NCBI GenBank assembly: GCA_949152475.1
Contig: OX424570.1
Span: 1,910,181-1,974,180 of the forward strand
Length of the DNA: 64,000 nucleotides
Source of the DNA: Terebella lapidaria
Taxonomy: Eukaryota; Annelida; Polychaeta; Terebellida; Terebellidae
Direction of reading: 5' to 3'
Shown here: positions 1 through 64,000 of the stretch, piece by piece
Layout: every line of letters starts with the position of its first letter
Position numbering within the stretch: the stretch's first letter is position 1
Made by a program: the position numbers and the translations under genes
Notes under the pieces: generated by a model
The model's input: the letters and a program-made list of their open reading frames with translations, nothing else
The model's database searches: none
Told to the model about the DNA's origin: nothing

Positions 1-1334
1 GATGGATTGGCCGGATATCAAACATATGTGGTTAAGTCTCGATCCAATGTGGAATCCAAGGATTTACAGGGATCTCGCTGCCCTACGAAGGTCGGGCGTC
101 ATTATCTTGATTCCATTCGTGGGTCCAGAATACCATTGTTGGCAGGTTTATCTGTTTGATCGTAGTCTTTTTTACCCCATGATAATAGGAACTCCGAGTG
201 ATGTACCTAATTGAAAAACCGGTAGAAATGCCATTTACGACAGATCTGTTTCGACATTTTGTGTGATTGTTCCACACATGTATATATGGACCTATTAATA
301 TATACAAAATAAGATTGTTGTGATGGAAAAACTCATCATAATTAACACTGGGTATTAAAAACAAACAATGCTCCGGGGGATCTGCTTCCACACGCAGCTG
401 GCTGGCGCATGTGATATTCACATGGTGTTGACTTTGATACTTTATTATCACTCGGATTTGACCAGTTGAAATTCAGAATTCATCCATAGATTCAGTCTTA
501 GAATATGAATTTGGTTGTTATTTTATATCGAATACATACACAACACACTGTGGTCCTATTGAGCACGTCTCTTTAATTTCTATATTTTGCATCTTCACTT
601 CTGAGGACCAACCTGGAACGAATGTTACTATGCATCATAGTTGATCGATTTGAATCATGAAAAATAACATTTTTGTGAGATATATAATATAGGTTGAAGA
701 AATAAGAAGGCTTGTGATAACACTGGAGTTATTAGTATATCTATAGAACATCAGGTACCACACTGACTGGATAATTATCACCTTGTATGACTGCTAATTG
801 ACATTGAAGTAAAGATCTTGGTTTTGTATCATAATGTTAATGACATAATGACATGATGTTCAATAATTAGTCCCACAGCCTGTATGCAGATACCGATACA
901 AATCGAAATGGCAGAAAGGCCAGAGAGTGTATAGAACAAGTGACAGTGCATATTAGATGGAATAGTCTGTGTGAGAGTCAAATGGTCTGTACAGAAATAT
1001 TTCTGACACTTTGATGCTTGATTCTTACATGACATCAGATTTACCGTATTATATTGATGTTTATCAAGATGTTTCTGCTGCAAATAATTACTAAATTCAC
1101 GTAACAAATGGAGTTCAGCTTCAATAACATATGTTAAAACGGATTATCAACATTTACACAAAATTTGAAGCCACGCTCATTTTTTTTTTGAAATAAGCAA
1201 TGTATATATTTGTCATAACCATTTCATGATTTACACATCGGAAACAGCTTGAGTTTACCTCTTCATCTCCTAACTTCTTAAGTGACAAATAACAGTCAAA
1301 ATCCAGACCATTTTTAAATTTGCATTACGGCGGA

Positions 1335-1372
1335 AGTTTTGAATAATCTGATATCTTAGATTATTCAAAACT
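1335..1372. repeat. Perfect 15-bp hairpin
   Basis: The arm agttttgaataatct (1335-1349) is followed by an 8-base loop and its exact reverse complement (1358-1372). Nothing nearby suggests a gene or a mobile-element end. Confidence 0.8.
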
Positions 1373-2333
1373 CTTGTTGTGCTGTGTCAAGAAGTCTTTG
1401 TTGAATAAAATACAAACATTATTCTATATTTTACATCTCCATACATATTCGAACCCATACATGTCCGTACATACCTAAATGTTTCCCCACGATTCAGCAT
1501 GTTTGCACAATGAATTGCGGACTTTGAATTTCATCATCAACTGGCTTTATGCAGTTTTATTACACTTCAGTTAATATTGAATGTATAGTAGTGAATTTCT
1601 GTATTCTGCAATTTCTCCACAATTTCTCATTTGATAAAGACACAGATACCAGACAATCATTACAAAACATTCAATGAATGCTCAGGTATTATCATGCGAA
1701 AACACATATTGGCAATAAAGCTTTAACCTAAAGTCAATTTTTGATTACTGATTGATTGATTATATTCAGGCAAGTGTACACGAAACATTGGCATGGGATG
1801 GCACACTACAGTGTCGGTCATTTATTTCCCGTGTGGTCCCGGGGAGTAAATCATGATTTTGGGCATTTGAATATTTTGAAATTAGTTTACATACTTGTAT
1901 TTGTACTATAGGGACACATTTGTTCTTGAGAGAGGGTCGGCTTTTGAGATAATTGTTTAACATGTTTTTTTTTTTAAAAATAAGTATTTATTTGGCAGGG
2001 TTTTAATACATGAGGGCAGATTGTTCAAGGTTGTACCACATTTTACGTCAAAATTGTTTGAGGCGATACCATTAACTCGTGGTTTTACAAAATTATGTTG
2101 TGCGTTTCGAGTTTCGAGTAGAAAAGTATGGCTTTTAGAGCAATGGTGCACTCTCTATGAGTTTTGACACAAATAATATGGTGCAGTGTCATTGAAAAAA
2201 CATTGTACACGTGATTAGGGGTAATTGTGATACACGCTTGATGGTGTTGAAAAGCCAATTTCCTCTAATTTGGCTTGTCCTCTGTGGCTTCGTGGGCCCG
2301 ATTGTGAAACAAACTGTCCAGTTGTATCAGAAA

Positions 2334-2361
2334 TACATAACGAGAGATCTCTCGTTATGTA
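2334..2361. repeat. Perfect 28-bp palindrome
   Basis: The half-site tacataacgagaga is followed directly by its reverse complement with no spacer, centred on agatct. Weaker complementarity continues for a few bases outside the perfect core. Confidence 0.85.
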
Positions 2362-2460
2362 GTTCTGGTCGTACCCATTATACGATAACAAACAATAATA
2401 TGAACAAATGGCCATCAAACTACAACACTGTTGGTGCTATAATTATTTTTGTTCTCTCAG

Positions 2461-2576
2461 AATAAGACCATGGTCCATTTTTCCAGACAACGGGAGCGCG
2501 TGTAAATAACAATTTGAAGATAAGACTATGATTTTATTACTTGCGAATATTTTCAAAATAAAAGCATGGTCTTATT
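2461..2576. repeat. Small inverted-repeat (MITE-like) unit
   Basis: aataagaccatg (2461-2472) and its exact reverse complement (2565-2576) bound about 116 bp. A related taagactatg motif lies between them. This looks like a tiny foldback remnant; no target duplication was identified. Confidence 0.4.
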
Positions 2577-3529
2577 TCATGGTGGTGTCATTCACGGGAA
2601 CCATCAATAGATGTACAGTGGTGATTGACCAGAGTGTGCAGTGGATGTCAGGAGAAGAACCTTGAGCTGATAGAGTGGGAGTTACCGATCTCTGACTTGA
2701 CAAAGGAAATATGCACTGCTGGTTTGGTCTAACAATGCATCAGTGTATGTATCGACTAATTGCCACTATACATATGTGATATGATTTTGATTTTTTGATT
2801 TGGTACCAGCTGTTACGGGTCCATACATTCAGTACTTTTGATGATGCTAATGAAATTTTGAATTTTGATAAACCCGGATGAACAAACGGACGCTGCAGTG
2901 AAACTTCAAGGCAGTCGAACGTCAGGTGAGCACTAAACAATATTTTCAAACTTATAGGTTTACATGTGGAACGAGACAATCGGAGATTGCAGATTCTCGC
3001 CCCCTGATTTAGTCATTAAACAAATTGAACATATATTCAAAGCACAATATCGCAGACTTTTGTTACCAAGATTAAGAATAGAAAAACGTGAATAGTTCAT
3101 AAGAAGCATACCAAATTTGAGGCGATTTCATGGCTTTCTGACGAATTTGTAATGTTTCGAAGTTCTAGGATTATGGCGTCATGATGACGTCACCGTACGT
3201 CGTAGCGCCCAACTATTAAGAAATCAATCGGAAATATGGGGCTCAAGACATTCTGTGGTTAATTTCTCATCAGGTTTCATAAGATTTGAAAAATTTACTC
3301 TGCCTGTCAAATTCTGTGTTTACTCTCAAAATTTGTGTTTACCTGTATAATTCCATCACAATGAATGTACCTTGTTGTTGGCTCCATCATGACAACTTTA
3401 TTTTTCATTTCAACAACTTCAACTGAAAATTTGTAATACACATGCGATTGCAATTCCCTTCCTGTATGTTGTTGTCCAGCCGCATCTTTATACCTCAATT
3501 GGATAAAAACGTTTTCCGTGTTCTCAAAT

Positions 3530-4245
3530 GTAAAAATATGGAAGGAATTGGGTTCAAAGCTTATACAAAAAATGGACGAATCTGGTGTTATTTCTGTTCT
3601 AGACTATGGTAGTGGTGTATGGGGCTATAACATGAATAATTCTGAATTAATTCAAAACAAAGCTATACGGTATTTTTAGGGGTACATAATTTTACAGCTG
3701 TTTGCGCGCTACAGGGAGAGAGTGGATGGTTACGATGTAAATATAGAAAGTACCTGAATATGTTGAGATTTTGGAATCGCTTGATAATAATGCCGCATGA
3801 ACGACTTACAAAACAAAAGAAACTGTACCACCTATCTGAAAATGAATGGGAAAACAGCGTTTTCTAAACCTAAATTACGCTGTTATGTTAAGTTAAAAAG
3901 TGAGTATAAAACAGAGTCTTATACTGCCAAAATCCGTTACCGATGCGAAAGATCTATTACTGCAAACTAAGGTGTGGTATTTTACAGTTGCATATCGAAA
4001 CAGGAAGATTTTATCAAACTTTGTGACAAGATAGGACAGGTCAAATATGTAAAAACAGTGATATTGAGGATGAAAGACACTTTATTTGCACTTGTTTAGA
4101 TTATTAAAAAAAAGAGATCTATATCATATAGCCAAACTATTGGACCCCAAATTTAAGGAAAACAAACTGCTTCTGAAAAGTTTATAATCATTATAAACAG
4201 TGGTTCTAAACAATAAAGTGTCATATTCTGTTTGCCGAACACGGA
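3530..4245 (+). pseudogene. Non-LTR retrotransposon 3' relic (RT C-terminal part)
   Basis: Translation from about 3582 gives VLDYGSGVWGYN, then after a frameshift near 3676 FLGVHNF, SGWLRCKYRKYLNMLRFW and RL. This pattern (conserved VxDYGSGVWG, then RAIRxFLGVHxF, then a GW..KYR..LxMLRxWNR block) is typical of the region downstream of the RT fingers/palm in a group of animal LINEs. The later part (to about 4245) is more decayed. The 5' portion, including the RT catalytic motif, is absent, as expected for a 5'-truncated insertion. An aataaa-like motif near 4212 may be its 3' end. The exact clade is not resolved. Confidence 0.65.
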
Positions 4246-4689
4246 TCTCGCTATATTTACTATTCATATAACTTTAAATACCTTCCACAGTTTCGTAGCA
4301 TGTAAAAGCAACGATGATAACTACTAGTATATCACATAGACGACTTGTGTAATGTTGAAAAGATGTCCATTACAATACTCATCACCATATTTTCTTGAGA
4401 ACTCGGTTTCTTCACTTGGTTTAGAAAACGAAACATGTTGTTCAATCCAAAAATACCATTATTTTGAGACGTAATTTATTATATTTTACCAAAACTACAA
4501 ACACCATAACAAACATCATGCTGAATCATATAAGTATATAGCCATAGCCACCAGAACTGATCCTGCGGCAGAGTTGTGTACAGTACTGTTCCACTTACTT
4601 TCAAGATACATTCACAAACCCATCTGCTACTCCAATATGAGAAAAGAGAATATTTATGAAAGATAGTTTAGTATATACACAAGAACTTC

Positions 4690-5310
4690 AAGATGATCAC
4701 ATGAGTAAATCATTCAGTCATATTTTAGATGAATAAATACAGCATCTGCTCATTGGACATTGCAGCAAGAAATCAACTTCGGACACAGTGATCGAGAGTC
4801 GTGCATACCACAGTGCATCAAATGCTCAACATTTCCAACCATCCCAGTTGATTTGTTCTATAAACAATATCACTATACAATTCAATGATTCCATCGAATA
4901 ACTCTGGTGAGCAATGATATGGACCATTATTTCTACATTGACTTCACAAACCACAAACATTATATACATCAATCCATTATTACTCCCAAAATCTGGTCAA
5001 ATTTTCTCGATTCAGCTCCGAACAATCAGAGATCAATAACTAACACCTCCTGAGAACGTCCGGCTGTGGTTCCAAACAATCAGAAATCAGTGACTAACAT
5101 TTCCTGACAACAATAAAAAATTAGTGACTGAAACCTAGTTACAGAGGTCAGTGACGAGCAATTGCTCAGAGTATTTGGGTGTGGTTCCGAGAAGCCCCAT
5201 TTCATCCTTGCTCGATGCGCCATCTGGCGAGGTGGCTTCCTCCTGCTCGGTTGGCTGTTCGGGGGCGAAGTTCTCCTTGCGAGCTGTGGTGGATGTACCA
5301 CCGAAATTTA
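4690..5310 (-). pseudogene. Partial tandem duplicate of the GPCR 3' end
   Basis: Read on the minus strand, 5305-5150 repeats the last ~50 codons of the GPCR at 6050-7273 (GGTSTTARKENFAPEQPTEQ onward, ending LLVTDL-like). Sequence to about 4690 then repeats the receptor's 3' flank; both copies share gatcacatgagtaaatcatt (4695 and 5334) and agcaatgatat. There is no upstream receptor coding sequence, and homology stops abruptly at the GGTGGTACATCC codons, so this copy cannot encode a receptor. Within 5020-5160 the terminal-codon block (ATCAGTGACTAAC..CCTGA-type) occurs about three times in degraded form, suggesting further local duplication. The copy lacks the SINE found in the gene-proximal 3' flank, so that SINE arrived after the duplication. 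Confidence 0.8.
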
Positions 5311-5399
5311 GTTTATATACATACATGAGCATGATCACATGAGTAAATCATTCGGTAATACTTTAGACGAAAAACAACAACAACATGAAACAGTCTCAT

Positions 5400-5756
5400 T
5401 CCGACTGAGATGGCCGAGTGGTTACGTGCGAGCGCTTAGTCGCTCAATTTGAACCAACAGCTATCGCCGGCGTGGGTTCGATCCTACGTCGGGCCGCATG
5501 TGCGGTAATTGTAGGGGGATTTTCTCCCTGCCCTCACACCTAACAGTGTGCCCGTGACTCGGATATCACGTAAAATGGAGGTCCCATCTCTAAAAAATGT
5601 TGTAAAGGGATGTAAAAGACCCCTCTGAGAACGACATGTACCCTGGCAGTGACCACTCTCAGAGGACTAAATTCCAAACTGTGAAGCGCTTTGATAATGT
5701 GTATAACGTTGATAAAGCGCTCTATAAGAACCGGTTATTATTATTATTATTATTCC
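5400..5756 (+). mobile_element. tRNA-derived SINE (class II tRNA head)
   Basis: The head has an A box (tggccgagtgg, 5411-5421) and a B box (ggttcgatcc, 5475-5484). The long spacing between them fits a Leu/Ser-type tRNA with a long variable arm. The body ends in a tail carrying two agcgctttgat/aagcgctctat motifs and a (tta)n run up to 5755. A short attcc repeat at both edges may be the target duplication. The SINE interrupts the duplicated 3' flank of the GPCR gene, and the second duplicate lacks it. Internal RNA polymerase III promoter elements are inferred from the boxes. Confidence 0.85.
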
Positions 5757-6049
5757 AATGCCGTAGCAAAATAATGACATAGCAACTGTTCATTGGTCAT
5801 TGCACCAGCAAGTCAACGTTGGCCACATCGATACAGAGTCGTGAATACTACAATCAAATCATCGACTTCACCAGATATTCCAGTTGATTTGTTGTGATAT
5901 GATATCAATACATACTTGACGATGCTCTCAATTAGTTCTGGTGAGCAATGATATTACCCAATATTTTTACACTGTTTCCACAAGCCACAAAAAAACATAT
6001 ACATACATCATTAATCACTCCTCAAAGTTTTTACTGTGGATCCGAGCTA

Positions 6050-7273
6050 TCAAAGATCAGTGACCAACAACTCCTCAGAGTGTTCGGTCGTGGCTCCGAG
6101 AAGCCCCATTTCATCCTTGCTCGATGCGCCATCTGGCGAGGTAGCTTCCTCCTGCTCGGTTGGCTGTTCGGGGGCGAAGTTCTCCTTGCGAGCTGTGGTG
6201 GATGTACCACCGTTACATGTGGCATTCTCGTTCTTGTAGTCGAACGTGTTGAGGACGTGACTGCCGTGTTGGGATGAGCCGTACTTGTCCACACAGGAAC
6301 AGATGGAATGAAACCTCTTTCGGAAGTCCTTGCTGACGTAATTGTAGATGATGGGATTCATGCACGAGTTGGCATAGGCCAGACAGTGACACATGACTCG
6401 GAATATCTGGTAAGCTCGAGTGTCTGGTATGTTTCCGTAGTGTGCCCAGAGTAGACTCATGTGTAGGGGGAACCAGCTCACACCGAACACAGCCACGACA
6501 ACAAGGACAATCCGAGAGGCGAAAGTCGTGCGATAACGTCCTCGCTCCTCAGAAGAGGTACTTCTGTTGCTCTGACGTAAGGACGAGTGCTTCCTGTTCC
6601 CAGTTAGATACCTCATCAGTAGCGAGTAAAATGTTGCAATCAAGATAAATGGGACAATATAGGAAAATGTAAAAAAGGTGATGTGCACCATTTTTCCATT
6701 ATCCACAGCACAATAACGGTAGCTGGGGTGGTATTCCTTGATGCTATATGAGTAGAGGATTGGTACATTGACAATCAGCATGACTACCCACATCAGTATA
6801 ATCAGTAACAGGATATTTCGATTCTTCTGGAAATACATAGATCTATGAGAAACAGTTATTGTAAAGTATCGCACTACTGATATAGCCACAAGGGTATAAG
6901 CCGTTATGTAAACAGTCACATAGAGTACATACTGCCAGAGCTTACAGAAAAACTCTGCTATTTCCCAGTTGTCGGCTGCGTAGTGATACGTCACAAAAGG
7001 CACACATAGTGTCAGAAACAAAATGTCGCCTATGGCCAGGTTCAGCAGGAGGAGGTTGACGGTGTTCCGCATCTTTCTCTTGGAGAGAATGACGAAAAGA
7101 ACGAGAAGATTTCCCACGAGTCCAATGGCCGTGATGGACGAGAAGAGGATGGGGACAGTAATCTTGTAGAAGGCCCAGTGAAAGTCAATATCCGCCTGTG
7201 TAATGTTCGACACGGGCATTCCAAAGATCGAGTCTTGACTCCGGTTGGTTTCAGGGTGAACTGTGATATCCAT
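6050..7273 (-). CDS. Allatostatin-A/buccalin/galanin-type neuropeptide GPCR
   Basis: A single uninterrupted 407-residue rhodopsin-class (class A) receptor, expected in the plasma membrane and coupled to G proteins. Seen: N-glycosylation sites N10-R-S and N23-I-T; TM1 ~37-62 with GN55; TM2 with NLAIGD83; the C110-C188 pair expected to form the extracellular disulphide; TM3 ending VVR135Y; TM4 ~153-175; TM5 with P208; TM6 with SWFP (W267, P269); TM7 with NPIIY (306-310), then helix 8 KDFRKRF and Cys325/327 as possible palmitoylation sites. The SWFPLHM and NSCMNPIIYNYVSKDFRKRF-type ends fit the allatostatin-A/galanin family; in molluscs the ligand would be a buccalin-like peptide (inference). 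The acidic Ser/Thr-rich tail may bind arrestin. Start: the ATG at 7271-7273 gives a full extracellular N-terminus. Odd: VRY replaces DRY, and there are no introns. The 3' end is partly duplicated downstream. Kisspeptin-type receptors are a less likely alternative. Confidence 0.9.
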   Translation of the reverse strand: MDITVHPETNRSQDSIFGMPVSNITQADIDFHWAFYKITVPILFSSITAIGLVGNLLVLFVILSKRKMRNTVNLLLLNLAIGDILFLTLCVPFVTYHYAADNWEIAEFFCKLWQYVLYVTVYITAYTLVAISVVRYFTITVSHRSMYFQKNRNILLLIILMWVVMLIVNVPILYSYSIKEYHPSYRYCAVDNGKMVHITFFTFSYIVPFILIATFYSLLMRYLTGNRKHSSLRQSNRSTSSEERGRYRTTFASRIVLVVVAVFGVSWFPLHMSLLWAHYGNIPDTRAYQIFRVMCHCLAYANSCMNPIIYNYVSKDFRKRFHSICSCVDKYGSSQHGSHVLNTFDYKNENATCNGGTSTTARKENFAPEQPTEQEEATSPDGASSKDEMGLLGATTEHSEELLVTDL

Positions 7274-10200
7274 GATTAATGCAGCTGCCTATTAGAAGTA
7301 CTCAAAAGTCAGTTTCAAATGGAACGTTGTCCGTGTCGTTCCTGTGTAAGACAAGTATTTAGCAAATCTATATTTCTACCAGAATTGTCGTGTTTATTCC
7401 TCTTCAATAACTAAAATATTGCACCAGATGTAGACGATTAAAGTGTGTGATGACCATCCAAAAGGTCACAACTTGCATGTGAATTATACTCCAGTATGTA
7501 AATTCCGACATTAGAACAGTATTCCAGCAAAGCCAATGTTCCATAGACAATTACAACACCTGTTTTCTCACTGGAGGGGATTTTACCCATCAAGCAGGAG
7601 ACAGAATATGGACTTGGACTGATGTAAAAACGACGGGGAGTCGACTGATGAGAGCGGTCCACATTAACTCGGCTCGACGCCTGGCCGCGGTCGCCAGCCT
7701 GGCATCAAGCCACAAGTTGTCAATGACCGGCCAGCAGAGAGGATGTCACTAGCCTGTCTTCTCTCCCTCCAGTCACTTCTAGCGCTCGGCTGACTGGAAA
7801 CTGACGACTTGTTGCTGGGCAGATATCAACAAAGCCTGTTATATCCGTGGCTCTGCCTCTGAACGGTTGGCTCACACTTGGAAAACAGACCAGGAAATCG
7901 ATGATGTTCACACTGTTGGAATCCTGTCTTTGTCCTGTTTGCCACAAGGAAACCTGTAGGTTCTGAATTTTAATGAGTACACACCCAGAAACTGATCACT
8001 TTTTTCAACCTTCCTAGACTTTCGTCTAGATTGGTAACCTGCTTCGTACCTGCTGGATAAATATTGGATGGATAATTTATTTCGATCTTTGGTATTGAAA
8101 AGAACACTGAACAATTTACAAGCAGAAAGATTACAGTTCGGGGTAACAAGTTGAACGTGAGCTCTATCTAGTCGGTTCTCAAAAGAATTACTAACAACAA
8201 ATTGAAGAAAAAACTGACAGCCTTAAATAAATACAATAGTAAAGTAAATACATACAAAATAGTAAAAGAACGAAAGAGATAATAGGCCGAAAAACAACAG
8301 CAATACCAATTATGTAACACGATGGTAGAGTCAAATATGGCAATAAGACATGTAACATAATTGACAACATAAACAAGAATGGAAGTATTCAAACATTATG
8401 ACAGGTTTAGCTACAGCTATAAAATAATATCATATATAGTCTTGGAGGTCTCAATTGATCCGATGAGGTGTTGACCTGTATACTGGCATAGCATACACCC
8501 AGGCTGTATTCAGGAGTATTCGACACCAGGTGTGCATTTCTGACCATTGGGGCTACAAGTCGGGCCTTTTGAGCCAGTCGAAACGAAATTAGTGAAAAAA
8601 TACTGTTCATGTGCAAAAGTTCATAATGGGTTGTGGATTTCTTTTCGAAAGTACTGGACAACGATGGACGCAACGATTATACCTCAGAGCTTCTGGAGTA
8701 TAATATTGGAATGTCTTGATCAGAAGTTGTATATTATTGTAATACATGCTTATACATGTAACATACATTACACATCGGATGGACTATCAAGGTGGCTAGA
8801 TAAAAAAAACACCAGTAAAATATGAGTTGTATGTACTCATGCAAGTTGTAGATGCCCAGTGTGAACTATCCTCAATATATCAACGCTTTATCGTGCAATA
8901 AGCTCATCGATTCATCTCCGATAGAATTGATAGCCCACTTGCCTTACGAGGGAATATACAGACTGTTCCAGATAGTCTGAGATCGAGGAGAATTCTGAGT
9001 TTCAGGCCATTAACTAGTCCCCCTAGGCCAGTTATGTGTGTAATTATACATTGATCGTTTTGTTCCAAGCCTATAGATTGCCATGTTTTATTTCTGCTCC
9101 CATCGAGGGAATACTGTGTATGAGGCGGGAGGTAGAGCCATATACTGGCCTATGAAAAAAAATAAAGCCGGCCAGATACGTCATACACAAGACCTGTTAT
9201 ACAGCTGTAATATAGATATTGACACTGGCACCATGCTCTGTGTAAATATCCAAGAAGAGAATGATGCATCAGTCTCAAAACTTGATACATATTGTACCAA
9301 TATATTATATAGCAATTATTAAACCAAACATATAGCAAACATAAAATATTCTTCTAGTGATTAGGGTGAAACTTAAGTTGATGAATATGTGACTATATCT
9401 GATCATTTGAACGTATTATGTGAAATACATGAAGAAATCCACCGGACAAAATATGCAATACCCAGTGAGACACTTTCACACATGAGTTCATCCTTATAAA
9501 GCTTAGATTTGGTACCACATGTACACCTTTGTGAAGAATCGCTTGCCCGTTATCACAGCCACAGGGTGTTCATGGCTACATGAATGGTGCTATTGATTGC
9601 AAACTCTCCACACAAGGTGAGTGACCGGATGTTTCAGTTCGTGACGTGGTGGGTATCAACCCAATGCCTATACCTCCTGATATGTTTTACTTTCTCAATG
9701 ATCTTCAATGAATATTTTTCAAGTTTAGAACATATCATTGTTATGGTTGTTGAATCGAATATGATATCATCATCATAACATAAAGATAGATGCATTAATA
9801 TTAGTTATATGATTGAGAGTGGCGTAACTCCTCAAACCATGTACTAGGCAGCGAAGCCTGTCAGTGATATATGTATATGTAATGAGTTTACACAATAACT
9901 CTATCAGGTGCCATTTACTGTTGTATCAGAAACAGCTGATGACGTCAAGGACTCCATTACACATTATGCTCTAATCAGGACTGATAATTAGTTTCACACT
10001 CTTGTTGCCATTCCCCCTTACAACAAATACAACAGGTATGTGTGTCCGCCTGTGTGGCCATAAAATGTCACCTGTTCATGATGGTCAGTGTCATTCACAA
10101 TGAAAGATTCAGGCATCCATTGCGAAGAGATCGTGAATTAATGCAAAATTATCACACGCAAAGACAAAAAGGTCACGAGGGAAAGCCAGAAAATCGTGAG

Positions 10201-10635
10201 GGACCAAGAAAAAATCGTGCGGGGAGGCAAAATCGTGATCAAACGAAAAGAAGTTTTTTCTAGACTGGTGTTTCCTCTGAGGTGCTTCATAGATAGCGAG
10301 GTCTTGAATGTGTGATTTTGATTGGCGGATTGTTTCACTACAATGTTAGTTGCTGTGTATCCGGTGTATAACCCAAAACGTGATTGACCAGTGAGTTCAT
10401 GGATCCAACTTGGGCAAGGATCATCATGGCCACCTTTTAGCATTTCAGACCTCCAAATATAATAATATTCGGGATGTGTGTCATGACATAAAGTATGTAT
10501 CAAACTATTTATAACAATAGCTTAGGCTCCAAGATGATATTGTACCACTCAGGTGAATAACTTCCAAAGCAGCATCAAAGCTTGGCCGACAATGTGATCT
10601 AAGCGGAACTGGGCACACCTTCACACCCTGCAACA
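7274..10635. other. Gene-free stretch upstream of the GPCR
   Basis: The part next to 7273 must hold the receptor's 5' UTR and probably its promoter, but no convincing TATA box or initiator stands out. A locally GC-richer patch with CG dinucleotides lies at about 7660-7760 (tcgacgcctggccgcggtcg). No ORF beyond 8 kb has a recognisable domain. Confidence 0.5.
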
Positions 10636-10636
10636 T

Positions 10637-11083
10637 ATCTTAAGGCGGTGACTGACCTAGTTCTTTTGTCTAGGGATCAGGTCATGTTATTGTCACCGAC
10701 TTATGCTCAGATTTTCTGGAAGGAAGATCAACACACGGTCAGAAAAATGCAATTTCTACAACATAACGCATATATATAATAACTGAGGGGGGTGATACGA
10801 TGTCCGAGATACTACTACAACTTTATGTACTTCACAAATATTTGTAGGGGCTGAAATTCCCCAGAAATAAGGTTTCTTCCATCAATGTTTACCCCAAGTT
10901 TGACACGGTGATCACGTTCATGGTCATTTACAATAAATTCTGCACATTGTATTTCGATAATCTGTACACGGGTGTTAAGATAATCATCTCATGTTTCATA
11001 TATCCTGCGCATACGCGCCAATATATTGTAATTTTTCACTTATTCCTAAATTCGATTTGAGTCAAGCGTCACCGACTTAAGAT
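10637..11083 (+). repeat. Left arm of a large inverted-repeat pair
   Basis: Matches the reverse complement of 15183-15915. Shared blocks are acctagttcttttgt..catgttat (10658-10690) and tttcacttattcctaaat..gtcaagcgtcaccgactta (11030-11079), with intermediate similarity between them. Identity is roughly 70-85% by eye, so the pair is old. The motif gtcaccgactta occurs twice in this arm (10692 and 11068). Confidence 0.75.
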
Positions 11084-11435
11084 GTTAGTTGCCCAGAAAA
11101 GGACTGGTATCTCTCCACGAAAAAAACAATAAAGTATTAGCCACCGCCGATGTTCAATCGACGGTATGCATTGCAACATAAGAATGCAAATGTTCATATT
11201 ATTTTCTTTCCATATTTTTGTCTTCGTATTTGGAAAATGACCAAAATAACATGTATTATTATTATTATGACGATGCTTATATCTGCGCAAAATCAGAACA
11301 AGTGTTCTATCTGTGCGCTTACAGATAAAATGAGCAGACATGTAAACACATGATAAATACTGTACGATGATCATACCAAGTTAAAAGAGACATGGTTGAA
11401 AATAGTCTAAGACATGATAAAAAATAATGTGATAA

Positions 11436-13505
11436 TTACTGACTAGAATAATGACTGGTCCATAGGTGAGTTTTTAACCTCCTCCTGAAAGAAAACAAAT
11501 TGACAGTGGTCCTGAGTTCTGCAGGCAACTCGTTCCACAGGCGAGGTCCAGCAACTTGGAACGCTGACGCGCCAACCTTCCTGTTGGGGATCTGTGGTTG
11601 GAGCTCGTTGTTCTTAGGCTGACGAAGGCGGGAGTCACGGGAATGCTTTTGTAGCAGTTCCTGGAGGTAGCGCGGGGCGGTCCCATGGAGGCACTTGAAC
11701 ACCATAGTGCAAATCTTGAAAACTATGCGAAGTTTGATCGGGAGCCAGCTCAGCTGCTTGAGAAGTGGTGTCACTCGTGTTATCTCACCCCGACGTGCAC
11801 AGGGTCGAAGGATGATTCTCGCAGCTCGATTTTGAATGCGCTGCAATTTATCAACAGTTGATAGTGGAGCATTTGTCAGCAGAGCATTACAGTAGTCAAG
11901 CCTGCTGATAACTACTGCATGGACAGCCCGCTTGCATGCATCTTGGGTAATATATTGCCTTATCCTGCCTAGTTGTCTCAGATGGTGGTTGCAATTCCTA
12001 ACCACCATAGACACATGTGCTGTCCTATTTAAGTGTGTGTCGAAGACAGTCCCAAGGTTTTTGACAGTATCATTCTTGGGTATGACACTGTCAGCGAGTT
12101 CCACAGCCATGTTAGGTGGGATCTTGGTTGTCGGATTTCTGAAGACAATGAACTCTGTCTTAGCGTCATTTATCTTGAGGCGCCATCGCAGCATCCAAGA
12201 TCGAATTTCAGACAGGCACAGCTCCAGTGAAGCTTTGGCATCGTCAATGCGATCTGGTTTGCAGGAGACATACACTTGCAGGTCATCAGCATACTTGTGG
12301 TATTGCATACCATGTCGGTTTAGTAGGCGCTCCAGAGGTGCAGTATACAGGTTGTAACTGATCGGCCCAATTACTGATCCTTGTGGACAGCCAGTCACAA
12401 GCTTTGCACTGTGGGATTTTTGAGAGCCTATCTTGATGTACTGATCGCGTTCCTGGAAGTAAGAGCTGTACCAGCGAAGAGCAGAACCTCTCACACCATA
12501 CTCCTCATCAAGAAGACGAATGAGCATGTCGTGATTGATGGTGTCGAAAGCGGCAGAGAGATCGATCATTGCCAACATCACTATTTGACCATTGTCCATA
12601 TGTGTTGCAATGTCGCTGAAGACCTTCAATAAAGCGGTCTCCGTTGAGTGTCCCTTGCGATACGCAGATTGAAACATTTCCACTTTGTTTGAGTTCTCTA
12701 AGTGTTCATTCAGCCGCTTGACCCCTATTCGCTCAAGTAGCTTGCCAACACTTGGCAAATTTGAGACTGGGCGATAGTTCTTCAGCATCAACTTGTCCAT
12801 TGACTTAGACTTCAGTAACGGTGTTACTTGTGCTGTTTTGAACATATCAGGAAAAATGCCTTCGTGGAAACTGGTGTTGAAAATTGAGACAAGTATCTCG
12901 ATGTGAGCGCTGATGGTTTTCTTCAGTAGATCTGTGGGGCAAGGATCTAGGCTGCACGTTTTTGAGTTAGATGACTTGACTAACTCTAACACCTCGTTCT
13001 CAGTCACTGGAGGTATTGTATCCATGATGACACTGCTGCTCATTTCAATGTCCGTAGCAATGTCAGTTGGTATTCCCTCGCTTATTATCACCTTCTCAAT
13101 GTCGGTTCTAATTTTGGAGATCTTGTTGGTGAAGAACTCCATATACCTGTCACATAGTTCCTTAGATGGTGGCTCGGGCAGACATTTTGTATCAGCTTTT
13201 GTCAGTTCGCTGATGACCCGAAACGTAGCACGTGGGTCTCGTGTAGCCAGGCGTTCTTCATAGTAATCGCGCTTGGCTTTTTTAATGAGGCGATTCACCT
13301 CTTGCCGATGATCACAAAAGATTTGGCGATGAATTTCCAGTTTTGTTTTCCGCCACTTCGATTCGTTAGAGCGCCGAAGCAACCGGGCTTCCTTGATTTT
13401 AGGTGTAACCCATGGAGATGTTCTACTGCGACGTTTGATTTTTGTCACAAGTGGAGCTTGTTCGTCAAATACCTCTGTGACTGCTGATAAGTACTCATTA
13501 GTCAA
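11436..13505 (-). CDS. LINE reverse transcriptase domain (L2 clade)
   Basis: Encodes a target-primed reverse transcriptase that would copy the element's RNA at a nick made by the linked endonuclease. Seen in order: the LINE linker WVTPKIKEARLLRR; SLDPCPTDLLKK (the L2/CR1-type SxxLDPxPTxLLK motif); NYRPVSNLP; FDTINHDMLIRLL; the QGSVIGP motif; and catalytic YADD at 12282-12293. The thumb follows with SRLDYCNALLTNAP and QNRAARIILRP, and the end has a WNELPAELR block. Only alternative codons start this frame at 13505; the true protein would be continuous with the endonuclease block upstream, from which a frameshift separates it. All catalytic motifs are intact. The 3' UTR after the stop at 11436-11438 is very short. 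Confidence 0.9.
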   Translation of the reverse strand: MTNEYLSAVTEVFDEQAPLVTKIKRRSRTSPWVTPKIKEARLLRRSNESKWRKTKLEIHRQIFCDHRQEVNRLIKKAKRDYYEERLATRDPRATFRVISELTKADTKCLPEPPSKELCDRYMEFFTNKISKIRTDIEKVIISEGIPTDIATDIEMSSSVIMDTIPPVTENEVLELVKSSNSKTCSLDPCPTDLLKKTISAHIEILVSIFNTSFHEGIFPDMFKTAQVTPLLKSKSMDKLMLKNYRPVSNLPSVGKLLERIGVKRLNEHLENSNKVEMFQSAYRKGHSTETALLKVFSDIATHMDNGQIVMLAMIDLSAAFDTINHDMLIRLLDEEYGVRGSALRWYSSYFQERDQYIKIGSQKSHSAKLVTGCPQGSVIGPISYNLYTAPLERLLNRHGMQYHKYADDLQVYVSCKPDRIDDAKASLELCLSEIRSWMLRWRLKINDAKTEFIVFRNPTTKIPPNMAVELADSVIPKNDTVKNLGTVFDTHLNRTAHVSMVVRNCNHHLRQLGRIRQYITQDACKRAVHAVVISRLDYCNALLTNAPLSTVDKLQRIQNRAARIILRPCARRGEITRVTPLLKQLSWLPIKLRIVFKICTMVFKCLHGTAPRYLQELLQKHSRDSRLRQPKNNELQPQIPNRKVGASAFQVAGPRLWNELPAELRTTVNLFSFRRRLKTHLWTSHYSSQ

Positions 13506-13585
13506 GGTATTCGTTGGTTGATTAAGCTTTATGTCTGCAAGCCTGCTGCAAAGGTTATCCTTGAATATTTCTTCAGAGAATTTTT

Positions 13586-14557
13586 TCAGCAGTCGGCACT
13601 GATATGATTCAGCACTTTTGTAGCCTGGTCGTCTTCTAATTTATCCCAATCCCACGTGATTGAGAGGTGATCAGATATTGCACTCTCGAAAACATTGATG
13701 TTGTACACAGAGGTGCGGCTTGCTACAATGTCCAGAATATGCCCATCCCGATGAGTTGGTTGCTGGACGTGCTGCTGCAATCCGTGTTCATCAAGAGTTT
13801 GTAGAAATTTTTTTGACTTTGTGGTGGATAATTCAAGGTGAAAGTTGATGTCTCCTGCAAGAAGCAAATGACCCGAGTAGCCAGTCAAACTCTCCAGGTA
13901 GTTCTCAAACTCCTCCGTGAACTTGGGGATGGATGACGATGGTGGTCTGTAGATCACTGCAAAGTGTTTATGAGATGATGCTAATTTCGGACAGCTGAGC
14001 ACAACACTCAAGTGTTCAAAAGTCTCATAATTCGTCTTTACAGTTTCACGGGCATCATACACACTGTCATAGATTAGAGCAACACCACCGCCTCTCTGTC
14101 CTGATATACGTGGCTTGCCAATGAACGAGAATCCATCTGGAGTCAGTTCTTTTGTGACATCATCTTCTCCTTGCTGCAACCATGTTTCAGTCAACATGGC
14201 AACAGAAACATCATTGTCTACAAGATGCTCTCTGACAGTCAGCGTCTTGTTTCTCACCGACCGTGTGTTCAGGAGCAGACATCGCTTGTTAGAGATGACT
14301 GTAGGATGTATCTTGATGAATGACGTAGTCCGACCCTGAGTTTGGTTTACACTCAAAGGCCTCCGTCCAGTCATTACTGGTATGGGCATGATATCCCTCT
14401 TGAAGCTATTGTCGGTTTGAACGCAGGGTCTCAAAGGCAAACGGCTTACTCTAAGCCGTTTAACTGTGGTCCAGGCTTCAGTATTAATCCTTTTCACAGC
14501 TCTGCTGCTAAGGCGGTATAACTCGGCAGCTGTATACATGATTCGATTAGTCAACAT
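13586..14557 (-). CDS. LINE endonuclease (APE-type) domain, frameshifted from RT
   Basis: The N-terminal half of the same L2-clade ORF2. Starting at the ATG at 14555-14557, it shows the APE/exonuclease III motifs in order: LNTRSVRNK (metal-binding Asn), LTETWL (catalytic Glu), VIYRPP, LLAGDINFHL (catalytic Asp/Asn) and ISDHLSI (catalytic Asp-His). All key residues are present, so the domain could have been active. The frame ends at 13586-13588 (SADC, then stop), where the RT frame is already open, consistent with a one-base indel rather than two separate genes. The basic N-terminal ~100 residues have no recognised domain. Confidence 0.88.
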   Translation of the reverse strand: MLTNRIMYTAAELYRLSSRAVKRINTEAWTTVKRLRVSRLPLRPCVQTDNSFKRDIMPIPVMTGRRPLSVNQTQGRTTSFIKIHPTVISNKRCLLLNTRSVRNKTLTVREHLVDNDVSVAMLTETWLQQGEDDVTKELTPDGFSFIGKPRISGQRGGGVALIYDSVYDARETVKTNYETFEHLSVVLSCPKLASSHKHFAVIYRPPSSSIPKFTEEFENYLESLTGYSGHLLLAGDINFHLELSTTKSKKFLQTLDEHGLQQHVQQPTHRDGHILDIVASRTSVYNINVFESAISDHLSITWDWDKLEDDQATKVLNHISADC

Positions 14558-14604
14558 GGTCCATTGATTTTCACATCAATAATTTCAGAATATTTGGACA
14601 AATA

Positions 14605-15182
14605 TTCATAGAAAATCCACAATTTATCCAATGTTCTGGGCTATGTCATCAGTTGAAAAGTATCACTGTGTTCTCAAGCACATGTCCTTGCTTAATCTGT
14701 AGAACAGTATCCACATAGTCATTTATAACCACTGTCAACTGCAAAAATTCCAGGAGCTAAGGTGAATGCAGTCATACTCATTTCGAGTTCACAACACAAT
14801 TTGTACGCTATACATACTCATAATACGTGGACATGCCTAAATTATTTGCAATGACATGCTGGAAAATGTTAAAGACACTGCAGACAGTAGCTATATACTT
14901 TTTTCATACTTCGGTACGACGGAAAGTTGATTCGAACTGCATTGACACAGAACTACGGAGACGCAGATTACATTGGAGTGGAGGTGAATACGCTGTGCAC
15001 GAACACATCAATAACTCGGTCTTACGAAATGTTGTTGGAATGTATACTGCACAATATATTGATGAGTACGGTCCACGATACCACGAATGTGATATCGCTA
15101 TAACCGTACACGAGAACACCTTTCCTGAAAACTCATTGTACAGTTCAACTCATTCAACCAGTGGGTCATACTCAAAATGTAA
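14605..15182. other. Spacer between the LINE 5' end and the right arm
   Basis: This may be the unique inner part of the inverted-repeat element into which the LINE inserted. A 129-codon open frame on the plus strand (14827-15216) has no recognisable motif and runs into the right arm. It is not called as a gene. Confidence 0.4.
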
Positions 15183-15915
15183 ACCTAAGTCGGTGACGCT
15201 TGACTCAAATCGGTGACACGACAATCATGTGGAATAATTTAGGAATAACTGAAAAATTACAAGATATTAGTGCATTTGCTTAGGATGTATGAAACATAGG
15301 GTAATTATCTTAACTCCCGTTGAGAATGTCTTGTGGTTGTTTTGATGAACAATAACCATTTTCTGAAGCGTTTTAAGTGAAGTTTCCATGAACCCGTTTT
15401 GGATATTCCACCCAAAGACTACCCACTACTGCAAGCAAATCCAGACTGTTAACTTCGACCAGGCAGCTTTAGAGCGTACACCATGTCCTTAGAGCGTTCA
15501 CACGCCACAAGCGATTCACTAATAAATTATTCGAGCAATATTTAGATGACGTTGGGACCTTTATATTGCTCATAATTGAAGTTTGAAGTATTTCAAACCT
15601 CCAGTTGATACAGTGTTAAAACATTGTGATCAATGTTTGGACACTACATATTTGTGGACCACATATGTGAGCGAGGGCATATTTCTGAACAAATCAGTCT
15701 CCAATGGATAATTGGACAGTACAGACTTGTCCATTGGTATCTCTTACACTGCATCGAATCCCCGATCTAAGGTAATAAGGTCAGTATTTCACAGAAAAAT
15801 TATTTCACTTTCCATGTGTCGGCATCAGCTGCCAAAAAGTTAGCATTACAGCGTTGACAACAACATGACCTGAACCCTAAACAAAAGAACTAGGCCGGAC
15901 AACGCTCTATGCCAT
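15183..15915 (-). repeat. Right arm of a large inverted-repeat pair
   Basis: Homologous in inverted orientation to 10637-11083. Shared blocks are taagtcggtgacgcttgact (from 15186) and acatgacctgaaccctaaac..agaactaggcc (15860-15893). It is about 280 bp longer than the left arm because of extra sequence in its middle (about 15350-15800), either an insertion here or a deletion on the left. Confidence 0.75.
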
Positions 15916-16387
15916 TTGGCAGGGTGTCTATTGCGATCCCCTGAAACTGTCTGGTGCCGCTGGTCAGTGAAGCGCTAAGAACAGATCAGCGGATTATTCG
16001 TATGGCAAATACCGTCAATGCTCAGCTGTCGAGAACGTTCTACTCAGGAATGAGATGTTGTTGTGATTTTGGTTCTATACTACACTTAGAAAATATTAGA
16101 GTCGCTGAATTCTTTTGCGGACTAAACATCACTCTCGTTTGCGGTTGAGTTTACAATACCAACGGATATAGACGTTATTATTGCGATTGATAATCAATTT
16201 CTTTTGCCCAGTGTATCTTCAATGCCGATGATATATAACATGCTATTTTGACCATCAAAATCCCATCAAGTGTTGAAGTAAATCCCAGAACAGGCAGAAG
16301 GTTATTGTTCTATGATATGTAGTCTAACCATAGTCAAGAAACTGTACCCTAAAACACTGTCTGTTTTCTATGTAAGTTACATTTGTA

Positions 16388-16686
16388 AAGTAAGTAAGTA
16401 AAGTTAACATTTATAAAGCGCTCCTTTATAGAACGTAGTTCTAAGCAAAGGCGCTGTACACTTTACCCCAGTCTAGAATGACTACACAGCTGCCACAATC
16501 CGGCGCTAACCTATAGCATCCTATTGAATGACCGGTACCCATTTAATCCTGGGTAGAGATAGACAATTAGTGGTGCACACCTTGCCTAAGGATGTTAGCG
16601 AAATAACCCAGTAGTCCAGCCTGAGTCTCGAACCCATGACCTTTGCGTTACGAGACCAGCGCCTTATCCACTGAGCTACCCACGCC
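16388..16686 (-). mobile_element. tRNA-derived SINE (short variable-arm head)
   Basis: On the minus strand it begins ggcgtgggtagctcagtgg, giving an A box (tagctcagtgg, about 16668-16678) and a B box (gggttcgagactc, about 16621-16633), with the spacing of an ordinary class I tRNA. It ends in aaagcgctttataaatgtta, followed by ttacttacttac. catttg flanks both sides (16381 and 16685) as a probable target duplication. The 3' motif containing gcgctttataa resembles that of the SINE at 5400-5756, suggesting both use a related LINE machinery (inference). Confidence 0.85.
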
Positions 16687-17099
16687 ATTTGATTGGCGGT
16701 GAATAGCGTTCAGGATCTGTATGAATATGGACTGGGTCTTCAATCTGGTCATTGGACAAGCCTTGTAGTCATGGATAGAACCTACGCAACAATTTTCAGC
16801 GCAATCCATGAAAAAACTGCAGAGTTATAGGCCAAACAAAACATACCAGAATTCTGCTGATAAGGCATGGATCCTGACTGATAAGCATCCTTAACTGACC
16901 TTCTACCGCATACACCAGTAACTTTCATTGGGCGAGATGTCCATGCATACTTCCGATTTACAGGTCGTCAACTTGTTCCCTCGACGCCAGCACTGTTCTT
17001 TTCGGTCCTGCCCGATAAAATGCTATAAATCTGCCGTCATATCAGACTTCTAGAAGTGTGCTCGAGTGCATATATTCGATGGATTCGCCACAACACTTC

Positions 17100-17241
17100 C
17101 GGTAATGGCGACTAAGGTGCGGTATTTGACTTTCACCATGGTGATCTAACCCCCCTCATCGGCTAGAGAGGCCCCTAGCACCAACTCAAATATACTATAG
17201 CTCACTAATGTGCTCGTACCGCACCTTAAACGGTAATGGCG
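17100..17241. mobile_element. Small foldback MITE with 11-bp flanking repeat
   Basis: Terminal inverted repeats taaggtgcggta (17113-17124) and taccgcacctta (17217-17228) enclose about 116 bp. An identical direct repeat, cggtaatggcg, lies just outside them at 17100-17110 and 17231-17241, with two bases between repeat and TIR on each side. This looks like a non-autonomous DNA transposon with a 9-11 bp target duplication, as in Mutator-like elements. It lies about 170 bp upstream of the ORF1-type gene. Confidence 0.6.
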
Positions 17242-17413
17242 GGGTAACCTCGAAAGGTTCGTGAGGCCCAAAATTATGACACAATTATGACGGAAATAGC
17301 CTATGCACATATGAAAACTATATCATAGGTTGTGTGACTATATGTAGGCGTGAAAATTACCTTTGGATAATCTGTGGGAGTAATCAGTGCAACAGGGTAC
17401 TATTGATAATATC

Positions 17414-18779
17414 ATGGATGAGCCAATTTCGTCGCCAGTCAGCCGTGAAGTTGACGTGGAAAAGGTGGTGTCGTACATTGAAAACTGCCATGCTGATCTC
17501 GTAGTTGCCCAGAGGAGCTTTGATAACAATTGCTCGACGCCAGCAAGTGCAACGAAACACCAACATGGGCAACAGAGAACCATTGACTCATTTCTGAGTC
17601 AAACGCCCGGTACACACGGTCTAACCCAGCCCAACGAAAACATCAGCGAATATAAACAAACTACTAGCAAGGGTCGCAAGCGCCAACGTAGAAAAGATTC
17701 TTCCTCGCCTATGTATGACGGATCCGTCTTGGACCGAATCGTGATCGACTTACGATCCGAATTCCAAGCCAGCGTAAAAAAACTAAATGAAAAACTAATG
17801 AAAACTAATGATTATTTGCACCGGAATAGATAAACAAAAACGTGAGATTGCTGAACTGCAGAGTCATAACACCGAATTGAAAGCACATGAACGGCTTATG
17901 AATGGTAGAATCTTACGACTAGAGAAACTCGTAGATGACTTGCATGAAGAAAACCTTTCCTTACAAGCGAGATCGATGAAAAAAAACTTGGTATTCACTG
18001 GTATTGCTGAACGTCCTGATGAGAGTGTTAGAGAGGTACTCCGCGCTTTTTTCAGAGATAACCTCAAGATGACTGATGATGAAGTTACCCGAGTGAACAT
18101 TGTCAGTACACATCGAATGGGCTTGAAACGAGAAGGGTACCGTCGTCCGATAGTCGCTAATATAATCAAGGATTCTCATGGACTCATAATGACTGCAGCG
18201 AAAAATCTCGAAGGCAAATCTTTTAGCATCTATCCTCAACTACCCAGGGAGTTGGCTGAAAGAAAAAGACAGCTGTTAGACAGGTACAAGGATGCGAAAC
18301 GCTCAGGGGAGACTGCCAATTGGTCTGGTGCATCGTTGTACATCAACGACCAGTGTTTCGAAGTGAAGCGGGCCAAGGTCAAGGATCTTACCGTCTATAT
18401 TGCCAACCGAGCACTGGAAATGAAGGTTGTACGTGCCCCGCCTAGCTGGCACAGCGGGAGCGGTTTCCAGGGTAGTCGAGTCGACATCTCATCCCCAGAC
18501 GATGCCATTCCGGCACTACATGCGATAATGCGCGACCATCGCTGTGCAAGAGCGTCCCACAATCTCTACCAATATCGTTTTGCTGGCCCCGATGGGATCA
18601 CAGAGCACTACGAAGATGACGGCGTGTACGGCGCTGGCTTCAAGCTGTTGGAACAACTGCGTGATAACGAGGTAACTGGAACTTTGATATGTGTGACAAG
18701 ATGGAATGGACTTAGGCAGCTTGGTCCTGCAAGGTTCGATCATTTTCGTGAAGCGGCTGATCAGGCACTAATGATGTAA
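17414..18779 (+). pseudogene. LINE ORF1-type protein (coiled coil + RRM-like) with C-terminal IMPACT/UPF0029-like domain
   Basis: Two overlapping frames (17414-17833 and 17808-18779) make one coding region broken by a single indel near 17810-17833, in a slippery stretch of three aaactaatga repeats. Part 1 begins MDEPISSPVSREVD, has a basic patch (KGRKRQRRK, NLS-like) and enters a coiled coil. Part 2, numbered from 17808, has the coiled coil to ~55; an RRM-like LINE ORF1 domain from ~59 (KKNLVFTGIAERPDE, then RVNIVSTHRMG); a C-terminal nucleic-acid-binding region to ~205 (RRPIVANII, LPRELAERKRQLLDRYKDAK); and at ~222-322 an IMPACT/UPF0029-like domain (ASHNLYQYRF, EDDGVYGAGFKLLEQL, VTRWNGLRQLGPARF). 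The last block fits most of the UPF0029 signature (G..LL..L....V......R...G..LG). L1-type ORF1 proteins chaperone RNA; IMPACT proteins bind GCN1 and modulate GCN2. The fusion's role is unknown. No ORF2 follows. Confidence 0.75.
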
Positions 18780-21700
18780 ATACTTTGCATATTGAGTAAT
18801 TAATGAACTTGCTCTAAAAATCTAATTGACCAATTGCTGATACTGTATCATTGTCATCCTATGAGGCACTGCACGTAACGATACTCATTCCCATGAAGTA
18901 CCAGTTATATTTGTCAAAGTCTATGTTATTGATATCTAGGCACTACAAATCTGACGAAAAAAGCAATAAAAAATCCCCGTCTAACGGTCTTCCAGGATCG
19001 GTTACCCCCATTGCTCTCGCTTGATATCCTGCAATGATTTTGGATATGGAATATATTGAGGGAAATATGAAACAACAACAAAAACTTCCATGTTTCATTA
19101 AATTGAGGGATTTTCACACACACGTCATTATTTTCGTCCTTGATCTGTACCTGTGGAATATATGCCCTCACCAAGCACAGAAACCATGCCATAACGGTAT
19201 CAAAATGTGCTATATACCCCCCCCCCCCCCTCCCTAGCACCTACTGCCATGTTCAGTATGAGTATTTATTGGAATTATGAACTATGGAGTTTGCAATCCC
19301 AAGATATCATTATAAAATTTATGGAAAGATGATCATGAATGCTAAGCTTATGTGATCATGTATTTCTGGACACCCCACATATGTATAAATGTATATTCTG
19401 ATCAAACCCACCCTGCCATGTGATAATATGCCAAACTTAAAATGGAGTCAATAATTTGTATTTCAAAAAATTAGCATGACTATAAATGTACTTCTTACCT
19501 TGCATGATATTATTGTGTGATCATACTTATGTGCATATATAAGACAACACATATATTATATGAAATATTTTGACTGCCTATTCTACATGCCATGATGTAA
19601 CATAAGAACTGATTGGAAAATACATATAAATAACATAAAAAGATATTGTATTTCCAAATGTTAATACAAAATGTATGTATGTACAGATTTCCTAGCTTGT
19701 CATGCACATGTAAACATACTTATGAAGATATTCCTGTGATGAAATTCATATGATGTACAAAAGCAATCCCTTGATCCCTGCCTAGCATGTCTCACATGTC
19801 TTGCATGCCATTGTGTAGTTACTGAAAATATATCTTGTATAAAAATTATAATAGGAATAATATAACAAAAAATAAGATAAAAATTATTATGTAACCACAT
19901 TTATGTGACTATCCAGAACTGTTGATATGGGGCATCAAATATAAATTGTATTGTGAAATGTTACAATATTGGAAAATACATATTTATATTGTATTATCAA
20001 ATGTCATCACAAAATGTATGTATGTAACTGAATTCCTACTTGTCATGTATATTATATGATTATAACCATGAGATGTTACCCTAAGTGGATTTAGTTAGAA
20101 ACGTATCCATCCTTGTATGTAAAATAAATAAATAAATAAATAGAATAAAATATAGAATAAAATATAGAATAAACATGTTCATCTGATCACACTCACGTGA
20201 AGACTCATATTGTATACGAAATAGTTAGGCTTTGCGTCATGCCATCGAGTAAATTAATATGAAACAGAGTGGACAATTTGATGCAATGGTCATCATGTGC
20301 TCTGATTGTTCTTCTTGTAAACATAAATATAAATATATTTTTGTGCACATGCAGAGAAATCTAAATGGCGAATAGAGCGTACTTATTTTAATTTTATTCC
20401 ACAATTCCTTTTGTATAAAAAGTATCAATACTTTAAAATATATGTGTAATCACTGTATTTTAACGCTGGTGTGTTCAAGTTTGCACGAATGTACTCAACT
20501 GCACACATATTGATTCAATATACGTATGTCTGTAGGCAAGATGCATTGTATATCGCAAAATGTTAACCAACTAATGAAAGGTTCTCACATTCAAACGACG
20601 TTCAACCTTCACTTCTGTTGTGTGAAAAAGATAAAACGTGTCGATATTTCTGTCGATAATATAAACGAATCATACTTCCATCAACCACACACACTGGTGT
20701 ATATCCAAAATCAACAGGTGTTAGTATTTGATATATTATCCTACGATATAATGTATGTAGATTGGTTATGTTTTCTGTAGATATATTTTACTCTATTGCA
20801 CGTCATTTACAACACGTAGGCACCTTTTTCAAAATTCCTCTAATAACTGTCATTCCCGTGTCCCAGACTTGAACCGACCAAGTACCGCTCATTTCTCGGT
20901 GGAAATAAGCTCCTTAACATGTTTTGAGTCATTTTAGCTGAACACCTAGGGCAAGGTCCCGGTTCGACCCCAAACAGATCGTTGTACTGCTCAAAACAGA
21001 CAGGGCCAAACAAGGTTTGTCCTAGTGAAATTGAGCTAGATAGTTCTTCAACTAAGTTGACCGACTTATTGGTCAAGTATTTATTTTCACTCACTCTTCA
21101 TATCGGGGAGTATATATCGACTCTATCTTGAATACTCAACTTCATATAATTGTGTTGTGAGATTGGCACCTTGGTCTAGTTTCTCACTGATGACTTTTAT
21201 GACGACATTTGCATTAGACCAATGAAATACTCAGATTATCAAGACTGACGTCTGTTTACGTCAGGGTCGTACCGCATAGACATAGACTGTTTTTTGTTTC
21301 CTTTTTTCTGTTTTTGTATGTCATCGGCAGCAAACCAAATAGTAGCGATAGAACCAGCAAACTAAGCAAACTAAGTAGCGACAGTGAATTATTATGTGTG
21401 AGAGAGAGAAAATAGAAATGTACATTGCCGCTTGTACACAATGTAGTAGTACTCGAGACATATCAATAGTTTTCACCAGAACTGACTTAGTTATTGTCTC
21501 CATGCACATTGTATAATATGATCATATACGTGTATTGTATTGATGTAACTACTGTTTTAGTATCTCGTCATGTTTTCCTGCTTGTATTATTTGTAATGTC
21601 AACAAACTGTACCTTAAAGAACCTCACGTTCATGGTTATGAACGTAACTTCACGACCTCACCTTTCAACTCAGGCCAATAAATAAACTCCGTCAAAAAAT

Positions 21701-21890
21701 TTCAAGCTTGGAAAACTTCATCCATGAGAAGTGAAACTAAATTTTGGTAACGCCTTAATAACGCCAGAGTTTGCATGGTGACTTTGTTGTCAAGTTTGCA
21801 GTTGTCCAATGTTAGATAATTATGAGCCTCTGATGACCGCATTTTTAATATGGTCCTCGCGATTACCGGTAGCTCAAACCGATTGTATAT
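18780..21890. other. Gene-free AT-rich stretch with degenerate long-period repeats
   Basis: No coding domain is seen. Between about 19330 and 20240 a diverged block recurs: ttggaaaatacata..caaaatgtatgtatgta..tcct..cttgtcatg appears at 19611-19703 and 19969-20046, with vaguer relatives on either side. This suggests a decayed tandem array with a period near 350 bp. There is a C run at 19217-19230 and an (aaat)n/(aatatag)n microsatellite at 20121-20175. Nothing is recognised at 20200-21890. Confidence 0.5.
20121..20175 (+). repeat. AT-rich microsatellite
   Basis: Runs of aaat units are followed by repeated aatatagaataaa units. Confidence 0.85.
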
Positions 21891-21899
21891 GTATATGCT

Positions 21900-24800
21900 T
21901 TTGTGTTTTTATCCGTTATCTTTTCTCTTGACCCTTTTCTGTTTCTTCTTTCCCACCAGTGCTGTGATGATTGGACTCGGCAAGTACATGTCACACGATG
22001 GAGGGTAGCGTTACTCTAGATCAGATACAGGACGGTCAGGAATATGACCTGTCAGCTTTATATCTTGATGATGATGAATCCATATTTTTGAATAGACTCA
22101 ATAACTGTATATATTATGATCCCAAAACATTCAGACAAGAGATTGGTAAATCACTAGGAAATTGTTTATCCATTATCGTAATGAACTGTCAAAGTCTAAA
22201 TGCAAATTTCAATCAATAGTTAATCTACTAGCAGACCTTCAGGTGAATTGCAATGACTTTGATATAGTTGGTTTGACAGAAGTGTTCAGGATACCACATG
22301 ATGTTACTTATAAATTAGATGGGTACCAGACTTTAATATATAAGGTCCGGGAAAATAATGACTATGGTCATGGGGGTGTTGGGATATTTATAAAAGAACA
22401 TTTGCAATATACAGTCAGGAACGACTTATCTGTTTTTTTACCTCATGTATTTGAGTCTATATTCGTTGAAGTAACAATAAATAAGGAATCAACCATTATA
22501 GGCAATATCTACCGACCAAATACTGCACCCAGGGCAAATATTGATATTTTTATGTCCACCTTACATGAACTTATTGATATTATTAACAATGAAAATAAAA
22601 CAGCATATCTAATAGGAGATTATAACATAAATCTACTTAAATATGGGAGTGATATTAAAGTTAAACACTTTCTTGACAACGTCATCTCGCAAGGATTCGC
22701 CCCTGTAATAAATAGACCTACACGAGTTACTACTGATAGCGCCACACTAATAGATCAAATTTTTCACAAACGATCCAACTATAAATTCAAACTCTGGAAT
22801 AGTCATAATTAATGAAGTAACAGATCACTATCCTGTCTTTCACATAATTCCAAGTAACTCCGGAATAAATAAAGACATTCTTAAACCAATGAGATCACGA
22901 CTAGTAACTGACAATAAAATTGCGGAATTCAAAATGAAACTGGCTAATACTAATTTCAGCTCCATTATGGAAATAAATGATACTAACGACGCTTATGAGG
23001 CATTCACTTCGATTTATGAAAGTATATATGATAGCGTTTTCCCCGAAGTAATCATTAAACCTCCCAAGAAACATAACAAACGTGAACCATGGATGACCAA
23101 AGGATTACTTATTTCTTCTATAAAAAAAAACAAATTATACAAAAAGAAACTAAATAAACCTTCTGCCATAAATATCCATCGTTATAAGATGTAAAGTACT
23201 GTATACAAAAGACTGTTGAAAATCAGAAAACCAAAAATTATAACGATCTCATTGAATTAAATAAAAGAAATGCAAAGAAGACATGGGAAATCCTCAGAAG
23301 ATTACTACTACATTTAATAGTCATTTTGTAAATTTAGGTACCAACATTGACAGCTCACTTCCCAAATCAACACAGTCCCCATTATCGTATTTGAAATTTA
23401 ATAATCAAAATACAATGTTTGCAACGCCACCAATACCTATAGAAATTCTAAATCTTTCAAAAAAGTTAAAACCCAAAACGAGTGTTAGTCACGATAACAT
23501 TTCCATGTACTTACTAAAAGAAACTTTACCCCCAGATACTTTGCCCACTTTCCCACATCTTCAACAGATCGATAGAGCAGGGAGTCTTTCCAGATAAACT
23601 TAAAATCGCCAAAGTCATTCCCATTTATAAATCCGGTGATAATCAAGTATTTGAGAATTACAGGCCAATAAGTTTACTTTCCCCATTTTCCAAATTATTA
23701 GAAAAAATAATGTGTGTTCGCTCACAAAGTTTTCTGGATAATAGTGATATATTGTATAAACACCAATACGGATTTAGAAAAAAACACAACACTTCAACCC
23801 TTGATTCACTTACTCAAGCACATCTCCCAATCCCATAATAAACCTACTAAAGCTTTCACACTGGCTCTTTTCATTGATTTGTCCAAGGCTTTCGACACCG
23901 TCAATCATAAAATATTATTAGATAAATTACAATAATATGGCATTAAGGGAAGCTGCAATGGATGGCTTGAAAGTTACAACAATATTGCGAAATAAACAAA
24001 CACAAATCTAGCTATCAAAATATACAATGTGGAGTTCCACAGGGTTCAGTTCTTGGCCCCACATTATTTTTATACATCAATGATCTACACATCAATGATC
24101 TACACAACTGTACTGGCCTTAATTTATTGTCATTCGCAGACGATACAACGTTATTTACATCAGGACAAGATCTTTGCGCTACTACATATCTAGTGAATAC
24201 TGAATTGGAAAAAGTAAATGAATGGTTAGTATCCAACAGGTTAAAACTAAATCTTAGTAAAACGAAATATACCATATTTAGGCCATCCAACAAAAAAGTG
24301 AAAACATCTGATATCCGCCTCAAAAACAATGTACTACACCATATGATGAACAGACAAATGAACTGAACAAATTCCTTGGTATTTGCCTTGATACAAATTT
24401 AACATGGAAACACCACATAAATTATATCTGTACTGAAATATCTAGATCCTTATATTAACTCGTATCAAGAATTTCTTACCCGAAACTACCCTTAAAACAT
24501 TATACCACAGTCTGATCGAACCCCATTTGAACTATGGCATAGAGGCTTGGGAAAATTCTATTCATAAGGGCCGCATCAGCAAATTACAAACAAGAAAATG
24601 CATCATAGCTGCCCAAAAACCAACATCGCCTGGTGAAAAAAAAAGATTCTATGTTGGTTTAGGCACTTCCTATTTACCTGCATATATCACTATCCTCTCT
24701 ACACGGAATATACGTTGCCGGAAACTTCACGAATTTGTTCAAAATTGTGGCCAATTTTTTCTTTGCTCTATATTATACACTAAATTTACTTTTGCATTCC

Positions 24801-24900
24801 AATACTAGTATTACCAGGAAATCCACCACAAATAGAAGTCAGCTTATTTATACCGATGACATATCTAGAAATTCAGATACTAGTAATCCTATTATGGTGT
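21900..24900 (+). mobile_element. CR1-group (Crack/Daphne-like) LINE, heavily frameshifted
   Basis: A plus-strand LINE covering endonuclease and RT in several frames. Endonuclease: ALYLDDD..IIVMNCQSLNANFN (21971-22219), then, shifted, DIVGLTEVF, GNIYRPN, IGDYNINLL and VTDHYPVF (22817). The catalytic Glu is present, but the usual SETW is changed to LTEVF. RT: KPKTSVSHDNISMYLLK (23461 on), ENYRPISLLSPF (23653), FIDLSKAFDTVNHKILL (23872), GVPQGSVLGPTLF (24032) and FADD at 24133-24144. The C-terminal part, with LNYGIEAW (24527) and the thumb, decays by about 24900. There are at least six frame changes or stops plus a short internal duplication (atcaatgatctacac, twice at 24076-24106). The acidic N-terminal leader before the endonuclease is typical of this CR1-group subset. 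Confidence 0.85.
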
Positions 24901-27645
24901 CCTAAATTCATTCAAAACATATATGTGTATATTCAAATGCAGCAACAATCTAGACATGGTATTACACATTTATTTGCCACTTCCTAGCATTTCATGCATA
25001 CATTGACATTTGATCTGTGGTGCCAAAGTGATACCATGTTGGTAACCAACAACATGGAAACAGAATATTAATAGCAGTACTATGTTACTGTAATGCCTGA
25101 CTGTGACCAGGATTTTCCAATAACAATGGGTCATGATTAAAATCCCATATAGTAACATTTACTACTGTACAATTTTGTTATTCATTGCCATCCAGGCTGT
25201 ACGAAACTTTCATCACATATATATTAATACTCTATGAGTTTCTCAAATGCAAATAATGATGGATAGTACATACGGTACACGAGACAATCCTCAAGTTTGG
25301 GACCGACCGTTTCACTATGACCAATATGCCGATGCAATGGTGATTTTTTTACAAGTACCCACTTACGAAGCGGGTACGGTCTAACGGTTAACCGGTTACG
25401 AAAATCGCTACTCCTTCTACCACTAGATAGTATGTTGCGCACACTATACATGAACTTTTGACAATGATGATCAATAATCATATAGATGAACTTTATTTTA
25501 TACGGTATAGCATGAAACAATAAACACTAGGGAAAAGGGAACTAGGGAAAGGGGGGCTTAAATATATATTCATATATGTATAATGGTTATTTTCGATCAT
25601 GATTGAATTCAACGTTATAAATATTACAAATGTATATAGACGTCTATATGTGCATGTCTAGTGTTGTGTATTATATATTGTATAAATGTTCCTGCACTTG
25701 TTTTGTATAGCACGGAGGAGACCCCCTCGTGGCTACGGCTGTGGGGAATCCTCCTAAAACAAATAAAGTTTACATTTACATTTACAATAAACACTAGCCA
25801 CAAGGTTATTGACCGACAATGAATCATAGATGATGAGGTGACATATACAAATGCTGATGAACATTGGGCAACAAAAACAAATTATCATTATCATACCATT
25901 GTCAGTTATTTCATATATTGTACATATTACATGATAATACGCAAACATTACAACCAAACATTGGTCCTGACCATCCAGACAGCTTATGTTTAAATGCCTG
26001 GAGATTTTTTTAGCACTTTTTCTATTTTGAGGTAAACATTCCTTCATGACTGACACTATTCAAGCCAAAGAGCCTTTGATTCAAGCCATATCTTGTAGTT
26101 TTGCACTTTAACGTACATATTGAGACATTTCGGAGTGCGTAACAATTTTCTTTGACATTTAATAAATCATGGTCAATAGTGCCTGTAATTTGTTACTCAG
26201 GACATGACAACATTATAGATCTATTAGCCACTTGATGAAGTTTGATTTGGTTGGTCTTGGCCTCTCATCTTCCCTTCGGTGGGGTTTGTCAGTAGATGTG
26301 TTTCCTTCTATGACATAGCATTCATGTTGACATGTAGAACTGAAACCTGAAATTACATGTGAGATTAAGTTGTAGAGTGAACTATTCACAGTATTCAGTT
26401 TTGTGCCATTATTACGTTGACAGTCAGAACCTGTATTTTTGGGATCTGTAGAATATCTGACAGATGATGACAGCACGGTATTTGCACAATATTCCAGTTA
26501 CAGTAAACTATAGATAATAGACACATATAATATACGTACTGTTATTCTTGATCCTTGCAGGTGGCTGCTCTGCACTACGCACTAGTACAGTTTCTTTCAG
26601 GCTCAGATATTTGGTTGTTGCTGTGTGCTGACTCGCCTGACTGGCTGTCTGAGTGTCTCAGCCTGTCTGTAGTGTAGCCGCAGCCTGAGCGACGCAGAGG
26701 CTCTGCCAGAGCTGTAAGCTTACTGTCTGTAGAGTAGTACTAGTAGTATATCTGTTATGCAAGTTGAAGTTGATCTTGCAGTCATACTTTGCCTTGGCTT
26801 TGGTTTGTGGCAAATGCTGAAATGACAAAATGATTCCAAGTGTGATTGTGATGTTCACAGCTAGCATAGATATATACTGTATACAGTTGCAAAGTCGATA
26901 AAATAAATATCTCTTCATAACTGAGATCCGCCGTTGCATCTAGATCCGCCTCAAATGTGGCAGAGAGCACGTGCGATGTTTTGCACTCATTGAACCTGAG
27001 ACTGACTCACTGAGTGAGGCTGGGCTGGCAACGTAACCACGGCACGGGTGATGTATTCTAGCATCATCATGTTTCATACATTGGGGGTAAAGCCCCCAAA
27101 CCCCCTAAACTAGAAAACTTTATCGAGATCTTTCACTTACCTTCAATTTTCTACCATAATCGTAACAAACGGAGCTGGAAAATCACACGCTTCTGAAATC
27201 AAAACAAAACTAGCGCCAAGTGACGCACGCGACTAGATCTACCTTGACCTTTGTTGTTGCTAGGGGCGTGGTGCAATGACGCGATATGATTGGTTCCTAT
27301 GCAAAAGCTATATACGCATAAAGATGACGTCATTCGATACGGTGCACAATAGTTATAGCAATGCAAAAGCGACATTGCAATGAAATACATATTGAAAAAT
27401 AAACTGAATGAGCTGTTGCGACCATATTATCGCAACCAAAAGTAAGTGTATGAATCACACTACAAAAATTTAGGTGAATATGGGTCGTAGATTGGGGGGT
27501 AAACCCCCCAAACCCCCCTAACCTACACAACTATCCAGACGGCTTCAGCCAAAATGCAGTATTAGCTGCGCCATATTTGGGTCCTCCATGGCTCCATGGA
27601 TTTGTGAATACACTACCAAACATGGCGCCTAGCCGCTTCGCGGCT
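24901..27645. other. Gene-free stretch with LINE-tail-like and C-rich repeat motifs
   Basis: No protein is recognised. At 25705-25790 a gaggagaccccctcgtggct..ggggaatcctcc..aataaag segment ending in atttac repeats looks like the 3' end of a LINE with a microsatellite tail. At 27079-27110 and 27490-27523 a C-rich motif of the form ttgggggtaaa(g)ccccccaaaccccc occurs twice in direct orientation. Each copy can itself fold into a hairpin. A GC-richer patch lies at 26560-26760. Confidence 0.45.
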
Positions 27646-27647
27646 AG

Positions 27648-28392
27648 CGATGTTGGTAAAAAGAGCCATCAGGACAATTACAAAATCTAGATTTAATGCC
27701 CACACTGAGCTGTTATTCAAAAAGCTAAATATCTTAAAATTTGACGATTTGTTCGAATACCACGTAGTGATATTTATGTATGACTATATTGACTCAAATT
27801 TACCAGCATTTTTTGCAAACTGTTTTACCTTAAAATCTGATATCTCAAAGAGAGAAACACGTACTAAAAATACATTTTATATTGAAAGACCCAGGACTAA
27901 CTTTGCCTCCAACCTACCGAATTATATCTTTCCCACTATCTTCAACAAATATCCCACATAATTTTTCTCACTAAGATCCAAATCGTCCCTCAAACATAAG
28001 TTAAATCAATATCTATCAAGTAAATACCAAAGCGAAGTTCGCTGTGAAAATAAAACATGTATACATTGTAACTCTTCACTGTGTCCGTCCTGTGTCTGAA
28101 GTACAGAAACGTTTCATGTGACATCAACGGGTCCTTTCATCACTAGCACTGCAGTTTTCTTCTCTTTCTGTTGTACTATACCTTACTCCTTTATTCCTTA
28201 CTTTCTCTCTGTTTCTTTCAGCACGGGCCCATGGGAGGGTGCACATTCATCTCTACCCGGGGAGGGGTGGCGGTGCTAAGGGGGCTTCGCAGGAAGACGG
28301 CTTCGTGCCATGTGTTGCCCGAACAACATCCAATTTGTACATATGTTTTGTTGTGATGCTGTTCAAATAAATTACTTACTTACTTACATACT
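27648..28392 (+). mobile_element. CR1-group LINE 3' fragment with (ctta)n tail
   Basis: The translation RAIRTITKSRFNAHTELLFK..NILKFDDLFEYHVVIFMYDY matches the C-terminal region of Crack/Daphne-like LINE RT proteins, after which the frame decays near 27960. The rest is a pyrimidine-rich 3' UTR (28150-28220) ending in caaataaa followed by ttactta repeats (28362-28395), the microsatellite tail expected for CR1-group elements. It is a separate 5'-truncated insertion from the 21.9-24.9 kb copy. The strongly palindromic agccgcttcgcggct immediately upstream (about 27630) belongs to the preceding sequence. Confidence 0.75.
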
Positions 28393-28719
28393 TACAAAAA
28401 GACACTAACTTATTACAAACTTGTTAACAAATTTATATTGGTTTCTGTACAAAATTTCACACGATCATTGTGACCAAGCATCACGAAGTTATTTTCATTG
28501 ATATCTCGTACAAGCCTATGAACGGAGCATTTTGATACATGGCAGTACGCGGAGCGTTATGATCGTGATATTTCCCCTGACAGTGTTGCGCAAATATTTA
28601 TTCCGTCTCAGATATATTTATACTTAGCAGCAATATCCATCTGATATTAATGAGCATTAACTTGTGCATTACTAATATACATTACTAACAGTTATAGTAA
28701 CAAATAAGATCATTCGCAT

Positions 28720-29409
28720 CTCCTCGCCATGGTTACATGCTCTCATTCACCAATGGTATGGCAGCAGATGTGGAGAGAAGATTCAGAATTGCTCACGATG
28801 TCAAAAGTGTCAAAAGGAGAATACCGTTCTGGTCATCACTTACCATTTTTCGCGCTTGGCCCAGGCAATCCGAACAAAGAACATACCAGCAAAAAAACAG
28901 CAGAGTTCTATTTCAGGAGTTTATTGTTTATTATGGATTCCCAAAACGATTGCATAGCAATCAGTGTGCAAACTTCGAATGTGATCCGTGAACTCTGCGA
29001 ACTGGCAAAAGTCAAATAACCCAGAACCAGCCTTGAGGGGCCGGTCATTATTTATCGGGTGGAGGGTTTGATGGATTTTCCGAGAAATGAGTTTTCAAAG
29101 TTTGACCCTCCCCTCTACCGCCTGGGTACTCAGCATTTGTTCTTATGCTCGGCAGAGATGCGAGGTTACCCATCGATACGGTCCTAGGACTGGCAGAGAA
29201 GTCTGGTAGAACATATTACCTGAAGTGATCTCTGGATTGAAGGATAGCTTGTAGGAAGCTTGCAAGATTGCGACAGAACCAGTGAAGAAGGCGCAGTCCT
29301 GTCACAAACAACAATATCACAACAAAGTTCGAAGTGTATCTGTTCATTAGGTGAGATTGTCCTGGTGGAACAGCTGGCATTTGAAGGTCCTCTTAAAGTA
29401 GAAGATTGC
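28720..29409 (+). pseudogene. Ty3/Gypsy LTR retrotransposon fossil, integrase region
   Basis: Translated pieces match the integrase core (FIVYYGFP motif region near 28918-28945, followed by the HSxQ..NFE motif) and, near 29140-29200, the conserved GREARLPIDTVLG-like segment downstream of it. This is a broken remnant of the integrase part of a Gypsy-family polyprotein with several breaks; no gag, protease or RT and no LTRs are seen, so it is old. Its right side is cut by the inverted-repeat element that begins at about 29410, so the Gypsy copy was probably there first. Confidence 0.75.
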
Positions 29410-30135
29410 TAGTCAGGAGGAATATTGAGCATATAGCACTCAGGGTGGAAATGTAGTACAGACTTTTTCTATCGATTGATATGGCTTCATAATGGTCTAA
29501 GACAACCTTTTACAGAGGGTGTGTAAAATTTTCTCCTGGGCTAACTTTTTTATGGCCTTTTTCAAAATGGCCGCCACCGAAAATTTGGTATTTTAGGAAA
29601 AAAAATCAAAATTAACATCCTGTCATGATGCTTTCGGTCTAATATGATACATATTAGTTATATGGAAATATATTCTTCCTAACAATACTAATAACACCGA
29701 TTCAGACCCCCAAAAAAGAAAAAAATCCAAGATGGCCACCAAATTCTCGCTGTTTTTAAACAAGTACTCATTTCTTCCTGCCAAATTGAGATAGGAAGCC
29801 AATTTTGGTGTCTAACCCTGGGTTTTTGGGTATGAGGATTCCAAATAAATAACCAGTTTCGTTATTTGATGGTTCGAAGCTGCTCAGAATCCAAGATGGC
29901 TGCCAAATTATAGCTCGATTTCGCAAATAAGCACCAATAACCGTCACATATTCATAATAAGAAGGCAATTTTGGTGGCCAGTCCTGGGGTTTGTGGTATG
30001 AGGGTCCTACCTGAACAAATACTTTTGTGTGTAGATGGTGATTGGCCAGTTTAAAGCTATCCAGCTGTCCAAAAGCCAAGATAAGGAATAATTAATGAAA
30101 CACATGCAAACAAACCTGTTTAATAGCACCAAAGA
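29410..30135 (+). repeat. Left inverted-repeat arm of the 29.4-33.5 kb element
   Basis: It runs from tagtcaggagg through aaaatggccgccaccgaaaa (about 29564), ccaagatggctgccaaatta (29893) and tgtgtagatggtgattggcc to aacctgtttaatagcacc (30113-30131). It contains three ccaagatgg/aaaatgg..ccaaatt motifs roughly 160-320 bp apart. Confidence 0.85.
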
Positions 30136-30289
30136 TCAAGATATTCCACTCAGGCCAAAACGAAGCGAAAAATCCCCCTGGCGGTCAGACTGAGGAATTA
30201 CTATAATTGCGTTTTTATGTTTGATCAGATAGTAAAAACTCCTTGAAATTGATGATCACTTCACCATCAAATCAAATTGGCAAAGTCTG

Positions 30290-32740
30290 TGACTACTTTG
30301 TTTCAATCGAGTTTCTACAAGGAGATTGGCCTCACATTGGTACTTACATTCACTGCCTTTTCTGAGTATAAAATCCTCCTAAGCTGGACATATAACTTGA
30401 TGAGGAAGTTGTTGACGTTGATAACAAATATATCAACACAGAAGACGTTGATCAGACGAGATACAGCAAGTTACATGACATTAAAAATGATGTTCAGCTT
30501 CATTCCAAGAATTATACAAGGTCATGCAAGAAGGGTAGCAGGACTTACAGGTTCAGGTTCCCCCGTCCACCTTCTTGTCAGGCCTTTATGTGCCATCCCA
30601 GCAGACACTGAACCAGATGAGTGAAAAAACGCTGCTGAAGAACAAGCCTGGAACATTATAGCCTCCACGAAAATGGTTGTACATAAGCATAAACACAAAG
30701 ACTGATGGGTATATCAGTACAAATCAAAACCCTTTGAAAGCCTGGAATCCTAATTTTGACTTACAATTTGTTGTTGATGCATACGCTTGCATTCGATATA
30801 TTGTGTCATATTAGTGCAGCAAGAAGCAGAGTGAAGATGGTCAGCTCCTCCATGAAGAACCATGCAGATCACAATAGGCTGGGATAAGACAGACGCTACA
30901 ATGACTCGGCAATACATACCTGACCAACAGGGAGATGAGTGTCACGGAGGCTATTTACAAGGCCACAGGCACACTTCTCAAAACTTGTAGTCGGGATGTT
31001 GTTTGGATAATTGCAGCTCCGACAAGTACCATACTGACACTTCCACTCTTACTGCTGGGTCACTGAGATCCAGACATTGAAGACGTGTGGCTACATTGTA
31101 CATCTGTACTAGACAGGTACATGTACATGTACCATGCACGCCTTCCTGTAGATATTCTCAAAGACCTGTCTGGCTGAAATTGTATCCCTCTTCAAGGTTG
31201 ATAGTAAACCAGGTAGAGATTATGAACCATCTGAAGGAAATTCTACCCATAACAACGACAACCGGTCCAATGTTCCATATGCTTCATTGAAGTTGGCTCG
31301 GAATAAAGGATAGATCTCAAGACGGAAATCTGCCAATAAAGCTTGCACATCTGTAGGGACAGTGAGAAACATCAGAATCTCATGGTTCTTTATCTTCACC
31401 ACATTGGAATGGATTTAAATGAGTGGGAGCATTCCCTACTATGGCAAAAGGACAAGCACCAGCAACATTATCAGAGAAAAGCAAGCGCTATTTGGAAATA
31501 ATATCCAAGAGGTTGAAAGAGCCTTGAAGAGATCCAGGAAAATCATCTTGCGGAAGATGCCTTGGCACACATTGCCCCAGGAAGTGGCGGCTAGACGCTT
31601 GGAAACAAAAGCCAACATAGAAGACGTTTACCTCGAGGACATCAGTCTGGAAGACCTGCCAGATTGAGTGGCAAGCCTCGGAGCATCAACACCAAGATGG
31701 GCTCAGTTGTCAGTAGAACACAGCATCTTGGCAATCCCATAGAACCAGGCTCAAGTTCTCATGCAGTGCATGAACAATATACAAGGGAAAGTCTTCATTC
31801 ATACTCGCTAGTGGTGCATCGATAAGATGAATAGAAAATGTCTGGGGACTTTCAATATACTGGTTAAGAAAAGTTTTATATCATCAAAGCTCTGATGTGT
31901 GGCTCCAACTGGCAAAGCAGCATTTACCATCAGTGGCGGAACCATGCTTCCATGCAAAGGGATGTGGGACAAAAGTATATACCACTTGCCGAAGAGCTCA
32001 ACACTGCCCCCAAAGGTTAGGTATTAAAACCTCGAGCTAATAATCATTGATGAGATCTCAGCAGAGACATGCTGAAGTTCATCAGAGGTCATCTGGATCA
32101 ACTCAAGAGAAACAAGAGTTCTTCATGATTCTGGCAGTCAGTGATTTTATCCACAGCTGCATGTAAGAGGACAAATACTGAGACCCAGCTGCCCTAGCAG
32201 AGCCTTGGGACGACTTCAAGGTTACTACTTTGACCGACATAATGAGACAAAAAAACTACAAATCGTTTTCGGAGATGTTGAATCATAGAGCTCTGAAAAT
32301 TAGGAGATGCTTAAGGATAACAGATCCAAGCAGATGTACTTCATGTGTTTCCTTTCCGAAAAGTTGCTGCTTCACACAATGTAAAGATGACTGATTCTTT
32401 GAACAGACAGAAATCGAAGATTGTGGCTGTGAATGTTATCGAGAATAGATCTGGCTTGAAGAAGAATACAACACCTGTACCCATTGAATGCAGATGTTAC
32501 ATCCTTTCTGCTGATGTTACACTCTGTGAGGGCTCCATGGTGACTATGATGAGCAATCCCAATGTAGAGGATGGTCTGGTGAGTGGCGTCATGGGAACAG
32601 TCTTGAGGATCATCGAAGGATGCAAACCTCTAGGCCAACCACAATGTGTGTTAGATTTGACAATGACCAATTTGACATCAATGCCCGTGCCTTATCACCA
32701 ACAGATCTCCCGAAGAGTTGGCTAAGAAATATTTTTTTTA
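30290..32740 (+). pseudogene. Helitron-type Rep (Helitron_like_N) + PIF1-like helicase, decayed
   Basis: Conserved Helitron Rep-Hel blocks appear in the expected order on the plus strand, in shifting frames. Rep/HUH region near 30310-30360: PHIGTYIHCLF, a disrupted form of the GSPHIHCLFW histidine motif, then DEEVVD. Next is CKKGSRTYRFRFPRPP (about 30518-30565), matching the CRFGFPKPP block just after the Rep domain. Helicase: Walker A APTGKAAFTISGGTML at 31902-31949, Walker B ELIIIDEISAE at 32034-32066, and the C-terminal VTLCEGSMVTMM..NVEDGLVSGVMGTVLRI block near 32510-32620. Helitron Rep-Hel proteins nick and unwind DNA for rolling-circle transposition. This copy is inactive: many breaks, and the Walker A and Walker B blocks are only about 110 bp apart. 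The 31419-31667 segment (W..LPQEVAARRLE) fits the Rep-helicase linker. Confidence 0.75.
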
Positions 32741-32779
32741 CTGTCTGATAGTGGTTGATTCTGTTGATTTTGTGCGAGT

Positions 32780-33490
32780 GGGTGCTATTAGACGGGTTCG
32801 TTTACATGTTTCACATTAATTAATGGTTATCTTCGCCTTTGAAGTTGAACACCTCTAAATTGGCCAGTAACCATCTACACACAAGAGTATTTCTTCAAGT
32901 AGCACCCTCATACCCCCAAGCCCAGGACTGGCCACCAGAGTTGGCTTGTTATCTTGATATATATGACGGACATTGGTGCTCATTTGCGAAATCCGGCTAA
33001 AATTTGGCAGCCATCTTGGATTCTGAGCAGCTTCAAACCATCCAATCACAAAACTGGTTATATATTTGAAATCCTCATACCCCAAAACCCAGGGTTAGAC
33101 ACCAAAATTGGCTTCCTATCTCAATTTGGCAGGAAGTTATGAGCATTTGTGTAAAAATGGCGAGAATTTGGCGGCCATCTTGGATTTTATCCATTATGGG
33201 GGCGTTTGAATCGGTATTATTAGTATTGTTATGAAGAATATATCTCCATAGAACTAATATGTATCATATTAGACCGAAAGCATCATGACAGGAGGATAAT
33301 TTTGATTTTTTCCTAAAATACCAAATTTTCGGTGGCGGCCATTTTGAAAAAGGCCATAAAAAAGGTTAGCCCAGGAGAAAATTTTACACACTCTCTGAAA
33401 AAGGTTGTCTTAGACCATTATGAAGCCATATCAATCGACAGAAAAAGTCTGTACTATGTTTCCACCCTGTGTGAAATTTCCTCCTGACTA
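32780..33490 (-). repeat. Right inverted-repeat arm of the 29.4-33.5 kb element
   Basis: The reverse complement of 29410-30135 with scattered substitutions and small indels. The inner end is cgggttcgtttacatgtttc (32794 onward); the outer end is ttcctcctgacta (33478-33490). Confidence 0.85.
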
Positions 33491-33919
33491 TGCTGTAATT
33501 AATCGTTATTTTGTCATCCAGCTGTAACGGTGCAGTACTTTATAACCTGTGAATATTGATCGTTGTATATACCTGACTTACCTTTGTAACACGTTGTACT
33601 CTCTCCCGCGTATTAATTATTGTACAATGAGTTGTTCAACACATGTGATATTTTCTCGTTATTACATTGGTTAGCCCCTGTGTCACATGGGCGTTTTGGA
33701 GCCACATTTAAAAGGGACCAGGTCGCCTGACTTTTACAAAACAAGAACTAAAAGCATAGATCCTCGCTCATCCTTTATCAAAGAAAAAATGGACACCAAT
33801 GTGAACAGAGAAAGAACAGATTAAGAAAATAGAATCTTAATTTGAGCAAGAAGCGAAAGTGTATAACTATACTTATGTACTTGTCATATATCTGTTTCAT
33901 GGGGTTTGTTTCGGATTTC
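33491..33919. other. Gene-free spacer
   Basis: No gene or repeat is recognised here. The Gypsy sequence interrupted at about 29410 does not obviously resume after 33490. Confidence 0.4.
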
Positions 33920-34150
33920 TAAATTATTTTCATAGGTTGTTGGGCAGTTGTGTACTAATTCCATCAGGTGTACAGTAGAAACAACTACATTTAACAAACT
34001 ATCTGCCCCTGATGACGCCAGTGTGTCTTTGGATGAACTATTTGGTCAGGTTTTGTTTCTATTGCAAAATGTTGTATTTTACGTTTGTTATTGGCATCAT
34101 CAAAATCTGACTGTATTGGTGGTAACAGATTGATACTTACACCCAAGGGA
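33920..34150 (+). repeat. Dispersed repeat, copy 1 (inverted match to 43325-43555)
   Basis: The reverse complement of 43325-43555 gives the same blocks at about 80-85%: cataggttgttgg, actaattccatcaggtgtac, agaaacaactacatt, gtttctatt.caaaatgttg and attggtggtaa. The other copy lies directly upstream of a Penelope-like RT on the same (minus) strand, so this may be an isolated 5' piece of that family. Confidence 0.8.
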
Positions 34151-34326
34151 ATGGAAGTAAAAACTATGAGTTGGAAATAATAGCGAAAATAATGTGAATA
34201 AGCAATAGGAACACAATTGAATACTAATTAAATGAAACTAATATTAAACAGTACTATACCCCCTCCCCCGTCCCACGCTCCTAACCCTGCTCAACACGAC
34301 ATTACAGTCGGTATGAAACCATAAAA

Positions 34327-34386
34327 CACATATACGGTCTAAAAGTCTAAACTTATAAACATATACGGTCTAAAAGTCTAAACTTT
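34327..34386 (+). repeat. Two-copy 31-bp tandem duplication
   Basis: acatatacggtctaaaagtc followed by taaactt occurs at about 34328 and again at 34359. Confidence 0.85.
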
Positions 34387-34389
34387 TGC

Positions 34390-36950
34390 AGAGTTATGTA
34401 GCAGAAAGACCTTGTAAGTGATGAACCGATCCGAGTACAGACGCTGTAATTTTTCTACAACAGCATGAACAAATGTTGATGTTTTTATGGTTGAATGTTG
34501 CAAGAATCCTGTCGTATACGTATCATAAACTGTCTGTAATTGACAGGACAATTCGTTTTCTGCCCTTACAGCTAATTTTGACCCGAGATGAACAACATCG
34601 AACATAGGGTTTTCCACAAATTAGTTGCAGCTGAACATAAGAATTCTATTGTTTATATCAGTGTCCAGTGAATGTTTGTTGTACAAGGGATTGTACATGA
34701 GATTGGACATCATGGACATGAGATCCAAATAATTTCAATTTAGAATGTCATTAAATAAAAAGTTGAGACATAATATGATTTGGAAGGTGTATATAGTGCA
34801 TTTGGAAAATATAGCAGGTTATCATGAAGTCATTCTATGGAATTGATTGTTGTTTTGTAGAACATTTTCACACATGTTGTTCACACGCATACGAAGTACC
34901 ACTGTTAACTAAAGTCGAGCTACCGCTTTATTTTTTAACGAGAACATTGGAATTGGAGGTTTCGATATCACACAATGCATTTCCGAACACATAAGTATGG
35001 AACACTTCTTAATATTATTGATAACCTTTCTGTTAAATTCCAAACAATTAACTGTCAAGGAACAATGTTATGAATACAAACAATAATGAATACCCTGAAA
35101 TAGGAATGATATTGGCATTATAATGCAGGATTATACACGTCTACAGGCACTTCATAACGAATGAGTTGTATACACGAAAAGAAATATTTCCCTTTACCAT
35201 AATTTAGTTGTTTATATTTTCCTTATTACAGGATCATAAATGTGTCACGTTGTTGGAGTGAGTATCACCAATGCAACCCTGCATTTCTAGCCCGGTGTTT
35301 ACATGCACCAAACATGTGACAATGATTATAAAACACCCAGAGGTGCGTATTTTTAAACCAAAACACTGAACTAATGAATAGGTTCGTAGCGACACGGAGA
35401 ATCTGATATTATGAAATGAATATGTATATATTGACCTTACGATTACGATGAAGCCAGTAACAAATGAACTGTTATGTGAACTGGAATATGAACAAATCTG
35501 GACAGAGTATTTATAAAATCCATGGTGTCCTCTGGTGTGAACAGTCTGCAATATGTGGTTTTATATACATAATACCTGCTCGTCAACCAATTAAGTTAAT
35601 TTCGAACATCTAATTGTTGTCTGACATATAACCTCTCAGATGAGCCAAAATATTTTATAATTGACGGTATCATACCATTACAAAATTACAGTGAAACGTT
35701 CGTGTGATTTATGCAGAACCGCTGCAGGTAGTTGCTACATATAAATCTTTTGCTGATCACATGACCCTTGGCTTACGTGATTAATCATCTGTTATACAGA
35801 TTGCATGCCTATACAGATTGCAGGAATCCTGATATATTATTGCAACACACCTAATCCAATAAGCTGTGTTGGAAGTCAGAAAACAGTACACGTGCGAGGC
35901 TGTGAACTTAGACAATCACAGGTGGAGTCTCACAGGACTTACCCTTCTTTTTATGGATGTTAGCCATTAGACATAAAGTAACGCCATACGTCTATATGCT
36001 CTGGTGTGTATCTGATGTACATTACACACCCCTCGGTACCCAGCTCCTGAACGATGTAAAGGACAGAGGAGACACATAACAATAATGTTGTAAATTGATA
36101 TTGCACTAGGTCCTCCAACGTAGTTGAAAAGAAATAAATTACAAACATTTTATGAAATACACAACTGATACGATATGCTGAAATTACAACAAATATATTG
36201 GTATCTGTATGTTATAGTGGGAAGAGTGATATAAATCTAGGTATTAATGCTGGTCACAGTGTACCTCGGCAATCACTGACGTGTGTACTGACAAGTAACT
36301 GTCATGTTGACATGCTAATTCCCTCCAGTGACAGCTGTCATCAAATCGAAAGATGAGTCACGCGATGTGTCCAGGATTTGACAATAGGCTGCATTGTCAT
36401 CCTCGAGGAGTGTTTGTCAGGATTTCAAAACTGTTGCGTGTCATATATTGTCTGATTTTATATTGTAAAACCATATAGCCCATATCCCATATACTGGGAT
36501 GAACGGATACAGGAAACTTTATCTCTAGATATACATATCATCTACTCTCGACCAATTTGTTAGCCAACATCTGCAGATCAAGGGACGTTTCACTTCTATT
36601 CACCGAGTATAAACCTGCAAAACTTATCGAGAATAAAACTACCCCCGAGCCAGCTAAGGGATAGTTCCCAGGCCACAAGTTACTTTTATTGTGCAGTATT
36701 TATTTCACAAACCAAAATTCGCACTGATCGGAGATACCTGCTCACTGCCGAACATCACAAGATATCACTTTAGCATAATGCCCAGAATATCCAAAATTAT
36801 CATATGGCAGCTTGACAGTCGATGCAAATAGCCTAGTAAATGCCATCATACAGTAATTTAAGCTACTGTTAACACACAAAGACCTAAACATACACCATAT
36901 CTATGTATTTTGTTCTTCAATAGCTGTGCGTATTATTCCAATAACAAACT
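34390..36950. other. Gene-free stretch containing a segment duplicated at 54-55 kb
   Basis: No protein is recognised. From about 35730 to 36360 the sequence is similar, in the same orientation, to about 53990-55070. Shared blocks are gtgattaatcatctgttat (35779/54018), gccattagacataaagtaac (35965) against gccattagacaccaagtaac (54087), and aatcactgac..actgacaagtaac followed by gttgacat.ctaatt (36270-36325 against 54963-55010). Confidence 0.6.
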
Positions 36951-36952
36951 TC

Positions 36953-37345
36953 TGCCCGGCGGGCTGTAAATTCCACACTTGCCCGGGCAGCTCCCAGTTA
37001 AAAAAAACATCGGTTTTTTTAAAGGTTAAACAAAAGCACATGGTCGCTCTCCTGGCCCGATTCCGTCATGTATCACTGTGGATACCCCGATTACCGTACG
37101 ATTACGATTACCGTACGATCGTGAACAATGGCAGATGGTATTTCGCTTCGAAAAATTTCAGGCCTGTTTATTGTAAATTATCCAATATGATAACATCAAA
37201 CCAACGTGGAAAAGTTTTTGTTGAACTGGGTGTATCCTTAATAGATTGTGAGGCGTATAGTCGTTTCTGTCAACACATGAGGCCCTTGAAAATTCTCATC
37301 ATGATTACCGTAACGTGAAAGCCGACTTTTGGTGTGATTACCGTA
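36953..37345 (+). repeat. Left arm of an inverted-repeat pair with ACCGTAACGT motifs
   Basis: gtcatgtatcactgtggata..ccccgattaccgt (37064-37097) and catgattaccgtaacgtgaa (37300-37320) match, at similar spacing, the reverse complement of 38468-38740. The motif gattaccgta(a)cg occurs four times within this arm. Confidence 0.55.
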
Positions 37346-38005
37346 ACGTCAAATTCACCACAGACAAATGTTAACCGTAAATAGGATGATAATGTGGTGG
37401 AAAATGTATTTGATGAATAGAAAACCAACCACAATCAACGCAAAAAACAGGATTAATTGTCATAATATTGTGTACTACATACATATAACAATAACATGGC
37501 ATATTGGAATTATGTACGGGTGCATGTCGTGATTACATAGTATTATATTACTTTTTGTAGGAAGCATGAGCAGCTACGAGGAATAATATAATGTATGAAT
37601 TTCACACATTTATATAACTATTCTTTTATATGACATTCGTTCAAATCTAATAAATCAATTCGATACTCGAATGCAGAGAAACTATATGTCATTTAATACT
37701 TTATAACACTATTCAAACTTCATTATCTTATTGAACCGATTAAACATGTTGTTGTGGCTACAACTGAATGTAAATTTAATCAAGAGCGTTTATCTATATT
37801 AGTTTCTTCAATTCATTGTTCCAAAAACGTTTGTCATTTCAAAAACAGTTTTAAGAAGACAACACATCGATATACCAATTATATATACACACTCGAGCAC
37901 TGTGCATGTGTTGGCTGTGCTAACACATATGACAAGACGAATTTTCAGCAATATAATTATAATAAAATGTGATAAAATAAAAAATTTTAGCGAGAAATTA
38001 AGAAA

Positions 38006-38080
38006 ACCTCGGTAGCTCAATTGGTAAAGCATTCGCCCTGTAAGCGGATTCTCCGTGATTCGAGTCCTGGACGAGTCAAC
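38006..38080 (+). repeat. tRNA-like sequence (degenerate SINE head or tRNA pseudogene)
   Basis: ggtagctcaattggtaaagc resembles a D-arm/A box and gattcgagtcc a B box. A 5-bp stem, ttcgc/gcgga, could form an anticodon arm, but its loop has C instead of the invariant T before the anticodon, and the T stem and acceptor stem pair poorly. It is not a functional tRNA gene; most likely it is the head of an old SINE. Confidence 0.45.
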
Positions 38081-38439
38081 TCGATGTTTCACTGAAATTT
38101 TCTCCATCTAGAACAATATGGTTTGTAAGAAAAATTTGTTCACTTCGAACTACATTACTGCTATCTGGACTAGAATCATTGTGGTCAAAAAGTCATCTTT
38201 GATCAGATATCCCACCATCCTTGACGAGTCCGCTGCCTCCTACAAATGACAATACTAGATCTAGCATCCTAATATGCTATTAAGTTGTCATTATATTAAA
38301 TATGCCACATTTGGAGTCATTATTAGGCCCCTCTATTAAATTTCCACATTTTCTAAACGTCAGTAACACATGCATCACATCGCAGCTACAAGTCATAGCA
38401 TAGGTATCGTATTTGTGATGCAAGCTTTTCCATGATACG

Positions 38440-38740
38440 GTAATCCGTTCCGTGTATTTATTTTCACGTTACTGTAATCATCAGTACACGTCACGGAATC
38501 AACAAGGGTTTTTAAAAATGGATATTAGAACAACTTAATGTGAACAAAACAATCTATTTTATAATTGACGGCAGAAGCAACATCATGGACCGTATAGGCC
38601 TCAATCGCCTAGTTCTGATACCATCAGAGTATCCTGATCTTGATGAACTTCGCATCATCTCCGGCCATTTTGATGACTACCGTAACGTACGTTACGGTAA
38701 TCGACGGTAAACGGGGTATCTACGGTGATGTATGACGTTC
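38440..38740 (-). repeat. Right arm of the ACCGTAACGT inverted-repeat pair
   Basis: The inverted counterpart of 36953-37345, with the clearest match at 38684-38737. It contains a perfect 22-bp palindrome at 38678-38699 (half-site taccgtaacgt). Confidence 0.55.
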
Positions 38741-39012
38741 TTCCCACAATTTACGTTTTAGGTTGATGCTCTTGGAACTCTGAAATGGCCTGTGAATCGG
38801 ATAAATGTGTGAATAAAAACTGTATTTCTTGCTTATTCCTTTCGAATCGGATATGATTTAGTCGTTTGAAACATACGAAAATGTCCCTACCATCAACTGG
38901 CATATGATAAACGTGTTATAAAATTCCTCTCACGCAGTGTACGATGTCAACCGGAGAACTAATGCCACTCGGAAATATTTTGTATTTGATTTAGAATATG
39001 TTCCCACAGAAC

Positions 39013-39045
39013 ATTATATTAAATATGCCACATATTTAATATAAT
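39013..39045. repeat. Perfect hairpin: 15-bp stem, 3-base loop
   Basis: attatattaaatatg, loop cca, then the exact reverse complement. It lies in the left arm of the foldback element as an extra ~35 bp that the right arm lacks (right arm: cacagaacgatactcattgg). The left half plus loop also occurs at 38290-38310. Confidence 0.9.
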
Positions 39046-40151
39046 ATGTAACTCATTGGTGTCAGAGGAGGTGTAATGTACAAAGCTTTTCCAAAGAAAT
39101 TCCTTTTCAGGAATTATATAGGGTTATTGCACAATATGGGGTTTCGAGCCCTCGGGCCAAGTCTCGGGCTTCGCGTCGGGCTTCTCAAAGACTTGAACCT
39201 CAGGCATAAAACCCCCATATTCAGGGGCGGATCCAGGATTTTTGAAAAGGGGGGGGGGGGGGGGGCGCAACCCATAGCGATGTGGGACACAGCCATACTG
39301 GCGTGGGGTCTGGGGCCCGCTCAAGGGCCCCAGAAGCTGAATACCTCTAGATGGTCTTAGGCGCATTCTGGAGCAATCCCGCGTCCAAAAGAGCGTTGCT
39401 ATGTCGTGCAATTCTGAACTAGAACAGAGTTGTTTCATCTCCAAACGAAAAATTGTAAGACATGTGATAACGTCATGTGACTTTCAGTTTCGAATGCTGG
39501 GGAATGTTTCTCTTTTTTTTTACCATATCTTCATCATAATACAAAGCCTGGCGTATTTGTAGACATAATACAAATTCTTTGTAGGTTCCCAACTAAATTT
39601 GTGGGTCTGGGGCCCGCTCAAGGGCCCAGAAGCTGAATAACTCTAATTGGTCTGGCGCATTTTGGGGGAATCTTAGGGCAGGATTCTGGGGGAAAATCAT
39701 GTGCCAAGAGGAGCGTTGCAATATTGTGCAATTTTAAATTTGGACAGAGTTGTTTCGTCTTTAAACAACTATAAATATGAAAAAAGTGAGACAGACGCTA
39801 AAATCACTTTTTTTCGCAATTCATATGATAAATTTCGCCCTATCGGTGCTACAGGGTCTCATTACCTATCCAATTCAAAATCCATAATCATAAATTATCA
39901 AGAAAGTATTGAGACAAAGTCACAATGTTATCTCTTTTGAGTTTATAAATTCAAGTGTTTTCGTCGATATCGTTTTTGGGGGGTTCTGCGGCGCGTATGA
40001 TATTTCAAACGTAACCAAATCAGTAACAAAACGAACCCAAATCCGAGATTTTTGACAATCAGTCCTCACAACCACATGTCACCAACAGTTGATTATGGTC
40101 GTGGATCTCAAACGATATTGTTGATCTAGACATCAATTCCATTCCTTTATA

Positions 40152-40376
40152 GTCGGCGTCATTGGTCTGTGAGCAGTGACGTGGATCGCCCCCGATCGCC
40201 GTATCATTCTATGGATAACGTTTTCCTGTTCCGTTATATAGGCCAAAACCAATATTCCAAAAATGTAAACCCTGCTAGGCTAACATAAAATAACACCCTG
40301 CTAAAATTTCATCAAAATATGTTTTTGACGGAATAATCACGAAAAAAACTACCGCTCACAGACCAATGACGCCGAC
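40152..40376. repeat. Small inverted-repeat unit (23-bp exact arms)
   Basis: gtcggcgtcattggtctgtg followed by agc (40152-40174) is repeated exactly in reverse complement at 40354-40376, enclosing about 180 bp. No target duplication is evident. Confidence 0.7.
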
Positions 40377-41285
40377 AATAAAAGTGACTTAAAATTATTG
40401 AGTGAAGAAGTTACTATAGTCGTACGACATTGCTACTTTTTAATTCAATAAATGTAGATTTGGAAGTGAGACCTGGTGAGACTACCGCCGCTCAATTCGC
40501 ATGGCAGACTTCAGGGTTCATGCCACGTGAAAACAGACAAAAACGAGCTCGTGCATGCTTTGCTATAGTCAGGGCGCGCTGTACATGTTGGTAATTTGTT
40601 GACGCTTCAGGAAGTCAGAGAGTCTGATGACTTCTTTAAATTTGGCAATCATTTTTCTTCCATTTTTCTTTCGATTTATCTTTCAGAAAAAAAAATTCTT
40701 TTCTGACAGCGCAAAAGGTGGGGGGGGGGGGCGGGGGCGTGCGCCGGGTGCGCCTATGATATTCTGCAATAGCCCTATATAATTCCTGAAGAGGAATTTC
40801 CTTGGAAAAGCTTTGTGCATTACACCTCCTCTGACACCAATGAGTATCGTTCTGTGGGAACATAATCTGAATCGAATACAAAATATTTCCGAGTGGCATT
40901 AGTTCCCCGGCTGACATCGTACACTGCGTGAGAGGAATTCTTCCCCGAGATTTATTGACAATAAAGAACGACGTATGGACTTCGTTATTGTTCTACGTCA
41001 GTTTGTGACAAGAGATTTAAAACCAGAGATTACAGCTGTCTGGAAAACAATGTTGATTCTTTTTGAAAACAAACATTTATCAATTGTTTTCACTTTTCCT
41101 TTTGATATGATATTTTCAGAGACAACTATTGTAATACTAGTACACACAGTCAGTAGACTGTGGGTGGTAACGCGCATACCACCTACGTAAACAACAGCGT
41201 ACTCTCAGCTTTTTGAATTCATCTCAAATATCGTAACGACTTTTTACTGCCAAAAATAACATGATATATACTCTACATATCAAAA

Positions 41286-41745
41286 TTAAGAACATAATAA
41301 TATTTCACAAAATATCTCAAATGTAGCTATTGGTCTTGGTGAGACATATCCTTGTTGCAACAATCTAGAAACTAGCTTTGAACTTCGGTGAAGAAAATCC
41401 TCATATCTGATACACAAATAGGCTGGCGACATGGGATTGTTGCTGCTTGAATATGATATACTTGTAATCATCACGCTTGTCATATAATATAGTTGACAGG
41501 TTAGAATTTTTATCTATTTCCGAATATAGACCTGAATAGTTAATAATTAGAGGAATTTGACGTGTGGCATTTAAGTAATCACCGAAACGAGGAAAATACA
41601 TAAACCATGTATAAGAAAGTGAAATTAGATTGTTAATTTGTCCCTAGATCCGCCGAGGTCTGCCAATAATGGTGTGGAAAAGGAAAGAGTTTTGATACAC
41701 GTCACTTTAGAAAGTGTGGAAGATGTAGAAATTCTATAAACTAGT
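41286..41745 (-). mobile_element. Penelope-like element, older deleted copy
   Basis: On the minus strand, translated pieces with SPAYL..RYEDFLHRSSKL and LLQQGYVSPRPIA are similar to the C-terminal RT part of the copy at 42184-43134. The sequences ctgccaataatggtg (41658) and ttttgatacacgtcacttt (41691) match more 5' parts of that copy, showing that internal sequence is missing. A short related piece may also lie within 41746-41850. It is broken, and more diverged than its neighbour. Confidence 0.7.
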
Positions 41746-42183
41746 CTATGCTGGACAGTGTAACAGTAATCTTAATGAAACACAACCCTGAAACAGTAGT
41801 TTAGAGATTACTTTTGGTGGAACATGATACCAAGCCTGAAACATACATCTACTATAAACTGGGTGGTTTAGAATCATTACACAAAGTAGTGACAGAATGC
41901 AATACAAACAGTTCATCGGATAAGATATCCTGGTTAGATATAGTAATAGACGTGGAATCAATACCCAGTATCAAGTATTCCGAGCAAACAAAACAGGGTC
42001 CGTTATCCAATCTCATAGTCCGGGGACAGAAAGTCATATCAGGCATACGAAGTGAGAGAAAACAAAAATGACAGGGAAACTCATGAACCCCCGTAAATGG
42101 CCATCAGGAGGTGAAATCAGGTGTTCCGGAAAGAGTGAGCATTTCCTGCCCCACTAGTGGCACCCGTCATGAATTCCCCAAAA

Positions 42184-43134
42184 TTAACATGAAAATAGAT
42201 CTAGTTGCATGGCAGACATGGATTTGCTGTATTTATCAACCAGATCATGATGACGTCCATAGAATTTCTTAAACGCAGCGATAAGTCTTGGTAAAACATA
42301 TCCTTGTCGTAGCAGTTTAGAGACTAGCTGGGCACTTCGATAGACAAAGTCCTCATATTTGCAACTAGCTCTGGAATAGCGTATAAGTTGAGAAACAAAC
42401 ACACCATATGCCGGTGACATAGGAATGTTGCTGCTTAGAAAAGGGAAATTGACTATGGAAAAATTGAAATCATCACGTTTGTCATATAATCTAGTTGACA
42501 GGTTAGAATCATTATCAATCTCCAACCTCAGGTCTAGATAGTTGGAAAAATTAGCGGATTCTGTATTATCCTTAATTTCAAGTTCCTTAGGATATATGAT
42601 ATCCAAATAATCACCAAACTTGGGATTATTTAGCGACAATACATCATCTATGTATCGGAAAGTGGAATTAAAATTACATGTTAGTTTCTTAGAACCTCCT
42701 CTTTGTAAATGTTGGATAAAATCTGATTCATATGAGTATAAAAACAGGTCTGCCAATAATGGTGCACAGTTTGTACCCATGGGAATACCAATAGTTTGTT
42801 GAAATATTCGACCACCAAATTCCACAAAAATATTATCAATCAGAAAATTAACCATATTTACCACATCTATTTCAGTATATTTGTATGGGGCATCAGAGTC
42901 GCCTTTAACAAAATAAGCGGTATTATATTTAACTACAATATAGTGGTACCGACGTTGTCCCTTTTTAGAGAAAAATGAATTATTGATTAGTTTTTTAAGC
43001 TGAGATTTCAGTTCAGAATGAGGTATAGTTGTGTACAAAGTGGAGAAATCAAATGTTTTGATAGACGTTACTTTTGAAAGTGTGTGCGCATGTAGATATT
43101 CCAATAAAGATTTGGAATTTTTTAATATCCACAT
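42184..43134 (-). mobile_element. Penelope-like element reverse transcriptase
   Basis: A 316-residue open frame with Penelope-type RT motifs: FDFSTLYTTIPHSEL near residue 28, IGIPMGTNCAPLLADLFLYS near 113 and the catalytic RYIDDVLSL at about 42634-42657, then LYDKRDDFNF and SPAYGVFVSQLIRYSRA. No GIY-YIG endonuclease domain is visible after the RT, so this is either an endonuclease-deficient type or a partial copy. The sequence upstream (to about 43555) includes a repeat also found at 33920-34150. The element appears incomplete at its 5' end. Confidence 0.75.
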
Positions 43135-43324
43135 TTGGTTTATACCACTTCTAGAATAGATGGTTTCAGAGTACTTTTGGAGACCTGTTATGTACTATTA
43201 GAATATGCATTATTTGAAGTACCCAGTTCATTAAGAGTCATTGGGAATAATATATTCACAAAAAAGAAATAGCAGGATCGTTGACACGTTTCAACAAACT
43301 ACCACATCAGACGCTGATGGAAAT

Positions 43325-43555
43325 GGTGTAAATATTAGTATCAATCTATTACCACCAATACAACCAATTTTGATGATCCCAATAACAAACGTGAAATACA
43401 ACATTTTGGAATAGAAACAAAGTCCGACCAAATACCTTATCAAAGGACACACTGGTGTCATCGGGGGCAGACAGTGTGGTGAATGTAGTTGTTTCTACTG
43501 TACACTTGATGGAATTAGTATACAACTGTCCAACAACCTACAAAAATAATTCAGA
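43325..43555 (-). repeat. Dispersed repeat, copy 2 (possible Penelope-like 5' region)
   Basis: The inverted match to 33920-34150, located directly upstream of the Penelope-like RT on the same strand. The shared blocks are listed for copy 1. Confidence 0.75.
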
Positions 43556-43609
43556 AATTGTGAGCGAGACTTGTTACAAGTGTTATCAAAATGTTTGTGA
43601 AAAACAAAA

Positions 43610-43890
43610 TGCACATATGAGCAAAAAATGTCGACTGAGCATTCATATATTTGTAATTACACAACATCCTGTCACAATGGCCGAACCCCCGACTCAAGAT
43701 TAATTGGCTCAATGCCCATTATATGTGGTTCAGACCCCGTCTGCACTAAAAGCATTCTATATATTCAGAATATATCAAGGGAACTCTAATGGCTTCGCGT
43801 AGAGTTTACACGGTGATAGATTGAGGAAACGGTGATAGATTTATTACCATTTCTATTTGCCATCTATCTGTGAGTGTATCACCATAACGC
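43610..43890 (+). repeat. Dispersed repeat, related to 59330-59540
   Basis: acacaacatcctgtcacaat occurs at about 43658 and 59366. gaaacggt..tttattac.atttctat.tg followed by catct is shared between 43833-43868 and 59499-59533. Same orientation in both places. Confidence 0.65.
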
Positions 43891-44544
43891 GAATGACATT
43901 TACCTGTATCCCGCTATTCTGATTTCATGGTGATTCTGATGAATCCGATTTTTTTTTACCTCGAAACCCTCCCGCGTGGTGCGTACGTTGTTTGTCCGGT
44001 ACTCCGATGGCTGTCACCCACACCCAAGGGCAGATATGCAAATGTCAAAGTCTATGAAGGTAAAGGTGACTCATTTGATAAACAACAACAAACGATAACA
44101 AAAAGAAATTCTGAGTGATAAACAATTATTCAAAGCCAACAACAAGGGTATAACGAACCAATTGAAAACAAGTCTTAACAAATTTGAGAAATGGCCAACA
44201 AAATTTCCTTTGAATGATTTCTTGTACTGTTGGTTTATATTTTATGGAAATTCCGCTGCAAACTTCAAAGATAAAAATGTTGATGACGAACGACATCGGA
44301 CCCATAGGCATGATAATGTTATATTGGACGATAGATCTGAGCCAAGAACAGAAACCCGTGTTCACATGCATATATTTAGATATGTAGGTTTATGGCGTAA
44401 TTGTTACAAAGTAATTCTTCATGTGATAGCTAGTGTCCAGACTGCACTAATTATAGGGTATTTGAAACACTTATCACATGATTAATAGTCCTAAAGGCCA
44501 TCATTTGTCCCACAAATCACTTATATCGGCAATCACATAACAAG

Positions 44545-44790
44545 AGTCACACAGTCTATGTATCTCCACATGAAATCAATAAGGCAGATTAGACACTATC
44601 TCGACAAAGAAGCATGTGTATCCGCTGTCATATCGCTGGTCACTAGTCGACTCGACTATTGTAACGCTCTACTCTGCGGGTTGTCGAACAATGCTTTACA
44701 TAGATTCCAGGTAGCCCAAAATGCTGCACCCAGACTAATAACTCACACTGGACGTCGTGACCATATTACGCCAGTTCTTTAAAATCAGGG
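44545..44790 (+). mobile_element. L2-clade LINE fragment (RT thumb)
   Basis: IRQIRHYLDKEACVSAVISL, VTSRLDYCNALLCGL and VAQNAAPRLITHTGRRDHIT are the conserved block that follows the RT palm in L2/CR1 elements; the intact element at 11436-13505 has the same block. The fragment is open for 75 codons to 44782, then lost. Confidence 0.8.
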
Positions 44791-44899
44791 TATAAAGACA
44801 GAATTGGGCAACGCTTCGTGACACATTCAGAATACCCTACAGGCAAGTCTGGTGACATATGATTGAACGAAGAAATTGACACACCATCGGGCTTATCTT

Positions 44900-46240
44900 G
44901 TTATCTCCACAACTATACATATTTTGTTAGTTGAGTGCTGACACGTCGGTTATTGGCGCCAGAGTAGTCATAATTGAGGGTGGAAACCAGAGAACCTAGA
45001 GAAAACCCACTTGCCCCCACCAGGCAACCATATACCACTCCCACATGCTGGCAAAAAGACCACGCCTGAATTGGGTGTATTAGTGGGAAACCATGGCAAT
45101 ACGTATAGCCATACATCCTGTTCGGTAATTGACTACAAGCAATTAGTTATAGCTATTGGGACGCTATCAATTCCAGTGTTAATTATCGACAAAATCTGAG
45201 AGTGAACCAGTCTGTATATATAAATTCATGGGTGTAATTACCAGGTGGATAATATGAGGTCATTATTGGAATAATAATATTGCATCTATAACACATTAAA
45301 GACCTAGTAGCATGCCGATGAAAGTGCTTTTCATTTAGTCCATTATGAATAGTTATCTGTAAATTTTACAAATACAATCAATGGGTTTCGAGATATTGAA
45401 TCAAACAGTTACTCCTTCCGTAAATTGCCGAAGATTTTGATCACGATTTTAGTATGGGTCGCGTGGTTTGTGACGTCATTTGAGGCAGTACTGAAAGTAC
45501 ATGTAGCCAGCAAGGTAAACTGCATGTTGCATATTCATTCTCCTTGTGTATGTTTTGACAATTCAAGTGAACGGGTGAGATGGTTGGAGTACGGCATTTC
45601 TTGTCTTGATATTTAGAATCAGTACTATTCATTCTTCCAGAAGGGAGGTTTGTTGAACTGCAAGATGTCCAGTATTTGTTGGTTTTCATGTGTTTTCTTT
45701 TGAATCTCATGCATTTTGGAGTGGTTTTCTATCTTTGAGCTGACCGCCCAAATTACGTGTTTTACGTTTTTGGCCAGCCATCAAAGCACATTTTGCCTCA
45801 ACTGACGTCACGATTACGGAAACTGCCGAAGCTATTTTTTTCATCGGCATGAGAAGGTGATTGCAATACTGGCTCAATATACTCGATTATATGTCGCTGT
45901 TATTAATTACCAAATAACGCGAACATCTTTTTTATCACCAAATGTCCACAATGCCTTTATCTGAACAGGAATAAAACCATATAATGGTACCTTGCTACTA
46001 TGACTTTAAACCGAGCCCTGCTCATATAATTATGTATGGGAATACTCGCCAGGTTCGTGTTTCATGGAATATACCAAATCAGCTCATATCAACTGAGCCG
46101 ATTGTCTTCCACTGCATAGAAATAATTTTCCATGGTTATGTGTAAACACAATTGATTGGTGTTTCAAAAAATGTCCAAAATCCCGAGTTCATCCATCAGT
46201 GAAACACGCTTTTTGGCCGTAGTTTTGTTTTAAATATTCA
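44900..46240. other. Gene-free spacer
   Basis: No coding domain is recognised. A gtggaaaccagagaaccta..gagaaaacccact phrase at 44978-45012 recalls a low-complexity repeat motif, but its identity is uncertain. Confidence 0.4.
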
Positions 46241-47035
46241 GATCATGTTGCCCAATAACTATACACTATAGACCCGTGTCCCTTTTGAGCGCAGTTGGGA
46301 AAACCATGGAAAGATTGGTTTTCAGCTCTATGATGTCATTTCTCGAGGAAAACTCTCTGCTGTCAGTATGGCAATCTGGATTTATACCAGGTAGATCTAC
46401 GGTTACACACCTCGTAGAAATTTATAATAGTTTTTGTGAAACTGTGTCGAGAGGGAGCGAAATCAGGGCTATATTTTTAGATATAAGCTATCGATAGAGT
46501 GTGACATAGCGGTTTATTGTTCAAACTAAAGAAATATGGTATACGTAATGATTTGCATGTATGGTTCACTGACTATCTGGACAATCGCACACAACGAGTT
46601 GTCATCAATGGGCAATCGTTAAGCTGGTCACCTGTAAGTGCGGGTGTGCCTCAGGGATCCGTTATTGGGCCGTTGTTATTTCTTGTCTTTATTAATGATA
46701 TCACGCTTGTAATATACGTCTCTTCGCAGAATTTTCATTGAAGTAAATGATAGAGAGGAAGGGGCGATTTTGATCAATGAGGATCTACAAGCGATTTCAT
46801 CATGGGCTGACAGGTGGCTGGTCACTTTCAATGCTTCAAAATCCGAGCCTCTCGTTATATCCAAGAAACGTGATCTCGGGCACCATCCCCCTGTATTTTT
46901 GAATGGCTCCATTATTGAGGAGACTACCAGTCATAAACATGTTGGCGTAACGTTCACTAGGGATCTTTCTTGGAGCAGCCACATATCAGACCTTGCTTCT
47001 AAAGCTACTAAGGTATTGAATGTTATCAAGCCATT

Positions 47036-49305
47036 GATTGGTTGAACGTCTTAACAATGTTTCAACTCCAAAAGATTATTGGAAAATTGTTAAGAGTTTG
47101 CTCGGGGCAAAAGTAAAATCAGGGGTGCCTACATTATGTGACAACGGTCAGGTTTACTCTACAAATACCGAGAAGGCCACTTTGTTAAATGAATACTTTG
47201 CAGAGCAGTCTTCTATCTTTGATTTACCTAGTGCTTTACCACCTTTGCGATATTTGACTACTGAACGTTTACGAAACATGACCGTCGACACTGCAAGTGT
47301 CCAGAATATCGTTGATACTTTAGATGTCAACAAGGCTAATGGACCAGACGGCATAAGTAATCGCTTATTAAAACATACATCATCATCCGTCTGTAGGCAT
47401 CTAACGCATTTATTCAACCTGTCATTGGAAAGTGGAAAGTTTCCACATTGTTGGAAGCACGCTAATGTTACCCCTTTGTACAAAAAAGGTGACCATCAAT
47501 CTAAATCGAATTATAGGCCAGTCTCTCTTCTGTCAGTGGTTGGCAAAATACTCGAGCGCTTGGTTTTCAAACATCTATATTCTTATTGTGTTGCAAATGA
47601 TCTGCTCACTTGGCGTAATTCGGGATTCAAGCCTCTGGATTCGGCGATGAATCAATTAATTCTGATAACGCATAATATCCATCGCGCAATAGATATGAAA
47701 CAAGACGTTTGCATGGTTTATTTAGACATATCAAAAGCCTTTGACAGAGTATGGCATATTGGGCTACTACATAAGTTAAAAACATTTGGTGTTGAGGGCA
47801 AAATACTAAGCTGGCTTGACGACTATCTTTCAAATAGAAAACAGAAAGTTGTCATAAATGGACAGCAATCCCCAGGTATCAAAATTAGATCCGGGGTACC
47901 GCAAGGTTCTATATTAGGACCATTGCTATTTTTGATATTCTTAAATGACATTACTTTAGATATAAATAGTGAAATTTTCTTGTATGCGGATGACACAGCA
48001 CTCATGAAAGTAATTACGGATCCCCGTCAAAGCATCCGAGAAATAAACTTGGATCTAGAGACAATAAGTCAATGGGCTAATCAGTGGGCTGTTACATTTA
48101 GTCCATCAAAATCCAAGATGATGATTTTTTCTAAAAAACAATCTCACGATAATTACGACAATGTTGTTTTCGACAACGAAACTGTGAATCTGGTTAAGGA
48201 ACATTGTCACCTAGGTGTTATCTTGAGTGAGGATTTATCGTGGTCGAGTCATATCCGCAATCGTATTGCAAAAGCGGGTCCTATGATAAATATGCTTAAG
48301 CGCATGTCCAATATAATACCCCGTAAATGCAAAGAAAATATATACAAAACATTTATCAGGTCGGTTCTGGAATATGGTTGCTTGTTGTATCACAACTGTA
48401 CAGGGAATATGACCAATATCCTAGAAAAGTGTCAACGGTCAGTTGCCATTACTTGCACTGGGGCTTATTCATCTGTAAGCAATAGTGCCTTACTCTCTGA
48501 GTTGGGCTGGCCTACACTGAAAACGCGTCGAGACTATTTCCAGATTTCGACTATGTACAAAATCTTGAACGGGCTCACACCGCGTTATTTGAGAAATATT
48601 TGTCCGGATTTTAGATCTGATTCCCACGATCATAGTCTCCGTAATTCGCATGATCTCAGGATCCCAAACGCTAGAACCGTCTCTTATAAGAAATCATTCA
48701 TTCCATCCGCTTCAAGAGCCTGGAATGGTATTGATGTAAACCTCAGGAATATACCGACACTTCCATTATTCAAGAAACGCTTGAAAGACTCTTTTTTTCC
48801 TGATAGTAATCCACTGTACTCGTATGGCATTGGCCGTGCGCCTGTATTTCAAGCACGGTTAAGAATGGGACTTAGTGGTCTCAACTCCCACAGGAAAAAG
48901 TATAATTTCATTGCTGGTTCTGTTTGTGCATCCTGTGGGTTTCGAAATGAAGATTCGGTACATTATATGATTGATTGTCCTGCCTATGTAGCTGCCCGCA
49001 CAAAGTTGTTTGCCACCACCGCCCCCCCTCCTCTCAAGCATATGGCCTGAATTAAATATGAACTCAATGTCAAACGCTGAAAAGAAACGCATCACTGACA
49101 TTTTTCTGTTTGGACACAATTTATGTGATGCCAATTGGAATAGAGAGTTATTTGACCAAGTTCATGAATTCATATTAAAGACGAATCGATTTTTGTAAAT
49201 ATTTGAAAATACGGTAGCAGATTATGTTTGGTTTCTCGCTCGTTCTGGACGAGGAGAATTACCTTGTGCTAAATTGCGTGTAGTAATCCTCGTAAAATAA
49301 ATTAC

Positions 49306-49347
<42 letters not shown>
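47036..49347 (+). mobile_element. LINE B (Jockey/I-group) inserted in LINE A, with long poly(A) tail
   Basis: A 5'-truncated insertion flanked by the 8-bp target duplication aagccatt (47028-47035 and 49346-49353, merging with the tail). It carries a nearly intact RT frame (47041-49050), the last codons in another frame to 49198, an aataaa (about 49299) and an uninterrupted run of 37 A (49311-49347). The long A run, clean duplication and almost undamaged frame point to a recent insertion. Confidence 0.9.
47038..49198 (+). CDS. LINE B reverse transcriptase with C-terminal zinc knuckle, one frameshift
   Basis: A 670-codon frame covering linker, RT and C-terminal region of a Jockey/I-group element. 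Motifs in order: NKANGPDGISNRLLKH; NYRPVSLLSVVGKILERLVF; YLDISKAFDRVWH; SGVPQGSILGPLLF; catalytic FLYADDTAL (YADD at 47982-47993); ISQWANQWAVTFSPSKSK; SSHIRNRIAKA; and a Cys-rich CASCGFRNEDSVHYMIDC knuckle near residue 638. A slip in the C run at 49021-49027 moves the last ~55 residues to the next frame (SSIWPELNMNSMS..FILKTNRFL, ending 49196-49198). All RT catalytic residues are kept. The endonuclease half is missing by 5' truncation, so it cannot move on its own. The first in-frame codon (ttg at 47038) is only the junction, not a true start. Confidence 0.88.
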
Positions 49348-49348
<1 letters not shown>

Positions 49349-50814
49349 CCATTTAAATTTAAAATGGACAGATTATCTTTGGAACGCTTATATATTTCCT
49401 GCATTAGACCTATTATGGAGTATGCAGATGTTGTTTGGGCTGGGGCCATTTTCACTGATTTATCAAAACTTGACAAAGTTCAAAAGGAAGCCGCTAGACT
49501 AGTAACAGGCGCCACTGCCCGCTGTAATTCAGCCGCGTTAATGGCTGAATTAAATTGGATTCCTCTCTCCGAGGGAAGAACACGTCATAGACTATGTCTT
49601 TTTTATAACATTGTCAATGGTCATTGTCCACAATATTTGATTGAATGCTTGCCGGAATCTGTAGGCCAAAGATCAGCTTATGCTTTACGATCATCCTCTA
49701 ATTTCACTGCTATACCCTCTCGACATAAGTATATGTCATCCTCTTTTTTTCCGTCTACGATTGCGTCTTGGAACGCATTGCCCATAGACGTACGTAATGC
49801 TACTAACAGAAGGATCTTCACTCACAATCTTTCCACTAATGATACTATGCGCAATGAATCCCCTGTATTATAGGGGTGATCGCTTTGCCAATGTTCATTT
49901 AGCCCGTATGAGAATTGGCTGCAGTCTTTTGAATGATCACTCACATACTAATTTACATATGGCGGATAGCGCAGCTTGCCGATGTGGCTATGTGAAGGAA
50001 GACCCAGACCATTATTTTTTTATCATGTCCACTTTTCAATGATGAAAGACAAATGCTATTCGATAGATTGGGTAATATACAAATTAGTTCATCTGACATC
50101 TTGATGCATGGAAGCAGATATTATGATTACGCTCCGAATATACTTATCAGTGACGCGGCTCTAGATTTTATTGGGCAAACTAAAAGATTTGAAGTCGCGT
50201 AGCGAGTCCCTTATATCTAAAAAAAGTGGATATCATAATATAATTGGTAATTTTAGACAAATTCAACTCATAAAGCGATCCTTAAGTACGTTAATGTCTT
50301 GATACAGGTGTCACATTTTGTGCTTCTGACAGCGATCATATTCAGCTCATATTTTTGTCATAGAACGATAATGAAATGATAATTTTATATTGTGTCACTT
50401 TGTGTACATAGTATGTGTGTTTCTGTTTTTCTCGTTGTGTTGAGACCCAGTAATATAAGCTTTTGCTTGTTTGGGGATCCTTAAATAAAGTTTATATATA
50501 TATAAAAAAAAATCACGAGAGGAATCAGGCGACAGAATCATCACAAGTATGTGACAGGGTGGTGCAAAAGGCTCCACGATTCCCCACCAATTTCATTAAT
50601 ACTATCAGTATCGTCCACATATTCTACTGAACTTTTCCAAGATGAATTTACATATCAGAAACACTTGGTTTTAGGAGAATCCTTTATTAAGGGAGTGTTT
50701 TATTGTATCTGGAATTTACATTGTCAGTATGCTTATCAGCTTATGCTGAACCGAAGAGTTATATATGTGTGCCAGGGCCCATTCGGGGTCCGCCCAATTT
50801 GGTAGTCAGCATTC

Positions 50815-50952
50815 CTACTAGCTCGGCTAGTGGGATATCCCTTTAGCTCACTTGGTAGAGTGTTGGACTGCTGTTCGTCGGGTCCTGGGTTCGAATCACC
50901 TCTCGGGCAAGTGGATTTTTCCGAACCCTGTAACATATGTTACAAAAAAAAA
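50815..50952 (+). mobile_element. Short tRNA-headed SINE with poly(A) tail
   Basis: tttagctcacttggtagagt (from about 50841) forms a D-arm/A box and gggttcgaatcacc (50887-50900) a B box, with class I tRNA spacing. The body is very short, then a run of nine to ten A (50943-50952). Its A tail differs from the (tta)n and (tac)n tails of the other two SINEs, suggesting a different LINE partner. Confidence 0.75.
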
Positions 50953-51374
50953 ATGGTGTTAGCTCATGGGCGAGTCACCACCACATCATTCCGAGTTTCG
51001 CTGTTATATCAAGACCGGGTGTATAACAGGTTAACACATTCATAGTAACATTATCATCTCCAAGGGTAGTGCAAAATGTGTAACACGTGAAATGTTCAAC
51101 TCGATACTCATTGAGCACGGATACAAGTTCTATAAATGCTTGTTGCGAGCATGGTGACGATGAAGATGATATATTACTACTTATGATTGAAGTGTGTGAT
51201 AGAAGTGTGTTCAATACTCTTCGAAAAGCGCAACTTCATTTTTATAGTTTAGTGTTAGTGTTGATAATTTAAAAAAATTCATTGCCAATGACCTCGTTCG
51301 GTTGTCCCCGAAATGAGATAAGCATCAGGAAATATTCAAAGAATTTTGGATACCACATGGACACAGCTAATACC

Positions 51375-52779
51375 CACAGGGCGTAATCAGTCAGCCTGTA
51401 CTGTGGGGAGAACCGGCTGATTCCCGCCGTTCTGTGTGATTCAACGCTGGTTCTGTGTGAATACAGGCGTGATGGCCGACATTTAAGATAGTCTCCGCCT
51501 GGAATGAAGCTGTATTGTGGCCAATGATAAGTAATGAACCGAACAATTATATCTATTAGTTGCATAACAATTTTAGAAATGCGTTGACCAGAAGTGAGAA
51601 ATATGTGACATATTATTACAGTAGTGTTCACAGTTAGGGTGGTGTGTGTGTGTGTGTTTTTGGCAAAATGTTGTGGAATAGTTCACAATAGAACAAACGA
51701 TATGTAATGAAAATCGAATCTGTAAGGTGTTGGCATAATAAATGTGTACAGGTGATAGTTAATCTGCATATTAGAGATGGTCCGCCGGTTCTGGGTGATG
51801 ACAACGCCGGTTCTGCGTGAGTTTACGAATATACATGATATAAGGAGCTGGCAATTGCATCTTTTCCATGGTATGAAAAGCATGACTATGTTGATTATAC
51901 TTTATATACTTCCACAGCCCAACCTCGAGAGAGGAAAGAAGTGCACCCAAATGGATAACATAAACCATTTAAATGGATATGACGTTTATAACAAATAATT
52001 GGATTTTATCGGTAATTTTGAAACACAATTGTATCCCGGCATATCACTCTATATCTGTATAAAACCCTGAATGTAGACTGGAACGGGAAGCTGCACGGGA
52101 AGGGGCCATCCATTTCATGACAAAATATTCCGTCTATTATGTTACTGAAACTCGACTACTAGCTACCATCCAGTCACTGGGCCTTCGAATACTAAAGTGG
52201 TGTATCTACATGTATTATAATTTATATGTGGTATGTCCTATATGCCTACCTAATGAAATGTGTTTCAATCTAAATGTACATGTTGGTCATAAACGGTTTG
52301 ATCATTTGACTTGAGTTCAAAGTTCGCATAGAACCAGCGTTGCTTTCAGAAAGAACCGGCGTTGACATGAAAAACCTTTGATTTTTTAATTTTCATAACG
52401 ATTTGTTCAAGCTCGCACTCGCCAATCATTTCTGGCGTTTACCAATATATATTGGGCATACTAGCGAATCATGAAACCACAAGTTGGCCCCAAAATGTGG
52501 TCAATATTTCGAGATAGTTGTCAAAACTTTGAAACATATCGAGAAGTTTCTTCTAAAAACCGATGAAACGCGTATATTTATCACCCGTAAGTTCGTATGA
52601 ATCATAATTGTTACATATTGCAACTAATAGAAAAGCCAGCATATAACTTTCAACCACGATTTTTGACAGTTAATATCGTGTGTATGACACAGTACGACAA
52701 CTTCTACTCACAGAACCAGCTAGTTTTCTCACAGAACGGGCGTTTCCCCACAGTACCGGCTGACTGATTACGCCCTGTG
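51375..52779. mobile_element. TIR DNA transposon, non-autonomous, 5-bp target duplication
   Basis: The ends cacagggcgtaatcagtcag (51375 on) and the matching reverse complement ending at 52779 agree over about 34 bp with one or two differences. atacc flanks both sides exactly (51370-51374 and 52780-52784). Inside both ends, and also near 51783-51820 and 52331-52365, there are repeated gaaccggcg/gttctgtgtga motifs in both orientations, which look like subterminal transposase-binding repeats (inference). No transposase frame is recognisable in its 1.4 kb. A 5-bp duplication and a CAC start recall Transib, but this is weak. Confidence 0.75.
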
Positions 52780-52784
52780 ATACC

Positions 52785-54263
52785 GCACGAAAATTTGAGA
52801 ACTTGCTGGATACAACTACAGCGGAAAACTCAGCATACTCAAGTCGCTGTAAGTCCATCAAGGAAGGTTTTTTTTCGACATCTCATAGCAAATCCACCAA
52901 ACGCGGATCAATCTGAGACTGGGCAGAATAGAGATATAGATGTTACCCAATGGTATGCTGGTCATGGATCAAGAAAATGATGGTGTGTTTCGGGACTGTC
53001 TATCTGAGGTCGCAGATACATTCTACGAAGCATGTACAATAGTTGATGTTGGGAAAGTTCACTCGCACAGTGAATGGATGAATGGAGAGCGGTGGTGTCT
53101 TTCCTGGTGATATTTCCCAGTGTCCTCCCTTCCTCCGATTCTGGATGTGCATGATAACTAAAACTTGGTTTTGGTAGGTGGCTGCAGTAGGCTGGGAAGA
53201 TGTGGTCAAATAAATATTGGCTCCAGTCTGCTTCGTGATAATGACTATAATAATGACTACATCGATGAGATGAGTTTGATGACATTAACCCGCCAAGGAA
53301 GTGTTCATGCGTGGGCGTTAGCTCCTTCACAAACCAAAGCCGCTGTGTAACCGCGTATGTATATCTGAGAACATGCAGTTCGGTAACAAAATGTTTGATT
53401 GAAATTTTAGTAGGTTTCAAATGGACAATTCTACTCTTGATTATTTCGCTGACTTCCGTTCTGAATATTTTATACATTGTTTGTCCAACTTTTTTTGTCC
53501 AACAATGTATATTCTATACATTGTTTGTTCAACATTTTTGTTCGAATTGTTTTGTACATGAGTACGGTGACATGATACTAGTGAAAAAAAAACAAATGTG
53601 TTAAATTCATTATAATGCCAGCGTGTAGGTGAAATTGTTCTAGGAATATAAGATAAGAAATTGATAGGTAGTTTTACACTTCAATTTATGTGCGCATATA
53701 TTATATGCTGCTGCTTGATACTATGAGTCCACTAGAGAATGGCATTCAATCATTTATTGATAATTTTTATTTTACGTATCTGATTCTTGTCTTCATGAAT
53801 GTGGAACAGTAAGCCGCATAACACATCATATTCCAGTCTGTAGTTCTATGGTGCACACCAAATTGCTGACCAAACTGTCTACTAAAGTATGTGTAATTAT
53901 TTCTAATAATTATTTGTTACTATTAAATCAAAATATATGATTTGTTGGATTCAAAAAAACAAAATACTGCCAGCGAGAACGAGCGAGCTTTCTGAAATCA
54001 TCTGTGTGAGTCATCCAGGTGATTAATCATCTGTTATCCATGTACCTGATATAATTATAGCACAAATGTAATTTGTTTGTTGGTGGCCATTAGACACCAA
54101 GTAACATCAGATGTCTCTCTCTTGTGCTCAATGCCCTTGTGTATATCTTGTATTCACTCTACAGCACGCCTTACTCGGCTGCTAATTGATGTATATATCT
54201 TGAGAGAAACAATAATAAACACAAACCGAAACACCATAAAAGCCTGAAACATTATAACTGAAA
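52785..54263. other. Gene-free stretch
   Basis: A 171-codon open frame on the minus strand (52962-53477) has no recognisable motif or signal sequence and an unremarkable composition. I do not call it a gene. From about 53990 the sequence resembles 35730 onward (dispersed or segmental repeat). Confidence 0.4.
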
Positions 54264-54271
54264 ACAAATAC

Positions 54272-54817
54272 GGCCCAAGTATCATACCCTGCGCCTTAAC
54301 GTAGTCCGCTACAAACATTGAGGTAACGAAGAGTCACAAATTGAAAGTCATCTGTTGAATATTATCTCTTCAAATGACCTATTTCATAGAGTAACTGATC
54401 ACCATCCTAATAATGAAAAGAAAATAGGGGGTCACCGTGCTCGTTTCTTCTACATATTCGATCAAAATCACAAACAATTACCTTAAATGACATATATTAT
54501 GGCATTTTTTGTACATTTTTCGTCCATATTCACATCTTGCATCGTGTTTTTCCATGCGAACGGATACGGTGATCCCCTATTTTCTTTTCAGTTTTAGGAT
54601 GCTGAACATTTATTCTGTAAAATATGTAATTTTGAAGCTCTAGATTACGTTGATGCAATTATTTATTTAAAAAAAACTATTTGCGCCCTCCCCTCACTGT
54701 CTGGAGCGGACTACCTTAATACTTCTCGTACACTAATTGCACGCCAGTTAATCCGTCTGTCACATTTTTAATCCTTATTGAATTTAGAGGAAGGCGCAGG
54801 GTATGATACTTGGGCCA
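54272..54817. mobile_element. Foldback MITE with 8-bp target duplication (Mutator-like)
   Basis: Perfect 26-bp ends: ggcccaagtatcataccctg plus cgcctt (54272-54297) and its reverse complement (54792-54817). They are flanked exactly by acaaatac at 54264-54271 and 54818-54825. The inverted similarity extends deep inside (gtagtccgct at 54302; gaaaagaaaatagggg followed by tcaccg at 54414-54437 against the reverse complement near 54565-54592), so most of the 546 bp folds on itself. An 8-bp duplication with long inverted arms fits Mutator-like elements; hAT or P-type is possible from the duplication length alone. There is no coding capacity. It is inserted in the segment that also occurs, without it, at 35.7-36.4 kb. 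Confidence 0.88.
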
Positions 54818-55079
54818 CAAATACAATATAAGCGATGTGTTAAATTCACGATACATGTATATATGATGTGATGGATACATTACAAATACATTGCAACTGA
54901 ACAAATAATATGATATGAATCTACGTATTAATGCTAGTAGTGTCGTACATTCACAGTTGACAATCACTGACATCTATACTGACAAGTAACAGCCACGTTG
55001 ACATATTAATTTCCGCCATTGACAGCTCGCCGACATTCGACAAAAGAATCACGCGACCTGTTAAGGATCTGAATCGATT

Positions 55080-55568
55080 CAATATTTCTGTGTGTCTTTG
55101 AATGCGATACTGATTATGTCGTGAATTGCTACTGGTTTACCAGATCATACCGGTTCATCGAGTCAAGATCACGTCACCGGGACATAAATGTCAAGCAGTG
55201 ATGGGTCTCAAGAAAACGCACATAGTTTTCCTGTATATATTATTCGTGTCAGATTTACTATTATTAAACATCTTTGCTTGGCGTTCTGTCAGAGCATACC
55301 GACATTCAGCTGTATTTCTGAATGGTAGTGTCATATGAAGGATCGTGTATGGCATGTCTCAGCGACAAGTATAAAACTCAAGATTATAGCTGTCAGGAAA
55401 ACATCATTGATTCATGATAAGAATGAATTATACTCGAGAAATGTTTTCAAACAAATTCAGCTTGTGAACATTATAGATATGTTTAATTTGACACAAGCAG
55501 AGTATTTTATGGTACACACCAGGAATAGACCTGGGGATGCTTCACACATTGGGGATTCCGTTCTAAGT
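55080..55568. other. Gene-free stretch
   Basis: Two open frames (55126-55338, 55335-55592) have no recognisable domain and are not called. Confidence 0.4.
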
Positions 55569-56460
55569 GACGTCATTTCGCCAGATGCATAGTTGCCTAG
55601 GGAGACCACGCGCAGCGATGTTGATCTACGTGCTGGTTTATTTTACGCGTGTGGAAGTCTGGTTCTGGGAAAAGCGAAAATCCCGATGGTATTTCCCGGG
55701 ATTTGGAGTAAAGAAAGGTTTTGCTGAATGTATGCTAGGTCGGCAATTGCGATCTGAAAAGGGGCTAAATTGACAGGGGTCCTGTTCAGCGTCATTTTAT
55801 GAAAATAGGTACTATCATGCTCTGTAGTGACATAGATTTTTTTGAAGGATTATGATTATACTGTCATACCCTATCAACCGCTAAGCCCCAATTTTTTGGA
55901 AAGGTGAAACGCACATCCGACATTTAACATTGATTTAAATGCAACCAATAATTAGGCTGTTGTACCCTTTACTCAAAGTGAGAGTTACGACCGCAGCGCC
56001 ATCGCCATCTAGCGGACGTCATTTCGCCAGATGCATTGTTGCCTAGGGAGACCACGCGCAGCGATGTTGATCTACGTGCTGGTTTATTTTACGCGTGTGG
56101 AAGTCTGGTTCTGGGAAAAGCGAAAATCCCGATGGTATTTCCCGGGATTTGGAGTAAAGAAAGGTTTTGCTGAATGTATGCTAGGTCGGCAATTGCGATC
56201 TGAAAAGGGGCTAAATTGACAGGGGTCCTGTTCAGCGTCATTTTATGAAAATAGGTACTATCATGCTCTGTAGTGACATAGATTTTTTTGAAGGATTATG
56301 ATTATACTGTCATACCCTATCAACCGCTAAGCCCCAATTTTTTGGAAAGGTGAAACGCACATCCGACATTTAACATTGATTTAAATGCAACCAATAATTA
56401 GGCTGTTGTACCCTTTACTCAAAGTGAGAGTTACGACCGCAGCGCCATCGCCATCTAGCG
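55569..56460 (+). repeat. 446-bp perfect tandem duplication (two copies)
   Basis: Copy 1 is 55569-56014 and copy 2 is 56015-56460. By eye they differ at about one base (gcatagttgcc against gcattgttgcc near 55590/56036). Both begin gacgtcatttcgccagatgc and end cagcgccatcgccatctagc plus g. Each copy holds the same open frame (GRPRAAMLIYVLVYFTRVEV..), which has no recognised domain and is probably not a gene. The near-identity shows a recent duplication, or a population polymorphism. Confidence 0.95.
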
Positions 56461-56589
56461 GTCTGTAACAACACCAGTCGACGAAGTTGTTACAGATCTT
56501 CTGTAAGAAGATGGAGGTGGATGAAAGGTGGACGAAAGTCTCACTGGGAGTAGAAACACTGATTGAGTCAAATTAAACAGCTCAATATA

Positions 56590-58897
56590 CAGTCATTCAG
56601 GCAGTTACGAGATTCAGGCAGTATCGAGAAATGTAAAGATTGGTACGGTGTTAAAAATAAGAATATCTATTGTATTCCAAAGGTACTGATATTACGTTGA
56701 AACCATATCATTTGCGCTTTTATGGTGGAGAAAGAACACCATTACCGTATTTTCCTTACATGAGATTCAAGGATGAGCATATAGCAGTCGCCTTATATTT
56801 GTACCGCACAAACTGTCGTAAATCGCTCATGATGCGAAAGGCAGCTGAGAACATCCTAAAGCAATTGGATTTTTAAAATATATTTATGTTTTATATGTAT
56901 GGGGTATGTGTCGGGATTAAAATAGGAGAGTTTGAGACATCTACAGTATTTTATCAGTTAATGCTGAGTAAGAAACCTTTTGCAGAAATTCAGTCAGTTA
57001 CGAGAAACGTCATTTTGGGGTGGTATCGTCGTACGCATATTATAGTTCGATGTGGATTTGTCAGCATAGCTCCATATAAAAAATAGATGATGAAATAAAA
57101 GTAACATTCACGGATGTCGCAGGTGACACCTATAATTCTGTTATATGTCAAAATATAAATTTGTGGCATTTATTCTATGTATAGCGAATTAAAGATAATG
57201 ATAATTCATTAAAACATTCTACATTTATACTATCACAAAGCTTGCATATGGCTTGAAAATGTGATCAATAGGATGCTACGAAGTACAAAATGGAAACATC
57301 CATAGACAATACACATATATCAGTTTGGTAAATATTACCTGCGAGAGTCGAATATGTCACCTAAATGTATAATAATGAGACGGGGCAGGTGGGGGTGGGA
57401 TAGAGGGGGAGGGGGAAAGAGAGAGAGAGAGAGAGATCAAAAAAATGTTTGGCCGAAAATTGGCGGGAAATGTACATGGATTCAATATCCAGAAAATCAA
57501 AATCACGCAATTTGACGTTTTAAATCTCGTTTTTGGTACGCTCATAACAATAGGAGAGTAAAATGGTAGCTACAGTCATATTAGATATCTATGGCTACAG
57601 TGTTGTATCAACGTCACTCACCCAATGATCCAAACGAATAAATTATGCATTGTATTGTCGTTAACTGTGTTTCCAGTTCATGCTTGTGACACGTCGATTT
57701 CGTACGCCCATTCACATGTTTACTGAGACGGTGACGGCTATTAATTTTTAAATAAACAGTTATCTCATGTACTGTTTATAGGCCTATGTTAAAGCTGCTG
57801 CCTTCGAATGTATGCAATATTTTTTTTCAAAACCAATTTTTTGTTAAACACATCAAATGCAAGATAGTAAAAGGTGTGCTCAATGATTTTGACGATTACA
57901 GTCCGTCCGAGTTGTCTTTTCATCCGTTTTAGTGCCCATATTGTACCGGTTTTGTAAATAAACAAACGAAGTGTATCCATCAAACCCGAATGTAAACAAA
58001 TGCTCAAATCGCGCTTAAAAGTCCACATCGAGTACATTTCCAGTTCGTATGTGCATTTATAGTATAGTTATGAGAAAATAATCAGTGATATACCATAATG
58101 TGCGAGGAATTGTCAGTCTATCTCGCATTTCTATGCTTTGCTTACATCTGCATGTGATGGATACAGTTCCTGTATTTATGCGAGAACCGTCTGTTCAAAT
58201 GAGCAAAATTTCCCCGAGGACTGGTTATTTTCATTACATTTGATGTGAGTATGTTTCATTCAGTTAGTTTAGCATGTTTAATATGAAATATAGTTTTCAA
58301 AAAATATTGATTGGTTCGAAGGCAGCTGCTTTAACATATGCAACCCTTGCTTGGCCTGTCAGCAACATTGATTTACGGCGGGTCGATAACCTTTCCGAAA
58401 CACGGACCCGCGGCCGTGGGTATCACGTACACGGCATTTACGTTTTCGAGTTTCTCGCCTTTTGCCCGTGTTGTTGTTAATTGATGTGATATTTTTTGTA
58501 TAAATCTTTACAAATTATATAAAGTAATGATTCAATATTACATAAAGCATTCCGATAAGTGTCATAATTTCTGTGTATACCAATGCGATGGTCCCTTGTC
58601 GCTCAAACTGTTCACAACATAACATTTCTCGATACTGCCGAATTTCATTCATTAGATTATGGCCTACAGCTAAAAATACAATGGAAATATATTCGCACGG
58701 TTTTCAGTTGTTAAATGGGTACAATATTTGCTATCCATCGCAGCAAAAATATCATAACATCCGACTATCATTATAAAGATATATGCATTTTTCCAAAATG
58801 CATATAACAGTCGCCTTACCAGCTGTTCATCAATCCTACATATTATAAAGATATATGCACTTTTCCAAAATGATTCTCGTAACTGCCTGAACGACTG
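56590..58897. mobile_element. TIR element at a TA site (Tc1/mariner-like ends), no transposase seen
   Basis: cagtcattcaggcagttacg plus aga (56590-56612) matches the reverse complement ending at 58897 (cagtcgttcaggcagttacg on the other strand) with one difference. TA lies directly outside both ends (56588-56589, 58898-58899). The CAGT start and TA duplication are typical of the Tc1/mariner superfamily. A third copy of the motif (cagtcagttacgaga) lies inside at about 56992. The open frames at 56670-56876 and 56886-57086 carry no DDE motifs that I can recognise. A 30-bp unit, ttataaagatatatgca followed by ttttccaaaatg, is repeated at 58771 and 58843, near the right end. Confidence 0.6.
57375..57440 (+). 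repeat. G/A-rich simple repeat
   Basis: A purine-rich tract (gggtgggatagaggggga) ends in (ga)n at 57417-57436. Confidence 0.85.
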
Positions 58898-58899
58898 TA

Positions 58900-61750
58900 T
58901 TCAGTATGATTTGCTATGTATCAGGAAAAAAACGTATGCTCTACCATTCATAATACAGCATCAGATTACCCGTGCTCAACTAGAATAAACGATCGTGTGG
59001 TTTGAACCAGAGAAGAGACTTTCGAATAAGTACATTATTTGTGCCGTTCATGCGCATAGCCATCAAGATATTTAGTCGTATGTGTTTGAAAAAAAAAATC
59101 AGGTTTTATTGGGGTTTTTTTTGGTTCAAACGTATTCCAATAAAGTGGCGTTGAATGTTTGCCGGTTTTGCCAGAATCAACCTAGTAACAACAACCATAG
59201 CACAAAATTTACAAGATAGTACATGATTACAGGCCCATTTCATACCACTATTGTCTGGCAGCTCATATATAGAACTATATTATAAATGGTATATTTTTTC
59301 AGGTATAATCTGCACATATTGAGCGGAAAGTACCAGCTGTTCATCAGTCCTACATATTTTTTTACACAACATCCTGTCACAATATCCGAATCCCTGACGA
59401 ATGTTACAAGACTCAGGTGGATGAGGCAAATACATGCGTGGTTTATGTTAGATTTGGGTGAACGTTGATTGCTTCGGGTGGACTTCACACAGTCAAGGAA
59501 ACGGTCATTTATTAGTATTTCTATCTGTCATCTACAAACAAGGTTCGGCAAAATTTGTTGTTGTTTTATGGGTTTCAAACCAAACCACCCATGCGGTTGT
59601 AGGAGAACGAAAAGCATCTCGTTCAATTGTCATCTGGAATACTGCTGAATCCGGAATTTTTCTCAGGGAACTTACGGCGTCCCCAGGCAGGAGTGTCCGT
59701 AAATTTCCAAACCTGCAAACTGCCTATTACTGTTGTAAGCTACACCTCAAAAATCATCTGAAATACTACCGTAATTAAACATTTTCTTGGCAGGCTAACT
59801 GAACACCAGATGAGATTGTCGATAAATTTCACATATCTAGACTGCAGAAATTCAATCATAATGTATGTTTCAACCTATTACCGCTGATAACCAGATTTTG
59901 GTGATGACAATAAAAATCTAACACCTCAGAAATCATCTGGGATACTTTTAAATCGTATAATTTTCTCGAAGGCCTTGATGCGCCCCCTTCAACCCCCAGA
60001 AACAAGGAGCTGGGTCCGTTCCATTCAGTCATGACATATCTGAATGCCAAACGGATTTTCTGCAGCAAAAGTTGACTACCCCCCCCCCCCCCCTGGCCCC
60101 TCCTCCTCACCCAGATCCAAGTCCCCTTCTCCCAAAGGCAGTCAAACAATATCTCTGGCAATATGACTGAACCTTTCTAACAGTAAAATATTCAAGGAGA
60201 AAAAATCTCCAAGACTTCAAAGAAAAGAGGACACGGCAAGGTTTTATTTCTCGACCCATCATTACCTCACCATTCATTGCTTGAGGAGACTACATGTACC
60301 ACAGCCCATTGATGAGAGATGCTCACCGGCTTGGTACCTGTCGATCATCCTTTGTCAGTCGCAGGCCAGTCAGGCACTGATCAGTTCTAATATCCCTCTG
60401 GTATCCTGGTTGCAATTTATAGTTGAAGTCTGCAACAATTCTCTTTTGTGTGGAATTCGTCTAAACCTCACCCGTGAGCACAGAGCATTATTTGAACAGA
60501 TGGTTGGAAAAGGGGCTCAACAGCTCCAGAAAGCAAGAATGATTACCGACTAACAGATACATATTTCAACCCGAGTTAAGTTGTTCAATCTCTCTTTGGT
60601 TGGACCTAATTAAATCCAATAATCACTAATATCTAGTGATATCACCTGATCTAGTGATTATTAGTCATCAATAACAAGACTCACTAAACCAAGAACACTG
60701 CCGTTTACAGAGTACAGGTAGCCAAAATATTACATGACGTCGTGATAAATATGAGTAATGTGAGTTTCGTGCAAGGATAGTAAAAATCATAACAATGTCA
60801 TGACTGATTACAAAGTCTACATACATACATGAATAACCCGAGTTACTTGAAACATGTTGCTGAACAATAATCATGATCGTACATGAAATAAGTGACTGTC
60901 AGTATCCCGGAAGGGCGTCTTCCCTCATGAAACACAATCCAGCACACTAATGGTTAGATATTGCGTAATAGGTAATACAAAACCTCGTGTGCTGTGAGAT
61001 TGCGTAATAGGCGATATGATACTACAGTCACGGAGGCAAGAGCTGAATGGTGACGGATGCGTGTCCAAAAAGAAGTCAGTCTCAAGGGACACAAGTAAAA
61101 TAAAGTGGCGTTATCATCACAGATGTGACATGGTATGAATGCCAGAGCAATATCGGTTCGTGTGAATGCTTATATGATACCGGAATATCATAAACATTGT
61201 AATTATGGAGGTAAATGATAGCAGAACCGGGCCCACTCATGCCTACCCTCCGTGGGTCTGCTTTTACCCAAACTTAAAAGACCAACTCGACGCGCTGGCC
61301 AATTACAATACCAGGAATATCTATCACAGACAGGTGACCATATATGATGAGCGCGGAACAAAACAACATATCAGTACCTTCTCTACTGAGTGGAGTAAAA
61401 ACAAGAACTCTCTGTCTTCCTGTACTTATTTGTCACCATCACCATGACTGGTTGTCCTGGTGACTGGTTTCCCAGCAGACACTACAAGAAAGGACCACTT
61501 CCCTGAGTGTTTAATCCCTTGTACAAGCCAACATCACTTCTCCACTACTGTAGTTGCATTTATTTGTATTCGATACTACCGTCATGATTTTGCCATTAGC
61601 CATCATTGGAATTTGAAGAAAAATCTCAAGTGTTTTGTGCTAATCAAGGCTTATCAAGGTGCTGGTCAAGATTTTGTGTGCGAAAAGAGTAGTCTCAATA
61701 AACACGAAATAATGTCAAGATGTTTTGATGTCTTAAGGTCTCCCAGCTGT
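58900..61750. other. Gene-free stretch with scattered repeats
   Basis: 59330-59540 is related to 43610-43890. A C run lies at 60079-60093, and an imperfect hairpin built from aataatcacta and its complement at 60618-60663. A 91-codon open frame at 60281-60553 (MRRLHVPQPIDERCSPAW start, ending QQLQKARMITD) is not recognised. It has an ATG and fairly even codon use, but nothing else supports a gene. Confidence 0.4.
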
Positions 61751-61754
61751 AACA

Positions 61755-62205
61755 TGCGTGGTGAATAGTTGTATATTCTGTTATCGGGTGTTTACCAGTG
61801 TGTATAACTCTGAGCGAGTGTTCAATTGTTGTGTACAACTGTTAGCGAGAGGTGAGCAGTTGTCAGGGAGTGGTTGACAGTTGTGTACAGCTGTCAGCGA
61901 GTGGTTAACAGTTGTGTATAGCTCTTAGCGAGTGGTTCACAGTTGTGTACAGCTGTCAGCGAGTGGCTATCAGTTGTGTACAGCTGTCAGCGAGTGGTTG
62001 ACAGTTGTGTACAGCTGTCAGCGAGTGGTTGACAGTTGTGTACAGCTGTAAGCGAGTGGTTAACAGTTGTGTACAGCTGTTATCGAGTGGTTAACAGTTT
62101 ACAACTGATAGTGAGTGGTTGCCTATTGTGTACAACTATAAGTGGGTGTTTAACTGTAACGTACATCTGTTAGTGAGTGGTTAGCTGTTGTTAGCAGGTG
62201 ATTAT
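61755..62205 (+). repeat. Minisatellite, 31-bp unit, about 14 copies
   Basis: The unit is cagcgagtggttgacagttg followed by tgtacagctgt (31 bp; for example agcg at 61927 recurs at 61958). The central copies (about 61860-62090) are nearly identical, while both ends are more diverged, as expected for arrays homogenised from the middle. Each unit contains the palindrome acagctgt. Confidence 0.95.
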
Positions 62206-62209
62206 TACT

Positions 62210-63262
62210 TCATTGTCAAAAGTGCAATAGGTCATTCAGTTGTAATCAGAATTCTTTTCAAGTATTTCAGCGGCATATTCGCAATATAATCGCATAATTC
62301 ATGGCATTTAAGATGATGAAAGAAAAGGACATTCAAATGACATATGTTGTTATTATTCATGGAAACACATACAAATGTAGAAGACAGGATCTCAGACATG
62401 TCAAAACTCGCCTGATCAAAAGGAAGAATACAGGAAAACTCGTTTTTTTCCCAGTGATGGGAACATGACTGTATTAATAATATTTTCTTTATTATATTTT
62501 ACATGTTTGTCATAGCAGGGTTAAAAAATACCCTACGTCTCCATTCAAAGCGAGCAGCTTTGATCAGTGGAAAATTTGTAGAATGAGACGCGATGTAAGT
62601 GGACGGTCGTGTCTTTGATGTTGTTTTCTGGGGCATTATTTTGTCAGAGCTGCCAGTAACACACATATTTAGATGTTTGATTAGATTCAAACCGCTTTTC
62701 ACATCCATGTGTCGTGTTGCAGCAGAGAACTGGGTAATTGTCGTTCTCTTCGAGCCTAAACACAGATGGCAAACAATTACACGCTTATTGAAGGACTGTA
62801 ATTATTCCACTAAAGAGGAAGTGACATAAAATTTTGTGTTTCGAATTAATTGGGATGGAATCTTTTTTGCACCGAATATATCATTCATTTGTTTTTATGC
62901 ATTATTACTCACATGGAACATCATAAAAGATATTTTATTTTTACATATAACTAAAAAAAAAACCATGTTAGTCGACAGTAATGCAGGGCAGCCATGCAAC
63001 GTCGATATGAATACAATTTGATCAGTTAACATTTATTTTATGGGTATACACAAACTTTCACTAGTTTGATTGGATTAGTGCAAGTAATCACGTTTCTTGA
63101 TGTATTTGTGACCGAATGCACCGACTGTGTAATTAAGGCCTTGGCAAACGCGAAGCTGGAAACATCAGCTATGTCACTTTCTCCCATGCTACTTCCATGC
63201 TTGCACTGCGTTATGCTATGTGGAGACCTTCTGAGTGCGTTACAGTAGTACGGCCGAGGCCA
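62210..63262. other. Gene-free stretch
   Basis: No gene, repeat or regulatory feature is recognised. Confidence 0.4.
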
Positions 63263-63264
63263 TA

Positions 63265-63753
63265 CAGTCACCTCCATAAGTTTGGGCCCGTTTGGAAATT
63301 GTGAGATTTATCCATATTATGTCATTTTTTAGTCGATTTACCATCCAACACATTTATGAATGTAATATATGTTTATACCATTGTAGCACCAAGTAGTGTG
63401 AAACTATTTTCAAGAATATAAAACACAATACTTAACAATTGTAGACGATTTAATCAATGTAGCACTCTTTTTCAACAAAAGCTCATCTTTTTGTGAATAT
63501 AGTAACCATGATCATAAGAACATGAAAAGCATAATAGACTGGCAACAACAATGAGAATAACAAATTGTTATGAATATGACACAATTTGACACTAGTCATT
63601 TTCAGTACTGTATATGACCCTCTCGAGCCTGGATACAAGCAGGGATCAGGGCTGGCATGGATCGTACCAGGTCTCAATATCATGGGTGAAACACAATGGG
63701 GATGACATAAGATACAAATCCTGTAGGTGGGCCCAAATTTGTGGAGGTGACTG
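63265..63753. mobile_element. Mariner/Tc1-type MITE
   Basis: The ends cagtcacctccataagtttg plus ggccc and their reverse complement (63728-63753) agree over about 26 bp with two or three differences, and TA flanks both sides (63263-63264, 63754-63755). CAGT..CCTCC..TTTGGG termini are typical of Tc1/mariner elements. At 489 bp without a transposase frame, it is a non-autonomous deletion derivative. Confidence 0.88.
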
Positions 63754-64000
63754 TATAATTAGTTTGAATGTCAAACAGAGCAATTAACAAGTAATGTGCA
63801 GTGAAGAGAGAAAACATTTATTGGCCAGCGGAAATGTTTTTGGAATTATAAAGTTTGTGAGAATTTTGATGAGGCCTATCCTGTGTCCAGAATAAAATTG
63901 CGGGTAAATAGTGTGTCCGATAGTTCGTAGGACTCATATGGACTATGATGACACAAGGTTACGTCATAGTTATCTTATCGTTAGAAAGTTCCAGATTTTG

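Follow-up and report, generated by a model that had tools for sequence, protein, structure and literature searches.

UPF0029 (IMPACT-family) domains in the ORF1 proteins of several LINE lineages of one genome

The window (the whole 64,000-nucleotide stretch of DNA analysed here) carries on its forward strand a broken LINE ORF1 followed by broken ORF2 remains, an arrangement that identifies one old, decayed LINE. The N-terminal part of ORF1 lies at 17384-17833, with an ATG at 17414; residues 38-166 of the intact ORF1 at a related locus, L009, match 17396-17797 at 45% identity. This part lies in a frame apart from the rest of the protein, a 325-amino-acid open frame (17802-18779) encoding the end of a coiled coil, an RRM-CTD-like core (approximately 17970-18440, drawn from alignment and below the PF02994 cut-off), a UPF0029 or IMPACT 'ancient' domain (PF01205; residues 219-323, 18456-18770, found by Pfam, phmmer and profile searches) and the stop. 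The frames switch inside a 10-11-bp tandem repeat of 3.1 copies (17778-17811), so the window copy is frameshifted; a preliminary description of this DNA had read a single region from 17414, and that reading is not upheld. Beyond a 3.2-kb inter-ORF spacer (18780-21976), which has long counterparts in the relatives L009, L013, L016 and L017, lie the broken frames of an ORF2 endonuclease (21977-23230; 38-57% identity to the ORF2s of L013, L014, L016 and L017) and reverse transcriptase (RT) (23277-24619; up to 67% identity to the L014 ORF2), with C-terminal remains of the same ORF2 kind about 3 kb past the RT part (27629-28072). The single piece of the RT remains that was scanned matches RVT_1 at E = 7.4e-4, below the cut-off. 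We regard it as close to certain that the feature is the ORF1 of a decayed APE-type LINE with the order coiled coil, RRM/CTD-like core and UPF0029. Elsewhere in the window, 11451-14275 on the reverse strand and 46234-49017 and 49364-50036 on the forward strand also resemble these LINE ORF2s.

The translation of 17802-18776 matches PF01205 at E = 1.4e-16, with 60.9 bits against a gathering cut-off of 27, and this is the only Pfam family above its cut-off. Independently, a phmmer search of the Protein Data Bank aligned residues 214-323 of the window ORF1 to 6bqi, 'Protein IMPACT homolog', at E = 2.4e-8; the next two chains (E = 0.0053 and 1.3) look like chance. A chance match to UPF0029 is ruled out by the Pfam E-value, the independent structure match and 150 other PF01205 rows in the genome, and the earlier claim that an ORF1 core is fused to an IMPACT-family domain stands. 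A profile built from 17 sequences found 6bqi at E = 5.1e-24 and the bacterial chain 2cve at 4e-5. The best solved relative of the element domain is 6bqi, and on these profile scores the domain is nearer eukaryotic IMPACT than bacterial 2cve. The part matched is the C-terminal 'ancient' domain of IMPACT as defined in PMC4503747, so the label 'N-terminal domain' given earlier has to be dropped.

For comparison, the window ORF1 and 16 relatives were aligned as RRM-type ORF1s (alignment A1, 17 sequences), and seven esterase-type ORF1s formed alignment A2. PF01205 is above its cut-off in 17 of 17 and 7 of 7, both sets having been drawn from ORF1 and PF01205 searches that already favour the domain. 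The motifs DDGE and R-W/Y-F/Y-G-G, present in both 6bqi and 2cve, we take to be the family signature. In the window this signature is incomplete, DDGE appearing as DDGV and R-W-F/Y-G-G as R-W-N-G-L. DDGE is kept in the other 16 of the 17 A1 sequences. Six of 17 RRM-type ORF1s and all seven esterase-type ones have the R-W-F/Y-G-G loop in full; the clade of the window has R-W-N/D-G-P/L, and in L024-L027 S replaces the first G. Invariant in all 17 A1 sequences are DDG, R-W, a later G and R-F, and of these DDG and R-W are invariant across both alignments.

Selection on the domain was gauged by a Nei-Gojobori count in 17 ORF1 pairs (14 between families and 3 within), which overlap in lineage and so are not independent. 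In 14 of 14 between-family pairs UPF0029 differs less at nonsynonymous sites than either the adjoining RRM-CTD or esterase part or the N-terminal part, some of the margins being small. Synonymous sites are saturated in 11 of these 14 pairs; in the other three the omega of UPF0029 is 0.135, 0.066 and 0.224, two of them near saturation. Within families, where changes are few, omega is 0.143, 0.918 and 0.67, and UPF0029 is not the least changed part in two of the three pairs. Taken between families, the counts indicate that the UPF0029-bearing order is under purifying selection.

The domain occurs in four ORF1 architectures, in which coiled coils and zinc knuckles, except the knuckle of L039, were read by eye. 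In one, shared by the window and the A1 members L009-L023, UPF0029 is C-terminal to a coiled coil and an RRM/CTD-like core. L024-L028 add to this order a tail of about 85-190 residues that is proline-rich by eye. UPF0029 precedes an esterase in L030, L036, L037 and L038 and follows it in L034, L035 and L039. The SGNH/GDSL esterase family PF13472 is above its cut-off in L030, L034, L036 and L039 and slightly below in L035, L037 and L038; a zinc knuckle is above its cut-off in L039, and PHD matches in L030 and L034 fall under theirs. The RRM label of the first two architectures is supported only indirectly. PF02994 matched none of the 17 RRM-type ORF1s, each scanned singly, so the RRM-like core described earlier is not recovered by that family. 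The indirect support comes from hhalign, which aligned the RRM-type profile with the ORF1s of L050 and L051 at a probability of 99.5, through coiled coil, core and CTD; these two themselves score 20.1 and 19.7 bits against PF02994 (cut-off 22.4; E = 8e-4 and 1e-3).

L050 (414-1673) and L051 (534-1856) are RRM-type ORF1s that end in a NADAR domain (PF08719, E = 4.4e-34 and 1e-28). NADAR was above its cut-off in 150 of 150 scored rows, out of 973 candidates in the genome, many of them in frames of 400-490 amino acids. Five rows (C1:45228679, C15:248262, C1:92822432, C9:17956500 and C11:4144450) lie, by eye, within about 3 kb upstream and on the same strand of ORF2s that are 46-50% identical to the L027 ORF2, which suggests that ORF1s of the NADAR type and of the UPF0029 type are both used with a single RT kind.

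All copy counts come from one genome of 761.6 Mb, and those of repeats are lower bounds. The 325-amino-acid window ORF1 has at least 125 matches (123 scored of 679 candidates) at 24-69% identity besides itself, many of them intact frames of 380-570 residues, and the domain order recurs many times within the genome. Neither of the two outcomes named earlier as refuting the fusion was obtained: PF01205 matches significantly, and the order is not confined to this locus. PF01205 was above its cut-off in 150 of 150 scored rows (of 381 candidates), 102 of them in open frames of at least 350 residues. By class, 83 rows are RRM-type, 31 esterase-type and 36 neither, the esterase class having been assigned with 38 of 85 esterase-type matches, selected by eye and for the most part extending into the esterase. 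Five of the 36 were read: L040, L041, L044 and L045 resemble RRM-type ORF1s, and L052 (C2:40626400-40627900) carries UPF0029 (E = 1.7e-21) after an N-terminal region that has no Pfam match, in two overlapping frames, and is possibly a further architecture; the unclassed rows are thus not one class. Forty of the 125 ORF1 matches have no PF01205 row nearby among the 150 listed, and may rank lower or lack the domain. Searches of viral contigs and of non-animal genome contigs found no relatives. UPF0029 frames are locally repeated, in three copies each, at C2:50609505-50619194 (about 4-5 kb apart) and C16:17908475-17931453 (11.3 kb apart). The same assembly has a full cox1 on the 15,973-base contig C438 and a second, partial copy at C417:44633-46450, perhaps a nuclear mitochondrial insertion. 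Translation of a mitochondrial cox1 makes sense with ATA as M, AGA as S and AAA as K, in keeping with the invertebrate code.

Twenty loci of 10 kb each around related ORF1s (L009-L028) were inspected for what accompanies the fusion, and in 15 of them an ORF2-type open frame lies downstream. Pfam recognized an endonuclease or RT in L009, L013, L015, L017, L018, L021-L025, L027 and L028; the ORF2s of L014, L016 and L019 were recognized only through alignment with Pfam-positive ORF2s. L020 has a broken ORF2 sequence, and none was seen in L010, L011, L012 or L026 in the part of the frames that was scanned. Two layouts occur. The next long frame follows ORF1 after 20-360 bp in L018, L019 and L021-L023, and ORF2 lies 2-4 kb past ORF1 in L009, L013, L016, L017, L024, L025, L027 and L028. 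Spacers of the longer class, which occur in two of the groups, span L013:3311-6310, L024:3410-5496 and L017:3347-7251; that of L013 contains a 138-bp tandem repeat of 4.8 copies (3924-4599). A third conserved gene in the spacer was considered and rejected: the two sense frames of at least 200 amino acids that were seen, a Tc1/mariner-like transposase inside L015 and a 209-residue frame in L016 that matches no family, do not support it. In L009 a unit recurs every 157 bases, at five listed places, before ORF1 (634-1379) and again after ORF2 (9784); it could represent an array of promoter-type monomers or a satellite that served as target.

Target-site duplications were looked for in twelve loci as exact repeats, 11 bases or longer, shared by the 5' flank and the stretch past ORF2. 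In L024 a 12-bp sequence at 1523 recurs at 9615, immediately after a run of 41 A; a 13-bp match elsewhere lies away from the A run. In L028 the repeated sequence is 15 bp long and stands at 1192 and, at the end of a run of 30 A, at 9285. Both duplications enclose ORF1, spacer and ORF2 (about 8.1 kb). The other 10 of the 12 loci showed no repeat pair adjoining poly(A), five of them having fewer than 650 bases after ORF2. L013 and L014 share 98% identity across 5.8 kb that comprise spacer and ORF2, and L019 and L021 do so across 5.0 kb, which indicates recent movement in some groups. ORF2 neighbours, near-identical copies and target-site duplications with poly(A) thus establish that mobile elements carry the ORF1-UPF0029 fusion.

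We compared the histories of the ORF1 parts and of ORF2. In the midpoint-rooted UPF0029 tree of 32 rows, with strong support for 7 of its 29 inner branches, L024-L028 group with L044 and L045 (99/100), the window belongs to a group of seven (97/92), L018-L023 form no supported clade, and ten esterase-type rows and IMPACT 6bqi come together, their branches being long (93/97). In the RRM-CTD tree, of 19 rows, L024-L028 (98/98), the window group (97/98) and L018-L020 with L022 and L023 (90/95) are recovered, with the two NADAR-type ORF1s outside (100/99). These trees fit, and do not prove, one fusion in RRM-type ORF1s followed by inheritance as a block. The RT tree (16 rows, all from loci of this genome, the groups being identified by locus only) unites L024, L025 and L028 (100/100), L018-L023 without L020 and with L027 (98/99), and L046 with L047, which are the ORF2s of L030 and L035 (99/98); L009, L013, L014, L016 and L017 fall outside the other groups and are not one supported clade. 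The L024 ORF2 aligns with human L1 ORF2p end to end (E = 1e-104, residues 4-1170), and those of L022 and L013 only in part (E about 1e-16). Placement in the L1/Tx1 group was found for L024 alone, which L025 and L028 join in the RT tree; the window belongs with the L013-type ORF2s, not with this L1-like set. By these groupings UPF0029-bearing ORF1s are present in at least three supported RT lineages, one of them L1-like. The fusion noted earlier is thus real, and it is not a single one: several architectures occur in several LINE lineages.

One family departs from this congruence. The ORF1 of L027 groups with the L1-like-type set (RRM-CTD 98/98; UPF0029 99/100), and its RT groups with L018-L023 (98/99). 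Two neighbouring elements mistaken for one are ruled out, as the pairing recurs: four of five L027 ORF1 copies are followed on the same strand, after about 3 kb, by an ORF2 of at least 99% identity, and for the fifth copy the distance downstream is about 16.5 kb. The chimera therefore moves as a unit, and its pairing of an ORF1 of the L1-like set with a non-L1 RT implies that ORF1 was exchanged between LINE lineages. Reticulate evolution of ORF1 is known for the Jockey superfamily (PMC4120745).

The function of the ancient domain is described as unknown (PMC7140605) or elusive (PMC4503747) even in IMPACT. The motifs that are invariant between Yih1 and YigZ are found in loops that share one face of the protein, which suggests a conserved ligand, and the Yih1 regions sufficient for binding ribosomes, actin and Gcn1 are described as containing the linker rather than as the ancient domain alone (PMC4503747). 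We propose that the feature is an element ORF1 whose UPF0029 domain serves as an RNA- or ribosome-facing binding module, a joint reading to which we give a probability of roughly 0.42, lowered from 0.45 because only 6 of 17 RRM-type ORF1s have a full R-W-F/Y-G-G loop. ORF1p would multimerise through its coiled coil and coat element RNA with its RRM-CTD core, and UPF0029 would add a second conserved binding surface around the loops shared with IMPACT (DDG, R-W, G and R-F). That surface may link the ribonucleoprotein (RNP) with a partner that is widely conserved, RNA or a translating ribosome being the likeliest candidates; such tethering could favour assembly on the RNA under translation (cis preference), or else shield the RNP or direct its localisation. 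The mechanism by itself, UPF0029 as an extra RNP- or ribosome-facing binding module, is tentative and in our judgement slightly less probable than the joint reading.

Several other roles can be set against a binding module. UPF0029 might act on RNA or nucleotides as an enzyme or as a binder of small molecules, and would then belong with the other metabolic-type domains that ORF1s take up. The ORF1s of this genome do recruit such domains, an esterase alongside UPF0029 and NADAR in related RRM-type proteins, and the invariance of DDG and R-W in both alignments would suit this role. We know of no enzymatic activity of UPF0029, however, and the RWxGG loop varies among RRM-type ORF1s. With a function called elusive or unknown in the literature (PMC4503747, PMC7140605) also counting against it, we judge an enzymatic role unlikely. 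If UPF0029 were a structural cap or an oligomerisation module that lends stability to the ORF1p C-terminus and binds no specific ligand, this would explain why it is C-terminal in the clade of the window, why L050 and L051 have NADAR at that position, and why one signature loop is free to vary. The domain also sits before or after an esterase in other ORF1s and is internal in L024-L028, however, and we hold a cap to be less likely still.

The preliminary description had pointed to GCN1 and GCN2, and UPF0029 might accordingly damp this stress signalling so that translation of the element continues. IMPACT and Yih1 do inhibit GCN2 (PMC5054600, PMC7140605), and the element domain is nearer IMPACT than the bacterial chain in the profile search. 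Binding to GCN1, however, is attributed to the RWD domain (PMC7140605, PMC5054600), which competes for Gcn1 and, overexpressed alone, inhibits the starvation response (PMC7140605). The 24 ORF1s scanned singly, 17 of the RRM type and 7 of the esterase type, gave no match to RWD (PF05773), and the genome's 14 RWD rows all lie outside the listed ORF1 copies. The missing RWD weakens the suggestion, and we consider damping improbable, even more so than a cap. The 4-kb neighbourhood of one of the RWD rows, L048, inspected for a host IMPACT donor, has no UPF0029, only repeats. As to origin, the preliminary description had set an element that captured the domain beside a host gene that acquired an ORF1 core, in which case the locus would not be an element gene. 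That mobile elements carry the domain is supported by ORF2, duplications and copies. The window copy taken alone has no intact ORF2, as a host gene would, and against this stand the many copies with a single frame ahead of ORF2, the 98% identity of copies that lie on different contigs and target-site duplications with poly(A); we give a host gene almost no credence at this locus, and for the family as a whole ORF2, duplications and copy number refute it. Returning to the binding module, a wider version of it would make UPF0029 a building block of LINE ORF1s in general, captured on more than one occasion, exchanged by L1-like lineages with others and engaging a widely conserved translation or RNA-handling partner; we regard this as doubtful, though likelier than any of the rival roles.

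ORF1 is the less understood half of LINEs, and the present architectures add UPF0029 as a further building block across several ORF1 layouts and LINE lineages, extending the modular and reticulate picture of ORF1 evolution. LINE ORF1s may also be viewed as natural experiments on UPF0029, which offer a new handle on a domain of unknown function; should the general-module reading be true, the job of the ancient domain of IMPACT could be read from its place in the LINE RNP. In automatic annotation such copies may pass for 'IMPACT family' genes, so apparent IMPACT expansions need to be checked for LINE origin. A literature search of partial coverage, to which Repbase did not belong, found no published fusion of ORF1 with UPF0029, IMPACT or YigZ in transposable elements, and no mention of a UPF0029 or IMPACT domain in that sense was found in two papers on molluscan elements (PMC11203168, PMC10294476).

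The element proteins resemble several known systems and are identical to none. IMPACT and YIH1 share the PF01205 domain with them, whereas no RWD was found in the scanned element ORF1s and their partner domains are those of ORF1p. The YigZ family (TIGR00257) aligns in its N-terminal part, with 21.6 bits for the window and up to 42.4 (L035), but 5 of 5 proteins fall far under the curated cut-off of 167.95 and the matches stop near position 110 of 205. Five ORF1 types are known (PMC4120745). Type II ORF1p (coiled coil, RRM and CTD; Transposase_22, PF02994), known in the L1, CR1, L2 and R1 clades (PMC4120745), has the same order of coiled coil, RRM-like and CTD-like parts before an APE-RT ORF2; here, PF02994 is not reached and a UPF0029 domain is added after the CTD-like part. 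Type IV (esterase) and PHD ORF1p occur in CR1/L2 elements (PMC4120745, PMC3905857), and all seven esterase-type relatives, though not the window, resemble Type IV in having an SGNH/GDSL esterase above or just below its cut-off; they differ in carrying UPF0029 before or after it. In the Jockey-superfamily set as presented in PMC4120745, Type IV is confined to vertebrate groups, whereas the present genome has an invertebrate-type mitochondrial code. The nearest precedent, to judge from PMC12477816, is NADAR in the ORF1 of Tx1 LINEs of the Pacific oyster Crassostrea gigas, a domain found also in Ectocarpus Gypsy elements: there, too, a conserved cellular domain is joined to a LINE ORF1, and NADAR-type ORF1s exist in the present genome as well, but the domain is PF08719 rather than PF01205.
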